A stretch of 64,000 nucleotides of DNA, taken from the NCBI GenBank assembly GCA_021904315.1, contig CM038917.1:8540041-8604040 (forward strand). The letters are read 5' to 3'. Below, piece by piece: positions 1 to 64,000 of the stretch. Numbering within the stretch: the stretch's first letter is position 1; every line of letters begins with the position of its first letter. This stretch comes from Sphagnum magellanicum. Taxonomy: Eukaryota; Streptophyta; Sphagnopsida; Sphagnales; Sphagnaceae. The translations under genes were made by a program, and so were the position numbers. The notes beneath the pieces are model-generated. The model saw only the letters and a list, made by a program, of their open reading frames with translations. It searched no databases and was not told the DNA's origin.

Positions 1-539
1 TTGATGCAAATAGTTCAATGTAAATCACTCTGGTTGCTTTAAAAGTTTCCTTTCTAATTTTCTTCAACTTTTTTTTTCTATCTTTTTCTTCTGTCTATTT
101 TCTCAATTTTACCTCTCTCTTGCTTGCTTTTTCTTACAACCGATCCAAGGCATTCATATCTTCATCTTGATGTAACAAAAAGTATAAAAAATTCCAAAAT
201 GAAAAAATGAAAAGACACATCAAAAGGTACATCGATTCTTTGTACTACAACCACGAAGTAAATAATGACAACACTTTTAGGGCATACTTTCCCTAAGAAA
301 CTAACACCTATAACTCTAGGTTAACTGAAACGTCATTAATTTGCATGGAAATAAGGCTAACGGGTATTTTTTCAACTAGTTTCTTATTCAACAAGTCATT
401 GGTACCTTCTTCAACCAATTCTTGGTTAAACAAACTTCAATTGGTTTTTTTTCAATCAGGTTATTTGCTATCAAACCTCTAATATGAAATTTAACTAGTT
501 CCTTAATGAACATGTTATTAGAATGGTTTTTCTAGTAGG
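1..539. other. AT-rich stretch without a recognisable gene
   Basis: I see no open frame or repeat that I can name here. It lies beyond the integrase-side end of the Gypsy remnant that follows and may be further decayed sequence of that element. Confidence 0.5.
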
Positions 540-2660
540 AAATCACTAAGTAAATAACTAATACAAGTTGAAATGTTTGATCCTCCACAAACCTATGAAA
601 TTTTTGTTTGTTAATGTTAACCAATACTAGGTTCGGATCAAATTTATCAATGGTCATTAATAGTATAGTGTTATTAGATAAACAATATTGGATTCTATAT
701 GGTTTAAACCATTGTCTTTAAAATTTAGGGGTATGTGCTTTAGTAGCTCTTAGAAACCATAATACATATTTTCCAAACTAGCATTTGGTTTCAACGTATT
801 AGTCTTTTGATCATAATAACCAATTCCACTAGATAAAAACACTATGAGAAAATTGTGTCCATTTGCAACTTGTCCATTGTAATTGAAAAGTGTCTGATAA
901 AACTAGATTATAACTAAAAAATGTCAAATACACTTAGATTACAACTAGATAGCCTAGTTGCAATGGACATGATTTTCTCATAGTGAAGCTACCAAATCTT
1001 GTGCTATTAACTAATTCTCTTGGAATTTCTCTCGTTCTAATAGTTGACTAATGTAACAGGTCTTGGATCATAACTCTATCTTGGTTTAGATGGTAACAAG
1101 TGTAAACCATAAACAAGTTGAAATGAAATGTAACTAGTTCCACCTTTAAAAGAAGTTTTATAAGAAAATAAAATTGTGGATGAGTGTTCATCCTAATCAT
1201 TTTGGTTTTTGTTTATTAGTTTTGTGAATAATGTACCAAAAACTTTGTTAGTAGACTCAAATTGTCAATTTCCTCATGGATAGTAGACAATAGAGCTAGT
1301 ATGTCTAAGTATGAAATGATCAGTTAGATAACGAATGGCACCTACCATTAAATGGGATCTACCAAACTTATAGATAATTTTGAAGTCATACTCCAAAAAT
1401 AACAACAACCACCAAATTATTTTGCTAGAAACTTGTGGCTTATTAACTAAGTACACAAGGGCCATGTGGTCAACATAAAATACAAATTGATTACCTAATA
1501 AGTAATGTCTAAATTTGTGTAAAGCATAGACCATAACTAAGGTTTTTCCCTCTATAGTAGTATAATTTTTTTCAGCTAAGTTTAGTAATTTCGACACATA
1601 CATAATAGGTTGATCAAACTTACTAGTTGGGTTCTGGGCAATTATGGTTCTTATTGTTAGTTAAGATGCATATGTGTGAACATGAAATCAAGCTTCCAAT
1701 TTGGGTTAATTGATATGGGGGCTTGTACATATTGGTTTTTAATCTCTTCCCAAGCATTTTGGCATTTTATAATCCACTCAAAAACTTCAAACTTCTTGAG
1801 TAGTTTAGTGATTGGTGACATAATATCTAAAGGCAAAGTTTTTTATAAAACACCTATAAAACTATGTCATCCCAGTGGAAACTTGGATCTCATGAAGGGT
1901 AGTAGGTATTGGCATGTTTACTAAGGCTTCAACCTTCTTGGGATCCATAAATTTTCCCTCTTCGGACATTATGAAACCTAGGATGGTTCTTGAAAATACC
2001 ATGAATGCACACTTGTCTAGGTTTAGGGTAATAACAAACTTTCTATAGTTGAAAAAACATTTCTTGAGTTTTTCAAGGTGAGTTGACAAGTCACTAAAAA
2101 CTATAAAATCATCAAAAAATATTTTCATGAATACATCAATGTACTCACAAAACGCTTTAATTACTACCCTTTAATAAGTTGGTGGTCCATGTTTGACACC
2201 AAATGGCATCACAACCCACACAAAAGCCCTCCAATTTGTCACAAAGGTGGTTTTGTTTTGATCTTCTAGTGCGATTGAAATTTGATGATATCTTGAAAAT
2301 TCGTCCATAAAGGTATAAACTTCATGCCCAATAATTATGTTAATAACCTCATTCGTAAATGGCAACAAGTAAGGATTTTTCTTTGTTGCCACATTGAGCT
2401 TTCTAAAATCAACATAAATTCTTAACTTCCCATTCTTTTTGGGAACAACCATTATCGGCGATAGCCAGGTTGCTTCCTTAACTAGTTTCATAAAACTAGC
2501 AGCAAGTAACTTGTTAATGTTTCACTTGATGATGGCAACATAATTAAGATTCAACCGGTACCTTGCTTGATGAGCAAGTGGTACTATGGTATCATTTAAT
2601 CCTATGTTGAGTAACCTAGTCATTATGGTAGCTTCCATGAATCATCTTCAACCACCTATT
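540..2660 (-). mobile_element. Ty3/Gypsy remnant A1 (RT, RNase H, end of integrase)
   Basis: This is a decayed fragment of a Ty3/Gypsy pol gene on the minus strand. Reverse transcriptase fingers and palm lie at about 1860-2500 (recognisable blocks WLSPIMVVPKKNGKLRI and VVMPFGVKHGPP). The RNase H block lies at about 1274-1603. Integrase-side sequence follows toward lower coordinates and matches remnant A2 near 10.8-11.08 kb in reverse orientation (shared run around 640-700). No LTRs or gag can be seen. It is broken many times and looks old. Family assignment is secure; the outer limits are approximate. Confidence 0.85.
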
Positions 2661-3540
2661 GAAAGCTCATCCACACATTGAATTATTTGACTTGGAAAAG
2701 GCCCACTGTTCAAACAATTATTTTGCTTGTGTAGGTGAGCATAATTATGAATGACCACACACTGATGATGGCATTTTGGATATTGAAGGACGAAGCCCCA
2801 CCAATTGAACTATGATAAAACATTGAAGCCGAAATATCATCACAACCTTGTGTGGGACAGACATTTCAGAAATGGAAAAGGGGTGCAATGATGATGATGA
2901 TGACAATGACACCAAGATTCCTAATGAAGCATTGAGGCCCCAAATGATAGTGACTACCATGAACTTTGACCCCAACATCCAAATTTTGCCATTAATCATC
3001 CTCTTAAGTCACGAATCACAAAGGTTTCACAATCATAGGCATTTGGCATTTTGCAATTCTTACACATAGGTTGAATTTTATATGCAAATCCACATGGTGG
3101 CATAAACATATTTTCTTCCAACTATATATTTCTTTGGCAATAAAATTGTAACCATTTGGTTTGGGACCCTATTTCAAAATTGGTGTATTTCATATGAAAC
3201 AATTTCATATCCATAATTCAAATTAAAAAATTTCAATTCCAAAGGCACTAAGAATGATTCGTCAGGAAAAAAAAAAAGGAGAACTTAGCTATAATTATTA
3301 TAATAAAAAATTAATGATAAATTACAAAAAGAATAAATATTTAATTTACTCAAACTGAATCGCTTACAATATTTATCAAAAAATGAAACCCTTATAATAC
3401 ATTATCAAAATGGTATTTCCAATAGTTTCTAAACAAATCTTCAAGTGGCAAAGACATTTGTTCCTTTTTTTATTTATGAATTCAACTGAAAATTAACAAA
3501 TGTCATATTGTGTCAAAATAGTATTATGTGTCTTAACCAT
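2661..3540. other. AT-rich interval, no gene seen
   Basis: The first part (to about 3100) may continue the decayed Gypsy coding region, with a GATGAT-rich patch near 2890. The rest is very AT-rich, with poly-A and poly-T tracts. No feature can be supported. Confidence 0.5.
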
Positions 3541-4155
3541 GAAACTTTGTCGAGGTGTCATCGTACAATGTGAGCTCTACCGACATGGCCATGGCTAGTA
3601 GTCTTAATATTTAAAAATTGGGTTAGGAATGTGTGAGTGTGGTGAAGTTATTAGGGGGGTTTAACAACTTTGTGTTAGAATAGGGGTTGATGAGTGTGCA
3701 CAAGGTGTGAGGGGGGGGGGTTTAGTTGTCTAAAATACGATATTAGTTGGGTTAGTTCTTTTCTGCAGCAAAGAGTGGATAAACCATAGTTTTGGAACCT
3801 TATTGGCGGAAGTAGGGATGAGAAATCTCTAGAAGGCTGGGGAAAGAAAAACAAACACTAAAGTTCATGGTGTGTGACAAAACATTGGTCTAGTATTAGT
3901 AGTTGGCAAGTAGCAAGAACGCTGGGAATTTATGAAGTAGGGTGAAAGGGTTAGTGAAAGGCCCAATAGAGCTAGAGCAATCTTCAACCCATAGGAGCGA
4001 AGGATTGATTCAAATCAGCTTAATGATTAAATAGACGATGTGACAGTGTGCCAATGATAATAGGAGTTTCATGAGGACTGAAATGTTTATTTAGATTATG
4101 AGCAAGCTCAGCAAGGAGCTACAAGTACATGTCAAGTCCTAAGCTACGCTTTAGC

Positions 4156-4578
4156 TCATAACTGTAGGAAGTCTAGAATGCGTCGAATGGTACGAACTAG
4201 GTAGTCCGCTTTGCTATTAGGAAGTAGTCGACGAATCGGACCGCGCAACCAACAATAGTGTCCAACGCCGGGAACTGAAGACCAAGCGAAGATAAAAGTG
4301 TCTTCGGTTTCATAATAACCTTCGCAAACAGTTTCGGGTTCGTCACCAGAAGCGGGGTCAACTTGTAATAAGATCACCAGGGTGCGGGAGTTTGGCGAAA
4401 TACGATAATACCAAGCTTGAGGGGGTTCAACTTCGAGACAAGCGCGCACTTCGCGAGGTTCGGGTTCTTCATCGCGAGGATGCTGCGTTAGGGTTAGATC
4501 TAAAGCTGACTTCGAAGGCGGTTCTGCATCCGCTTGTGCGGCTTGGGGCCCGTAGGATGTGACCGTGCGTAATGCCAT
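4156..4578 (-). CDS. Family D small protein, 140 residues, unknown function
   Basis: I do not recognise this protein. The longest frame starts at 4653, but I choose the ATG at 4576-4578 (begins MALRTV). A TATA box sits 90-100 bp upstream of that ATG, and the second genomic copy keeps an ATG at the matching place. Seen in the sequence: an acidic, proline-rich N-terminal third (residues about 15-45, many E, D and P), then a compact region rich in aromatics and arginine (WYYRISPNSRTLVILLQ at about residues 55-71; FIFAWSSVPGVGHY at about 90-103), ending in a basic, probably helical tail (residues about 105-140). There is no signal peptide or membrane segment. The frame is clearly more GC-rich than its flanks. 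A related, diverged copy at 53568-53963 keeps the aromatic core. It may be a mobile-element or virus-derived DNA-binding or accessory protein. That is inference only. Confidence 0.6.
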   Translation of the reverse strand: MALRTVTSYGPQAAQADAEPPSKSALDLTLTQHPRDEEPEPREVRACLEVEPPQAWYYRISPNSRTLVILLQVDPASGDEPETVCEGYYETEDTFIFAWSSVPGVGHYCWLRGPIRRLLPNSKADYLVRTIRRILDFLQL

Positions 4579-4667
4579 ACTTTCAAGGAAGAGAGGAAAG
4601 ATCTTCAACAAAATTGAATTGACAATGGAGGTGGGGTGGACTTGTGACATCAAGTTTTGCGGTCATG

Positions 4668-4675
4668 ATTTATAG
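4668..4675 (-). promoter_or_regulatory. TATA box of the family D small ORF
   Basis: On the minus strand this reads CTATAAAT, about 90 bp before the MALRT start codon. Copy 2 keeps CTTATAAATT at the same place (54054-54062). Conservation in both copies supports a real polymerase II promoter. Confidence 0.55.
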
Positions 4676-4834
4676 GCCGAGGAAAGGAAGAGGAGGTGTA
4701 AATGATGGCCTAGGACCATGGTAAAGTAAAAATTTAAGGTCAAAGGGTAAAAAATAAAATAAAATGAAGGTTCAAATAAAGTTGCTCAAGGGGAAGTGGG
4801 AATAGGTAGCAAGGAACCTTCTTCTTCTCCTCCC

Positions 4835-5030
4835 ATTGACCACCAAGCATGGGATCCTTCATTGACCACCAAGCAAGGGATCTTCATTGACCACCAAGCA
4901 AGGAACCTTCTTCTTCTCCTCCCATTGACCACCAAGCATGGGATCCTTCATTGGCCACCAAGCAAAGGATTTTCATTGACCACCAAACATGGGATCCTCC
5001 TTTGACCACCAAGCATGGGATCCTCCCTCC
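4835..5030. repeat. Iteron-like array: seven 25-26 bp direct repeats
   Basis: Units of the type ATTGACCACCAAGCATGGGA begin at 4835, 4861, 4886, 4924, 4950, 4975 and 5001. The spacing is 25-26 bp except for one 38-bp unit, and there is an 89-bp higher-order repeat. The array lies between the minus-strand TATA box of the small ORF and a plus-strand TTTAAAAGG box near 5044. Copy 2 has only about two degenerate units (54206-54262). It could be a set of protein-binding sites between divergent promoters, or simply a minisatellite. Confidence 0.8.
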
Positions 5031-5239
5031 TCCCTTCTCCTTCTCTTTAAAAGGCGGCTCGGATGATTGGGGGGCTCTCTCTTTGCCTTGGAGAATTTCC
5101 TTGAATACTTGTTTCACAAGTTTTTTGAAGGGAAATGAGGATGAGACTTAGGAGAGGGAAGAAGGAAAGGAGTGGAGGGAAGATCTTGTAATAATTTTTA
5201 GGAATGGGGGTGAGGAATGATGAGGTTGGAAGGTTAGAA

Positions 5240-5800
5240 TTTAGAGAAACTTCACAAAAAACCTCTCGGGTTTCGTAGTATAACTTCCTAGTTATTTAGC
5301 TGCAAAGCCTAAGATTTGGTGGGTAGATGCGCCTTGTTGTTAGCTTTCTAGAGAGCTATAGCAAGCTAAATTTGAACGACGTATGTGGGAGAAACAATTC
5401 TCCAAGCGACTAGGGGTCTACAGTCGAGTTGGACCAATTTCCTTTGCAAAACCCTTTCGGGTTTCGTAGCATAACTTCCTAGTTATTAGCTGCAGATCTT
5501 GATATTTGGTGGAAAGGTGCGCCTAGTGGTTAGCTTTCCAAAGAGCTATAGCAAGCTAGAGTTGGACAATGTATGTGGGAGAAAAAATTCTCCAAGCGAC
5601 TGGGGGTCTGCAGTCGAGTTGGACCAATTTCCTTTGCAAAACCTTCTCGGGTTTCGTAGCATGACTTCCTAGTTATTTAGCTGCAGATCTTGATATTTGG
5701 TGGAAAGGTGCGCCTAGTGGTTAGCTTTCCAAAGAGCTAAAGCAAGCGAGATTTGGACAACCTAAGTGTTAGAAACAATAGTTCAAAGGCTTGCTGGTTG
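5240..5800. repeat. Tandem array of about three 190-bp units
   Basis: The anchor GGGTTTCGTAG recurs near 5268, 5459 and 5649, a period of 190-191 bp. Each unit has the same order: CTCGGGTTTCGTAG, a GCTGCAGATCTTG-like word, GCGCC, TTAGCTTTCCAAAGAGCTA, then an AAGCGACTGGGGGTC-like word. The third unit is partly diverged. Copy 2 of family D holds two units (about 54505-54880). It does not read as coding on either strand. Confidence 0.85.
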
Positions 5801-5953
5801 TAACCAAGTTTAAGAAGGTGTTGAGTCCATAAGTGTTCATTAAAAGGGATGATAATTTGATATAAGGTTCTAGGATTTGGAATGTGTGAATCTAAATAAC
5901 AAATCTATCAATGCTAAATTGTGAATGATGTTTGGAAGGCAAAATAATTAACT

Positions 5954-6411
5954 TCATCTATGAACGTAACCTAATAACCAGACATACATTCGCATTCGTT
6001 CTTCATCGGTAGCATTTGTGCTTTCAAGCATAGTCACCTTGTAGAACCAGAGGTAGAGGGACAAAAGTTGCCTCACATATAACAAGTCTTCAAATAAATT
6101 GGAAACATCCAAGACATAGACTCCTTTGAACGCACATGGAAGATATTTGACATTAGTGCCGTTGTGATCCCAGGCTATGAACACACTCTCCTTGTCCATT
6201 ACATTCTTAATTCTAACATATAATGTTAATGGTATGTCCTTGTATGATAAGTTCTCAAATAATCGAGAAATATCCACATCATATTGGCCTTCTCCCTAGC
6301 TTGGGAAAAATATATGACATCTGCCTCCTCATAGACCCAAGTCACATTGGTGTGGTCATCCCATTTGCTACCTTGCTCGATTATCTTTCCTTCAACTTGA
6401 TTGCTCAACAT
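5954..6411 (-). CDS. Family D second coding region, two overlapping short frames
   Basis: Two minus-strand frames overlap: 6226-6411 (61 residues, starts MLSNQVEGK) and 5954-6277 (107 residues, contains SVFIAWDHNGTNVKYLP and ends with a region rich in L, Y and W). I do not recognise a family. The first start codon follows a TATA box (6571-6580) and an AT-rich leader. Part of the downstream frame (the block around ATDEERMRMY) is also present at the end of copy 2 (about 54980-55080), so it belongs to the repeat. The FIxAW pattern faintly recalls FIFAW in the MALRT protein, so the two could be distant relatives. That likeness is weak. Coding status is uncertain. Confidence 0.4.
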
Positions 6412-6570
6412 ATTTCATTTTGTGAAAAAATTTGGAATCACAAAAATAACAAAAAGAAATGCATGGAATCCCCTCCCCCATTCTCTTTAAAGTGTTGCGC
6501 ACTAATTGTCCAAAACAACTAGAATCATACACGTTGAAAAGAAAGGGAGGAAAATTTTGAATTTAAACCT

Positions 6571-6580
6571 CCTTATATAG
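6571..6580 (-). promoter_or_regulatory. TATA-like box upstream of the second family D frame
   Basis: On the minus strand it reads CTATATAAGG, about 165 bp before the ATG at 6411. Its position suits a promoter for the 5954-6411 region. Confidence 0.4.
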
Positions 6581-6732
6581 GTTGAATTAGGGTACATCAA
6601 AATTAGGGGCACCCAAAAAATTTGGCGATTGAAAAAATTCGGTCACCATCTAATGACATTCCCATGTACTAACCACACGTGGTTATTGAACATTATTGGA
6701 TGGTGATCACCAATGGGCTATGTGGACAATCA

Positions 6733-6754
6733 GTGACCGAAAAAATTCGGTCAC
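6733..6754. repeat. Palindrome with 9-bp arms
   Basis: GTGACCGAA and TTCGGTCAC flank four A residues. Single arms recur at 6640-6660, 6772-6782 and nearby, consistent with a repeated binding-type word at the end of the putative transposon. Confidence 0.7.
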
Positions 6755-7516
6755 CATTCCTCAAATCTAAAGGTGACCGAAAAGTTTTAGTCACCAACTA
6801 AAGATTGTACAATTGATGATTGAAAATTTTCGATCGCCAACTAGCCGATTATCCCATTGGTGACAAAAGGCAACCAAAATTTCATTAGCACAAACCTAAA
6901 AGTGTTAAAAACTTGAAGACAATGATCTTAAATGAATCACCACATGACAATTCCATGAAATTGTCATGACATTTTTTATGGAGCACACAATGGCATATCT
7001 TAATGGTGTTTTGTGAACAGGCAAGGAATTGGCTTGGAGAAGTATAAGTAAGTCATGGAACATAAATTTTTGGCATGACTAGACGAATCTTCGTAATACA
7101 TAGAACTTTAGATTTTCGAGAGGTTTTCAAAATGGTTTGAATGCAAAATCTCAAATTTAACCATAAACTTGTTGTATTGGTTTGATGTTTTTTATCCATA
7201 AAAGGACAAGGTGCATTAGACCACAGAGGTGGCAAGCTTGTGGGACAAAATTTCATGGTGGGCTAAATTCTTGAAGAGTTGGTTGAAGAAGAAAGCAAGG
7301 CTTGCACCATGGATGGAAGAAGGTGCTTGAAATCTTTTAGCCCAAATTGGAAACCATGGTGTGTTATGGATTCCAAGCATAGCATAACAAATTTGTAGGC
7401 TTCATGGGTTTGTTCCAAATATGTGCGAAATTTGTTATTTCATGGGTTTATATCGTTTACACACAAATGTCATGCATTATTTAAACATTTAAGTCATGTG
7501 CATAACTTTCATATGT

Positions 7517-7650
7517 AAACAATACGAATAGACACACAACATTTGTGTTTAAACAATACAAATAGGCATATGACATTTGTGTCTAAATAATGCACACAAC
7601 ATTGATGTTCAAACATTACAAGTAGATGAATGACATCAATGTCTATTCCA
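7517..7650. repeat. Degenerate 27-34 bp tandem repeat, four units
   Basis: Units of the form AAACAATACGAATAGACACA followed by an ACATTTGTGT-like tail begin near 7517, 7551, 7584 and 7611. The array is AT-rich and diverged. No function is apparent. Confidence 0.6.
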
Positions 7651-8059
7651 TAACAAACCTATGAAAAGCAAATTTAGCACAACTATTATTGCCAAATCGT
7701 GACCCATGAAAATTGTGATGAACAAACATGCTTCCATTGTTAGGTGGAAACAATTAGGGTTGTTATGGTGTGGTGCGTAAGGTGTGAATCAAAAGTTTCA
7801 ATCACATCCCAAGCATAATTGAATTAGTGGGGAAAATAGCAAAGATAGATGACAAGTGAAAAACATGTAAGCAACGATCAATGGAAGCCTTGGCATGCTC
7901 GTGTGAACATTTAAGTGTCATAAAATTCCTTGCCATTCACATAGAGACCATGGAGACATACACATTGTGGTGGAATGGGGGAACTTTTCAAAAAATGTTG
8001 GATTATAACACAAAGTACTCCCCCATTACGGATAATTATATCTTACTATAATAAGCAGG

Positions 8060-8655
8060 GCCAAATATGAAAAAACAAACACAATTTGTCACCTTTAAGC
8101 AAAATCATGTGAAGTTGGCATGGGCATTCATAAACACTATGAGTGCAATATATCACTACGGAAATTTGCACAATGACTTGTTCAAAGACAACATTATGTT
8201 GCATTTTTTGGCAAATAAACCAAATGTTGTGTACATAGGCATTTATGATTGGGGGTGCAGCTAAGCACTTGCAAGAGGTGATGTCATCATTGTATGGGTT
8301 TGCAAAGGAGCAAGATGTGACCAATGCAAAAAAAATGCGTTGGTGGGTTGCCCCATAATGGTTTTTTATTTACAATGAGTCAGGAACTACAAATTGGCCA
8401 AGCAACATGCCACAACTTTAAGGTCTGAAGCATATTTGGTAGGCAGGTTCACAAATGTCATATGGGATGATGATTGGGATGTAGAATATTTTGTGGACAA
8501 TTCCACCAAGATGTCATTTGGGAAGCTGATCCATAACATGTATGACCTTAATATAAAAGCATGAAGAACTATTCAACACATCATGCGCACATTGATGGGG
8601 CCTCCATATAATTGGACTACATTTGAAAAGTGTTATCAAAGGCAACCGTAAATAG
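8060..8655 (+). pseudogene. Protein-kinase-like pseudogene fragment
   Basis: A recognisable but broken kinase-like catalytic region. The first open stretch (8067-8261) holds HNDLFKDNIMLHF, matching a kinase catalytic loop (HND in place of HRD), then VYIGIYDWG, matching the metal-binding loop (DWG in place of DFG). After a stop at the end of that stretch, other frames continue with blocks near 8334-8400 (RWWVAP, then FFIYNESGT) that look like the APE and activation-segment region of the same family. The kinase N-lobe is not visible, and frames change several times. It resembles a plant kinase-like family with HND and DWG motifs, which I recall but cannot name. It may be a dead host copy or a fragment captured by a transposon. 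Kinase-like origin is fairly sure; there is no functional product. Confidence 0.65.
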
Positions 8656-9599
8656 TTTGTCGTTACTAGTTATGGAATATGGTGTAATTTGCATGATCTT
8701 TCAAAAATGACATGTTTTGGACTTGCAAATTTTATAAAACCTAATTTTGTAAACGACTATGTTGTCACGTGTATTCAAATTTGAGATTTGTGAATCCATC
8801 CTCTTTATACATTTGAAATTTGTGTCTAGATCTATGCTTTATAATGATGATGGGTTTCTTATGAACATAAGATACAATGATCATTTACAATTTTACAAAA
8901 GTACTACCCATCTATTTTTAAAATTTTTGAATTATGGATGACTGGACTTATCATTGATAATTTGTTTCAATAAATGCTTTCATAATTACTAGACATTAAA
9001 TAATGAAAAAAATCAATAAAAATTCATTTAAAGCAACATTTTTTAATGCAAACTTTATAAGGCATTCACTTTGTATATATTTTTTTGGTTTTCATTTTTT
9101 TAGCATTGCCTACCAAGGCAAGGATATTGTGTTTAGATTCATTATAAAGTATAATAGCTTAATGGTTTGGCCCCCATGTAATAGGTCTATTTTTATATGA
9201 AGATTTTTTTAAGATGTTCTTTTGGCTTGTGTTGAAACTTGGGATTAATGATAGAATTGTGATATCTTGAAGGAGTTTGATTTCTTTTAGAAGATTTTTT
9301 CTAAAGATTATATTTTTGCATGGTGAAATATTGGAATTTCCATAATTCTTCTTTTGCCTTAAGATATTTTTTCATGTAAATGGCAAGGGCACAATGACAA
9401 AACAAAAAGATGGTAATTGAAATTTTTTGGTTGTCGAAGAATTGGTGATTGGGATTCGTTTTTGGTTGCCACTCATAACAAGGGCAGCCTAAATGTGACC
9501 AAAGATTTTCCTACGTTTGTCGTAACGAATGCGATGAATGCGACGGATGCATCAAGATGGATGTCGATGTGACACCCAACACAAAATGGGCACATCATG

Positions 9600-9894
9600 T
9601 CAGTTTTGACAACCTTGGATCAAGGTACACATTTCATTAACGATGATATTCATTATTTAACTAATCATTTTATCCTACTTGACATACCAACTTTACAAGG
9701 GAATGGATAAGTTAAGTTTATTAACAAAGTTTTCGGTACATTGTTCATAAAACTAATGAATGAAAATCGAAATGACTGGGATGAACACATGTTCATAATT
9801 TTATTTTCTTATAAAACTACTTTTAAGGTTGGAACTGCTCACACCCTTTTTGAATTTGTCTATGGTTTACACCCGTTATTACCTATGGAGTACA
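9600..9894 (+). mobile_element. Ty3/Gypsy remnant A2, integrase part (left piece)
   Basis: Plus-strand integrase core sequence, recognisable from blocks around DQGTHF, DWDEH and FVYG..PLLPMEY. It is decayed, cut on the right by family-S solo LTR 1, and continues at 10715. It is the same family as A1, in opposite orientation. Confidence 0.75.
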
Positions 9895-10714
9895 TGACGC
9901 GCTCCCAAGTCACGGGGTGAAACCCACTTGAGGGTTTCACAAAGTCAAGTTGCGGAAAGTTGAACTTGGTAGCACGCTCCTGGCTTCCAACTCTAGAAAG
10001 GGGTAGAGGGTCCAGTTGGGAGCCCCGGGATTAGACTAGGAAAAAGGTTTAGTAGATCAAGCATGAATCTGCACCAAAACAAACCACCCACGTGGTTAGT
10101 TCGCATTCCGGGACCCCTTTGGGTGTTGGGACTCGCCACGGGCACTTGGACACACAAGACTCACCATGGCCCGGACTCGGGGGAAGCCACCACCTTCCCC
10201 CATATAGTATTCTCTGCGGCTGGTCGCAAAGGCTACATCCGAATGGCACAAATTCCCGGGACTCCCGAAATGGAGTCCCGAAATGGTCCCAGCGAGACTC
10301 CTGGAACTTTGAACCGCCATAACTCCCGACTACAGAGTTGGATCGTGACGAGGTCTGAACCAAAGTTATAGCCCTCGTCGAGATCTTTCTAACGCCATGT
10401 CGCACACTCAAATCAGACGTCGGGAAGAGGTCGATTCCCGACTTTTAGTGGTCGGGAGTCAAACTGCCAGTTTGACTCCCGGCCCTTCTTTTGCCCATAA
10501 CTTGGGCTGCAAATGTTCGAATTGCCAATGCGAGGGCATTTTCGATATCTAAGTTTCAAGACCTTTCCAATGACACCAAGAACACCCCAATGCGAGGTGT
10601 TTAGCCCCTTGCTGTCGAGCTCTGAACATTCGGGAGTCCCGGAAGACTCCCAACCTCCAACTTTTCCAAGTGTTGGGCTTCACCCCCACACTTGGCCAAA
10701 GTGGGGTTGCGACA
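9895..10714 (+). repeat. Family S solo LTR 1 (820 bp)
   Basis: Starts TGACGCGCTCC and ends GGTTGCGACA, the TG...CA form of an LTR. Flanking 5-mers are GTACA and CTACA (four of five match). The interruption of the integrase frame at a tyrosine codon fits an insertion. It is GC-rich against AT-rich surroundings. Four other copies share the ends and the internal order: CACGCTCC, CACCTTCCCCC, AGAGCTTTCC-type words, GACTTTTAGTGGTCGGGAGTC. No internal retroelement sequence is attached, hence solo LTR. Confidence 0.8.
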
Positions 10715-11084
10715 CTACATATTACCATTCAAACTAGGACAAAGTTATGATCTAACACATGTCAGGGTTTTAACTAGTTGATTATTAAAACTAAAAAAAC
10801 TGTAGGAAAACCGGTTAGTAGCACAAGACCTAGTCACTTCTAACTAATAAAATTGGTTGTTATGGTTTTAGAACTAGTACATTGAGACAAAATACCAATT
10901 TGGAAATCATGTTCTATGGTTTCCAAGGGCTATTAAAACACATGCCCCAAAATTTTAGAAAGAATGTTTTAAACCATATCAAATCCAATATTGTTTACCT
11001 AATAATACCATATTATTAATGACCATTGATAAATTTGATCCTAACTTAGTATTGGTTAACATTAACAAGTTAAAACCTTATAGG
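10715..11084 (+). mobile_element. Ty3/Gypsy remnant A2 (right piece)
   Basis: Resumes the integrase C-terminal side after solo LTR 1. The stretch 10880-11080 matches remnant A1 (about 600-790) in reverse complement, including the word around ACCATTGATAAATTTGATC. It ends abruptly at a Copia-type LTR. Confidence 0.7.
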
Positions 11085-12038
11085 TGTTGAAATATTCAAG
11101 CTCAATTAATTCGGTTTCATTAGTTACTCGAACAGGAAAGTAATTAAATTATTTTAACAAGGTTGAATTACTTTCTTTACTTATATTAGTTTGGTTATTT
11201 GTGGTTTGATCTTTTAGTTAAATATCTTAGTGTTGATGATTTGGCTCTTTTTTCTTCATTGCACAAGTTTATGTATTTCATGTGACAAGAACCTTGAGGA
11301 GTTTTTGATGTTATGTTCCATGTTGCTAGCATCATGTTTTAATTTCCTTTCAATAAAGATTTATGTTTGCACTTAACTAGATCTCCTATTTGTTAATTTG
11401 GTATCAAAACTTAGGTTGTTTAACGAGAAAGTTGAAAGAGATCTTAAGCTAAAAAGTCTCTAGAACTAAAACTTGAAAGTTTCTAGTAATACCATAAGAG
11501 TTTATCAAGTGCAAAAGAGAACAAGGAAAGCAAAAAATGTGAAGAGAAAGAAAAGAAAAGAAAACAGGTGAGAGGAGATTAACACATCAAAGGTTGTGGA
11601 AGTCAGATCTTTAAATTTAGATCTAAATCTATTGTGAAAAGATCTTGGAGTGAAACTTGGAGAAATTATAAAAGACCATAAGACGCTTTTATTTTCAAAA
11701 TTCCAAAAGAAAAAGATATGTTTTGTGAGAGTTATGAGCTTTTGAAGACTTTGTGTCAGATCTGGTTTTTTTTGTCATATCTCTTTTAATTGAGCATTTT
11801 TGGATCTTTAGTTTTGGGATCTTATAGATCATAGAGGACTACATATGTGTTCAAAATTTCATGTCATTTGGATATGTATTGAGAGAGATCCAAGTATCTA
11901 AAATTTCAACCCCTGTTTTGAAATCAGGTTTTAAAAAAAATGATACATCTTTATGATCATCATCAATAGAGCTGAAATTTTGAACAGATATGAAATACAT
12001 ATATTTAAATATATCTCCCAAATTTTCAACAAGTTTGG
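11085..12038 (+). mobile_element. Ty1/Copia remnant 1: LTR plus leader
   Basis: An LTR of about 314 bp (11085-11398, starts TGTTGA) is followed by a primer-binding-like TGGTATCAAA and leader sequence. It is homologous to the 5' end of the large Copia element at 18814. It stops at 12038, where another LTR start follows. No coding part remains. Confidence 0.85.
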
Positions 12039-13444
12039 TGTTGAGAATTCAAGTTCATCTAGTTAGGTTTCATTAATTACTAGAGTAGGAAAGTAATGTT
12101 GAAAATTCAAGCTCAACTAATTAAGTTTCATCAGTTACTAGAGTAGGAAAGTAATTGGGTTACTTTCATAAGGTTGAATTACTTTCTTTACTTATATTAG
12201 TTTGGTTATTTATGATTGGGTCTTTTAGTTAAATACCTTGGTGTTGATGGTTTGGCTCTCTTTTTTTCCATTACACAAGTTTGTGTATTTCATGTGATAA
12301 GAACCTTGAAGTGTTCTTCATGTTATGTTTCATGTTATGAGCATCATGTTGTAGTTTCCTTTCAATAAATATTTATGTTTGCATTTAAATAGATCTCCTA
12401 TTTGTTAACATGGTATCAGAGCTTAGGTTGTTGAATGATAAAGTTGAAAGAAATCTAGAATTAGGAAGTTTCTAGAACTAGAGCTTGAGAGTCTCTAGTA
12501 ATATCATAGGAGTTTGTCAAGTGTAAAAGAGAAATGAGGAAAAGAAAGAATGTGAAAAGAAAGAAAAGAAAAGAAAAAAGGTGAAAGGAGATCAACATAT
12601 CAAGGGTTGTGGAAGTCAGATATTTAAATCTAGTTCTACATCTATTGTGAAAAGATCTTGGAGTGAAACTTGGAGAGATTATAGAAAACTATAAGATGCT
12701 TTTATTCTCAAATTTTCAAAAGAAAAGGATATGTTTTGTGAGAGTTATGAGCTTTTAAAGACTCTATGCCAGATCTGGTTTTTTAGTCATATCTCCTTTG
12801 TTTGAGCATTTTTGGACTTGTAGCTTTGGGATCTTATAGATCATAAAGGAATATATATTTGAGAGAAATTCATGTCATTTCCATCTATATTGAGAGAGAT
12901 CCAAGCATCTAAAGCATTAGTTTCAGTTTTAAAGTTAGTTTTTTTTTAAAGTGACAACTCCTTGTGGTCATCATCAATAGAGTTGAAATTTTGATCAGAT
13001 ATAAAAGATGTATATCTGATGTGTCTCCCAAAATCTCAAGGAGTTTGGAGTTTTTGAGAGCAAGTTATAAGCCATTTTGTGTTCAGGTCCCAATTTGAGG
13101 TGATTTCAAAGAAGTAGCAAGATCTCTCATTTTATGGAGTTAAATCACCTGAAATTCTGAAAGATTGTAATAGACATAGTTGTTCATGTTTCACCAAAAT
13201 TCCATATCGATCCAAGATCATATGTGAGCGCTGTAGCTTTGCAAAGTTGTTGTGACAAAAGTTTGTTTTGAGAAGACATCAAAACAATTTTTTGAAGTGG
13301 AGCAAATACAACTTAGGAGAACTTGAAGGAGGGAGTTTGAAGATTGGGAAGTTCAAATACATTATCAAGACCTTCATACAAAAATGTGGTATGTAATCAT
13401 GTACTTAATACCATACGAAACGAGATACATATATATATGTAAAA
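12039..13444 (+). mobile_element. Ty1/Copia remnant 2: nested LTR starts plus leader
   Basis: Two LTR starts lie 58 bp apart (TGTTGA at 12039 and at 12097). The second is a full LTR (12097-12410) ending TTAACA, directly followed by TGGTATCAGAGC, the classic initiator-Met tRNA primer-binding site. Leader sequence homologous to 19127-20165 follows until it is cut by family-S solo LTR 2 at 13445. No gag or pol part remains. Confidence 0.85.
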
Positions 13445-14230
13445 TGACGCGCTCTTAGGTCCTTGGTTAGTCCCAAGTTGGGACTAACTTGCTCAAGTTG
13501 CGAAACTGGGAAGGACTCAGGGCACGCTCCCAACTTCCAGCACTACAAGGGGGTGAGAGGGGCGTGTTGAAAGCTTCGAGATTAGACTAGGAAGAAGGAC
13601 AAGCTACTTAGTTATTCGGTCGTGCATCCAAATCCAACCAACAAGCTGGTTAGAACTTATTCTGCATACTTTTGGTGTTGGGACTAGCCACGGGCAACCT
13701 TGGACTCACTTGACTCACCACAACCCGGACTTGGGGGAAGCCACCACCTTCCCCCATATAGTATTCTTTGCGTCTCACCGCTGCACTTGCATCCGAATGA
13801 CACTTTTTCCCGGGACTTCCGGGACTTTGGGTGTTCATAACTTCTCGCCCCGACCTCGGATTGGGACAAGGTATGAAGCAAATTTGTAGCTCTCCTTAAG
13901 AGCTTTCCAACGATGTGTTGCACTTCACCTGCACGCAACCGAAATCAGGTTGATTCCCGACTTTTAGTGGTCGAGAATCAAACTGCCAGTTTGACTCCTG
14001 GCCCTTCTTTCGACCATAACTCGTGCTGCAGATGTCCAAATGGATCATGCGAGGCCATTTTGGATATTTACACTTCAAGACCTTTCCAACAATATAGAGA
14101 ACACCTCAATGCGAGGTGTTTTGACCCTTGCAATTGCGTTCTGAGTTTTTGAGAGTCCCGGAGGACTCCCAAGTCCCATTTTCAGGAGTGTGAGTGCTCC
14201 TCACATTTGCCTCAAAGTGGGGTTGCGACA
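13445..14230 (+). repeat. Family S solo LTR 2 (786 bp)
   Basis: Starts TGACGCGCTC and ends GGTTGCGACA, with the same internal order as solo LTR 1. The 5-mer TAAAA stands directly before it and again two bases after its end (14233-14237), a plausible target duplication with slightly shifted ends. It lies inside Copia remnant 2, but the Copia leader does not resume on its right side, so DNA was lost there. Confidence 0.75.
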
Positions 14231-14772
14231 CATAAAATTTAGCAAACTCAAAATTAACATTTTCAAGTTTTAGTTATTCATGTTGTCATAAACTTTAATG
14301 GGAATCATTATAAATTTTTTGGATGAATTCTAAGAAGATTATGGACCTATAATAAACTTTTGAAATGACAACACTATGTTTGTCACATAGAAAAAATGAA
14401 AAATGTGGATCAAAAAATATGTCAAAATAATGTCAAAATAAAAATTTTAAAATAAAACATCATCAAATGAAAAACTTATTATTAAAATCCATTGAAACTT
14501 TTTTTAATATATATTTTTTAATTTTTAAAAAAGATTTAAATAACATGATTATTATAAATTTTTATCCTTGAAAGTCCATTTCACATTAAAATTTTAGTCT
14601 TTTGCATGGATTTTTTTATCAATCACATGTTTAAGGATATTCATAGGTTGGCTTATTAATATTTATGATTAAAAGCATAGGGGATAATTATAGGATTTAT
14701 GGTTTGAGAATTGTTAAAACTGCAAAACAATTTGCTAGTGTTAGATTATGGACTCTCAAATGCCACTTTTGA

Positions 14773-15397
14773 GCCACCTAACCATGCTTTCACCCATCAT
14801 TGGCAATCCCTTTAAAACTAAGATTGATGCATTATTTTTGAAATCAATCAAACACTTGCTATGCCGATTGATTAAATTCCATTTCAACTACTAATAAAAC
14901 ATGTTGCCACCAACATTCATTTGACCTAGGTAGCATCTTGAAACTTAAGTTTCATAAGGACCTTCAACAAAGTGAACTATAAACAGAAACCCTATGAAAC
15001 TTCTAAAATCTAGAAACTCACCAAGTACTCCCATTTAACTTGGAAGTAAAATGGTATTCTCTTAATGTTCTATCTAACCTCCAAGAACAATTAGTACCCT
15101 TTATACACCTTATCAATAACATCTGAATATGACCAGAAACCAAGTTGATTACAAATCATGAACAATCCTTTTAAAACATGCATTTTTTATAAAACTAATC
15201 AAACACTTAATATGCCAATTCACCAACTTACATCCTAATTTTGCCAAATAAACATGTTGCTACCAATAGTGTTCATTTGTTGTAGTAGATTCGAACTTTA
15301 GTTTCCTCAAAACGAAGCAAAATGGAACTTAAACCCTAAACCAAAAAAAAATTGTCAATCTTTTAGATTGATGGGTGAAAGCATGATTAGGGGAGGC
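14773..15397. repeat. Candidate MITE-like element with inverted ends
   Basis: The left arm (14773-14799) contains CCATGCTTTCACCCATCA; the right arm (15369-15397) contains its near complement TGATGGGTGAAAGCATGATT. About 24 of 29 positions pair. Between the arms, about 190 bp (14805-14995) are repeated in degenerate form at 15160-15320. No target duplication was confirmed. Confidence 0.4.
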
Positions 15398-17639
15398 AAA
15401 GTACTATCCCAAATGGTAGTTTTTCATACTATCACTAACAAAGTACTCAAAGCCACAATGATATAAAAATATAGTGCAAATTAAATGATAAAATCATAAT
15501 GGTTATGAACATACCTTCCTATTTCTAAAAGCATTTTGAATTTGAATACAATCACATTGTATTTTAATTGTACTCTTTTCTTCACAACAAATGTTTCAAA
15601 AATAACTTCGCACATCACATGGAGTTAATACTATAAAACTTTTTTTTTTAAATTAATATTTTCCACTAACCAAGACATCTTAATGTATGAAAAAACCTTT
15701 TAAAAATGCTTATGAAACATCATATTAATTTGGGATAATTTGACAAAAATCAAATATTAAAAAAATTTCATTGAAAGGAGTTAATGAAAAATCAATATTT
15801 TCAATTAGAAGTTTGAAAATGAAATGTTCTTATAACTGTGCTTGAGGGAATCATGTTGTTGGATTTTTAAAAACTTCAAATTCATTAGTTGAAATGACAT
15901 TTTCAATTCAAAAGCATAATAGATTAATTGTTTTAAAAAATTCATGTGTCTTGACATTTACATCAAATTAACCCAAATTTTGACATGCGTTAAGTCATGA
16001 TCCAAAAATTTCATGTACAAAAAGATGTATTTAGATTCATTGAAAAAGGATGCATAAGTACAATGGACAACTTAATAACTTCAAATTTTCAAAATGAATT
16101 TGGTTTGGAGCTCCAAATTATGCATTCATTTAGGTAAATCAATGTAAATTTCATTGCAAATCCAAGTGAAAATGGTACTAAATGAGGTTAAACTCAACAA
16201 GGATGTGTTTTAACATCTTAATCATGTAATTTGAAAGCAAAATCACATTGGTGTAGGGGACTTTTAATACTACAAGTACATCCAAAATTGCAATGCCTTA
16301 ACATGCTTTCACCCTTATTATCAAAAGGGTAAAAAAGTATGAAAAAATGCAAATAAACTTGTTGGGCAGAATTGGTGATGTAAATGTGTCTAATAAACAC
16401 TTTGTCATTGACCTCTAAACTTCATTTAAGCCCAAATTGTTTGTCAAATTCTTCATGTCCTCATTTAGAACACAAAATCCCCAACTGGTCCACTAATCAG
16501 GATGAAAAAGTTCACCACAAATCAAACACTTATTGTTGTCTCTTGAAACTTCAATCAAACAAAAAGGATGATAGGTGTGCTTACATGAAATAACAACATT
16601 ATAATAATCGTATCCTTTATTAATCCAAAAGGTATTACAACAATGAAACCACAACTGTCAAATTCTAATGTTGATGCAAAATGTAATATTGGCTTAGGCC
16701 AAAATGAAACACCCCCTCCACACTCCATTTGCTCTAATTGAACTTGAACAATCTTCTTCTCCCTTTTTAGCAAAGACAACTCCCTACCAATGTCATGAAG
16801 AACATGATAAAGGTTTTGGTCTTCAACATGACAATTTCAAAACAATTCACCTTTCACTACACATTTAATCTATTCATCCAAACCTTTGTTTGAATAATCT
16901 AAATCACTCTTCAAAGCATGATGTTTTTAATGAATTCCATCACATTGGAATATTAGGTGCAGTCATATTAACATGTACCATTAGCAATTGTAATCATTGC
17001 TTAATTTTTTGAATTTTGGATTGCATATATATAATATTCTATAAAATTTTATTTTGAATACATTATGTACATATCATAAAAATTTGGAATCAATCTAATA
17101 AGTAAAAAAAATGTAATTTACATTTTTAAGGACTTGTAACCACTATTTTTTGACACTAAAAGCACAATTTGAAAATATTTTTTTATGACAGATTTTGGGA
17201 GTTTTAAAAATATACACATTAACATAATAGTATCAAGAAAACTTTAAAAAAATTTGATGTTTTTTGAAAGATGTATTAGAAAAAATTCTAAGAATATTTT
17301 TCAAAAAAACAATGTTCTAAAGGGGCACATGTGGCTCCTTATAATGTGGTTGGACCCTATCGAGTCTTGCTTGGTCTTCAAAAAACATGTAACCCTAAAA
17401 GTTCAAGAACCAAACAAATCAATTTTTAAAGATCATCAAAAGAGAGCTACCATCACCTCCAACCAACTAATGAATCAAATTCGTTAACAAGTTTACAACA
17501 TGGAAGTCAATATACAATTGACAATAGAAAAAATGATGAAACCAAAATCAAATTTAAACCTACTTTTTTTTCAAGTTTACATATTTGGTGTGTGATCGAC
17601 TTTTAGTTCTATTCCACTACTACTATTGAATCATGTGCT

Positions 17640-18420
17640 TTTACTGCAATAGTTTTTCAATCCTCCATGTTGAACTTCAGCCAAATCAAAATTTCAAGAC
17701 TCCCACCTCTTCTTCTCTCTTTCTACTTCCACTACCCTTGTAGATGCCCACTTTTCCAAGCTGCACATCAAAGCTTGTAGCTTTGCAACCCTTTTCATGT
17801 TCATTGGCAAAATTTTGTATGGACACATAGCTTATTGTTTCAATCAGTTGCCTTTGATTTCAAGCCTGGGTTTGATGTCCAATGTTTGTTCACTTTAAAA
17901 TTGCATAGATCTTTTGCCCCTTGCACTCAAATCTAAAACCTCCAAGCTTCCATTTCTTTCTTTTGAACATTTTTTTTTGTTGTCAATGCTATTGCTTTTG
18001 CCCAATTAATCTCATATCCTTTTTCTTGTGTTATGTACCCCTTCATTAACCATAACATAAAGTCATTGTTGTTCAAAGTAGGTACACCATTGATCTACCA
18101 ATGAAGCCTCTTCAAATTTAGTTTTGTTTCAAGATGAAGAAGCATATTTGTCAACTTCAAGCTACACTTTGGTCCAAAAACCTCTAACAAATCTTCCACA
18201 CAAACATGAACATTAGTAAGTTTTGTCTTTGGATTCAAACCCTTATTACCTAAACACCTAATTGTTGTGAAATATTATTTCATTTAAAACCTATAATCTA
18301 TAACTTCCCATAATGGAAATTGTACATCTTCTCTTTTGATCTTGTGCTCTTCTTTCACCATTTTGATTCACATATCTTTTTAAGCTTCTTCATAAACAAT
18401 TAGTTGCCCTAAGTTTCAAA
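17640..18420 (-). pseudogene. Decayed coding-like region, family unknown
   Basis: Read on the minus strand, one frame gives long protein-like runs interrupted by stops, for example near 18000-18200 (runs containing EDLLEVFGPKCSLKLTNMLL and GVPTLNNNDFMLWLMKGYI) and near 18300-18360 (KREDVQFPLWEVIDYRF). Amino-acid composition and periodicity look like a former gene. I do not recognise the family. It could be a transposon gene or a host pseudogene. Confidence 0.35.
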
Positions 18421-18504
18421 GACCAAAATGCTAAGTATGACGTCCCTAATACATAATAATAACTTAAGTTTGGTTGATTTGAACATTGAAGTAATAAAAG
18501 CAAA

Positions 18505-18813
18505 TCACACACCCCCAAACTCCTTAATGGACTTAGTTGTGAGTCCAAAGAAGAAAACAGTGGAAGGAAAAGGAGTTGGGGCACGCTCCATGGCTCATAG
18601 CACTTTGGGGTAGAGGGGTGTGCTGGAGCTTTGGGATGGGACTAAGAAGATTGACAAGCAAGTCTTTTACTCACATGGACTTGCACAAACCAAACAATGG
18701 TTAGTTAGTGCGTAGCTAGAAACCTTTAGTGCATGGACGAGCCATGGGCAAACACAGACTCATAAGACTCACCATGGCCTGGACTTGGGGGAAGTCACCA
18801 CCTTCCCCCTTAT
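18505..18813 (+). repeat. Family S solo LTR 3, left part
   Basis: The start (TCACACACCC) is a diverged TGACGCACC end. The perfect 5-mer GCAAA flanks the whole repeat (18500-18504 and 26476-26480), a clear target-site duplication. It is split by the Copia element at 18814 in the sentence CACCTTCCCCCTTATAG shared by the other copies. Confidence 0.85.
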
Positions 18814-19126
18814 TGTTGAGAATTCAAGCTCAACTAGATAGGTTTCATTAGTTAGTGGAGTAGGAAAGTAATTAGGTTACTTTCACAAGGTTGAATTACT
18901 TTCGTTACTTATTTTAGTTTGGTTATTTGTGGTTTGGTCTTTTAGTTAAATACCTTGGTGTTGATGATTTGGCTCTTTTTTCTTCATTACACATGTTTGT
19001 GTATTTCATGTGACAAAAACCTGGGAGAATTCTTGATGTTGTGTTTTGTGTTGTGAACATTATGTTGTAATTTCCTTTCAATAAAGGTTTATGTTTACAC
19101 TTGAGTAAATTTCCTATTTGTTAACA
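18814..19126 (+). repeat. 5' LTR of the Copia element
   Basis: 313 bp, TG...CA ends. It contains a TTTCAATAAAGGTTTATG polyadenylation-type region near its 3' end. Confidence 0.92.
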
Positions 19127-19140
19127 TGGTACAGAGTTTA
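19127..19140 (+). promoter_or_regulatory. Primer-binding site of the Copia element
   Basis: TGGTACAGAG directly after the LTR is close to the initiator-Met tRNA complement TGGTATCAGAG, which is preserved at the same place in the related remnant at 12411. Confidence 0.75.
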
Positions 19141-20362
19141 GGTTGTTGAATGAAAAAGTAGAAAGAAATCTAGAGCTAGAAAGTCTCTAGAACTAAAGAT
19201 TGAGAATCTCTAGTAATATCATAGGAGTTTTTGAAGTGCAAAAGAGAAACGAAAAAAGGAAAGAATGTGAAAAGAAAGAAAAGAAAAGAAAAGAGGTGAA
19301 AGGATATTAACATATCAAGGGTTGTGGAAGTCAAATTTTTAAATCTAGATCTAGATCTACTGTGAAAAGATCTTGGAGTGAAATGTGAAGAAATTATAGA
19401 AGACTATAAGATGCTTCTATTCTCAAAGTTTCAAAAGAAAAGGATATGTTTTGTGAGAGTTATGAGCTTTTGAAGACTTTGTGCCAGATCTGGTTTTTTG
19501 GTCATATCTCCTTTGTTTGAACATTTTTAGATTTGCAGCTTTGGGATCTTATAGATCATAAAGGAATATGTATGTGAGAGAAATTCCATGTCATTTGGAT
19601 TTGTATTGAGATAGATCCAAGCATCTAAAGTTTCAGTCTCAGTTTTGAAGTCAGTTTCTTTTGAAAGTGATATCTCTTTGTGATCAACATTAATAGAGCT
19701 GAAATTTTGAATAGGTATAGAAGATATATATCTAATATGTCTCCCAGAATATCAAGGATTTTGGAGTTGCTGAGAGTGAGTTGTAAGTCATTTTGTGTTC
19801 AGGTCCCAGTTTGAGGTGACTTCAAGGAAGTAGCAAGATCTCTCATTTTATGAAGTCAAATGAGCTAAAATTTTGAAAGAAGGTAATAGATATAATTTTT
19901 TATGTTTCATCAAAATTTCAGATTGATCCAAGGTCATATGTGTGTGGAGTAGCTTTGCAAAGTTGTTATGACAGAAGTTTGTTTTGAAAAGAAATCAAAG
20001 CAAAGTTTTGAAGTGGAACAAATACAACTTGGGAGAACTTGAAGGAAGGAGTTTGAAGATTGGGAAGCGCAAATACATTATCAAGACCTTTGTACAAAAG
20101 TGTGGTATGTAATCATGTACTTAATACCATACGAAATATTATACGAGATACGTATTTATACGTAAAACCTATGTATAATATAGAATTTCGTATAATACTC
20201 AAGACATACATACATATGCAAGGTCCATCTTATTCAACCCTAACCCTAACCCTAATCCTAGAAACCTAAGGAAAGAAAACCCTAACCATAATCCTAGAAA
20301 CCCAAGGAAGGAATTAAAATCATTGTGAAACCCCAAAAAGACATTGAGTGGTGCCTTGAGAG

Positions 20363-21522
20363 ATGGCGGACGATCTTTCTCAAATTACAATTGAAAAACT
20401 AAACAAGAACAATTTTCCAAGTGTGGAAATTTAGGATTATGAATTTCTTAATGGGGAAAGGCTACTAGGAATTCATAACTGGTAATGAGAAAGAACCTCC
20501 TTTCCTAGAAAACCCCACACAACAACAAATTCAAGCCAATAAAACTTGGCATGAAAAAGCAAGGAAAATATTGTATTGGCTTTCTGTGAGTGTGTTCGAT
20601 TCCATGATTATGCATATTCAAGATGCAAAATCACGCAAGCAAGCTTGAGATACATTGGTGAAAATGTATAGCACCAATACACAAGCCCACAAAATGCAGC
20701 TCAAACAAGAGTTGCATAATTTACAGGAAAACAAAATGAACATCAATGATTATTCTACAAAGGTGAAAAACCTTGCAGATGCTCTTGCATCTATAGGATC
20801 CCTTGTAGATGATGAAGATTTAGTGACCGTGACCTTAAATGGACTTGGAAAAGACTATAGCCAGTTCCGTATTTCAATTGCAGTTCAAGAAACATTTCCC
20901 AACTTCCAAGATTTAATAACACTACTTATAAGTGAAGAGATGAGAATTGTTGGTACTTCATCCAATGGAGGATCACAAGAAAATGCTTTCTACTCAAATA
21001 CCAATAGAGGTAGAGGCAGAGATGGTAAAACCTCATTTCGAGGTCGACACGGAAGCTCGCATGGTGGACATCATCAACATGAAGGTCAAGCTCATGGAGG
21101 TGGACGATGAAACTTTGGAGGAAGAGGAAGTCGAGGAAGTCGTGGAGGTCGTGCTGGAAGCCATCGAGGTCAACAACCAAATAACGATTCAAACTACTAC
21201 TACTGTGGGAAACCTGGGCACATGGCCAAGAACTGTTATCAAAGGGAGCATGATGCACGAAGTGGAAAGCTGCAACAAGGGAATTATGCATCAACTAGCA
21301 ATCAAGGTGAAGGTGATGAGCAACTGTTTGTGATGCAGCACATGGCAAATTCAATGATAAGAGGTGTATCAGACAACAATGTCTGGTATGTGGATTTTGG
21401 AGCTTCAAACCACATGACTAGCCATGGAGAATGGTTTAGAGACGCAAAGGATTTGAAGACACCAAGGTTTGTGGAAACTGATGATGACACTACACATCCC
21501 ATCACACAAATTGGCAACCCAA
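20363..21522 (+). pseudogene. Copia gag and start of protease (first copy)
   Basis: Gag-type polyprotein region beginning near the ATG at 20363. It includes the Copia gag core (KVKNLADALASIG, around 20760), an RG-rich stretch, a CCHC zinc knuckle (around 21200-21245: YYCGKPGHMAKNC) and the protease-side motif WYVDFGASNHMTSHGEW at about 21384-21434. It is followed by a second, homologous copy of the same segment. Confidence 0.85.
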
Positions 21523-22545
21523 GCATGATTGTGCATATTCAAGATGCAAAATCACCCAAGCAAGCTTGGGATACATTGGTGAAGATGTATAGCACCAATA
21601 CACAAGCCCGCAAAATGCAGCTCAAGCAAGAGTTGCATAATTTACAGAAAAACAAGATGAACATCAGTGACTATTCTACTAAGGTGAAAAACCTTGCAGA
21701 TGCTCTTGCATCTATAGGAGCCCCTGTAGATGATGAAGATTTAGTGGTCGTCACCTTAAATGGACTTGGAAAAAACTATAGCTAATTCTGTACTTCAATT
21801 GTAGTTCGAAAAACATTTCCTAATTTCCAAGACTTAATAACACTACTTATAAGTGAACAAAATGAGAATTGTTGGTACTTCCAATGGAGGATCACAAGAA
21901 AGTGCTTTCTACTCAAATACCAATAGAGGTAGAGGTAGACGTGGTAAAACCTTGTTTCGAGGTCGACACGGAAACTTGCAGGGTGGACATCATCAACATG
22001 AAGGTCAATCTCATGGAGGTGGACGACGAAACTTTGGAGGAAGAGGAAGTCGAAGAAGTTGTGGAGGTTGTGGTGGAAATCATTGAAGTCAACAACCAAA
22101 TAGCAACTCAAATTGCTACTACTATAGGAAACTTGGGCACATGGCAAAGAATTGTTATCAAAGGGAACATGATGCATGAAATGGAAAGCTGTAACAAAGG
22201 AATTATGCATCAACTAATAATCAAGGTGATGAGCAACTATTTGTGATGCAACACATGGCAAATTCAATGATAGGAGGTGTATCAGATAACAATGTCTAGT
22301 ATGTGGATTATGGAGCTTCAAACCACATGACTAGTCATGAAGAATGGTTTAGAAACACAAAGGATTTGAAGACACTAGGGTTTGTGGAAACTGGTGATGA
22401 CATTACATATCCCAGCACACAAATTGGCAAGGTGTCATTGTCCATGCAAGATGGGCAACCAAAGTACTTGAAAAATGTACCTCATGTTCCAACCATAACA
22501 AAAAATTTGGTCTCTGTAGGCTAGATGGTGGAACAAGGTTTATAG
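21523..22545 (+). pseudogene. Copia gag-protease (second, duplicated copy)
   Basis: Starts at a junction inside the first protease motif region and repeats gag core, RG-rich stretch, zinc knuckle (around 22110-22160) and protease motif (YGASNHMTSH, around 22306). It is displaced 921 bp from the first copy, a multiple of three. After it the sequence continues into the pre-integrase region. Degraded. Confidence 0.85.
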
Positions 22546-23505
22546 GTGACATTCAACCCAAATGGATGTTTTGTGGAAGACATGAAAAACCAAGGCAAAT
22601 TGATTGCAAAAGGAAAAAGGAGTGGACGAATGTTCACCTTGGATGTGAACATGCCTAAAGTGAATTCCATGTTATTCACACATGGAAAAGGAGTTGGAAA
22701 CATTAGAATTTGGCACAAGCGAGTTGGCCATGTTAATCTCCAATGTCTTAAGTTCATGGAAAAACAAAAACTTGTTGGAGGTCTTCCCAAATTTGGAGCA
22801 GAAGAGGTGATGTCAAAGGTTTGTGAAGCATGTCAATTGGGGAAGCAAGCTAGGCATCCATTCCCAGCTCAAACAACTCATGTAAGTTCCAAACCTTTGG
22901 AAATGATCCACTCAAATGTGTGGACCACGAAGACAGAATCCATTAGAGGATGCAAGTATTACGTGAGTTTCATTAATGACCACACAAGGAAGGTGTGGGT
23001 CTATTTCATGAAACACAAAGGTGAAGTGTTTCAACATTTTTTGAATTTCAAAACAATGGTGGAGAAGGAGAAGGAGAAGGGTGTGAGCATCAAATGCTTA
23101 AGGTCTGATGGAGGGGGAGAATATTTTTCAAATGAATTCAGTGAATACTTGAAGGAGCATGGGATTCAAAGGAAATACTCATGTAATTATTCCCCAGAGC
23201 AGAATGGAGTTGCTGAAAGGAAAAACAGGCACATTGTAGAAATAACACGTGCCATGTTGAATGGGAAAAAATTGCCAAATTACTTTTGGGCTGAAGCGGT
23301 AGCAACTATAATCTACATCATGAATCGAACACCCATAACGATAGTTCATGGCATGACACCTGAAGAAAAATTCACAGGCAAAAAACCTGATGTTTCACAC
23401 CTCAAAGTGTTTGGTTACATTGCATACGTGCATGTTCCTGTTGAAAAGAGATCAAAACTAGACCCAAAAGCTAAGAAGTGTATTTTCATTAGATATTCCT
23501 CATAA
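22546..23505 (+). pseudogene. Copia integrase region
   Basis: Contains the HHCC zinc-binding N-terminus (HKRVGHVNLQCL ... VCEACQLGKQ) and the catalytic core with recognisable blocks IHSNVW, SFINDHTRKVWVYF, RSDGGGEYFSNEF and PEQNGVAERKNRHI. These place the element firmly in Ty1/Copia. It is part of the fossil element. Confidence 0.93.
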
Positions 23506-24063
23506 CAAAAAGGATATAGATGCTTCAATCCTTCCATTCGGAAGTTGCAAGTGAGTAAAGATGTTGTGTTTGATGAGATGGTTAACTGGTACTCACCATT
23601 GAAGATAATAGAAGATGGAGAGGCTAGAAATCGTGGTGTTTCATCAAATTTGGAACAAGAATCACAATTAATTAGTGAACCACAAAAGTCTTCAATTAAT
23701 GGGTCTAGTAGCACTCCATGGAAAGGAAGATTAAGATCTTCAAACATTGTCTATGGTTGTTTTCAAACATCATCTAAAAATTCTCATGTAGATGGTGAAT
23801 CAAATGAGTTAGAGAAGAGTGAGGGTGAAGAATCAATAATCATTTTAGTTACTATTCCCGGAGCTCGAATGACCAAGAAAGCTTTGAAAACACCTGACAA
23901 CAACAGTGGAGTACGAAGATCCACACGAGTCAAGTACCATGTACAAATACTCACATATGATGGCTTTGTAGTTCATCATTACGCATACATGGTGAGAGTT
24001 ATATAAGAGGTTGAACCCATTTGTTTTGAACAAGCAATTGGAAACCCTAAGTGGGACAATGCC

Positions 24064-24726
24064 ATGGATGAAGAAATGGCGGCTTTGGATGCGAATGCTA
24101 CTTGGGAATTGGTAGTTTTGCTAGAGGACAAGAAAGCAATTGGGTGCAAATGGGTGTATAAAGTCAAACACAATGCAAATGGATCTATGAATAGATACAA
24201 AGCACGATTGGTTGCCAAAGGTTATGCCCAAACGTATGGCATAGACTATGAGGAAACCTATAGTCCAGTTGACAAAATGATAACTGTAAAAGCAATCATT
24301 GCTGTGGCAACAACAAAAGGATGGTCTTTACATCAAATGGATGTAAAGAATGTTTTTCTTCATGGAGATTTATAAGAAGAAGTGTACATGGAACAACCAC
24401 CAGGTTATGTGAACCAAACACATCCTAATTTAATTTGTAGGTTGAAGAAAACTTTGTATGGTTTAAAGCAAGCACCTAGAGCTTGGTTAAATAAGATAGG
24501 TGAATATCTTGTCACAAGTGGATTTCAAACATCCAATGCAGATTTTTCACTATATGTGAAAAAGACAGATCATGGGATTGTAGTCATAGTCATATATGTT
24601 GATGACTTGATTATCACAAGAGATAGTGATGTCAACATCTCTAATTTGAAGAAGCTTTTGAAGCAAAAGTTTGAGATGAAGGATTTGGGAGAGTTGCATT
24701 ATTTCCTCGACATTGAGGTAATTTAG
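24064..24726 (+). pseudogene. Copia reverse transcriptase region
   Basis: Recognisable blocks are KWVYKVKHNANGS, RYKARLVAKGYAQ, GIDYEETYSPV, HQMDVKNVFLHGDL, KTLYGLKQAPRAW and the catalytic YVDDLII at about 24596-24616. Typical for Copia. Degraded. Confidence 0.93.
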
Positions 24727-25089
24727 TCCCCTAAAAGGATATGGTTACTACAAAAGCAATATGCCTTGAACAAATTGTCCGAATATGGGATGACGGGTTG
24801 TAAACCCATTTCACTTCCATTGGAGCAAAATGTGAAGTTAAGTGCAAATGAAGGAGATTTCGTGGAGGATACCACTATTTACATATGCATAGTGGGGAAT
24901 TTGATTTACATGACCATCACAAGGCCAAATTTGAGTTATGCAGTTGGAGTGGTGAGTCAATTCATGTAAACACCACAAAAGCCACATTTGGATGCAGTGA
25001 GGCACATACTGAGGTACATAAAACATACCTTGCAGTGTGGAATTTTTTATGAAGCCAAGAGCTAGTTCCAAGTACATGGATACATGGAT

Positions 25090-25554
25090 GTTGATTAGGC
25101 TGACAATGTTTTAGATAGAAGATCAACCAGTGGTTTCATGTTTTCTTTTAGAAGTGGTGCTATTAGTTGGAGTAGTAAGAAATAACCAACAATTGCATTA
25201 TCAGCACGGAAGCAAATACAAAGGTGTAGTAATTACTGCATGTGAAGTAATATGGTTACAAAAATTATTCTTAGATTTGGGACAGTCAATGGACACTCTT
25301 GTTGTCATCTATTGTGATAACATTAGTAGCATACTACTTGCTAACAACCCAGTCTATCATGCTAGGACAAAGCACATTGAGGTGCACTACCACTTTATTA
25401 GAGAAAAAGTTCTAGCAAAAGAAATTGACCTTATTCATGTCAGTACCGAAGATCAAGTTGTTGACATTTTCACAAAGGCTTTAGGTACAGACAAGTTAAG
25501 GAAGTTTAGAAAAATGCTTGGTGTACTAGAAGTGGATTTAAACTTGAAGGGGAG
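25090..25554 (+). pseudogene. Copia RNase H region and polypurine tract
   Basis: RNase H C-terminal blocks (TKHIEVHYHFIREKV, DQVVDIFTKALGTDKLRKF) are followed by the purine-rich AACTTGAAGGGGAG directly before the 3' LTR. Confidence 0.9.
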
Positions 25555-25867
25555 TGTTGAAAATTCAAGCTCAACTAGTTAGGTTTCATTAGTGAGTGGA
25601 GTAGGAAAGTAATCAGGTTACTTTCACAAGGTTGAATTACTTTCGTTACTTATTTTAGTTTGGTTATTTGTGGTTTGGTCTTTTAGTTAAATACCTTGGT
25701 GTTGATGGTTTGGCTCTCTTTTCTTCATTACACAAGTTTGTGTATTTCATGTGACAAGAACCTTGGAGAGTTCTTAATGTTGTGTTTTGTGTTGTGAGCA
25801 TTATGTTGTAGTCTCCTTTCAATAAAGGTTTATGTTTGCACTTGAGTAGATCTCCTATTTGTTAACA
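25555..25867 (+). repeat. 3' LTR of the Copia element
   Basis: 313 bp, same ends and length as the 5' LTR, with about 17 substitutions between them by eye and no length change. Confidence 0.92.
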
Positions 25868-26475
25868 TTTATAGTATATTTTGTGCCTGGCCACGGGACC
25901 AACACCCAAATGTCATTTTGTCCCAAGACTCCCAAATGGCAGTCCTGAAATTCCCAAAGTTGAGACTCTCGCGACTTTGGGGGCCCATAATTTTGTGTGC
26001 AGACCTCTGATTGAGATGAGGTTTAAAGCAAAATTGTATTCCTCTTTGAGAACTTTCCAATGATATGTGGCACACCACCTACACGCAAGGAAATTGGGGC
26101 GATTCCCGAGTTTTATTAGTCGGGAGTCAAATTGCCAATTTGATCCCTAGCCCTTCTTTTGGCCATAACTTGTGTTTGAAGTGTTCAAATGAATCATGCA
26201 AGCCCATTTTACACATCTATGTTTTAAGATCTTTCTAATGATATAAGAAACTATTCAATCCAATGGGTTTTGACCCCTGAAATTGCCCTCTAAAGATTTG
26301 AAAATCCATTGGGACTCCAACTCCCAAAGTGAAAGCTCACTTGGGAGTGTGGGGGTTCATTCCTTCAACTTTCTTGCACTCCCAAGAGCATGAAATGTGA
26401 CTCCCGGGTTCACTCTTGGCCTGCACCTTCGCAAGCTTTTACTTTGGTTGCAAACCCAAAGCTAAGGTTGCGACG
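25868..26475 (+). repeat. Family S solo LTR 3, right part
   Basis: Resumes at TATAGTAT exactly where the left part stopped and ends GGTTGCGACG, followed by the GCAAA target duplication. It carries the family S order including GATTCCCGAG and the AGAACTTTCCAATGATAT word. Confidence 0.85.
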
Positions 26476-26480
26476 GCAAA

Positions 26481-29400
26481 TGTGGGAAATTTAGTTTGAC
26501 TTTGCACACAAGTGAGAAAAGCTTTGAGAATCAGCCAAGCTTATACTCTTACAATGTGAGAAAAACTTGCACACATGTTTCGATCTTATTGGGACTCGAA
26601 AGGCATGTGATGAGGCCTGTTGACCAAAAACATGTGCACAATAACAATACCATTTCAAAAAATTGACTATTATGGTTCAAAATTGACCCCACCTTCATCC
26701 ATCCCCCTTAGTGAATCCTAATGAGCCAAATCAACATTGTAAATCTTGACTACTTTCCAAACGTTGGAAAAAACAAATGGGTCTAGCTCTTGTTTACACT
26801 TTTTTGCCCATGAGGTTTTTTTGTCAATCTTATTTACACCATGATATAATATTTACATCACTCATACATCTTTTGGCATTCAAATTTCTTGTTTGTGAAC
26901 ACAAATTTTTTTACATGTTATTTTGTCACTTTTAATTTACTTAACTATGGAGTACAAAAAATTAATTCAAATTTTATAAACATTCAAACATGTCATAATG
27001 GACATTTATTGCCAATCATGTTTTCTAAATGAAATAAAGTCCTCAAGTAAAAATTTAGAAAAATGAAAAAGATAATTATTTGTAATTGAAATTCAACGAT
27101 GAAAATCCTAACATTGAGTTCATGTGGTTAAGGGTGGTCCAAGCATTTCCACTTGCATAATATTTAAATGGGATGAAACTAGGTTTAATATATTTATACA
27201 TCATTGTCAAGTTGTGACCTAAGATTGAATCTTACAAGGTAAGTGAGAAGTATATGATAGTGCAAGGAAAGAACCTCCCAAACTCCTTGTGAATTCCCAT
27301 TGTGGGAATAAATATTGAATTATGGAATCCTAGATGCTTGGGGCAAGGTTTAGGGGGTCAAGTCTTGTCCAAATCAAGTAATATTTAAATTATTGGAGAT
27401 TTCACAATAAAAAATACAATGTGGTCAATTCACATTTGCCAAAAAAAAATGAATAACTATAAGTTATGGCAACTTGAAAGAATTAACTCCCACTCATTCA
27501 TAATGTGATTTTGGTGCAATCAAAATAAAAGGAGTGTTAAAAGGCCAAAAAAAAATTTAATTTAAAAAATTATAACTTTGTTAGGGATAAATTAGTAAGT
27601 TTTAAAAATCTTATTAAATCAATAAGTGTGAAAGCACATTACAATGACCCTCTTTTGAGTATTATAATACATATAATATAATTGTTCCAAAAGTGCATTG
27701 AATTTTGGGTATCAATTTTGTTTTTTGGGCTTTACAATTATTATTTTTACAAACTAATGTTATGTAATATTTTTTATAAATAATAATAAATCTCATTATC
27801 TATATTGAAAGATCCATGGGTATATTTATACTATACATTGGTATAATAAGGCCATTGTTTTGTTTTGATTGCATCAATTTTAAGGTTTCAATAGTCATTA
27901 AAATAATGAATTTTAATGGAATTTAAAGTATGCCCCATTTAGCTATGCTTGTCATCTTCCATGTGAATGTGATTACTTGTCAAAATTTTAATTTACCATA
28001 CATTTATCACATCTTTGTTGAAAATTTTGATTTTTTGAAATGAAAAAATTCAAATTAGTCACATGGTATCCAAACATGGTTCAAATTATGTGAAATGACA
28101 TGGTTCATATACCTTCAACTTTCATAAAGATTAAAATCATTAAAATTATTTTTGGAGTATATTTGTGTTTTTGAATACACATGTACACTACATTTGTTTG
28201 CACAAATATACTCCAATCTTTCACTTTATAAAATGAAATGAAATAGTTTTTTAAAAAATATTTTGCTGAAGTTATATTCTAAAATAATATGAATAAATAT
28301 TGTGAAAATATTTTTAAAATTCAAGGTGGGATACATTCAAACATGCGCATCCTTGGAAAGTAATACAATGTGACACCCCAAAGGGGGTCACCGTAGTGCT
28401 CTTTCACCCATAATTGTAGATTTTAAGATGGCAACCCCTTGAGGAATCACTAAACTTCTTGATAGGGGTACTGACCAATCTCATGGTTAACATTGCCCCT
28501 ATTGAACAACCTTCATAACTCTTCAAAATAATGAACACCGCCTTTCAATAGGGTATAAAACCTTTGTTTCAAGAAATTTCAAGGGGTTTTTTTGTTTACC
28601 CAACTTGATGTGTTTTTTATAATTTGATTATAGTCCACAAACAATATTTCATTTTGATTTATGGTTCTTTTGGCATTTCTTTTGATATTAAAAAATATTT
28701 TTACTAAATTTTATTTGCATCACAATCTCATAGTTTATTTTGTATTTAAACTTGGAATTTTTGTTTAAATGATCATTTTAGAGGATGCAAAATAAAATTC
28801 AACAAGTTTTTGCACTAGTCAAAGTGAAAAATTCTTCAATTTTTAGAGTTTAAAAATAACTTTTTCGTACCAAACAATTATGGTGCCCTTGAAGTACTTC
28901 TTAAGTAGTCATCACAAGTTAATGTGGCAACATGGGATTGGTCAAAAAGTTCTAAGACAATGTTTTCAAATAATAATGTTTAAACAAATTTTTACATTAT
29001 TTTGTAAATTTTTAAAGCATGAATAACATTAATTACAAATTTTTAAATGCTAAAAGGATGTAAACATGGTCAAAGGAGCTAGGGGCACCAAGGTAAAAGT
29101 CATTTTCTCTAAGGACTACATGTTACACATGGCATTTTTACATTGGTCTATAAATTTTATATTTTATATTTTGCATTCCTAGCTTACCATTGTGTGCTAT
29201 TTTTTATTTTTTATTTTACTACATCTTGATCTTATATCATATATATTATGCATCCATGCTCTTTACCATATAAAAATGAATAAATTTTGTTTTTGGTGGG
29301 GGGGAGGGGGAGGTGGGGTATTACATGAAGAAACATTATGTAATTTTCACATAATTTTCCAATTCCAAAAAGAACATTAGTTTCCCCCTATATGATAAGT

Positions 29401-30300
29401 AAATTTATAACCATAGGAACTGAATTGAATTTACACCCTATTTAGAACAACATGTTGAAAATCAATACAAATACTATTTAATTGATATTTTATCACCTAT
29501 TTAGTTTATCCATGTTGTCGATTACATAAAAATTAACAACTCAATTGTTAAAAACATATTCAAAATTTGAGGGCAATAACAAATCCGAACCAAATGCACA
29601 TATATGTGTAATAAATAAAACTTTCATCAATTTCAATTTCTTTTTTTCTTTCAATGATCAAAATGAATATCATGTTCAATATAAGAAATGAATGATGCAC
29701 ATTTGATAAGAAATTTTTGACAGTCTAGATTAATATGTTCACATTGTGCTATTGCAAACATGTAAGGGTGTATTTTCTTAGTAGTATTAACAACCTTTAT
29801 GGCTCATATTATTGTGTTTGCACCCCTATGGGAAGTCAAATGACACTCTATTAAGGAGTTTGATATGGCATTGGAAAGTTCTTTTCAAAGGCTAATACAT
29901 AAAGCCTTAGATTGCCCCAATAAAATATATTGAAAAGAAGTTATGAACTATCAAAGTTTTTTTTAAGTAGAACTTGGAAATTTCGAAACACCCATTTTTG
30001 TAAACTTCAATTAAAAGCCATTGGGATGTCACTCCCACATGGCAAGCTACACAGTTTAATATAAGTGATAACAATGCCCACTTTATGGACTTTAGACCAT
30101 GTGAGTCTTGTAAATCCATGTGAGGCCATGGAATTTGTTTGGCTTGAGATTGCACTAACCATAGAAGCTTTTGTTTGGTTATGGAAATTGAGATGACCAA
30201 GAGTTCAACATGAGAAGTCAACTTATCCTAGTCTTATCCTTAAGCTTTCACTTGTTTTATTTGTTCACAAAGAATTAAGGACCGCACCTTAGGTTTTTGC
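26481..30300. other. AT-rich interval without recognisable genes
   Basis: No ORF resembles a protein I know. Sequence is AT-rich with many A and T tracts, a G-rich run at 29297-29320, and one palindrome GTGACACCCC/GGGGGTCAC around 28370-28391. Probably very old decayed repeats. Confidence 0.6.
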
Positions 30301-31799
30301 ATTCAATTGTGAAAACCAAAATCAGGTGATCACACCTCATTAAATTTGCAGCAGAATCTTGAGAAAACCTTAGAAATTTTGAAGCTCACTCACACTACAA
30401 GGTTCCATAGCAGCTGGAGAGCAACTGATCAGCAGCAAGTGTATGCATGTTTTACTCAACTAGATATAACAACAAAACTCAGGTTTGATGACCAAAACCT
30501 CACATTTCAGGCTTCTGTATATGCCACTTTACTTGTGTCCAATGTAAGACAGCCATGCTAACAAGCGTTGAACCTAAGCAGAAGAAGAATGGAAGTTGTC
30601 ATCAAGCTTGAGAGTCTCTTAACATTCTGAGTTCTGAGAGGTGGGTATTTTCTGATTGCTGTCCATAACTTGGTTGCCAATATTTCCTTGAGGACGAACT
30701 TTGTTTCCTATTGAGGGAACTCAATTGACAAAATAAACACAGAACCACCAGGTTGACTGCTTCGTGTGGATTTGAACCCACCAGTTTGACTGCCATGGGT
30801 GGGTTCAAATCAATGGATCTTGCGGATTGAACCCACCACCATTTCCAAGGATCTGAGCCATGAGCACTCTACACTATGGGCTTGAATTAGCTTGAACAAA
30901 TTTTGAAACTCTATTGGATAAGGATTTAGTTTGATAAATGTACCCATTGCCTGAGCTCATGACCTTACCACTCATGAAGAACCCAGTTTGGAATGACAAC
31001 ACAGAAAATTTACAAAGTTTTCAGCAACCTTACTACAGACATTTGCAGATGATCACCTGAAACTGCTCTGGCCACTTTACATGTTGTAGGCTGATTGATG
31101 AAAAGGAGTAATTCTAACATTCAAAGGTCAACCTCACACAAAGGATGACAGCACCCACATTCTGGTAGACCTCCTGGTAAATTCTTATCCAACAAGCAAC
31201 CAAGTTATGCTGGTTGGAAATTTTGCAGAGCTAAAGTTGATGGTACATTTTTGCCTCATCTGAGATAGACATGTGGAACTCCATCATCCTCAAATCTCAA
31301 ACTAAAACCTTGAGACAGAAATAATATCAATGTGATCACAGAAAGGAAATCCATAGAAGCATGGAGGATAACCCCACAAGCAGCTCATCAGGTAATTGCC
31401 ATGGCCTTTATGGCAGGTTCAAACAAAATCATGAGAAATGATGAAGCCATGTAACATGGCTAGGCAATATGAGTGCAAGATGAATTTGATAAAATAAAAA
31501 AGGCAGTCTATAGAGTACATCTAGGTCTCCAGCTGTCACCCACACATTGATTCCAAGTTCAAGTCAAAATTTTACAGTGACATCCTACACTGATGCAAAG
31601 CTTCTTCCCTCTGGAGTTCTGGACAGAGGCAACAAACATTATGTCAGTTCTGACCAAACCAAAAGAAAGACAACAAGAATGACAGCAGTAAATAAACTTG
31701 TGAGTCCCACCCACAAGTATCAGATTATTTGCCTTGAGCACGACTCACAGTGACTTGGCTGCAATTATTCCCACTGGCTTTAGGGTTTCAGGTTAAACC
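30301..31799. other. Gene-island flank, more GC-balanced, no gene assigned
   Basis: Composition shifts here to a more even base content that continues through the glycosyltransferase gene. Only short frames without recognisable domains are present. A hairpin lies at 30771-30809. This may be distal flank or decayed non-coding repeats. Confidence 0.4.
30771..30809. repeat. Hairpin with perfect 12-bp arms
   Basis: TTTGAACCCACC and GGTGGGTTCAAA enclose a 15-bp loop, and a third arm (ATTGAACCCACC) follows at 30827. The arm resembles a tRNA B box (GGTTCAAATCC-type), so a decayed tRNA-derived SINE is possible. Confidence 0.6.
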
Positions 31800-32275
31800 C
31801 TAAACCCATTACTCCCACTGAGCTTCCAACAGTGGATTTATATATAAGCACACCATAATATGCTGAAAAGTGAGGGAAAACAATTTCTGCAAAAACCTGT
31901 CTCCCAAGTATCTGTCACATTTTCAGAAGCAGATCCATGAAGTTGCAGAGAAATCTCCACAACAACAATTAAAGGTAACACGACAATGAGTGCAGTCATA
32001 ACCTCATGAGAGTCGCTCACAAAGTGACAGACCATCACCTTCATCACGAACGGCAGTGACGAGCTGCCATGACTACCCACTGAGTTCATCAGCTCCCAAC
32101 AGTGGGTGTAGATCAGAAGCATTAGAAATATGATATTAGCTGGCACTCAAGAGAAATAGTTAATAAAGGTGAAGTCAATAACATCCTCATTTAAGATGTG
32201 GCAAACTTGTGAAGGTAACTTCATTTCACTTTAGTTTGACTATGTACGAGCAAGAATCTTAGCCAGAGCATAGGG
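31800..32275. repeat. Dispersed gene-adjacent repeat, copy 1
   Basis: Shares blocks with 58830-59240 in the same orientation: CCCAAGTATCTGTCACAT, AGACCATCACCTTCA, GAGTTCATCAGC, GTAGAT, CATTTCACTTTAGTTTG, then CAAGAATCTTAG and GCATAG. It also holds an internal partial duplication (31800-31920 against 32080-32160). It is non-coding, of unknown class, and lies in the 3' flank of the glycosyltransferase gene. Confidence 0.55.
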
Positions 32276-32502
32276 AGGCCTACATACAGGGTAATAGTTC
32301 TGCATCCTGAACATATCCTTCGAGCACACCACTGGGGACTATTTTGATGCAGTATATCTACTTTACCCACAGATCCAAAACTAAAAAATTTACTTGAATC
32401 TTACAGTCACCAACCCTACACACTGGGCACGAACAAGAGCACAGTGAAAACGGGGATGAAAAGCACCTCCAAATGCATGGTGAACTATGAGCACAGCTTA
32501 CA

Positions 32503-34032
32503 TCATAGAGCAGGATCATCCCTCCTCTCCCGTAATTGAATCTCTTTCTGTAAACGCATAAGTTGTTTTAGAACGTTCCTTGTGACAACTTCAGGAGAAA
32601 ACTTTGTCACCATGTCCTTCCGTGCTACCTTTCCTCTCCTTTTTGCCTCCCTTGGATTAGAAAACACTTTTCTCATCAGCAACCGCAAATGGGCGAGGGA
32701 GGGCTTAGCCCAGAGGTGGCCCTTAAATGGACCATCAAGGACCTCTGTCATTCCATCTAATGGTAGTGGATAGCTGTTGAAATCAGTCATATACTCTGTC
32801 ATCCCTGACCAGTTAGTCACAATCACCGGCAGCTCCATAGCCATTGCTTCCACAATTGGTCGACCCCACCCTTCTCCATGTGAGGGCAGGACAAAGCAGT
32901 CAGCCAACTTGTACAGACCTGGAAGATCAACTTGAGGAATATGACGAGGAACCAAGTAAACAGCTGGCCAGCCTCCCTCAGGCTCAGGTATCTCAAGTGA
33001 ATCCACAAAGCCATCAATCAAGCTTGAAAACTCCTTATTTGTCATATGATAACGATTTGTGAGCACATAAAGGACCACATTATCTCCACCTGAGAACTCT
33101 TGCAGATATCCTCTCAAAAGTATATCCCACCCCTTCCGAACTTCCCACTTGAAGATACTTAAAAACACAAAAGGTTTGTTTCGGCTCTCTTTCAGATCTT
33201 CTGGCTGCTTTGTATGAAAGAGGGACTGGCCTCTAGGCAACAGGAGTTTCTTCACATTTGCTGGGTTGAAAAAGTCAGTGTCAACAGCTTGCACTACCTT
33301 GACCAGCTTTGTTGCCTCTACACCACTGCGGGTGAATGTCTCAACATGGAATTGAGTGGGCACCCAAATCTCATCCATCCTGTTGCATCGCTTCACATGG
33401 TCAGGGTTAACCCTGTCAGTCTCAAACATTGTCCGACCTATAGTAAATAGAGGTTCCTCATAGCCTGTGGGTGGGCATGGAGATGTCTGGAAGAGAGGAG
33501 GATACCAGGCTCCTGGCTCACTGTGGCAGATCACAACACTGTAACTCAAATGAATATCCTCACGAAAAAGAGAGAGCAATGACCGCTTGGTATCTGGAGG
33601 CAAACCCCTCCAGAACACAGCACTCTCAAGGTCACCATGCTGCCTGATCTGAAGTTTTTGCACCATTTTTGCAGCCTCTAACCCAGTGACATATGAGATT
33701 GCCTCTGAACTGTAGCCCCCGCCTGATAAGAAAGGGGCCATCCACAAGAGGGAATGTCTGAAAGGTCGTGCCTCCCACACCTCACCACCATTGTAGTACT
33801 CCCACCATGACTTTAGTACAATGCTCGGGAGGTGCCAGAGGATCCTGAGCTCAAGAGAAATCCAGCCTCTCCCAAGACCATAGGCCATCAGTGCACTCAA
33901 AGTCACCATGAGAATACATAATGGAAGAGAGAAAGCCCATAGGCCAATAAGTGTGAGAGATGATTTTGATGGTGAAGAATGACCTGCACTTTGAGGACCT
34001 CCATTTGATAATTTTGAGCTGCTCTGTGTCAT
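32503..34032 (-). CDS. GT4-type glycosyltransferase, membrane-anchored (509 residues)
   Basis: One uninterrupted frame encodes a glycosyltransferase of the GT-B fold, group 1 (GT4) type. After a Ser-rich N-terminus (residues 1-25), a hydrophobic segment (about 26-54) looks like a signal anchor, which suggests a type II protein of the Golgi or ER. The C-terminal nucleotide-sugar domain contains KPFVFLSIFKWEVRKGWDILL and PSHGEGWGRPIVEAMAMELP. The latter holds the EX7E motif (E387 and E395) that contacts the donor nucleotide sugar in this family. Length and layout match conserved intron-poor plant proteins of this group; from memory, Arabidopsis At3g10630 is similar. The donor and acceptor sugars cannot be read from the sequence. 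No sign of decay. The start is the first ATG of the frame; a splice acceptor-like CAAG lies 10 bp upstream. Strong call for family, none for substrate. Confidence 0.9.
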   Translation of the reverse strand: MTQSSSKLSNGGPQSAGHSSPSKSSLTLIGLWAFSLPLCILMVTLSALMAYGLGRGWISLELRILWHLPSIVLKSWWEYYNGGEVWEARPFRHSLLWMAPFLSGGGYSSEAISYVTGLEAAKMVQKLQIRQHGDLESAVFWRGLPPDTKRSLLSLFREDIHLSYSVVICHSEPGAWYPPLFQTSPCPPTGYEEPLFTIGRTMFETDRVNPDHVKRCNRMDEIWVPTQFHVETFTRSGVEATKLVKVVQAVDTDFFNPANVKKLLLPRGQSLFHTKQPEDLKESRNKPFVFLSIFKWEVRKGWDILLRGYLQEFSGGDNVVLYVLTNRYHMTNKEFSSLIDGFVDSLEIPEPEGGWPAVYLVPRHIPQVDLPGLYKLADCFVLPSHGEGWGRPIVEAMAMELPVIVTNWSGMTEYMTDFNSYPLPLDGMTEVLDGPFKGHLWAKPSLAHLRLLMRKVFSNPREAKRRGKVARKDMVTKFSPEVVTRNVLKQLMRLQKEIQLRERRDDPAL

Positions 34033-35196
34033 CTTGTCTCACTTGATAAGCAGCAAAGAGCCAACTTACTTCAATGAAGGAAACCGTAATGCCCTAAAAA
34101 TAGGAAAAAGAGTCGGGGGAAAAAGAGAAGCATGCCATTCTTGTTGTGCAGATGCACACTCTTTGACCAGCTCTGATTGCATATGCATGTATTTTGGTTG
34201 CAAACATCCAGAGCTTGCTTGCTCACTATGAAAAGAATTCCAGTTGCCAGGATTATGCCCTTCTCAATGCAATGCACTGCATAAGTAAATTCCAGTCTCT
34301 ACATCTGTCCGAGTTATGGAGTTGCAAGGTTAGGGTTCTTATTCAAAACATCTAAATGTGAGGTGCTGAAACCATGTTCCTTCTCAAACAGAAACAAGCA
34401 TAAGATAAGCAGCAGATGTTGATACATTGATCCTGCAGCAATGAGCCTCACCCAGTACCTCCATCACACACAGCCAGTTTGACCATGGAAAAAGGCACCA
34501 ACATATTCTTATTGTATCTCCTCTAATGTTTTGCTTGCACATCATGCTCATGCATAAGTCCTGTAAGCACATACAAGATGAGTTAAGGGATGCACAATGG
34601 GGGAGTCCTTAAGCAACTTGAAGTGGCACTCATAAATTGAAAAGTCCTTAGCAGGAAGTTCAATCCTCGCTTGGGCTACAATCTCAGGCCAAGTTCCATT
34701 TAAGGACCACCTTGTTATAATACAAACTGACCAGCAGCTTTACATCTACATCAGATCCCAACACAACTCATAAGCAAACGGGCTTGCAACTTCCAACACC
34801 AATCCTCACATGTGCACACACACACACAGAGCACTCTCTAGACCAATTTTGTGGATCTCATCAGGATGTACAATCTATGTTGTAATTGCACAACCAGGAT
34901 CAAGTATAGTATGAGAGATGTTAAGTTTCCCTTTGCTGTTCCTGCATGTCACATATACCTTCTCATTACCAAACAGTATTGAGAGAACCGAGGTCTAGGC
35001 TACATTTCCCAAAAGCATCACACTCCTACAAAAGCTCTTGTAGGTGAAGAACCATCGATTCCATTCTGTCAGGCACGAAAAGCAGAGTACTTAAAAGCAC
35101 CTAGAGCATGCTCAATATTAAAGCAGAGTACGAAAGAAGAGTTAGGGTTAATTGCTGCAAACAGCAAAAAGAAAAACTTGATGGGTGGCGACTTAC

Positions 35197-35510
35197 TTAT
35201 CTGCCCCAGCTGCTAAAGTATCAAGCAGCACCACAAACCTCTCTGCAGTTTGATCACCTAGCTTGAAATCAAAGCTTGACTTGCGCAGAGGACTAAAGCA
35301 CTGAAATTGCATTCTCACAAATGCAACGACGAACAAACTCATGTTGGTGATCATCACATAGTCTGGACTATTCATTTGCTTTCAAACAAAAATTGCAATA
35401 ACTTTGACGAGAACAAACACGGGAGCCTCCTCCTCCTTCTTGTGTTGGGAAGTCCCAAATTTCCAACCACGCTTCTTTTGTCCACAACCATCACCAAACA
35501 AACAGCACAA
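35197..35510 (-). other. Probable 5'-UTR exon of the glycosyltransferase gene
   Basis: On the minus strand this segment ends in a consensus donor (AGATAA|GTAAGT at 35197/35196). A suitable acceptor (TTATCAAG) lies at 34042, ten bases before the glycosyltransferase ATG, giving an intron of about 1.15 kb. The segment contains a 60-codon upstream frame starting at 35375 (MNSPDYVM...), which would run out of frame with the main protein. That makes it leader rather than coding sequence, unless it is an unrelated small gene. It is inferred from splice signals only. Confidence 0.4.
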
Positions 35511-35534
35511 GAAATGTGCCATACCCCCCTGTGT

Positions 35535-35541
35535 GTTATAA
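35535..35541 (-). promoter_or_regulatory. TATA-like box of the glycosyltransferase promoter
   Basis: Minus-strand TTATAAC (in CCTCTTATAACAC) lies about 30 bp upstream of the proposed leader exon and about 110 bp from the end of a LINE fragment. Position fits; unproven. Confidence 0.35.
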
Positions 35542-35649
35542 GAGGAGTAAAATCTCAAAGTAAATTCAAAGAATAATGTGTAAAAACTCCAAATTCTTGT
35601 TAAAAGCCCCTTGTAATTTTCATATCTCTTGCATGCAACATGTAAGTGC

Positions 35650-37070
35650 TAGTAAATAAATAAATAAATGAATGAAAAACTCCCGGCAAGGGAACGAGAG
35701 AAGAAAAAATAAAGGACCCTAAGTCCAAACCAAAGACCACACCCGGAAGTGCATAACGCACAATGGGGAGCACTAAGAGGAGAAAACACGAAACATAGGA
35801 CCTAAACCCATCACGAGTAGCACGAAGCAAGTCGTGCAAGGAGATGGCCGAAAAACTTGGAAGGACACCAAGCCTAAAAGAGGTTTCTCCCGCTGCCACA
35901 ACTGCCCGACACAAGATAATGGAGGCTTGAACTCTTTGAAGAGCCACAAACACTCTATTTATGAACATTTCGCTAACCATGCCATGTTGGCATATTGATG
36001 AAAAAAACTCATACACCAATTGGTGTAAACATCCAAATATGTTTATTGTTAGAAGGATGAAATCATCATCAGGGTGTCGGTAGTAATATGACATAATCTT
36101 CACCTGAGCTATAATCATCATCATCATTCTTTGAAAAAAGATGGCTTGCGAAACAAGATTCGCAATATTGGGCTAGCAATGATTACATCCACCAAAGTGT
36201 GAGTACCATTTGTTGTAAACACAATATTCACTTGTCACTATGATGATTGGAGAAATGGTATTAGGAGAAATTGTGTTTGCTTACACAAAACATGAGACCT
36301 AACATCCTTAGCAATGGAAATGAAAGAATCTCAAACTGCATCATGTGTGACCGTGCACTCTCTCCATGAGCACAACGAAATAGGTGTATCTTTATTGGAT
36401 CTATGGCCTGGCCACATATGCATCGAGAAAAATCATGAACCATGGGATGGTGAACGTCCAATCTAGTGCATAAAGTTGAGGAAAAAATGTTTAAAGCCAT
36501 CTTAAAAAATGGGCTGAGTAGGCGGGCACAAAGCCAAGCACCTAAACATGGGCATGCACAAGATCTTAGCCAAATGTGATGACAATTTGAAAAAAATGTT
36601 GAAATGATGTTAGAAAATGAATGTTCATGCACACTCTTTAAAATGTTCTTTTGAAAATAATTTATTCCTCTCTATCATAACTATTCAAATGGTGGGATGG
36701 AAGTTTGAATAGTTACAAGTAAGTGTTCACGAGCCCACCTAAGGTGAGCTTGAAATGGAAGTGGACCTAAACTACTAACCTTTATAGCCCCCAATAAAAA
36801 TGGGTTGCAAAAATCTAGATGCAATGATTAAAGCAACAAGCACCCAAACTCCCCAAGTATAATGTCGAGGCAATAACCTTCATAGAAACAAGACCTATCC
36901 CATTTCTGAAAATGGGTAAAAAGGATTGTCAAAAAACTAGAAAAGCCTCCGGACACTCCAAAAAACTTAGCTTTACAACATGCAACTAGTTTGTTAAGGC
37001 AACTCTTAAAAACAATTTAAAACATAGATTTGAAAAAATTTATTGGTCACAATCTTTTCTTTGCACCTAG
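35650..37070 (-). mobile_element. LINE retrotransposon 3' fragment (ORF2 end)
   Basis: Minus-strand frames match the end of plant LINE ORF2. Near 36850 is the post-RT block LGLVSMKVIASTLYLGS. At 36360-36440 is the Cys/His motif CICGQAIDPIKIHLFRCAHG, typical of LINE C-terminal regions. Near 35940 is FVALQRVQASIILCRA, close to the ORF2 end. Several frame changes and stops interrupt it, and no endonuclease or catalytic RT core is seen, so the copy is 5'-truncated and dead. A TTTA repeat (35654-35670, read on the minus strand) may be the tail. It inserted directly upstream of the glycosyltransferase promoter. Confidence 0.8.
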
Positions 37071-38759
37071 GGCTAACCCTATGATGTTATTACAACATTT
37101 AAGTGTTAGTTAACTGAAATTAATTCATCTAAACAATTCAAAGCCTTCATTATAACAATTTGACTTTTGAATTTTCTACTCAAATTTTCACCATTTTGTG
37201 AAAAAAATTTTGTCACATATGTTTTTGCTGCCAAAAACATAATTTTTAAAATAAAAAATTACCACATTTTTTTTTTTGACAAACACAAAATCTAGTTAAT
37301 GATATAGATTTTTTTCATCCCTAGGCACAAGCCTATTCCATCAACCTTGTGTATTTGTGTATATTTTTTATACTAATCTTGTAGCCTTTATTTGTATACA
37401 AACATGGTCGAAAACCAACCTTATTACACACAAAAGAATGAGCACAATTTCCATGCTACCACTACCATGAAAACAAAAATAAAAAATGAAGAATTGTTTT
37501 TGCTTTATGTAAAAGAACGAATGTTGATACAAGGGAAGAGTTGCCAACCTTAAATATTCAATTATTATTGTTAAATTGAAATTTTTGGCAAAGGTTTAAC
37601 TTGGCAAAAGGCCCATGACAATAAAATGTATGAAATAATTTAACAAGATATATGTTAAAGGGGGTAAGCTGAGTATGTGATTTGAGATGAACAAGGTAGT
37701 TAGGATGAGGACTAATTAGGGAACTTTGTTAGTTTGAATTTTGAATTCTTGTTGCTTTGAATCATTATGATGTGATTTGGGATGGTTCTAAAAAAAGGAA
37801 AAGAAGATGAGACAAAGAGTTAGTTTTGAAAGTAAAATAGGAAGAGCTAGAGGTACTTGTAATAAAAAACCATAGATTATGTTTTGATATATCATAGATT
37901 TTAAATGTTGTTTTGGGATTTTCTTTAACAAAACATGGGATTACATTGTAATTTGGATTCATGTTTTAAGTAACACAGAAAAGCATAAACTTCTACATTC
38001 AATTTTATGTTCATCTTTCATGTGGATTTCTTGTATTGTTAAATTATGATGAAATGAATTGTAATCTTGTTCTTGGAATTTTTTATAATGTATTCTAAAG
38101 TGCAAATTTTTGGTTATATGCAATAACCATGAATTTAATGTTGGAATGAATGGTAGTGTTAAGTTTGTTGAGAATGAAAACATAAATAGTGAATATAAAC
38201 ATGTGAAATGCAAATATGTTGTTATAGTAGTGTGAAATATTCTACAAGAATTCAAATTTCATTTCTACCAGTATATTAAGATTTAATAGCTTAGGATTGT
38301 AGCCTTGCAAGCTTCTTCACCTACTACACAATTGGAATGAGCTTAACAATAAATTAAAAATTATTTGTTATTTGCAAATGCCCATCAATGTTTGGTTTTG
38401 GGTTTATATTATTATGATATCCCATAAATAAAACACTTTTAGAAATGTTTCCACAATTAGATATAATGAAATTTTAACATTTATAACTTTATATTGAGTT
38501 TCCTAATGAATATTATGTGGTAGATTCATTTACCAATAAGGTTAAAGAACTAATTGAACTTAAAACATCCTTTGTTTTGCACATGATAAGCAAGATATGT
38601 AAATAGGTACCCCTACCTTGTGTCAGTTTTGTTGTTGCAACCTAGGTAACTAAAAATAATACCACCAAGTGGACTCCGAATTGAATTTTTTGAGGCAAAT
38701 TTTCTCCATTTTGGGAAAAGAATATTTTGTCACAAATTCCCCTTTTATTGACTTTTCAA
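37071..38759. other. AT-rich interval, no gene seen
   Basis: Only short frames of low complexity. No domain, RNA gene or repeat structure could be supported. Confidence 0.55.
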
Positions 38760-39600
38760 ATTTTGTCATGTCCACCTTGCCAACTTGGACCATTCAAAGT
38801 AGGCACAATGGTGGTAGAATGATGGCACCCAAATGACCATTCGTCCTTGTGCTTGGCTCAAGTTTTCCTTTTGCCTCTTCTCCGCCCACAAAAGCAATCT
38901 TGTTTTACTTTTGGCAAAAATTTTGGACCAACCCATCCACCATTTCACCTTTTCATGCAACAAACAAATTTCAACAAGGGGGATCCTCCTTCAATGGGTA
39001 AATTATTGATACCCATTGGACCAAGTTGAAAGTAGCATCCCTTAGCTTCAAATCCTCCTATTTTGCGTAATCCTTGTAATTACGATCCTCTTCAAACATG
39101 GGGGCTTCCAAAGTTTCCTTTTTTTTTTTTTTTTTTTGCATGGTCGTTTTGTATTGATCAATCCTTTCTAATTGAAGATTAGCATATAACACCGTCAAGG
39201 TAGCTATATCCTTCTCCAAAAATAAGTCCATCACAACTTTCTACATTGCCATAATGGCCTTTGGAATGGGCCAGTTTTCCCTTGTGACCTTTTGCTTCTT
39301 ATGAAAAGACCCTTTAGAAGTTGACCCAGTTCTAGATTTTTTCTCCTTTGAAGATTCTTTTTGAAGGCACTTAGATGTATGGTCTTGAAAAAAATCTTGG
39401 GTAGGACGCTTAGACATTGAATTAGACATGTTGCCCACACACCTAAACTCCTTTCACCCACAACCCCTGCCTCCCAAGCAGGAATTGCTAGTTTCAATTG
39501 TAGTCTTGCAAGGTTGAGGTAATCAGGCAAAGGAACCCCGTAGTACATAGTGTCCTCACCTTTTTTTCCCACTTCCCATGTTGCATTGAAGTTTTTCACA
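38760..39600 (-). pseudogene. Decayed coding-like region, unknown family
   Basis: The minus strand carries protein-like runs: 39231-39599 gives 122 residues rich in K and L, and a neighbouring frame at 39241-39438 is Lys/Ser-rich (KESSKEKKSRTGSTSKG). A T19 run (39119-39137) interrupts the next stretch. I recognise no domain. A tandem repeat follows at 39790, so this may be part of a transposon. Confidence 0.3.
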
Positions 39601-39789
39601 TTGATTGGAAGGAAAAGATCAAGAACCCATTATGGCAAATGAAGAGAGGTGGAAGAGATGATACAATAGGATGGTAATGGCCAATTTATACTTAAGTTTG
39701 AATTTGTTGAAGAACTGGAGTTTAAGTTGATTGCGAATGCACTTTCCCATCATTTTAATGCAATTGAATTTCAATCACAACCTGTCCAT

Positions 39790-40235
39790 AGAACGACCAA
39801 AATTCAACCAACACCTTTTGGACAAGGGCAATTGTTCATTGGGACAACTAAAATTTGGTCACATTTTTTAGACAAGGCCGATTGTTACTTAGATAAAGGT
39901 GGAAAATTTTAATCACATTCTAAAACAGGGATGATCGTTCGCCAGGTTGGCCAAAATTTGGTTGCATTCCTTGGATAGGGCCAATCGCTACTTGGACAGG
40001 GGTGGAAAATTTTGGCGCATTCTTGGATAGGGGGGATCACTCGTCGAGCCGACTAAAATTTGATCGCACTTTTTAAATAAGGCTGAATGTTACTTAAATA
40101 GAAGTGGAGAATTTCAATTGCACTTTTGGATAGGTGATTGGCTTTTGGATAGGGGTGGACAAATTCAGTTGCATTCCTGGACAAGGGCAATCACTACTTG
40201 GATAAAGGTGGACAAATTCGATCCATCCATGTCAT
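39790..40235. repeat. Minisatellite of about 51-bp half-units, 102-bp units
   Basis: The word CTAAAATTTGGTCACATT and variants recur near 39850, 39953 and 40055 (spacing 103 and 102 bp). A related half-unit (GGTGGAAAATTTTAATCACA type) lies midway. Every half-unit carries a GGACAAGG or GGATAGGG word. The words resemble the GTGACC and CCAAAATTT subterminal motifs near 6.6-6.9 kb. Confidence 0.75.
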
Positions 40236-40311
40236 GATTTGGACGATTGAAATTAGTTACATGATGTAACAAAATATTGAGATCAATGTAATTAATTAAA
40301 TGGACAGCTAA

Positions 40312-41114
40312 TGTCACAACCCTACTTTGAAAGAATGTGAGGATGAAACTCACATTCCCAAAATTAGGACTCCAAAACTTCAAAGTTCGATTTCAGGGGT
40401 CAAAACACTTTGCATTGGAGCATTCTTTAAATCATTAGAAAGCTATCAAAGTGTAGATGTCGAAAATGGGCTCGCATGGGCCATTTGGACATCTGTAGCA
40501 TACGTTATGGCAAAAAGAAGGGCCTGGAGTCAAATTGGCAGTTTGACTCCCGACCACTAAAAGTCGGGAATCGACCCGACCCTGGTGTGTGTAGGTGGAG
40601 TGCAATACACCGTTAGAAAGCTCTCAAGGAGAGCTACAAATTTGCTTTAAACCTCATCCCAATCAGAGGTCTGGATAAAGAGTTATGACCTTGTAGAGTC
40701 CCGGGAGTCCAAACCGGGATAATTTTGGGACTCCTCCTTTGAAGTCCTAGGATAAAAAGCCATTCGGATGTAGGTGCCGCAGAGAGACGCAGAAAATACT
40801 ATGTGGGGGAAGGTGGTGGCTTCCCTCGAGTCCGGGCAGTGGTGAGTATTGTGAGTCCAGGGTTGCCCGTGGCTTATCCTAGCACTAAAGGTGCTCCAGA
40901 AAGTTGAACTAACCAACTTGTTGGTTGAGTTGATGTAGGTTCAAGTAAGCAACTAAAGCTTGTCACTCTTCCTAGTCCCATCCTGGAGCTTTAGCACACC
41001 CCTCTACCCCTTCTAATGCTAAGAGCTGAGAGCGTGCCCCAAGTTCATCATAATTCCGCTGTTTGAGTAACTTAGACCCATCTTGGTTCTAACTAGGAGC
41101 TTGGGAGTGCGTCA
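40312..41114 (-). repeat. Family S solo LTR 4 (803 bp)
   Basis: In plus orientation it runs from TGTCACAACCC to GTGCGTCA, the inverse of TGACGC...GCGACA. The flanking 5-mers GCTAA and GTTAA match at four of five positions. It carries the same internal words as the other copies, including GACTCCCGACCACTAAAAGTC. Confidence 0.85.
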
Positions 41115-42639
41115 GTTAAAATTTCTTTATTTATAAAAAAATCCAACATAATTTTCTTGTTGGGACATTTTATGGTTTCATCATTTAATTCTCTTTTAAT
41201 TCTTCAACCAAGAGTGCATGTGTTAGCTCAACATGGTAATTTTTTTACATAATCCACATGTGTTATGTTCGCAAGGGTAATTATTTTACCCCTTATATAA
41301 TAATTATTGTATTTAGTCTAATTTAACCCTAGGTTGACCTAAACCAATGTGACATATGGTTGCATTGTTGTTTAAATAGATGTGACTAACACGATGTGAC
41401 AAGGCTGACATTGATAACCCTATCTTTTGTTTTTTTACTGTCCCATAATTGTCCTGACGCAATTATCATCCTATAATAGTTATTATTTTAGAACAGCTAC
41501 CATCCTGCAATAATTACTATCCTACACATATTATCATTTATAAACTTGAATGAAGATTCATAGTTGCCTGGAGACCTATGGTTTCTGCTTACCATCTATA
41601 ACATTTACATACTAATATATATATTGTTATTTATTATCTATAGCCCCTTTACAAACCTTTTAGTTGTGATGCTTACCATTTGCAACAACATTACTTTCCC
41701 TGCAAACCTCAAATCTCAAGTCTACCTCCTTATTGCTACCTTCTAATGGTAGCTACCATCTTGTGGTAGAGTGTATTTTTTACTCTAGAAACAACCACAA
41801 ATAGTAGATAATTTTTTTAATCTTATAAAAAAAACACATAATTAATATATGAATACAACAAAACTCTATATAATCCTAGTATGTATTATCCCTATATTTC
41901 CTTCATATTTTAAATAAAACAAAAAACATCAACAAAGAGCCATGAAAATAGATCAACTATTTTCCATTACAATGATAAAAGTACATTCTACTTCCATACT
42001 CTCTTCCTCTCACTCCAATGTCATATACACACTTCTTCCTTAAGAAAATCCTCTTAGTCACATTAAATTTAGAATTGTGATATTTTGAATACAGAGCAAT
42101 GATTCATAATCCCTTCTTATCCTCTTTTTAATCCCCCTTCTCTTATATCACACAAGGTCCACATGCGTTCCATGAAAATAAGCCTTTTTTATCCTTATTA
42201 TAATCCTTCCACACTTCCCATTAGTTGGTTGGATAACAAATACCAATTCTTATTATTTTTATAAATCCCCATGTGATTAGTGAATTGCCACCAACCATTC
42301 ATCTACCTAATTTTGTTAATTTCATCCTTTAGTAAAGATGATAAGCCACTACCACTAGTAACCTTTTAGTTACTAGGATGCCCATGGCACTAATTAGCTT
42401 AAGAATTTATACCCTTAACAACTCACATATTGGTTAAGTGTCAAAAGGGTATTTCAATACTAAAGTTGTACCATGGTTGTTTTTATATGGGCGTCAATAT
42501 TTTTGCACACTCCTTTAATCCTTCATGGTTGGACAAATTCTTGTCTTTTAACTTGAAATATGCATTTATGTTTAATGAAAGTCCAATTTCTTGGCAAAGC
42601 GAAAAACAATTTATAGTGGCTTGTGAGCCATATTGATGT
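41115..42639. other. AT-rich interval, no gene seen
   Basis: Contains short degenerate repeats of TACCATC and ATAATTA words (41470-41760) and no coding sequence I can support. Confidence 0.55.
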
Positions 42640-43203
42640 AACCATGTGCGATAGACTTAATTTTTAAAAGTTGCATCAAGGATATTCAAATTTGGTAAGG
42701 TTATTAGGGGGTTTCAGTAGCTTCATGTTAGAATAAGAAATGATAAGTGCACATGGTTGCTAGGGGGGTTGTTTTCTTTTTTGAAATATGATATTGGATG
42801 AATAAGGTGTTTGGTTAGTTCTTTTTTTTCAACAAAAGGCTAGTAATCATAGTTTTAGAACATTAATTGTGTAATTAGGGGTGAGAAATCTTTAGAGGGT
42901 TAGGGTTAAAAGTAGACACCAAAATTCGTAATGTTCAACAAAACATTGGTCTTGTTCTAATATTTAATGGGTAACAAGGATGTTTGAGATTCATAAACAG
43001 TTGAAATGGTGTCAATGAAAGGTCCAATGCCTATAAGCCTTATAAGCATAAGACTAATTCGAAACAACTTAACAATTAAATAAATAATGTGATAGGGTGG
43101 CAATGGCAACATGAATTTCATAATGAATGAAACATTTATTCAAATTATGGATAAGTTCAACGAAGAGCTGCAATTACATGTTGAGTTTTGGATTATGCCA
43201 TAG
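42640..43203 (-). repeat. Family D repeat, copy 2, left part
   Basis: Matches 3580-4150 of copy 1 (for example AAGGTTATTAGGGGGTTT, GGTGAGAAATCT and ACAAAACATTGGTCTTG). Interrupted at 43204 by a Gypsy element; resumes at 53536. Confidence 0.85.
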
Positions 43204-43852
43204 TGATAGTGTCGTGACACGTAGTGTCGTGACGTACGATGTTATAAGGGTGTAAATCCATAGAAAACTTTACTAAACAAAAATATTAAAACCAATCAAA
43301 GATAAAAATTAATCAACCAAAAAAATATGCACACACACATATATCCAATGCACAAAAAGAGGCTAAGATGAAATTCTCATGTATTGAATTGCAAAGAAGG
43401 AAAGAACATGTAATGTATGTAGACGGTGGTTGTGCAATAGTCGTCGTGAGCATTTAGAAATCCAATCTAACTATGGAGGAAACTTTCTTGACAAAGGAAT
43501 TCGAGAAAAAACAAAAAAACAAGGGAAGGGCTTGACCTTTTATACAACCGCCAACAAACTGAAACCTTAAGCACCTAATAGCATATAGTCACCTAAGAAC
43601 GTACATTAATTTTAAAAGGCATGATGGACATGCCCGTAACTGGCCATCATGTATGAGGCCATGTATATGCATGAAAGCTGTCATGACGTGTAGTGTTGTG
43701 ATGTACGGTGTCATAAAGGTGTAAATCCATAGTAAACTCTACTAAACAAAAAAACCAAAACCAATCAAAGGTAAAAACTAATTAACCGAAAAGAGATGCA
43801 TGCACACATACATACAATGCACAAAAAGAAGTTGAGATGAAATCCTCATGTA
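43204..43852 (-). repeat. 3' LTR region of element B with flanking 174-bp direct repeats
   Basis: A core of about 295 bp (43384-43678) is homologous to the 5' LTR. It is flanked by two 174-bp direct copies of another sequence (43210-43383 and 43679-43852, each starting TGTCRTGAC and ending CATGTA in plus orientation). The polypurine tract (read in plus as TCCCCCCCTAGACTTG) follows at 43853. The 174-bp unit is absent from the 5' LTR. Confidence 0.8.
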
Positions 43853-44199
43853 TCCCCCCCTAGACTTGAATCGAGAAAAACGTGGCATGGTCTAAGTAGA
43901 AATCAAGGTGCTATAGGAGAACATGATGAACAACACCAAATGCCGGTAGGAACTTGAGTGAGCTTCAACTTGAAGCAGAATAGATGATATCCACCATTAT
44001 AGTTATCGCAAAACAACATTTGATCAACATCGTCTATCTTTTAACATACTTGACATGGACAGTCAAGTGGAGGAATCCAAATTGACGTGATGATGGTAGG
44101 ATCTCAATTCGGCAAGTGGTAGGGTGCACAATTTTTGGAATGATCTCGAATTATGTGTCTGTCCGCTCCTTGAAACTCTAACATACCTGAAGGCTTGAT

Positions 44200-45560
44200 C
44201 ACCTTAATCCTCAAGATAGTGCGATCGGAAGAAGTGTCTAGAATATCATTAAGTCATTGCTTGAGATACACAAAATCACCAATATCAAATCATTTCACCT
44301 TAGGTTTGTAACTACCACCTTGTGTGTGTGCATACCGTAAGGTGTCTCGATGTTGTGTAATGGACAAGTTCTCCATGGCCATGGGCATAACCCTCCTGAA
44401 TAGAGTAACCTTCTCTGCAATGACCCTAGCCCAAGTGGTTGGGGAGTTTAAGTCCACAACTTGGTCCATTTGAGCAACAATGGAAGAAGGTGGAATGGGA
44501 TGTCTCCCAAAAAGCAGAAAGTAGGGAGAGAAATGAGACAAAGAGGCGTGTTTGGACATCCTGTAACCCATGGCAATGTAAGGTAGGGCCAGGTCTCAAT
44601 TTTCTTTGTTCTTAATGAAGCAAATCTTTCGCAGTCCTTTCTTGCATGTTTGAACCATCCTTTTTACAAGGCCATCATTAGCTTGGGGATGATCCCTTGA
44701 AGTTCGACAATGGTCAATGAGAGCATGATCAAATAGGTCTTGGAATTCCTCCTCTAAATTCTGATCCTTGATTAGTGAGGCACTTAACACAAGCCCCAAA
44801 CCTACTTAGAACTTGTTGTAAGAAAACCTGGCTGGTGCTATGTGATGATTTGTCCAATAGCGCAATAAGTTCGACCCACTTTGAAAAATGCTAAAAAATA
44901 ATCATGATGTAGACATTACCCCTAGAGGTTTGTGGTAATTTTCCAGCTAAATCACATGACCAGTGATAAAACATGCCCTAAATAGGGAGTGGAGAAAGCA
45001 TGAGCTGTTGAGAGGAGAAGGAAGTTCTCACTCTATCACATTGTTCACACCTAGCAATGACATCTCGGACTTGAACATACATACCTCTCCAATGGTAATG
45101 AGGAGTGAGAAGGCTATAAGTACGCTTAATTCCAAAGTGTCAAAGCTTTAAGTGTACCTTCGGAATAAAAGCAAGCCATTCATGTGGTGGAGGAACCACT
45201 TTGTCACCTTGTGGTAAGCATTGGACAAAATGATTGTCCTTCCATGAGTAATGTTTGAACCATTATTGTGTACGATCCCACTGCTTTGATGTAAGTTGGG
45301 AAAGGTATTCCCCATGCTAAAGAAACCTCAAAGTGTCATAGTCTTCACATGTATCCACAATGGGATGCTCAACCAGGTTATATTACAGTAGTGCAAAATA
45401 ACTAGATGCATAAGATATATGTATTGTTGAAATCTAGTCGAAGTTTTACCTGGCTTTTGAAAAATCTTCAAAGGTAGTGAGGGGTCTCCGCAACATGGTA
45501 TCCACATTCTGATGTGTAATATTAGGTTGGTGAATAACTTTGAATTCATCTTCCTGAAGT
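44200..45560 (-). pseudogene. Integrase region of Gypsy element B
   Basis: Recognisable blocks are RTSRDHPQANDGLVKRMVQT (near 44650-44700) and LSHFSPYFLLFGRHPIPPSS (near 44500), typical of the integrase core and C-terminal side of plant Gypsy elements. Fossil. Confidence 0.85.
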
Positions 45561-45599
45561 ATAAACGCCCAACAAGCTAACTTATCATTAAGCTTATCG

Positions 45600-46700
45600 T
45601 TGGTCATCAACCACTTAATAGGCTAGTGGTTGGTATACAAAGTGAACTTAGTGTCATAAAGATAAGGCTTGAAATGTATGACGGTCCATATAACAGCAAG
45701 ACACTCCCCCTCGTATGAAAAGTAATTGCTCTCAGCCATTTTGTTACTTCAGGATGCATAGGCGATAATATATTCCTTGCCTTCCTCATTAAGTTAGGCA
45801 AGAATAACACTAATACCAAAAGCACTTTAATAAGTGTGTAGAATGAAGACCTTGTTGAAATCAGGTCTTCCCAGAAGGGGAATTTTGAAAGCTTTTCCTT
45901 GAGTGTGTTAAAAGCTTCATGAGCCTTTTCATTCCATGTCCAAGCAACATCATGTTTTACCAATGCATAGAGAGGATGAACAATAATACTAAAGTCTTGG
46001 ACATAAATCTTGTAGTAATTACATATTCCGATGAAGTTCCCCAAAGTGTGAACATTAGTGGGATTGGGCATCTCCAAAATGGCTACTATTTTGGCCCAAT
46101 GAGCCATAATACCATTTGGCAAAATTTTGTGTCTAAGTAAGATTACTAAGGTGATAACAAACTCACATTTTTTAGGATGGATCTTCATATTGACTTTGTG
46201 GAGCCTCTTGGATAACTCCTCAAGATGAGCCAAATGTTGTAGGAGACCCTTGTTATGCATTAGGACGTTAGCTATGTAGCACTTTAAGAAACCTACCCTT
46301 TTGAGAACCTGGTCCATGATTCGTTGAAAGAAGACAGGTGCATTCTTCAATCCAAAAGGCATCACAAGCCATTCCCACAACTTATTACTTCCATGGAATG
46401 TCGTTTTTTTGTGATCCTTCGCAGCGAACACAATTTGGTTGAAGCTTTATTTCAAATCCACAATTGTGAAGATGTTTGAATCTCCAATGCTATTAAACAG
46501 TTCTTTAGGGATGGGCATGGGGTACCTGTCCTAAGGTGTAACTAGGTTCAAAGGCCTATAATCCCCGCACATCCTTTTTTCAGTCCATAATCTAGCTGAA
46601 TTTTTCTTTGTTGGCATTACTGTAGCGGTTGTGAAATTAGAACTTGATGGCTAAATGAGACCAGCTTCATGGAGTTTTTTGCATCTTTCATCTACCAATT
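45600..46700 (-). pseudogene. Reverse transcriptase/RNase H region of Gypsy element B
   Basis: The blocks WEWLVMPFGLKNAPVFFQRIM and HLEELSKRLHKVNMKIHPKKCEF identify a Gypsy RT palm and thumb. Downstream sequence (45600-45800) matches the RNase H start. Fossil. Confidence 0.9.
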
Positions 46701-46999
46701 CCCACTCATGTTTGTTCAACCTATGCCTCCTTCAATAGACGGGTGTCTCATCTATAAGGTCTATAGAGAACTGCATGGTGTTACACCTACCTAAATCTAT
46801 CATTGAGAATGCGAACACATTTTCATACTTAATTAACAAATTTGTGACCTAGAATCTCTCCTTCTTGGTGAGCTGGTTCCCCATAACGAAAGGGTAGTTG
46901 CAAACACATGGAATGGAATTGGAAAGTGTGTTTAAAGAATTTGGTGCATTAGGTTTTCCACTATCCAATTGTGCAAATTCGTAGAAGGTTATAATTGTT

Positions 47000-49050
47000 T
47001 CTCCAAAAACTGATGTACCTCTAGGTGTATAAAAAACAACTTGAATCAAATTACATGGTACCTCTTCTCCCCCAATACTAAGAATGAAATGTAAAGTGTT
47101 GGAGATAGGCAAGTGTACTTGGTCGGGGTGGCATGTGGTCGCATGGCCAGAACTACAAGCTGATTAAATCAGTGTTGGTGTTGTGTACATTTGAAAGAAT
47201 ACACATGTTACCAATAACCATGTAAGGGAATTTAGGTCCATGCTTATCCCCAGTAGAGCGTTACGCTCCAATCTACTCACTTTGATGTGACTAGTAGTGT
47301 AAATTTGGAACCCCATAACCCTTTCTCTTTCTTTTGCACTTGGTTCATACCAAGTGGCTGAAGCATGACGACATACCAAGCTTGGTCCATCTCCCTGAAA
47401 GGCGTGTGCTCATGGGAAGGAGACAAAGGTGGGCTAAGCACCTCTTGGTTTTCCTATTATGTTTGCAAGAAACCAAAGAGGTTTCTTTTGCCTTATAACT
47501 AGTTGGCAGGAGCTCTGATCATTGAATATGTGAGAAACCTGCAAGTTGGGTCTCTGATGGTGTATCTTAGAACCAATTGTAGAATCAAGAGTGGTGCAAG
47601 GTTGGTCCACCAGTTACGCAATCGGTGTGCATAAGAACCGCATTATGCCGCTTCGAGTAGACGTGGCTTTCTAAGGTAATGCTTGACTAATGTGTAGTGC
47701 TTTTAAACTTTCTCCCTTTGGTCAAGCTGAAAAAGGGTGTTTTCAATTACATAACCAAGCGTAAGAGAAATGGATTGAGCCCATGTGATTAATTGTACCA
47801 TGTTTATGAAGAGATTAGATCTTTTGTCACTCAAGCTTTTTCCAAATGTAATTGCTAAAAATCCTTGACATTCCTAACCTAAAATGATGAGGTCCACAAG
47901 GCCAAGTAATTCCATATGCTTCTTTGGAATTAGTTATATGTTAAAAGGCAAAAACGTGAAACTGGCCTTCCATGCGATGGTTGCAAACTATTGTGAAAAT
48001 CTGGCTGTGAGTTCCATCATTTTTTACGTCGCCATTTACCTTACAATAGGATCAATGTTTACGTAGAAATATCTCCAAACCACCATCCCTAACTGTACTA
48101 GGGCTTCGAAACCTGTACCAATACCACCAAAGAGTTTTAGTAATGTAATCCCCACCTTAAGTGGTGTCCAGGTGATTAGATGACGAAGTATTGGCTTAAT
48201 TGGTTTACCATGGCTCCTCATGTTCTCAAAACTAGACAGAGCTTTGACCAAAGGCTCGTGGGCTGCTTTGAACCTCTGTAAAACCTCTAGTCCGTGTTGA
48301 ATGTCCGTAGGAACCACCTTCAAGCTTTTAATAGCTTGGGCGTAAGTTATCTTCTCCTCATCTCCCTCTATCCACTATGGCTAGCTTGTTGGATGTACGA
48401 AATGGTGTGTGCTTCCTTGAACATATAGTGGTGAGCCATAGGACTATGTTTTCATGTAAATCAAGGGGTATGTATCCAAGGTGGTGGCCATTAGTCTCCC
48501 AATCCACTCAGTAGTATGCATGCTCGAACCAATTGTCAATTGTGAATCCTGGTGGAAACAAGGCTGCTTACCTAATGAGCACATCATAACTGGTGGCATT
48601 GGTGAGTAAACATTTAACCTATAGGCAAAGCTCCTAATCTATATTTTCATTGAAGTTAACTATAATCAAATCCGAGCTCTCCCCAAATGCCTCCTTTATG
48701 TTCCCACTAACGATGCGAATGTGCCACATAGATTTTCGTAGTTTAGAATCAAGCATGCCCATCTTCTTAGCGAATTGAATTCCAAAAATGACTAGATGGG
48801 CACCTGTATAAAAAAATACCACTCTAGGTGTATGTCCTCCCACCTGGATTGTTGACTCAGTATTGTTGACAATGGTAATTTCGGTGGCAATGGAAGTTTT
48901 GTCACTAGGTACCACCTTTGGAAATGAGGAAAAGACTTTGTGAAGAGAATGGTTATCCACAACACCTTTGCTGAGTAACAAATCCATAAGTGAGGTGTTT
49001 TTCACTCCCTTCTGATATGTGAATGTAGAATCAAAAGTAGGAGAGCCCAC
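47000..49050 (-). pseudogene. Protease-side region of Gypsy element B
   Basis: Frame 48634-49050 contains a retropepsin-like surrounding (VGGHTPRVVFF, then HLVIFGIQFAKKMGM) of the kind seen between gag and RT in this group. The remaining part is spacer toward RT. Confidence 0.6.
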
Positions 49051-49499
49051 TAGTTTAGCTATGTTAAAATTAGTGATTAGATTACAAACGTCATCTACAA
49101 CACGTGAGCCAATTGAGTGTCTTTCTAAGGTATTAGATGGGACCTATGTAGCATGTGGATCAAGGATTAGTAGAGGACCTGATGTAGTGTTCAAGATATC
49201 TTCTAATACTACAATTATGTCCCTGGTACTTAGTTTCAAATCTTGAAAACAAAACAATGGTGTAGTCACAAGCTTTTGCGCCATTTCACGCATTTAAAGT
49301 TGGCATTCCATAAGTTGATCAATGGAAAATTGTGTGTTTTCTTGATGTACATGTTCTCCTAGGATACAAGAATTTGATGCCCTAACATCTTGTGGTGTAG
49401 TAGTCTCCTCCCCCCTCGCCAACAAGGTGCGTTCTTCTTCCGTGTTGAGAGGACGAAAAGATTGTGGCATGATTGCTCGAGCTCCTTTAGCCCTAATAA

Positions 49500-51311
49500 T
49501 AGGACTTGAACCAAATGCGAGTCCATCAGTCTGAATTACCTACTTAGTGGTAAAAACTTTGGGTGCCACACTAGCCTCTTGTGCCACAAAGTAGGAAGGG
49601 CAAAAGGAAGTGGCAAATTTTGGTGTGAGACTATAATTGTGTGCACTGGAAAGAACATATTCCCTAACCATGGCATCATGTGGGAGGCCATAGAATGACC
49701 TAAGAGGTCCCTCTCGTGATCTTGAACCTTGTACAAGTTGGGCATGACTAGCAAGTTGGGAAGATTTTTTTTTAGATTAGCAAGTTGGGCTTTTAATGAT
49801 TCAAGTTCATTTTGGAAAGTTTGAACTTGAGCGGCATGGGCTTGAAACACCTCCCTCTTATTAACATTTTGCTTTTTCTTCTTAGCATTCTTACTGGAAT
49901 TACCCTTAGTGGCAAAAGCCTGAATGGAAGGTTGAAGTGCTTCGACTTTTGGTTGAGGGGTAGTGGAAGATGCTGGCAAATTTTGCCATGGTAATCAAAG
50001 TTGTTTCCGTTGTGAGAACTTGGCAAAATAAATAACTTCCTAGTGTCCCTCTTTCCCACAATAATCACAAAAGAGATCCTCGGAAGGAATGTTGCATTCA
50101 TTCGCTTTGTGGGCAAGATTACCACAATAGTTATAAGAAGGTAGGATGGGTGCAGCTAAGTGCACTGCTTTAACCCTTGAAAAAGAATGTGATGATTTGG
50201 TTGGCATAGCTGGTGGAGGATGAGGTGTTGAACGTGATGGAATCTTCATAGTATTGGCCTCATAGTGTGCATGAGCTAGTTCCAACTTTTTAAAAATGTT
50301 GTACATATCCAACAAATTCTACGAGTTTCCAAATTCTGCAAAAAATTCGTTGCAAATCCTACGCATGTAGTGTCGAAATACCTTCCAATGAACGAAAATA
50401 CCGATGGGCAATTTCCAAGTTTTTGGTGCTCTAAGTATCATATTTAAGCTTGAGAAGCCTCTTGTAGAGCATCTTGAGGGTTTCATCCTTTTATCAAGAG
50501 AAGGTGGTGAGCTGTAGAATTTTTTCAAAACTCTTCATCGAAAATTCCAACTCAAGAACTCGAAAGAATTCCCTCACTAGATCAACAAAAGCTAGTGCAT
50601 CAATGGTGGGAGGATTGTTTGCGGTAGAAGCAATGAGTTGTTGAAGAGAAAAATTTATTGAAGTAGGTACCGAATTTGGATTATTGTGTAAAGTCCCATG
50701 ATGTGCAATGGTAGCTTGAAGTGCAGCTTGACAAGCGATGGCAATGTCTATGGCATGAACTGGATTAGGATTTGGGTGATGCCCAAAATCCTCGGAGAAT
50801 GTTGTTCGTAGACATCCAATGCCTCATAATGCACATAACGAACCAGTTGTTTGAATGCAAATGCCTCGGTGTAATTAACGCCATACTTGAGTTCTAATTC
50901 ATAAACCATAGTTGAGAAAGTTGCTTTGAATTTCTTCAAAAAAATGGTACTTGGCCTTCCGCTGAACTTTTCAATTCTCCTAGGGGAACTCCTGACCTCC
51001 ATGGCATATATGGGTGTAGAGGTCATGGCTTGTAGCAGAATATACGGTGATGGTGTGAAAACAGGTCCAACAGCAAGCATACCCCACTAATTAACCCCTG
51101 CAAATGGACTCTGATGTACCGTTGATGTAGTGTAACCTGAACCTGCATTATTGGTAAGAGTTGTACTAAATGGTAGTGGTGTTGCAAATGCTTGATGGTA
51201 CCGCTGTGAAGATCATGAATTTAAAGAAATCGGCTTAAACGATTGTGTGTTATTTCATAGCTGATACTTGGGCTCTGGCTGAACGATAATGCTTTCATCA
51301 TCTGAGGACAT
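49500..51311 (-). pseudogene. Gag region of Gypsy element B
   Basis: Begins at the ATG at 51309-51311 after TTTTGGGGCATGGGACAACA, a leader word shared with element C. The frame 50748-51080 (EKFSGRPSTIFLKKFKATF) is a capsid-type region. Two zinc knuckles (YCGNLAHKANEC and CDYCGKEGH) lie at about 50040-50150. Fossil. Confidence 0.8.
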
Positions 51312-51359
51312 GGTGTTGTCCCATGCCCCAAAACTTTGTAACAATATAGAACACTAACT

Positions 51360-51970
51360 ACAAAGTTCTAACACAACGTATGGTTTGAAGAATACGGTGT
51401 GTTAACGGGAATGAACAACAACTAACGGAGGTCGGACGAACGTCAAATAGAGGTCGGATGAAGGTTGAACGGAAATTAAATGGATGTTGGACGGAAGTTA
51501 AATGGATGTCGGACAAAACGGTAAAACGACAAGATGTCAAAGCAATAGAAGAACAGGATGGCAGGACGACATCACAGCCGGACAATAATCAAACGGAATT
51601 GGACAAACATTCGATAGAAGTCCAATGAACATTAGACAAAAGTCGAAAGGAAGTCCGATGAATGTTGGACGAAAGTCTATGGACGAATGTTCATGATCTA
51701 TGGATGGACGTTGGATGTAATGACTCACGACTATAGCGGCTGGTGGCTATAATGGCCGATGACTACGATGGTCAGTGGCTACAATGGTTGACAACTGATG
51801 CGGTCGACCACGCAATGGATGGTGATGCGACAGTTAACGACTGCAACAGTTAACCACGCGATGAACGATGACACAATGGTCGATGACTACAACACTCCTA
51901 AGCCTTGCAGCAAGGCCCAATGCTACAATGTAGCTCGTAACGCTGCTACGATGGCTGACGTTACAGTGTA
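51360..51970. repeat. Leader minisatellites of Gypsy element B
   Basis: 51420-51720 repeats a 22-25 bp word of the type GGATGTTGGACGAAAGTTAA. 51720-51900 repeats ATGACTACRATGGTCGRTGG-type units. The matching leader of element C carries related arrays (63309-63660). Confidence 0.7.
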
Positions 51971-52179
51971 ACATCCATAAGCAAATTTTGGGTTTTTTTT
52001 TTACTTCATGCTGTAGCAAGAGTCTTTGAAGCGAATGCCTCTGCGTGAGAGAGAATGTGTCTCTACGCAAAAGAAAGTGAGAGAGAGAAAGAAACCCCTC
52101 CAAGATACATCATTCCCTCGATCTTAGCTCTATTGGTTAGTAGAAATGTAACAACACAAGCTCCCTGCGGTAGTAGTAA

Positions 52180-52265
52180 CACCACCAACAACAGTAGTAA
52201 CACTAACAGCAACACCAACGCCAACACCAGCAACACTAACAGCAACACTAGCAATAACACCAGTA
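52180..52265. repeat. AAC-rich triplet/hexamer tract
   Basis: AACACCAACGCCAACACC-type low-complexity repeat next to the solo LTR insertion site. It is open in one plus frame (Asn/Ser/Thr only) but is simple sequence, not a gene. Confidence 0.75.
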
Positions 52266-52303
52266 AAAGAAACTCAAGAACTCAAAGCCAAAAGAAGTCT
52301 ACA

Positions 52304-53201
52304 TGTCGCAACTGTAGCTTTGCGTTTGCGACCAAGGCAAGGGCTTGCAAGGTTACGGGCCAAGAGGGAAGTCGGGGGTCACACTTCATGCTCTCGGGAG
52401 TGCAGGAGAGTGTGAGGGAATGAACCTTCACACTCCCAAGGCAATTCCCACTTGGGGAGTTGGAGTCCCCGTGGACTCCCAAATTTTTAAGGAACAATTA
52501 CATGGGTCAAAACCCATTAGATTGAGGAATTCTTTATATCATTGGAAATCTATTGAAATGTAGACGTCTAAAATGGGCTTGCATCACCCATTTGGACATC
52601 TGAAACATAAGTTATGGCCAAAAGAAAGGTCGAGAGTCAAATTGGCAATTTGACTCCCGACCACTAAAAGTCAGGAATCGACCCGACTTCCTTGCATGCA
52701 GGTGGCATGAAACATACCGTTGGAAAGTTGTCGATGAGAGCTATAACTTTGCTTTAGACCTCATCTCGATCGGAGGTCTGCACACAAAGTTATGGGGCTC
52801 CAAAGTCGACAATTTTGGGACTCCCACTTGGGAGTCTTGGAACAAAAAAATCATTTGGATGTGGGCCTCATGGAGAGGCACAAAGTATGCTATAAGGGGG
52901 AAGGTGGTGGCTTCCCCTAAGTCCGGGCCGTGGTGAGTCTTATGAATTTGAGTTTGCTCGTGGCTCATCTTAGCACCAAAAGTGCTCCAACTATGCACTA
53001 ACCACCTTGTGTTGGTTTTGTGCAGGTTCGTGTGAGTAGTTGATGCTTGTCACTCTTTTTAGTCCCATTTCGAAGCTCCAACATGCCCCTTTACACCATC
53101 AAGTGCTATGAGCCAGGGAGCGTGCCCCCCACTCTTTGTTCTTTCGATGTTTTCAGTTTGGATTCACATTTGAATCCATTAAGGAGCTTGGAGGTGCGTC
53201 A
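52304..53201 (-). repeat. Family S solo LTR 5 (898 bp), nested in Gypsy element B
   Basis: In plus orientation it starts TGTCGCAACTG and ends GGTGCGTCA. It is the longest copy and resembles solo LTR 3, sharing an extra block near the GACA end. It sits just inside the 5' LTR of element B. Comparison with element C (CTTAATG...GCTTTGAG) shows the leader resuming on the other side. Flanking 5-mers are not clearly duplicated. Confidence 0.85.
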
Positions 53202-53221
53202 CTGTCACTTTCCACATTAAG

Positions 53222-53535
53222 CAATAGAGATTAGTTTTTCTAGAATTGAATTGCAAAGAAGGAAATAACATGTAGTGTATATAGATGGTGGCCATGTAAT
53301 AGCCGCTGTGAGCATCTAATCTAATCTAACTATGGAGGAAACTCTCCTGACAAAGGAATTCTAGAAAAACTAAAAAAAGAAGGGAAGGGCTTGGCCTTTT
53401 ATTCAACCGCCAATAAGATGAAACCTTAAGCAGTTAATAACGTACAGTCACATAAGAATGTATGTTAACCCTAAAAGGCATGATGGGCATGCCCGTAACT
53501 AGCCATCATATATGAGGCCATCTACGAGCATGACA
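53222..53535 (-). repeat. 5' LTR of Gypsy element B
   Basis: About 314 bp, beginning TGTCATGCTCG on the minus strand. Homologous to 61958-62296 over the whole length, with a TATA-like TTGAATAAAAGGCC region. The inner end is assigned by comparison with element C. Confidence 0.8.
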
Positions 53536-55085
53536 ATAATTCATAAATGTAGGAAATTTAGGATGTGTCAAATGGTGCGAACTAAGTAGTCCGCCTTACT
53601 ATTAAGAGGGAGTTGGCGAATTGGATTACGCAACCAACGATAATGTCCAACACCGGGAATTAAAAACCGTGTGAAGATAAAAGTGTCTTTAGTTTCGTAA
53701 CAACCTTCACAAATAGTTTCATGTTCATCACCAGAAGTGAAGTCGATTTGCAATAAAATCACCAAGGTGTGAGAATTTGGAAAAATGCGATAATACCAAG
53801 TTTGAGGGGGTTCAATTTCAAGATGAGTGCGCACTTTTCACAATTCGAGATTTTCATCACAAGGATGTTACGTTAATGTCAAATCTAAAGATGACTCTGG
53901 AGGCGGTTCTTCATTCACTTGTGCAGCTTAAGGCCTGTAAAACGTGGCCATACGTGATGCCATAATTTCAAGGAAAGGAAAAAAGATCTTTAATCAAAAT
54001 CAAATTGGTAATGAATGTGTGGAAGACTTGTTACATCAAGATGCGTGGTTGTAATTTATAAGTCAAGGAAAAGGAAGGAAATGTGTAAGTAACGGCCTAG
54101 AACCATGGTAAAGTAAAACCTTAATATCAAAGGAAAATATGAAAATTTAAGTAAAATTCGTTAGGGGAAAGTGGGAAAAGGTGGAAAAGTGTTTTTCCTT
54201 CTCCTTTCATTGGCCACCAAACATTGGAACCTTCCATTGGTCACCAAGTTGGGATCTTCTTTCATTTCCTTCCTTTTTTTTCTCTTTAAAGGGTGAATTC
54301 GGATCATTTGGGGTTCTCTTTCTAGACATAATTTTCGATTTGAATCTTGAAAATACTTGTTCCTACAACCTTCCTTGGGAGGAAAAGAATGATTAGTCTT
54401 AGTAAATGGTGGAAAGAAGGAAAATAGATTGGATGATTGGAATTTTTTGAAAGAATGGAAGTGAGTAGGGATAATGTTGGGAGCTTGAAATCTTAAAAAG
54501 TTTCACAAACCCTTTCAGGTTTGATAGCATAACTTTTTACTGGTTTGGATGCAAAGCTTGGAATCTGGTAGGTAGATGCGCCTTGTAAGTAGCTTTTTAA
54601 TGAACTAAAGCAAGCTAAATTTGAATAACGTATGTGATAGGAATAATATTTTAAGTGACTAGTGGTCTGCAACCAAGTTGAACTTTCTACCTTCATAAAA
54701 CCCTCTCGAATTTGGTAGCACAACTTTTTACTAGATTGGGTGCAGAGCTTGGAATTTGGTAAATATATGTGCTTTGTGGTTAGCTTTCTAATGAGCTAAG
54801 GCAAGTTAGATTTGAATAACATATGTGATAGGATTAATATTTTAAATGACTAGAGGTCTACTACCAAGTTGAACATGGTGTTGAATCTTTAAAAGTTAGT
54901 TTAATGAGTGACAATTTAACATAAAATTTTAGGATTTGGAGTGTTTGAACTTAGAAAATATATCTATGAATTTTAAATCGTAAATGATGCATTTTTCCTT
55001 CACTAGTAGCATATGTACTTTCAAATATAGTCACTTCATAAAACTAAAAATAGGGGGACAGAAAGTCACCTCACGTGGTTCTTTT
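53536..55085 (-). repeat. Family D repeat, copy 2, right part
   Basis: Resumes family D exactly after the Gypsy LTR. It contains the diverged small ORF, its TATA box (54054-54062), about two iteron-like units, a TTTAAAGGG box near 54288, two 190-bp tandem units (about 54505-54880) and the first part of the second coding region. Much more AT-rich than copy 1. Confidence 0.85.
53568..53963 (-). pseudogene. Diverged copy of the family D small protein
   Basis: Homologous to 4156-4578. The core blocks WYYRIFPNSHTLVILLQ, ETKDTFIFTRF, IPGVGHYRWLRNPIRQ and LNSKADYLVRTI are easily aligned. An ATG (53961-53963) and a TATA box are at the matching positions. It looks broken. Most nucleotide differences from copy 1 are C-to-T or G-to-A, as expected from decay of methylated DNA. 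Confidence 0.75.
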
Positions 55086-55399
55086 CTTAAATGAGGTTAA
55101 ATACATTGTTACAATTGTTGTCACAATTTTTTTTGATGGTTTTGATAATTCTTGAATGATTATCGATTTCTTCAACAAGGTCATATTATTATTTTTTTGA
55201 TAATTAATCCACCATTAATCAATTAAGAAAAATTATGTGGTTTCATGTTTAATTCAAACACATAAAATTTCAATACCATAATCTTCGAAAAAAAAATAAA
55301 AACAATGAAATCACTTTGGTTTTCACCTCTATGGAAGACATGTGGGTGGATATATTAATATAACCTTTACCAAATTCAAACATTATATGTGTTTTATAT

Positions 55400-56040
55400 C
55401 TTTCATAGATTTTGTTTTTCATTTCTTGTAGAAGGGATGATTATATATATATATATATATAACCACATGTTTATTTGTGTTTGAGTTTCAAACATATGGA
55501 TGAAAGGGGATTGAAAAAATATCATCCAAGTGTAAAAGTTACAATTGATAAAATCCTTTTGGACAATATTAAGAACCATGTTCCTAGGAAGGGTAATGAT
55601 TGATATGTGATTGCCATCAATGGCTCCAAGTACAAAAGGTATTTTATGTTTATTCAAATTATATTACAATAGTCTTTATTTTGGCTTTTGTTGTCTTTTG
55701 GATATTTGGGGTTTTAAAATGGTTTTAATTGGTGTATAACATTCTTTAACAATTATTGAAGTTGTACCAATGATTAATTCGTAAATTGCATTACAAGCTA
55801 ACAAAATATTTTCACTCCCCAATTTTGAATGTGTAATTGCAAGTTTAGTTTTTATTGGAATATGAACCCTCATATTTGTATATTTGTTTTACCAATTTTA
55901 GGAGCTAGTACTTATCATAAATACTTGAAAGTGTTTGAACTTATCTTCATATGTTGTCAAAACATTATATTTGAAAAACACAACAAAGAGTGTTGTTCCA
56001 TAAATCACCTTGCTTTTCATAGCTTCACATCATTTTACTC
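55400..56040 (-). pseudogene. PIF/Harbinger transposase fragment
   Basis: Minus-strand frames match a HARBI1-like DDE transposase. The upstream part (55676-55873, extending to about 56000) has NMRVHIPIKTKLAITHSKLG and SIIVKECYTPIKT. The next frame (55403-55657) has FVLGAIDGNHISI, the GAIDGxHI block that carries the first catalytic Asp. The later catalytic residues and the partner Myb-like protein are not found, and stops and a frame change separate the pieces. An AT microsatellite (55442-55461) marks the end. Dead remnant of a cut-and-paste DNA transposon. Confidence 0.8.
55442..55461. repeat. AT dinucleotide microsatellite
   Basis: About ten TA repeats at the end of the Harbinger remnant. 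Confidence 0.95.
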
Positions 56041-56355
56041 TTCAAACTTCCTCTTTCCATGATGAAGAAAACATCATCACCAATGCAACACATTGTTCAT
56101 TTACGACAAGTTGCTGCAATAACCAAATGTTTGTAATCACATGTTTGATGCCCATGAAAAAGACGAGGGTTACAAGAATGTTGTGCCTTCTTTCTTCCAT
56201 GGGCTAGGGTTAGGGTGTAGAAAGAAAACAATCCTAAGAAGAAAGGATTTTTCAACAAAAATGCATATGATAAGAATGATATAAAGGAAAGAAATTGAAA
56301 TGTCTGGTGCTGTTTCTTTCCAAGATTGAATGGCATTTCATTCTGTGCATTGTAT

Positions 56356-56700
56356 GGGGGGGGGGGGAACTTGCATCAGATGTCAAAATGTGTGGTCAAT
56401 GCAATTGGTCTTGATTGGATTTTGCTCAAACTATAAATTGTGGTCAATGCGATTGGCCTTGATTGTATTTTGCTCAAACTATTGTATACAGCGACAGAGG
56501 AATGAGGATTGCGGGGTTTCTGTAGCTCAGGATTGGCCGTCAGTCTATATAGGTGGTAATATCTAAGGTCATATTCCATACCAGTCTGGTACTGGTATGA
56601 GGCTGGTATTGCCTCAGGTGATACTAGACTGGTATGAACAGTATACATACCAGTACCATATACCTAGGTTGCTCCCTATATACCAGTACAAAACTGGTTA
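56356..56700. repeat. Short tandem and simple repeats
   Basis: A G12 run (56356-56367) is followed by a 48-bp tandem duplication (56392-56439 and 56440-56487, GTGGTCAATGCAATTGG type). Then comes a cluster of CTGGTAT/ATACCAG words on both strands (56578-56696) that could fold into hairpins. Confidence 0.75.
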
Positions 56701-57646
56701 TGACTGTGATCACGCTGGCCATGTCTGTTTTGATTTGGATGGAACTGACAAAACAGTTCCCATCAAAGTGTAGTTTGTGGATCTTTCTCTGCAAGTGCAT
56801 CGATATTTCTGTGATATCTGCAAGCCGTTGAACACCATAAAATTTCTTGGTTAGGTCAACATCAAGAACTTTTCTGGCCCCACTTTTGACATTATCTTTG
56901 ATCAGCTTGCAAGCCTTTGCTGATGAGCTACCAAGCTGGTCTAATGTGGTTGTTGCCTATGAGCAGCAGTCTGGGCAATTCAGACCACAAAAGTGGCAAA
57001 CCCAAAAACAAGCTCAGGAAGTGCATACAGCCATATGAAAGTGGTTGGGTCAAAAAGTATCTGCAGAAGTAGCAGCAAAAACTTGCATGGTCTACAGGGC
57101 CTCAGTAACAGGAGCCTACAGTTCAGAGATTGCAAAATAGGACACCAATGGTTTTCTTGAAGGAGGTGCTTCTCTAGAGGGTCCAGAGGTCCAGAGTATG
57201 CCACCATTCTTGTCTGATTAACATCAAAGATCTTCAAAGATCAAGTGTAAGAGTGTGCTTTGCTTTTAGTCTGCATCACAAAATGCCCTTGGGCTATCAG
57301 AATTTCAGATTTTTCTTGATGGGCTATCAATATCCAACTGCAGCAAATACTGATACTTGTCTTCCAACCTTCTGTGTGCGAAGCAGATTGCATAGAGCAA
57401 ATGGTTACTCATATACCCGAACAAACTCAATCAGCACATTGAACACCCGTCTTTGATTTCCAAAATGCTATTGTGTACAGTTGTGCCAGAATGAATGACT
57501 AGACCATTGAATCCAATCACTACAACAGCTCCCTGTTAGGAGGTCCTGCATCAAAAAAGGTGAGAGCAGCATGGACCTTGACAAACAGCACCTGCAAAAC
57601 CCACTGACAGACTTTATGCCTGCCAAGTAACCTCTATGTGCAAATC
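56701..57646. other. 3' flank of the three-exon gene, no other gene seen
   Basis: Base composition is balanced, like the gene island at 30-35 kb. It probably contains the 3' UTR of the downstream-reading minus-strand gene. I see no coding frame of note. Confidence 0.4.
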
Positions 57647-57984
57647 TCATGATAGAACAGGGAGTTCCTGTCCTCTGATAAGCTTCTTCAAATATTGCTT
57701 CTCCTCATTGATCTGAGCCTTCTCCACCTTATTTCTGGGTTTGATTTTTCTCTTCTCTTCAAGAATCCACTGCAATATTTCACGTTGCTGTTCAGAGGAT
57801 ACAATTGGTTTGGGTGGTGGTGGTGGTGGAACCCTTTCCTGGGATGGTGTATTTGTGGGGGCCATAATGGTGGAAGGCGCTTGTTGAGGAGTTTCTTGTG
57901 GCTTTGCTATCTGAGCCTCAGGTTCTGTATCAGGTGCTTTCTCTGTTGTCTGTGGATTTGGCTTCCTCCCAAACAACACATATG
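57647..57984 (-). CDS. Conserved plant membrane protein, exon 3 (C-terminal part)
   Basis: Last exon of a three-exon minus-strand gene (exons 60168-60234, 59701-59835, 57647-57984; 540 nt, 179 residues plus stop). It starts after the acceptor ATGATGCAG (57985) and completes an Ala codon begun in exon 2. It encodes the end of the membrane segment (YVLFGRK), a Pro/Thr/Gln-rich linker with PPPPPPKP, and a charged C-terminal domain (SEQQREILQWILEEKRKIKP, then KAQINEEKQYLKKLIRGQ), predicted helical or coiled. I recall plant proteins of unknown function with a very similar Q-Q-R-E-x3-W-x-L-E-E-K-R-K-x-K-P tail, but cannot give a name. Confident as a real host gene; function unknown. Confidence 0.85.
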
Positions 57985-58179
57985 CTGCATCATCCAAATG
58001 ATTATATTACAATGATGATGTGCAAGGAGACAGATTGTGTTCTCCGACTGTTTGTCACATTATATTTCAAACATGACAACAATACCACACTTGGAGACCA
58101 GAGGAAAGTGGAATGACACAAAGTTTGCTACTAAGTATGGTAGAGAGAATACTGACCCCAAGGTTACCGCATCTGAGAG

Positions 58180-58380
58180 GGTGGAGACTGTCTAGCCTGC
58201 ATGAAAAGGTTGTATGATCTTCCCAAGGTTTAAATCCTAGGCACCCACCTTTCTCTATGGAAATTGGTTTATCCACCAGCCCCTACTTTAGCTGGGTTGG
58301 CTATTGTAAGTATGGTAAAGTGGTAAATTGAACCCATAACCATGAGATGTTGTGGCCATTTCACAGTTGAAAATCACATG
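58180..58380 (-). repeat. Possible SINE remnant in intron 2
   Basis: On the minus strand, GGTTATGGGTTCAATTTACC resembles a tRNA-type B box region and is followed by GGTGGGTGCCTAGGATTTAAA. No A box, tail or target duplication was confirmed. Confidence 0.25.
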
Positions 58381-58829
58381 ACACAGAAATTCATGCACAT
58401 AGCAAAAAGGAATACAAACCCTAAAAACTCACTAACCTGGGATCAGTATAAAGTCAAACTATGACTTGAGACAGATGCATTCTTCCCATCAAGACTTGTT
58501 AAACAGCAGACACACAGAGAAGTGAAACAAGGACTCTGGGCATCTGACATTCTGTGAGGTACATGTAAGTGAGCAAATTGGTTTGCTCTTGCATGCCCTA
58601 AGGCAGACAAACCAGTAACTTGCATGCATAGTCTCAGTAAACCACTGGACTGTCAGGGCTTTGCACTCCCTTTCACCATTACTAATATGTTGTGTTCTTG
58701 CCAGTTGGGGAAGCCAGTTTGCAAAAGATTTTAGCTTCATACCTTGACAGCATATCTATACAATTGCAGAAAAAACCCAACAATAACACTTTGAATGTGA
58801 CCAGTGTGTCAGTTCCAGAAAAACCAAAA

Positions 58830-59240
58830 CTCACAAGAGAAGAATGAGTGTGGCCATAACCTTTTTAGCATGACTCACGAAGTACCAGATCATCACCTTC
58901 ACCGTGAGTAGCAGTGCCTAGCTGCAATGAGTCCACACTTTGACTTCATCAGCACTGCACAGGGGATGTAGATAAGTAGATAATGATCTGCTGAAATTTC
59001 AGGCAAACAATTATCCAGAATCTGCATCCCAAGTTTCTGTCACATGCCCAGCAGCACTGGGAAGACTTAATCATGGTTTTGGCTAGCACTCGAAACAAAA
59101 AGCACGTAGCTAACATAGAGGTCAGCACTATATTTATATTCAAGCTGCAACATGCTTGTGAGGGTTAAGCATCATTTCATTTTAGTTTGTGCATCTACAA
59201 GTAAGAATCTAACTCTAAGGCATAGAGATGCACAAACTGT
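58830..59240. repeat. Dispersed gene-adjacent repeat, copy 2
   Basis: Shares ordered blocks with 31800-32275, here within intron 2 of the three-exon gene. In both places the host gene is on the minus strand, so the repeat has the same orientation relative to the gene. Confidence 0.55.
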
Positions 59241-59700
59241 CTATACAGGCCTCACTGTGACAAAAGGAAGGGATGTCCAATCTGAACCAGGTAGGCCTCT
59301 TGAAAGTTTGTTAATATCACATTGATAAGGTGATTTTGCATTGATTGATCTCAAGAACTAGTGCAGAACAAACCCTGATTTCTGATCGTGACAACACAGG
59401 TGCCCATTTGATTGATCACAGACAAAGAGAGGCAATCGGACAGAAGCAAGTTGGAGCCCAACTGGACTGACACTAAATCATTGATCCTGTATCTTGATGA
59501 TCTTGAGAAGACTGCACTAGAATAAATGTCACAGACAAGGTGCTACTGACATCATCATTTTTGTCTTGCCCTATATTTCTCCTGTACAGCATTCGCCCAG
59601 GTGTGAAAAAAAACGCTCACACCCTGGAGAAACTTGGGAGCCGATATACAGAGTGGAGGAAAACATAGAAGAGAATTTCAAGAGGTTGAGATCACGTTAC

Positions 59701-59835
59701 CGCCAATTCCGAGGTTGACAAATAGAAGAGCCCCAGCTGCTCCCTTGTACCGACTCCAGAGGGAAGCCTTCTTCAAAGGTGTTGCGGTCGGCTGTCGCAC
59801 AGTCGCCGATGGCACCGGATCTCCCTTCTCCCCAC
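59701..59835 (-). CDS. Conserved plant membrane protein, exon 2
   Basis: Exon of 135 nt between an acceptor (GGGCTTGATCAG at 59836) and a donor (GGCG|GTAACG at 59700). It encodes EKGDPVPSATVRQPTATP, then KKASLWSRYKGAAGALLFVN, the start of the single membrane segment, which is completed in exon 3. Positive residues (KK, SRYK) before the hydrophobic run suggest an N-in orientation. Both boundaries keep the reading frame: exon 1 leaves one base, exon 2 starts with two and leaves one, exon 3 starts with two. This phase agreement is strong support for the model. Intron 2 is 1716 bp. Confidence 0.85.
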
Positions 59836-60167
59836 CTGATCAAGCCCAACACACAAATCGTGATATTGAGCATATTCCGTACAGAGCGCATTCCCAAAAA
59901 AAATGCTTTGCAATATTTCTACTCATAACAACTCCCAGAAACAAAACAAAAGAAGTTGTACAATATATCTGCTTCTGCTCACATTAAACCCATCATGAAC
60001 TATAACTACTTTGTGCACTCTTTTGACTCAGAGCCAAAGAAGACACCATGGTTTCATTTATGAAAGCTGCATCAAAAACAACGCTGCTGCTGCTCTGTGT
60101 GTGTGTGGTCTGTGAACAACAAGCAAAATAAATTCCAACTGCATCATCCAACAAAGGGGTTTTGTAC

Positions 60168-60234
60168 CCGGAGATTGCAGGCCTTTCTTGGGCTTGTTCA
60201 CAAACAACTTGGGTGGGGTATGTGCCTCACTCAT
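60168..60234 (-). CDS. Conserved plant membrane protein, exon 1 (start)
   Basis: First coding exon, 67 nt. ATG at 60232-60234 begins MSEAHTPPKLFVNKPKKGLQ, a short polar, basic N-terminus before the membrane segment in exons 2-3. It ends at a donor CCGG|GTACAA (60167). Upstream (60290-60420) is a GA-rich leader without other ATGs that look better. Intron 1 is 332 bp. The start is chosen because the frame then joins exon 2 in phase and because PPKLFV..KPKKGL-type starts occur in related plant proteins as I recall them. Confidence 0.8.
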
Positions 60235-60424
60235 CCTTATGTGTCCCCCAGTATTGGTTTCTTCTTCAACGCCACTCTAGTTTTCTCCCTGCGATGATCG
60301 ATCTACACCTCCTCTTCTCCACTCCTTGCGCGCTTTGCCTCTCTCTCTCCGCCTGTCGCTTCGAGAGGGAACAAGGAAGCGGCAAGAGGGAACAACGAGA
60401 CTAGGTAACAAGTTGTGCCCCCAT

Positions 60425-61141
60425 CCTTGTGGATGATGAATCATTCATCCACCAGGACACAGTCATCATCTATAAAGGATCGATAGATCTCTCATTTGAT
60501 TTGACGATGTCAAAATCTATGTATGAAACAAGGTAGTTTGTTTTGTTTGTCACACTGAGATCTCTCAAACCGTGTCGCTTCATGCCGCGCTCTTGGTATC
60601 TTTGGAAAGCTCTTGATGAGTACAGGTACACCGATTTGGTTTGAGACTGTTTAGAGCTACAGTGTGGAAGCTAATGATCGTTGAACCATTTTCTCGATGA
60701 AAACTAAATAAAATCGAAATTGAAAATTTTATTGGAATTTGGAGGTGTTCTTCGTGTTGTTGGAAAGCCTTTGGCCAGTCAGATCTAATAGAGTTTATTT
60801 CACAATTTTCAGAGCTAAGGTGTGGAAGATATTGATTTTGGAGTGAATTTTGGTGCTGGAAATTTAAACAAATTGCAAAAATGGGTTTGGAAGGAAAAAG
60901 TAGTTGAGCCCTCAATGTGTTCACACTTGGGCCAATCGCACAGGCTACACTACTGTAACTGCTGTTAGGGTTTTGCAGTTTTTGTTGAAATAATTAATTA
61001 TTTTCCAAAAAAATCGGCAATTTTTTTAATTATTAAAAATTTCGACTAAAAAAAATTCAAATATTTTGGCAGGTTGTTAAACTATCTTGCATATATCATT
61101 GGGCATATCCAATATTCTTGCATATATTTTTTATCATTCAT
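60425..61141. promoter_or_regulatory. Upstream region of the three-exon gene
   Basis: Likely promoter side of the gene. No TATA box is convincing. It contains two copies of a weakly conserved module (60600-60670 and 60755-60840), each with TTGGAAAGCYYTTG followed by AGAGCTA and a GTGTGGAAG word. The module resembles words in the family S and D repeats, so it may be a repeat remnant. Confidence 0.35.
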
Positions 61142-61957
61142 TCATGCACTTTTACTCGGTTTTGAGAAGATTATGGCAACATTCTTAACATAGAAGTTAG
61201 TGATTCTATTCCCAATGAAGGGCCAAGAGGGGTGTTGTGTAGAATGGGTGGTGATTATAGCTGTGATGATACCTCTAGTGGTAGCTACATCATTTTCATC
61301 AATTGGTTCATCCTTGTCAAGGACATCAAATACTAAATATTCAAAGGACTCACTTGAGTGGAATTGACATAGTCTTGAAGCATCAACAACCAACGAAAAC
61401 CCCCAAATCAAACCCAAACATCATCATCATAATTTTTTTTGATTTCCATAGAATTTTATGACATGTTTGGACAAACTTGAACAACCCTAGAGAATGTATG
61501 CAATACCCCATGATTGTAGTAGTATATCTTGACCCAATAATAACATTCATTATTCAACTACAACCCTTGCAAATTAGGTACCTTCTCTAGGCAAAGAAAG
61601 GTCATTAAAAGGAAACCCAATGGTCATTAAGGACCAAGTTTGAACAACAATGACAACCTTGGAAGCTTCAATTTCTACATGATGACACTTTGCATTAGCC
61701 ATTTGCAATTTTGTCAAAGACCTATGCTTTCTAGTTCTAGAGCTTGTCCTTCCTCCATCTGTCTTGAAAAGGCCTCATCTTCTTCATACAACTTTGGCCT
61801 TACACTCTCACTAGAACATGATCTTCTTTTTAATCTAACCTTTGAGGTGAAAAAGTTAACAAAATAACCAACACAACCTATGGAGTTAAATGGTTCCATG
61901 TTGAACACAACAAAATATAAACATGGTTTCCAAGTCAATGTGAGCCCAACATCAAAT
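61142..61957 (-). pseudogene. Coding-like traces of unknown origin
   Basis: Minus-strand frames of 91 residues (61142-61417, contains LDKDEPIDENDVATTRG) and 74 residues (61714-61938, contains RPKLYEEDEAFSRQMEEGQA) look protein-like but match nothing I know. Stops separate them. Possibly an old transposon gene. Confidence 0.3.
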
Positions 61958-62296
61958 TGTCATGCTTGTATGCATGGCCTTATACACGACGGCCGGTTAT
62001 GAGCATGCCAATCATGTCTTTTAGAGTTAATGTATGTTCTTAGGTTATTGTATGCTATTAAGTGTTTTAGGGTTATGCCTTGTTTAAGGTTTCAGGTTGT
62101 TGATGGCTGTATAAAAGGCCAAGCTTTTCCCTTTTCTGGTTAGTTTTTTTAGAATTCCTTTGTTAGGGAAAGTTTCCTCCATAGTCAAACTGGATTTCTA
62201 GATGCTCATGACAGCTATTACATGGCCACTGTTTACATACATTACGTCTTTCTTTCCTTCTTTTCAATTTAATTCTAGAAAAACTACTCTCTGTCA
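61958..62296 (+). repeat. 5' LTR of Gypsy element C
   Basis: About 339 bp, starts TGTCATGCTTG and ends CTCTGTCA. Contains TGTATAAAAGGCCAAGC, a TATA-type promoter word matched in the LTR core of B. The inner end is an estimate because no clear primer-binding site follows. Confidence 0.75.
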
Positions 62297-63308
62297 CTTA
62301 ATGTTGAAAGCAGCAGATTTTTCCTAGCTTTGAGTTTCTTGGGCTTCTTTTGCTTGTTGGTTTTTTGTGTACTTGAATTGCTTCTACTTCTTCTTATGCC
62401 GCAGAATCTAGTTCTACTGGTTCTATAGGAGAAAGCCACAAGTGTAGTAAGCCCCTAGGTGCCACTACCCAAAATCTTCACCTTGGCAAGAACCGCCATT
62501 GCTTTGAGATCATAAGAAAAACCAAGGAGGTGTTGGAGAAGTGATGAGTGTGCGTGTGTGCGTGTTACAACATAAGAAGAGCAAACAACACTCTCTTAGT
62601 GGGGGACTAATCTATAGCAACAAATTAGGTCCTTGTCTTCCTCCTGCAACTACAACTGCTTGCTACTAGGTGAGTAAGTTCAAGAATTTGTTGAAGCCGG
62701 ACTCTCGCATTGTTACTCGTAGGAAAGTTTGATTCGTTGCTACTATTGCAACCACGATGACGATAAGGATGTTTTGATGGATGCAGCACTAAAGCTAGTA
62801 TGTGGGATCACTTCTTTGTTCAAAATTTTTTTTTCGTCAATCTGCTTTTCTTGCTCACGCCTATTGTGGAACATCATGATCATGATCTTCTTCCAGCAGA
62901 TGCCTTCCCTCTTCAAGTTACTTTGTGGTTGTTACAATCCCTCCCATCCGGTGTGGTGGTCTAGACCCGAAAAACTCTCGTGGGTGTGGGTTGTTGTTGG
63001 TAAAGAATTCTAAATCTAGAGTGGGTGGCTAGGGTGAACTGTTTGCCGACTCCTCAACTCCTTACTACTAGACTAGACGTCGCTCGCTCATTCTAGGGAA
63101 GATGCCAGCTTTCCTTGTTCTTCCTTAACAAATTCATTATTGTTCTTGTTTTGTTCTCCTCCGACTTGTTTCTGGTAGTAGTAGTTGGTGATAACGTTTT
63201 ATTGGAAGAGGCTAGGGAAGCCTTGAAGACTCTTGAAGATTGCTAGGCCAAGTGCAGCATCAAGCAAGAAGAAGGAAAAAAAATTTTCTCTTCTACATGC
63301 CATCATTG

Positions 63309-63660
63309 TAGAGTTCCTGGGTGATCTATAGCGTGGCATCCATTACATCGCCGCCCGCCATCGCTGCAGAGTTCCTAAGCAATCTGTAGCACAACGTCCG
63401 TCGTGTTACCACCCACCATCACTATAGAGCTTTTGGCGATTTGCAATGTCGCATTCTTGCCCGCCAACGTTGCAAAGCTCCCGGGCGATTTGTAGCGTCA
63501 CGTCCGTAGTGCCATCTATTGTGTCGCCATCGTTAACATCCGTCCATGGACTTCCATCTATAGACTTTTGTCCACGAATGTCCATCCATAGATGTCTGTC
63601 CACAGATTTCAATCCATCAACTTTCATCCATCAACGTCCGTCCGTCACCGTTCATCCCCA
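63309..63660 (+). repeat. Leader minisatellites of Gypsy element C
   Basis: 48-57 bp units (GCAGAGTTCCTAAGCAATCT type, starts near 63309, 63366, 63423, 63471) are followed by short CCGTCCATGGACTTCCATC-type repeats up to 63660. The latter correspond, in the opposite orientation, to the array at 51420-51720 in element B. Confidence 0.75.
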
Positions 63661-64000
63661 TTGACATGCCATATTTTTCAAATCGTATGTATTGCATACA
63701 TACATATTCAATATTGTATTTTTCAAACCGTATTTAATATTCTGTATTTCTACAAAATTTTGGGGCATGGGACAACACCATGTCCTCAAATGATGAAAGC
63801 ATTACCATTCAACTAGAACCAAGGTATCAACTATGAAGCAACACACAATCATTTGAGCCGATTTCTTTGAGCTCACGATCTTCACAACAGTACCATAAAA
63901 ACTCTATAATGCCATCATCATCCAGTACAACTCCTACTAAAAATTCAAATTTAAGTTACATTACATTAACAGTACATCAGAATCCATTTGCAAGGGTTAA

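What the first reader, a model, noticed from the sequence alone, without database searches (positions are those of the whole stretch)
3548..6590. Family D: an unclassified repeat encoding a small conserved protein, with divergent promoter-like boxes around an iteron array
Seen directly: two copies share a GC-rich 140-codon ORF with TATA box and ATG at matching positions, a set of direct repeats, a TTTAAA box facing the other way, and a 190-bp tandem array. No transposase, RT or capsid motif is visible. Inference: two promoters facing apart across short direct repeats resemble the control region of a small DNA replicon or a self-regulated transposon, so the protein might bind the repeats. This is the best candidate here for an undescribed element. 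It may also be the non-coding arm of a known retroelement.
Basis: partly seen in the sequence, partly recalled or inferred. Interest (0 to 1): 0.7.

Follow-up and report, generated by a model that had tools for sequence, protein, structure and literature searches.

The report
Antisense gene inside retrotransposon LTRs
The repeat is a leftover terminal repeat (solo LTR) of a Ty3/gypsy retrotransposon in what is probably a moss genome, and, unusually, the terminal repeat carries on its opposite strand a small, selectively conserved protein gene of unknown function with a promoter-like box of its own.

Summary
In detail: a 140-codon ORF with a TATA box, a divergent TTTAAAA box, a short-repeat array and a 190-bp array are present, and the family is genome-wide (150 matches scored of 1,124 candidates). 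The unit is not an unclassified replicon. It is a 2,509-bp LTR (window 3569-6077) of a Ty3/gypsy retrotransposon, here solo: 5-bp target-site duplications (13 of 19 copies exact) and, in three other copies, a primer-binding site matching tRNA-Gly(TCC) at 17-18 of 18 bases. Two of these three run on into gag. A sister family has a 13.2-kb element with gag, RT, RNase H and integrase between two LTRs.

What is unusual is the ORF. It lies antisense to gag-pol inside U3 of the LTR. It shows protein-level selection: fixed differences between subfamilies are 19 synonymous to 3 nonsynonymous, while changes private to single copies are 16 to 56 and 25 to 57. It persists at 39-45% identity in the sister family. 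Known plant antisense accessory ORFs lie between pol and the 3' LTR. I rate it a new variant of a known kind; its expression and function are inferred.

The parts
3569..6077 (+). LTR of a Ty3/gypsy retrotransposon, here solo (2,509 bp; TGTGAG...CCTCACA on the plus strand), plus strand = gag-pol sense
   Evidence: Both ends shared by 19 of 20 copies compared, one end only by L014; 64 end pairs genome-wide, median 2,347 bp; PBS and gag follow the same end in other copies
3564..3568 (.). Target-site duplication, left (TACAA)
   Evidence: Sequence; TSD comparison, 1 mismatch
6078..6082 (.). Target-site duplication, right (TATAA)
   Evidence: Sequence; TSD comparison, 1 mismatch
4156..4578 (-). Antisense ORF in U3, 140 codons plus stop; conserved protein without known family
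4668..4674 (-). TATAAAT box upstream of the antisense ORF
   Evidence: TATAWA in 18 of 20 copies at -96 or -104
4834..5024 (+). Array of 25-27-bp units (TTGACCACCAA core) between the two promoter-like boxes
   Evidence: 3-15 units in 19 of 19 D1 LTRs
5046..5052 (+). TTTAAAA box, putative LTR promoter for the gag-pol transcript
   Evidence: TTTAAA in 18 of 19 aligned LTRs; the start of transcription itself is inferred
5257..5779 (+). 190-bp tandem array (2.7 copies) downstream of the sense box (R/U5 side); copy number varies between LTRs
42622..43208 (+). First part (U3 start) of a second, older family-D LTR; preceded by TGGCT
53536..55075 (+). Rest of the same second LTR, followed by TGGTT; holds a broken copy of the antisense ORF (53544-53963, 4 stops)
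43209..53535 (.). Nested element that splits the second LTR

Best explanation
Family D is the LTR of a lineage of Ty3/gypsy retrotransposons; the copies looked at are nearly all single LTRs, presumably left after the two LTRs of an insertion recombined. Shown: ends, TSDs, PBS, gag next to the LTR in two copies, and a sister element with both LTRs. The U3 part of the LTR carries an antisense gene for a protein of about 140 residues. Shown: it is kept as a protein in two families and is under purifying selection while the element multiplies, and copies decay close to neutrally after insertion. Inferred: a promoter at the TATAAAT box drives the antisense mRNA, a promoter at the TTTAAAA box drives the genomic RNA, and the repeat array between them is a shared enhancer. 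Inferred: the protein is an accessory factor acting for the family, most likely a regulator of the element's own expression or of a step of its replication. Because it sits in the LTR, a complete element carries two copies and a solo LTR keeps one.
For: LTR identity: both ends shared by 19 of 20 copies, one end by L014; 5-bp TSDs exact in 13 of 19 and one mismatch in 2 more; the LTR end followed by TTT + TGGTGCGTCTGCCGGGAG in L030 and L031 and, with one difference, L015/L034, which share 880-1,500 bp of internal sequence at about 96%; that PBS pairs with tRNA-Gly(TCC) genes of the same genome, 18 of 18 or 17 of 18 bases; gag follows in L030 (Retrotrans_gag 3.2e-13) and L031 (2.3e-6). Sister family D2: two LTRs 99.4% identical over 1,988 bp, TSD GCTAT on both sides, gag (Retrotrans_gag 2.6e-13, Ty3_capsid 5e-8), RVT_1 1.4e-22 and RNase H, integrase after RNase H (Integrase_H2C2 1.7e-11; rve 4.4e-7, just under its curated cut-off). 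Antisense: ORF on minus, gag on plus, in L042. Selection: A vs B subfamilies dN 0.076, dS 0.542, ratio 0.14 (500 pairs); 22 fixed differences, 19 synonymous and 3 not, against A singletons 16 syn/56 non/3 stop and B singletons 25/57/0; Fisher p 9e-8 and 3e-6. A-B divergence at codon positions 1/2/3 is 0.090/0.076/0.283, whereas A-A is 0.041/0.042/0.037. A-B divergence is 15.9% in the ORF and 28.0% elsewhere in the LTR. D2 protein 39-45% identical to the window protein in 10 of 10 rows, although the C17 D2 LTR gave one DNA match in the window, 112 bp inside the second copy's ORF, and none to the D1 LTR L021.
Against: No D1 element with two LTRs was found: among 66 LTR ends, 0 same-strand pairs within 30 kb, 2 opposite-strand pairs. 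No polypurine tract is recognisable in the 150 bp before the 3' LTR of the C17 element. The C17 element, a recent insertion, carries the same N-terminal frameshift in the antisense ORF of both LTRs, so the ORF is not needed in cis by every mobile copy. Changes shared by two or more copies within a subfamily are only mildly constrained: A 17 synonymous/25 not, B 58/63, D2 45/66 plus 1 stop. No transcript data: expression of the ORF is not shown. The fold is unknown (pLDDT 38.4). Copies were fetched by protein score, which favours well-kept ORFs; this does not readily create an excess of synonymous fixed differences but makes within-family ratios look more constrained.
Confidence: 0.85

Rival explanations
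1. A non-autonomous DNA transposon (TGTGAG...CTCACA inverted ends, 5-bp duplications) that carries its own small gene and is moved in trans by an integrase-like transposase.
For: Six-base inverted ends, 5-bp TSDs; no direct pairs among 66 ends; tight unit length, 62 of 64 pairs between 2.0 and 3.1 kb.
Against: Three units continue past one end into the same PBS and leader, and two of these three into gag; the sister family has the protein in both LTRs of one element. Inverted ends are only six bases and no transposase domain was found in the window protein.
Confidence: 0.04
2. The conserved part is a regulatory DNA or antisense RNA (silencing or dsRNA control), and the ORF is incidental.
For: Antisense RNA control is discussed for plant and animal retrotransposons (PMC7264820, parts 1 and 2 of 3 read); the TATA box is conserved.
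Against: Divergence between subfamilies is concentrated at third codon positions (0.283 against 0.090 and 0.076) and fixed differences are 19 synonymous to 3 not; a DNA or RNA constraint would not be expected to respect codons. The protein is recognisable in D2, where the only DNA similarity found lies in the ORF. A role of the RNA in addition is not excluded.
Confidence: 0.07
3. The protein is a repressor or activator that binds the 25-27-bp array between the divergent promoters.
For: The array lies between the boxes in 19 of 19 D1 LTRs of both subfamilies with 3-15 units.
Against: The one D2 LTR examined (C17) has the protein homologue but 0 units of the array. The protein is acidic (pI 4.9, charge about -6), unlike most sequence-specific DNA binders (recalled). 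Each unit holds TTGACC, which from recall is the W-box core bound by host WRKY factors, so the array may simply be a host-driven enhancer.
Confidence: 0.15

Closest known systems
Antisense additional ORFs (aORF-3R) of plant Ty3/gypsy elements: maize Grande gene23, rice RIRE2, Silene Retand, PvRetro13 (PMC7264820; PMC11963269)
   Same: Antisense to gag-pol, upstream promoter (reported for Grande, promoter-like box here), common in the family, tandem repeats nearby (Retand), function unknown
   Different: Those lie in the internal region between pol and the 3' LTR, once per element. Here the gene lies inside U3 of the LTR, so it is present twice in a complete element and survives in solo LTRs. 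About 140 codons; no TRP28 or other Pfam domain
HTLV-1 HBZ (antisense gene with a promoter in the 3' LTR; passages in PMC7264820 and PMC11963269)
   Same: Antisense protein gene of a retroelement governed from the LTR
   Different: From recall, HBZ is coded largely outside the LTR; here the whole ORF is inside it. No sequence relation was tested
MMTV sag ('LTR ORF'; search listing only)
   Same: A whole protein gene inside U3 of the LTR (recalled)
   Different: sag is in sense orientation (recalled) in an animal retrovirus; unrelated host and role
Plant Ty3/gypsy lineages of Neumann et al. 2019 (PMC6317226, passages): OTA (Athila, Tat, Retand, Ogre), Phygy, Selgy, chromoviruses
   Same: RT, RNase H and integrase as the classifying domains; 5-bp TSDs in 93.4% of elements surveyed there
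   Different: That survey counted extra ORFs only from 250 codons up and left out ORFs in tandem-repeat stretches, so a 140-codon ORF would be missed. The words tRNA-Gly and Sphagnum do not occur in its main text. The lineage of the elements here was not determined

Membership tests
Ty3/gypsy LTR retrotransposon | LTR starts TG and ends CA | tested here: met
   In ORF orientation TG at the start in 16 of 19 and CA at the end in 18 of 19 copies
Ty3/gypsy LTR retrotransposon | Short target-site duplication, 4-6 bp | tested here: met
   5 bp exact in 13 of 19; D2 C17 element GCTAT on both sides
Ty3/gypsy LTR retrotransposon | PBS next to the 5' LTR, complementary to a tRNA | tested here: met
   L030 18 of 18, L015 17 of 18, D2 16 of 18 bases to tRNA-Gly(TCC); ARAGORN of 3 fetched loci (of 7 found) tRNA-Gly
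Ty3/gypsy LTR retrotransposon | Two direct LTRs flanking the internal region | tested here: met
   Met in D2 (C17, 99.4% identical). For D1 itself no pair was found among 66 ends; D1 is known from single LTRs and three units with a PBS, two of which reach gag
Ty3/gypsy LTR retrotransposon | gag, RT, RNase H, then integrase (order separates Ty3/gypsy from Ty1/copia) | tested here: met
   D2 C17 pieces. The copy has several in-frame stops. D1: gag seen, pol not fetched
Ty3/gypsy LTR retrotransposon | Polypurine tract before the 3' LTR | tested here: inconclusive
   No clear purine run in the 150 bp before the C17 3' LTR
Retand/Grande-type antisense aORF-3R | ORF antisense to gag-pol | tested here: met
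   L042: gag on plus, ORF on minus
Retand/Grande-type antisense aORF-3R | ORF lies between pol and the 3' LTR | tested here: not met
   ORF lies inside both LTRs; in the 1,040 bp before the C17 3' LTR the only minus-strand frame of 50 codons or more is a 74-codon open-ended one at the edge of the piece
Retand/Grande-type antisense aORF-3R | TRP28 (PF04195) or other recognised domain (Retand) | tested here: not met
   0 Pfam families at E up to 10; of 20 members one weak Med12 hit at 0.066
Helitron, TIR DNA transposon or small DNA replicon | Transposase/Rep gene or long inverted ends | tested here: not met
   No Pfam domain in the unit's longest ORF; inverted ends of 6 bases; PBS and gag continuation instead

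The most novel reading that the evidence does not exclude
The LTR has become a self-contained, diffusible control unit: a bidirectional promoter, an enhancer array and a gene for a trans-acting accessory protein. The single LTRs scattered through the genome would then be a standing pool of these genes that controls copy number, or helps, later waves of the family, even elements with a broken copy of their own, as the recent C17 insertion has.
Probability: 0.3. Interest if true: 0.75.

Novelty: new variant of a known kind. Interest (0 to 1): 0.52.

Why it matters
Solo LTRs are usually treated as non-coding debris with promoter activity. Here more than a thousand candidate places (first-look count; 150 scored per family) may carry a protein gene that selection has kept across at least two families. 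The contrast between near-neutral decay after insertion and strong constraint between subfamilies is good evidence that an antisense accessory protein matters for a plant retrotransposon's spread, a question left open for Grande, RIRE2 and Retand (PMC7264820). Surveys that look for extra ORFs only in the internal region or only above 250 codons would miss such genes.

Tried and rejected
DNA transposon reading: first favoured after TSDs and the lack of LTR pairs, dropped when the PBS and gag were found.

A longer autonomous partner: the one long end pair (5,431 bp, C6) is an ordinary unit with a roughly 3.2-kb insertion and no further ORF of 100 codons.

A same-strand pair 12 kb apart on C19 (ORFs at 5597942 and 5610097, seen by eye) is not an LTR pair as far as seen: the second unit (L027) has its own exact TSD. 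The stretch between the two was not fully fetched.

Relatives elsewhere: no match in phages, viral contigs (37 pattern stretches, none a relative), prokaryote genome contigs (598 stretches, none), PDB (best E 0.44; profile best 0.66), Pfam, Rfam for the window. No plant genome other than the window's own was available, so distribution among plants is untested.

Fold: single-sequence AlphaFold gave pLDDT 38.4; not interpreted and no fold search was run.

First tRNA pattern, typed from a recalled plant tRNA-Gly, gave 0 matches; a shorter pattern gave 7 places, of which 3 were fetched.

Literature: one search gave 0 papers; one search gave 2, one search gave 13 and one search gave 16 (12 listed), seen as listings except the three papers opened (PMC7264820, PMC11963269, PMC6317226); one search gave 15 papers, about nine of them on MMTV or its superantigen by title and abstract start; the Talaromyces paper opened there (passages) uses 'LTR ORF' for the polyprotein. 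Searches showed no description of Sphagnum LTR families in their listings. So 'not found in print' rests on these searches of open-licence PMC papers only, mostly on listings.
Full report
Where it is. The window lies at C11:8540041-8604040 of a 439-Mb genome in 31 contigs. From recall the size and roughly 20 large contigs fit a peat moss (Sphagnum), but no call names the organism.

The observation. The 140-codon ORF on the minus strand (4578-4159), the TATAAAT box 96 bp before its ATG, the TTTAAAA box facing the other way, the short repeats and the 190-bp array are all present. The protein search of the own genome scored 150 matches of 1,124 candidates; apart from the window itself they are 79-93% identical.

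Ends. Twenty stretches of about 10 kb were fetched, oriented by the ORF and compared. Similarity stops at the same two points in 19 of them; L014 shares only one of the two ends. In ORF orientation the unit begins TGTGAGGCAACTTT and ends GTAGAGCTCACA, with a changed end base in a few copies (TG at the start in 16 of 19, CA at the end in 18 of 19). In the window it is 3569-6077. Of 19 copies with both ends, 13 have an exact 5-bp duplication, 2 have one mismatch (the window copy among them), and 4 have two or three; one of those 4 (L015) is a copy whose end runs into a PBS, so no duplication is expected there. A pattern search found 66 of one end and 69 of the other at up to 2 mismatches; 64 pair up, median 2,347 bp.

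What the unit is. Nine places with the LTR-end 15-mer are followed within 6 bases by TGG. Three of these (L030, L031, L015/L034) read TTT + TGGTGCGTCTGCCG(G/A)GAGG and share 880-1,500 bp of further sequence at about 96%. They are 3 of the 66 ends; only the 20 fetched copies and the loci were read beyond the end. gag follows in L030 (Retrotrans_gag 3.2e-13) and L031 (2.3e-6), each with one stop inside; L015 leaves the shared sequence after 884 bp. The site pairs with the 3' end of tRNA-Gly(TCC): 7 candidate genes found by pattern, 3 fetched, all 3 called tRNA-Gly(tcc) by ARAGORN, 18 of 18 bases for L030 and 17 of 18 for L015. So the unit is an LTR, and its plus strand in the window is the gag-pol sense strand.

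The sister family. A second protein family, 39-45% identical to the window protein in 10 rows aligned, scored 150 of 1,036 candidates. Two members on C17, 10.5 kb apart on one strand, lie in the two LTRs of one element, 15893925-15907077: LTRs 99.4% identical over 1,988 bp, TSD GCTAT on both sides, PBS matching 16 of 18 bases. Its pieces encode gag, RT and RNase H and integrase after RNase H, with several in-frame stops. Both LTRs carry the same N-terminal frameshift in the antisense ORF (both match only from residue 12 on; no gaps between the LTRs over that stretch). So a recent insertion came from a template whose copy was already broken; help in trans, or dispensability, must be allowed. 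No polypurine tract was recognised.

Selection. I compared 20 D1-A, 25 D1-B and 22 D2 ORFs. Mean dN over mean dS is 0.69 within A, 0.31 within B, 0.40 within D2 and 0.14 between A and B (dN 0.076, dS 0.542). For the site counts I dropped two B rows with stops, the window's second copy and one in L028. Fixed A-B differences (at least 90% on each side): 22, of which 19 synonymous and 3 not, at codon positions 3/1/2 = 19/2/1. Singletons: A 16 synonymous, 56 nonsynonymous, 3 stops; B 25, 57, 0; D2 34, 73, 4. Changes shared by two or more copies lie between: A 17/25/0, B 58/63/0, D2 45/66/1. Fisher p, singletons against fixed, 9e-8 for A and 3e-6 for B. A-A divergence is flat over codon positions (0.041, 0.042, 0.037) while A-B is 0.090, 0.076, 0.283; 62 of 75 A singletons are C>T or G>A. 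Along the LTR, A-B divergence is 15.9% in the ORF and 28.0% outside, while A-A shows no such dip (16 A and 3 B LTRs). The plain reading: the protein matters while elements multiply, and each copy decays nearly freely after landing. The copies were fetched by protein score, so within-family constraint is overstated; the synonymous excess between subfamilies is not readily explained by that.

Control region. TATAWA stands at -96 or -104 in 18 of 20 copies, and TTTAAA of the sense box is kept in 18 of 19. Between them lies the array of 25-27-bp units, 3-15 per LTR in 19 of 19 D1 LTRs, absent from the one D2 LTR examined. That the boxes are promoters is inferred. Each unit holds TTGACC, by recall the core of a WRKY site.

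Window copies. The second window copy is a B-like LTR, 42622-43208 plus 53536-55075, flanked by TGGCT and TGGTT and split by a nested element. Both window copies are therefore read as solo LTRs, each with a 5-bp duplication that has one mismatch.

Comparison with print. PMC7264820 (parts 1 and 2 of 3; the last part, references, not opened) describes antisense additional ORFs of plant elements in the internal region between pol and the 3' LTR. PMC11963269 (passages) finds antisense ORFs and tandem repeats in that same region of Retand elements. PMC6317226 (passages) counted extra ORFs from 250 codons upward. I saw no report of an antisense gene inside a plant LTR in the listings. A shift of the LTR border that took a Retand-like antisense ORF and repeats into U3 would link the two arrangements; this is speculation.

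Verdict. An ordinary class of object (solo LTR of a Ty3/gypsy element) with an unusual gene placement and unusually clear evidence of selection on an antisense accessory protein. Function is not established.

Noticed in passing
window 43209-53535: Nested element of about 10.3 kb, starting TGTCGTGACACG and ending CATGACA, with 84% similar terminal stretches (43383-43674 and 53245-53533), inserted in the second family-D LTR.
   Followed up: partly
window 22546-23505 (plus): Ty1/copia-like coding stretch (GAG-pre-integrase, integrase core, SH3-like domain); neighbouring ORFs from 20655 to 25582 look like the rest of such an element but were not run.
   Followed up: partly
window 9895-10714, 13522-14231, 25869-26474, 40367-41134, 52462-53128: A repeat of about 600-820 bp; the copy at 9895-10714 is 92.8% identical to a stretch in the leader of the C17 element that the D1 leader seems to lack.
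   Followed up: no
window 32503-34032 (minus): 509-codon ORF with glycosyltransferase group 1 domain, probably a host gene between the repeats.
   Followed up: no
L012, about 3567 and 5873: A D1 LTR inserted in the roughly 820-bp repeat; the uninterrupted repeat in L042 shows the empty site, with each TSD copy one base away from the target ACTTG.
   Followed up: partly
L014: Two D1 LTRs in opposite orientation with ORFs about 3.3 kb apart, one apparently inserted in or against the other; a similar opposite pair is listed at C8:13248607/13251930.
   Followed up: no
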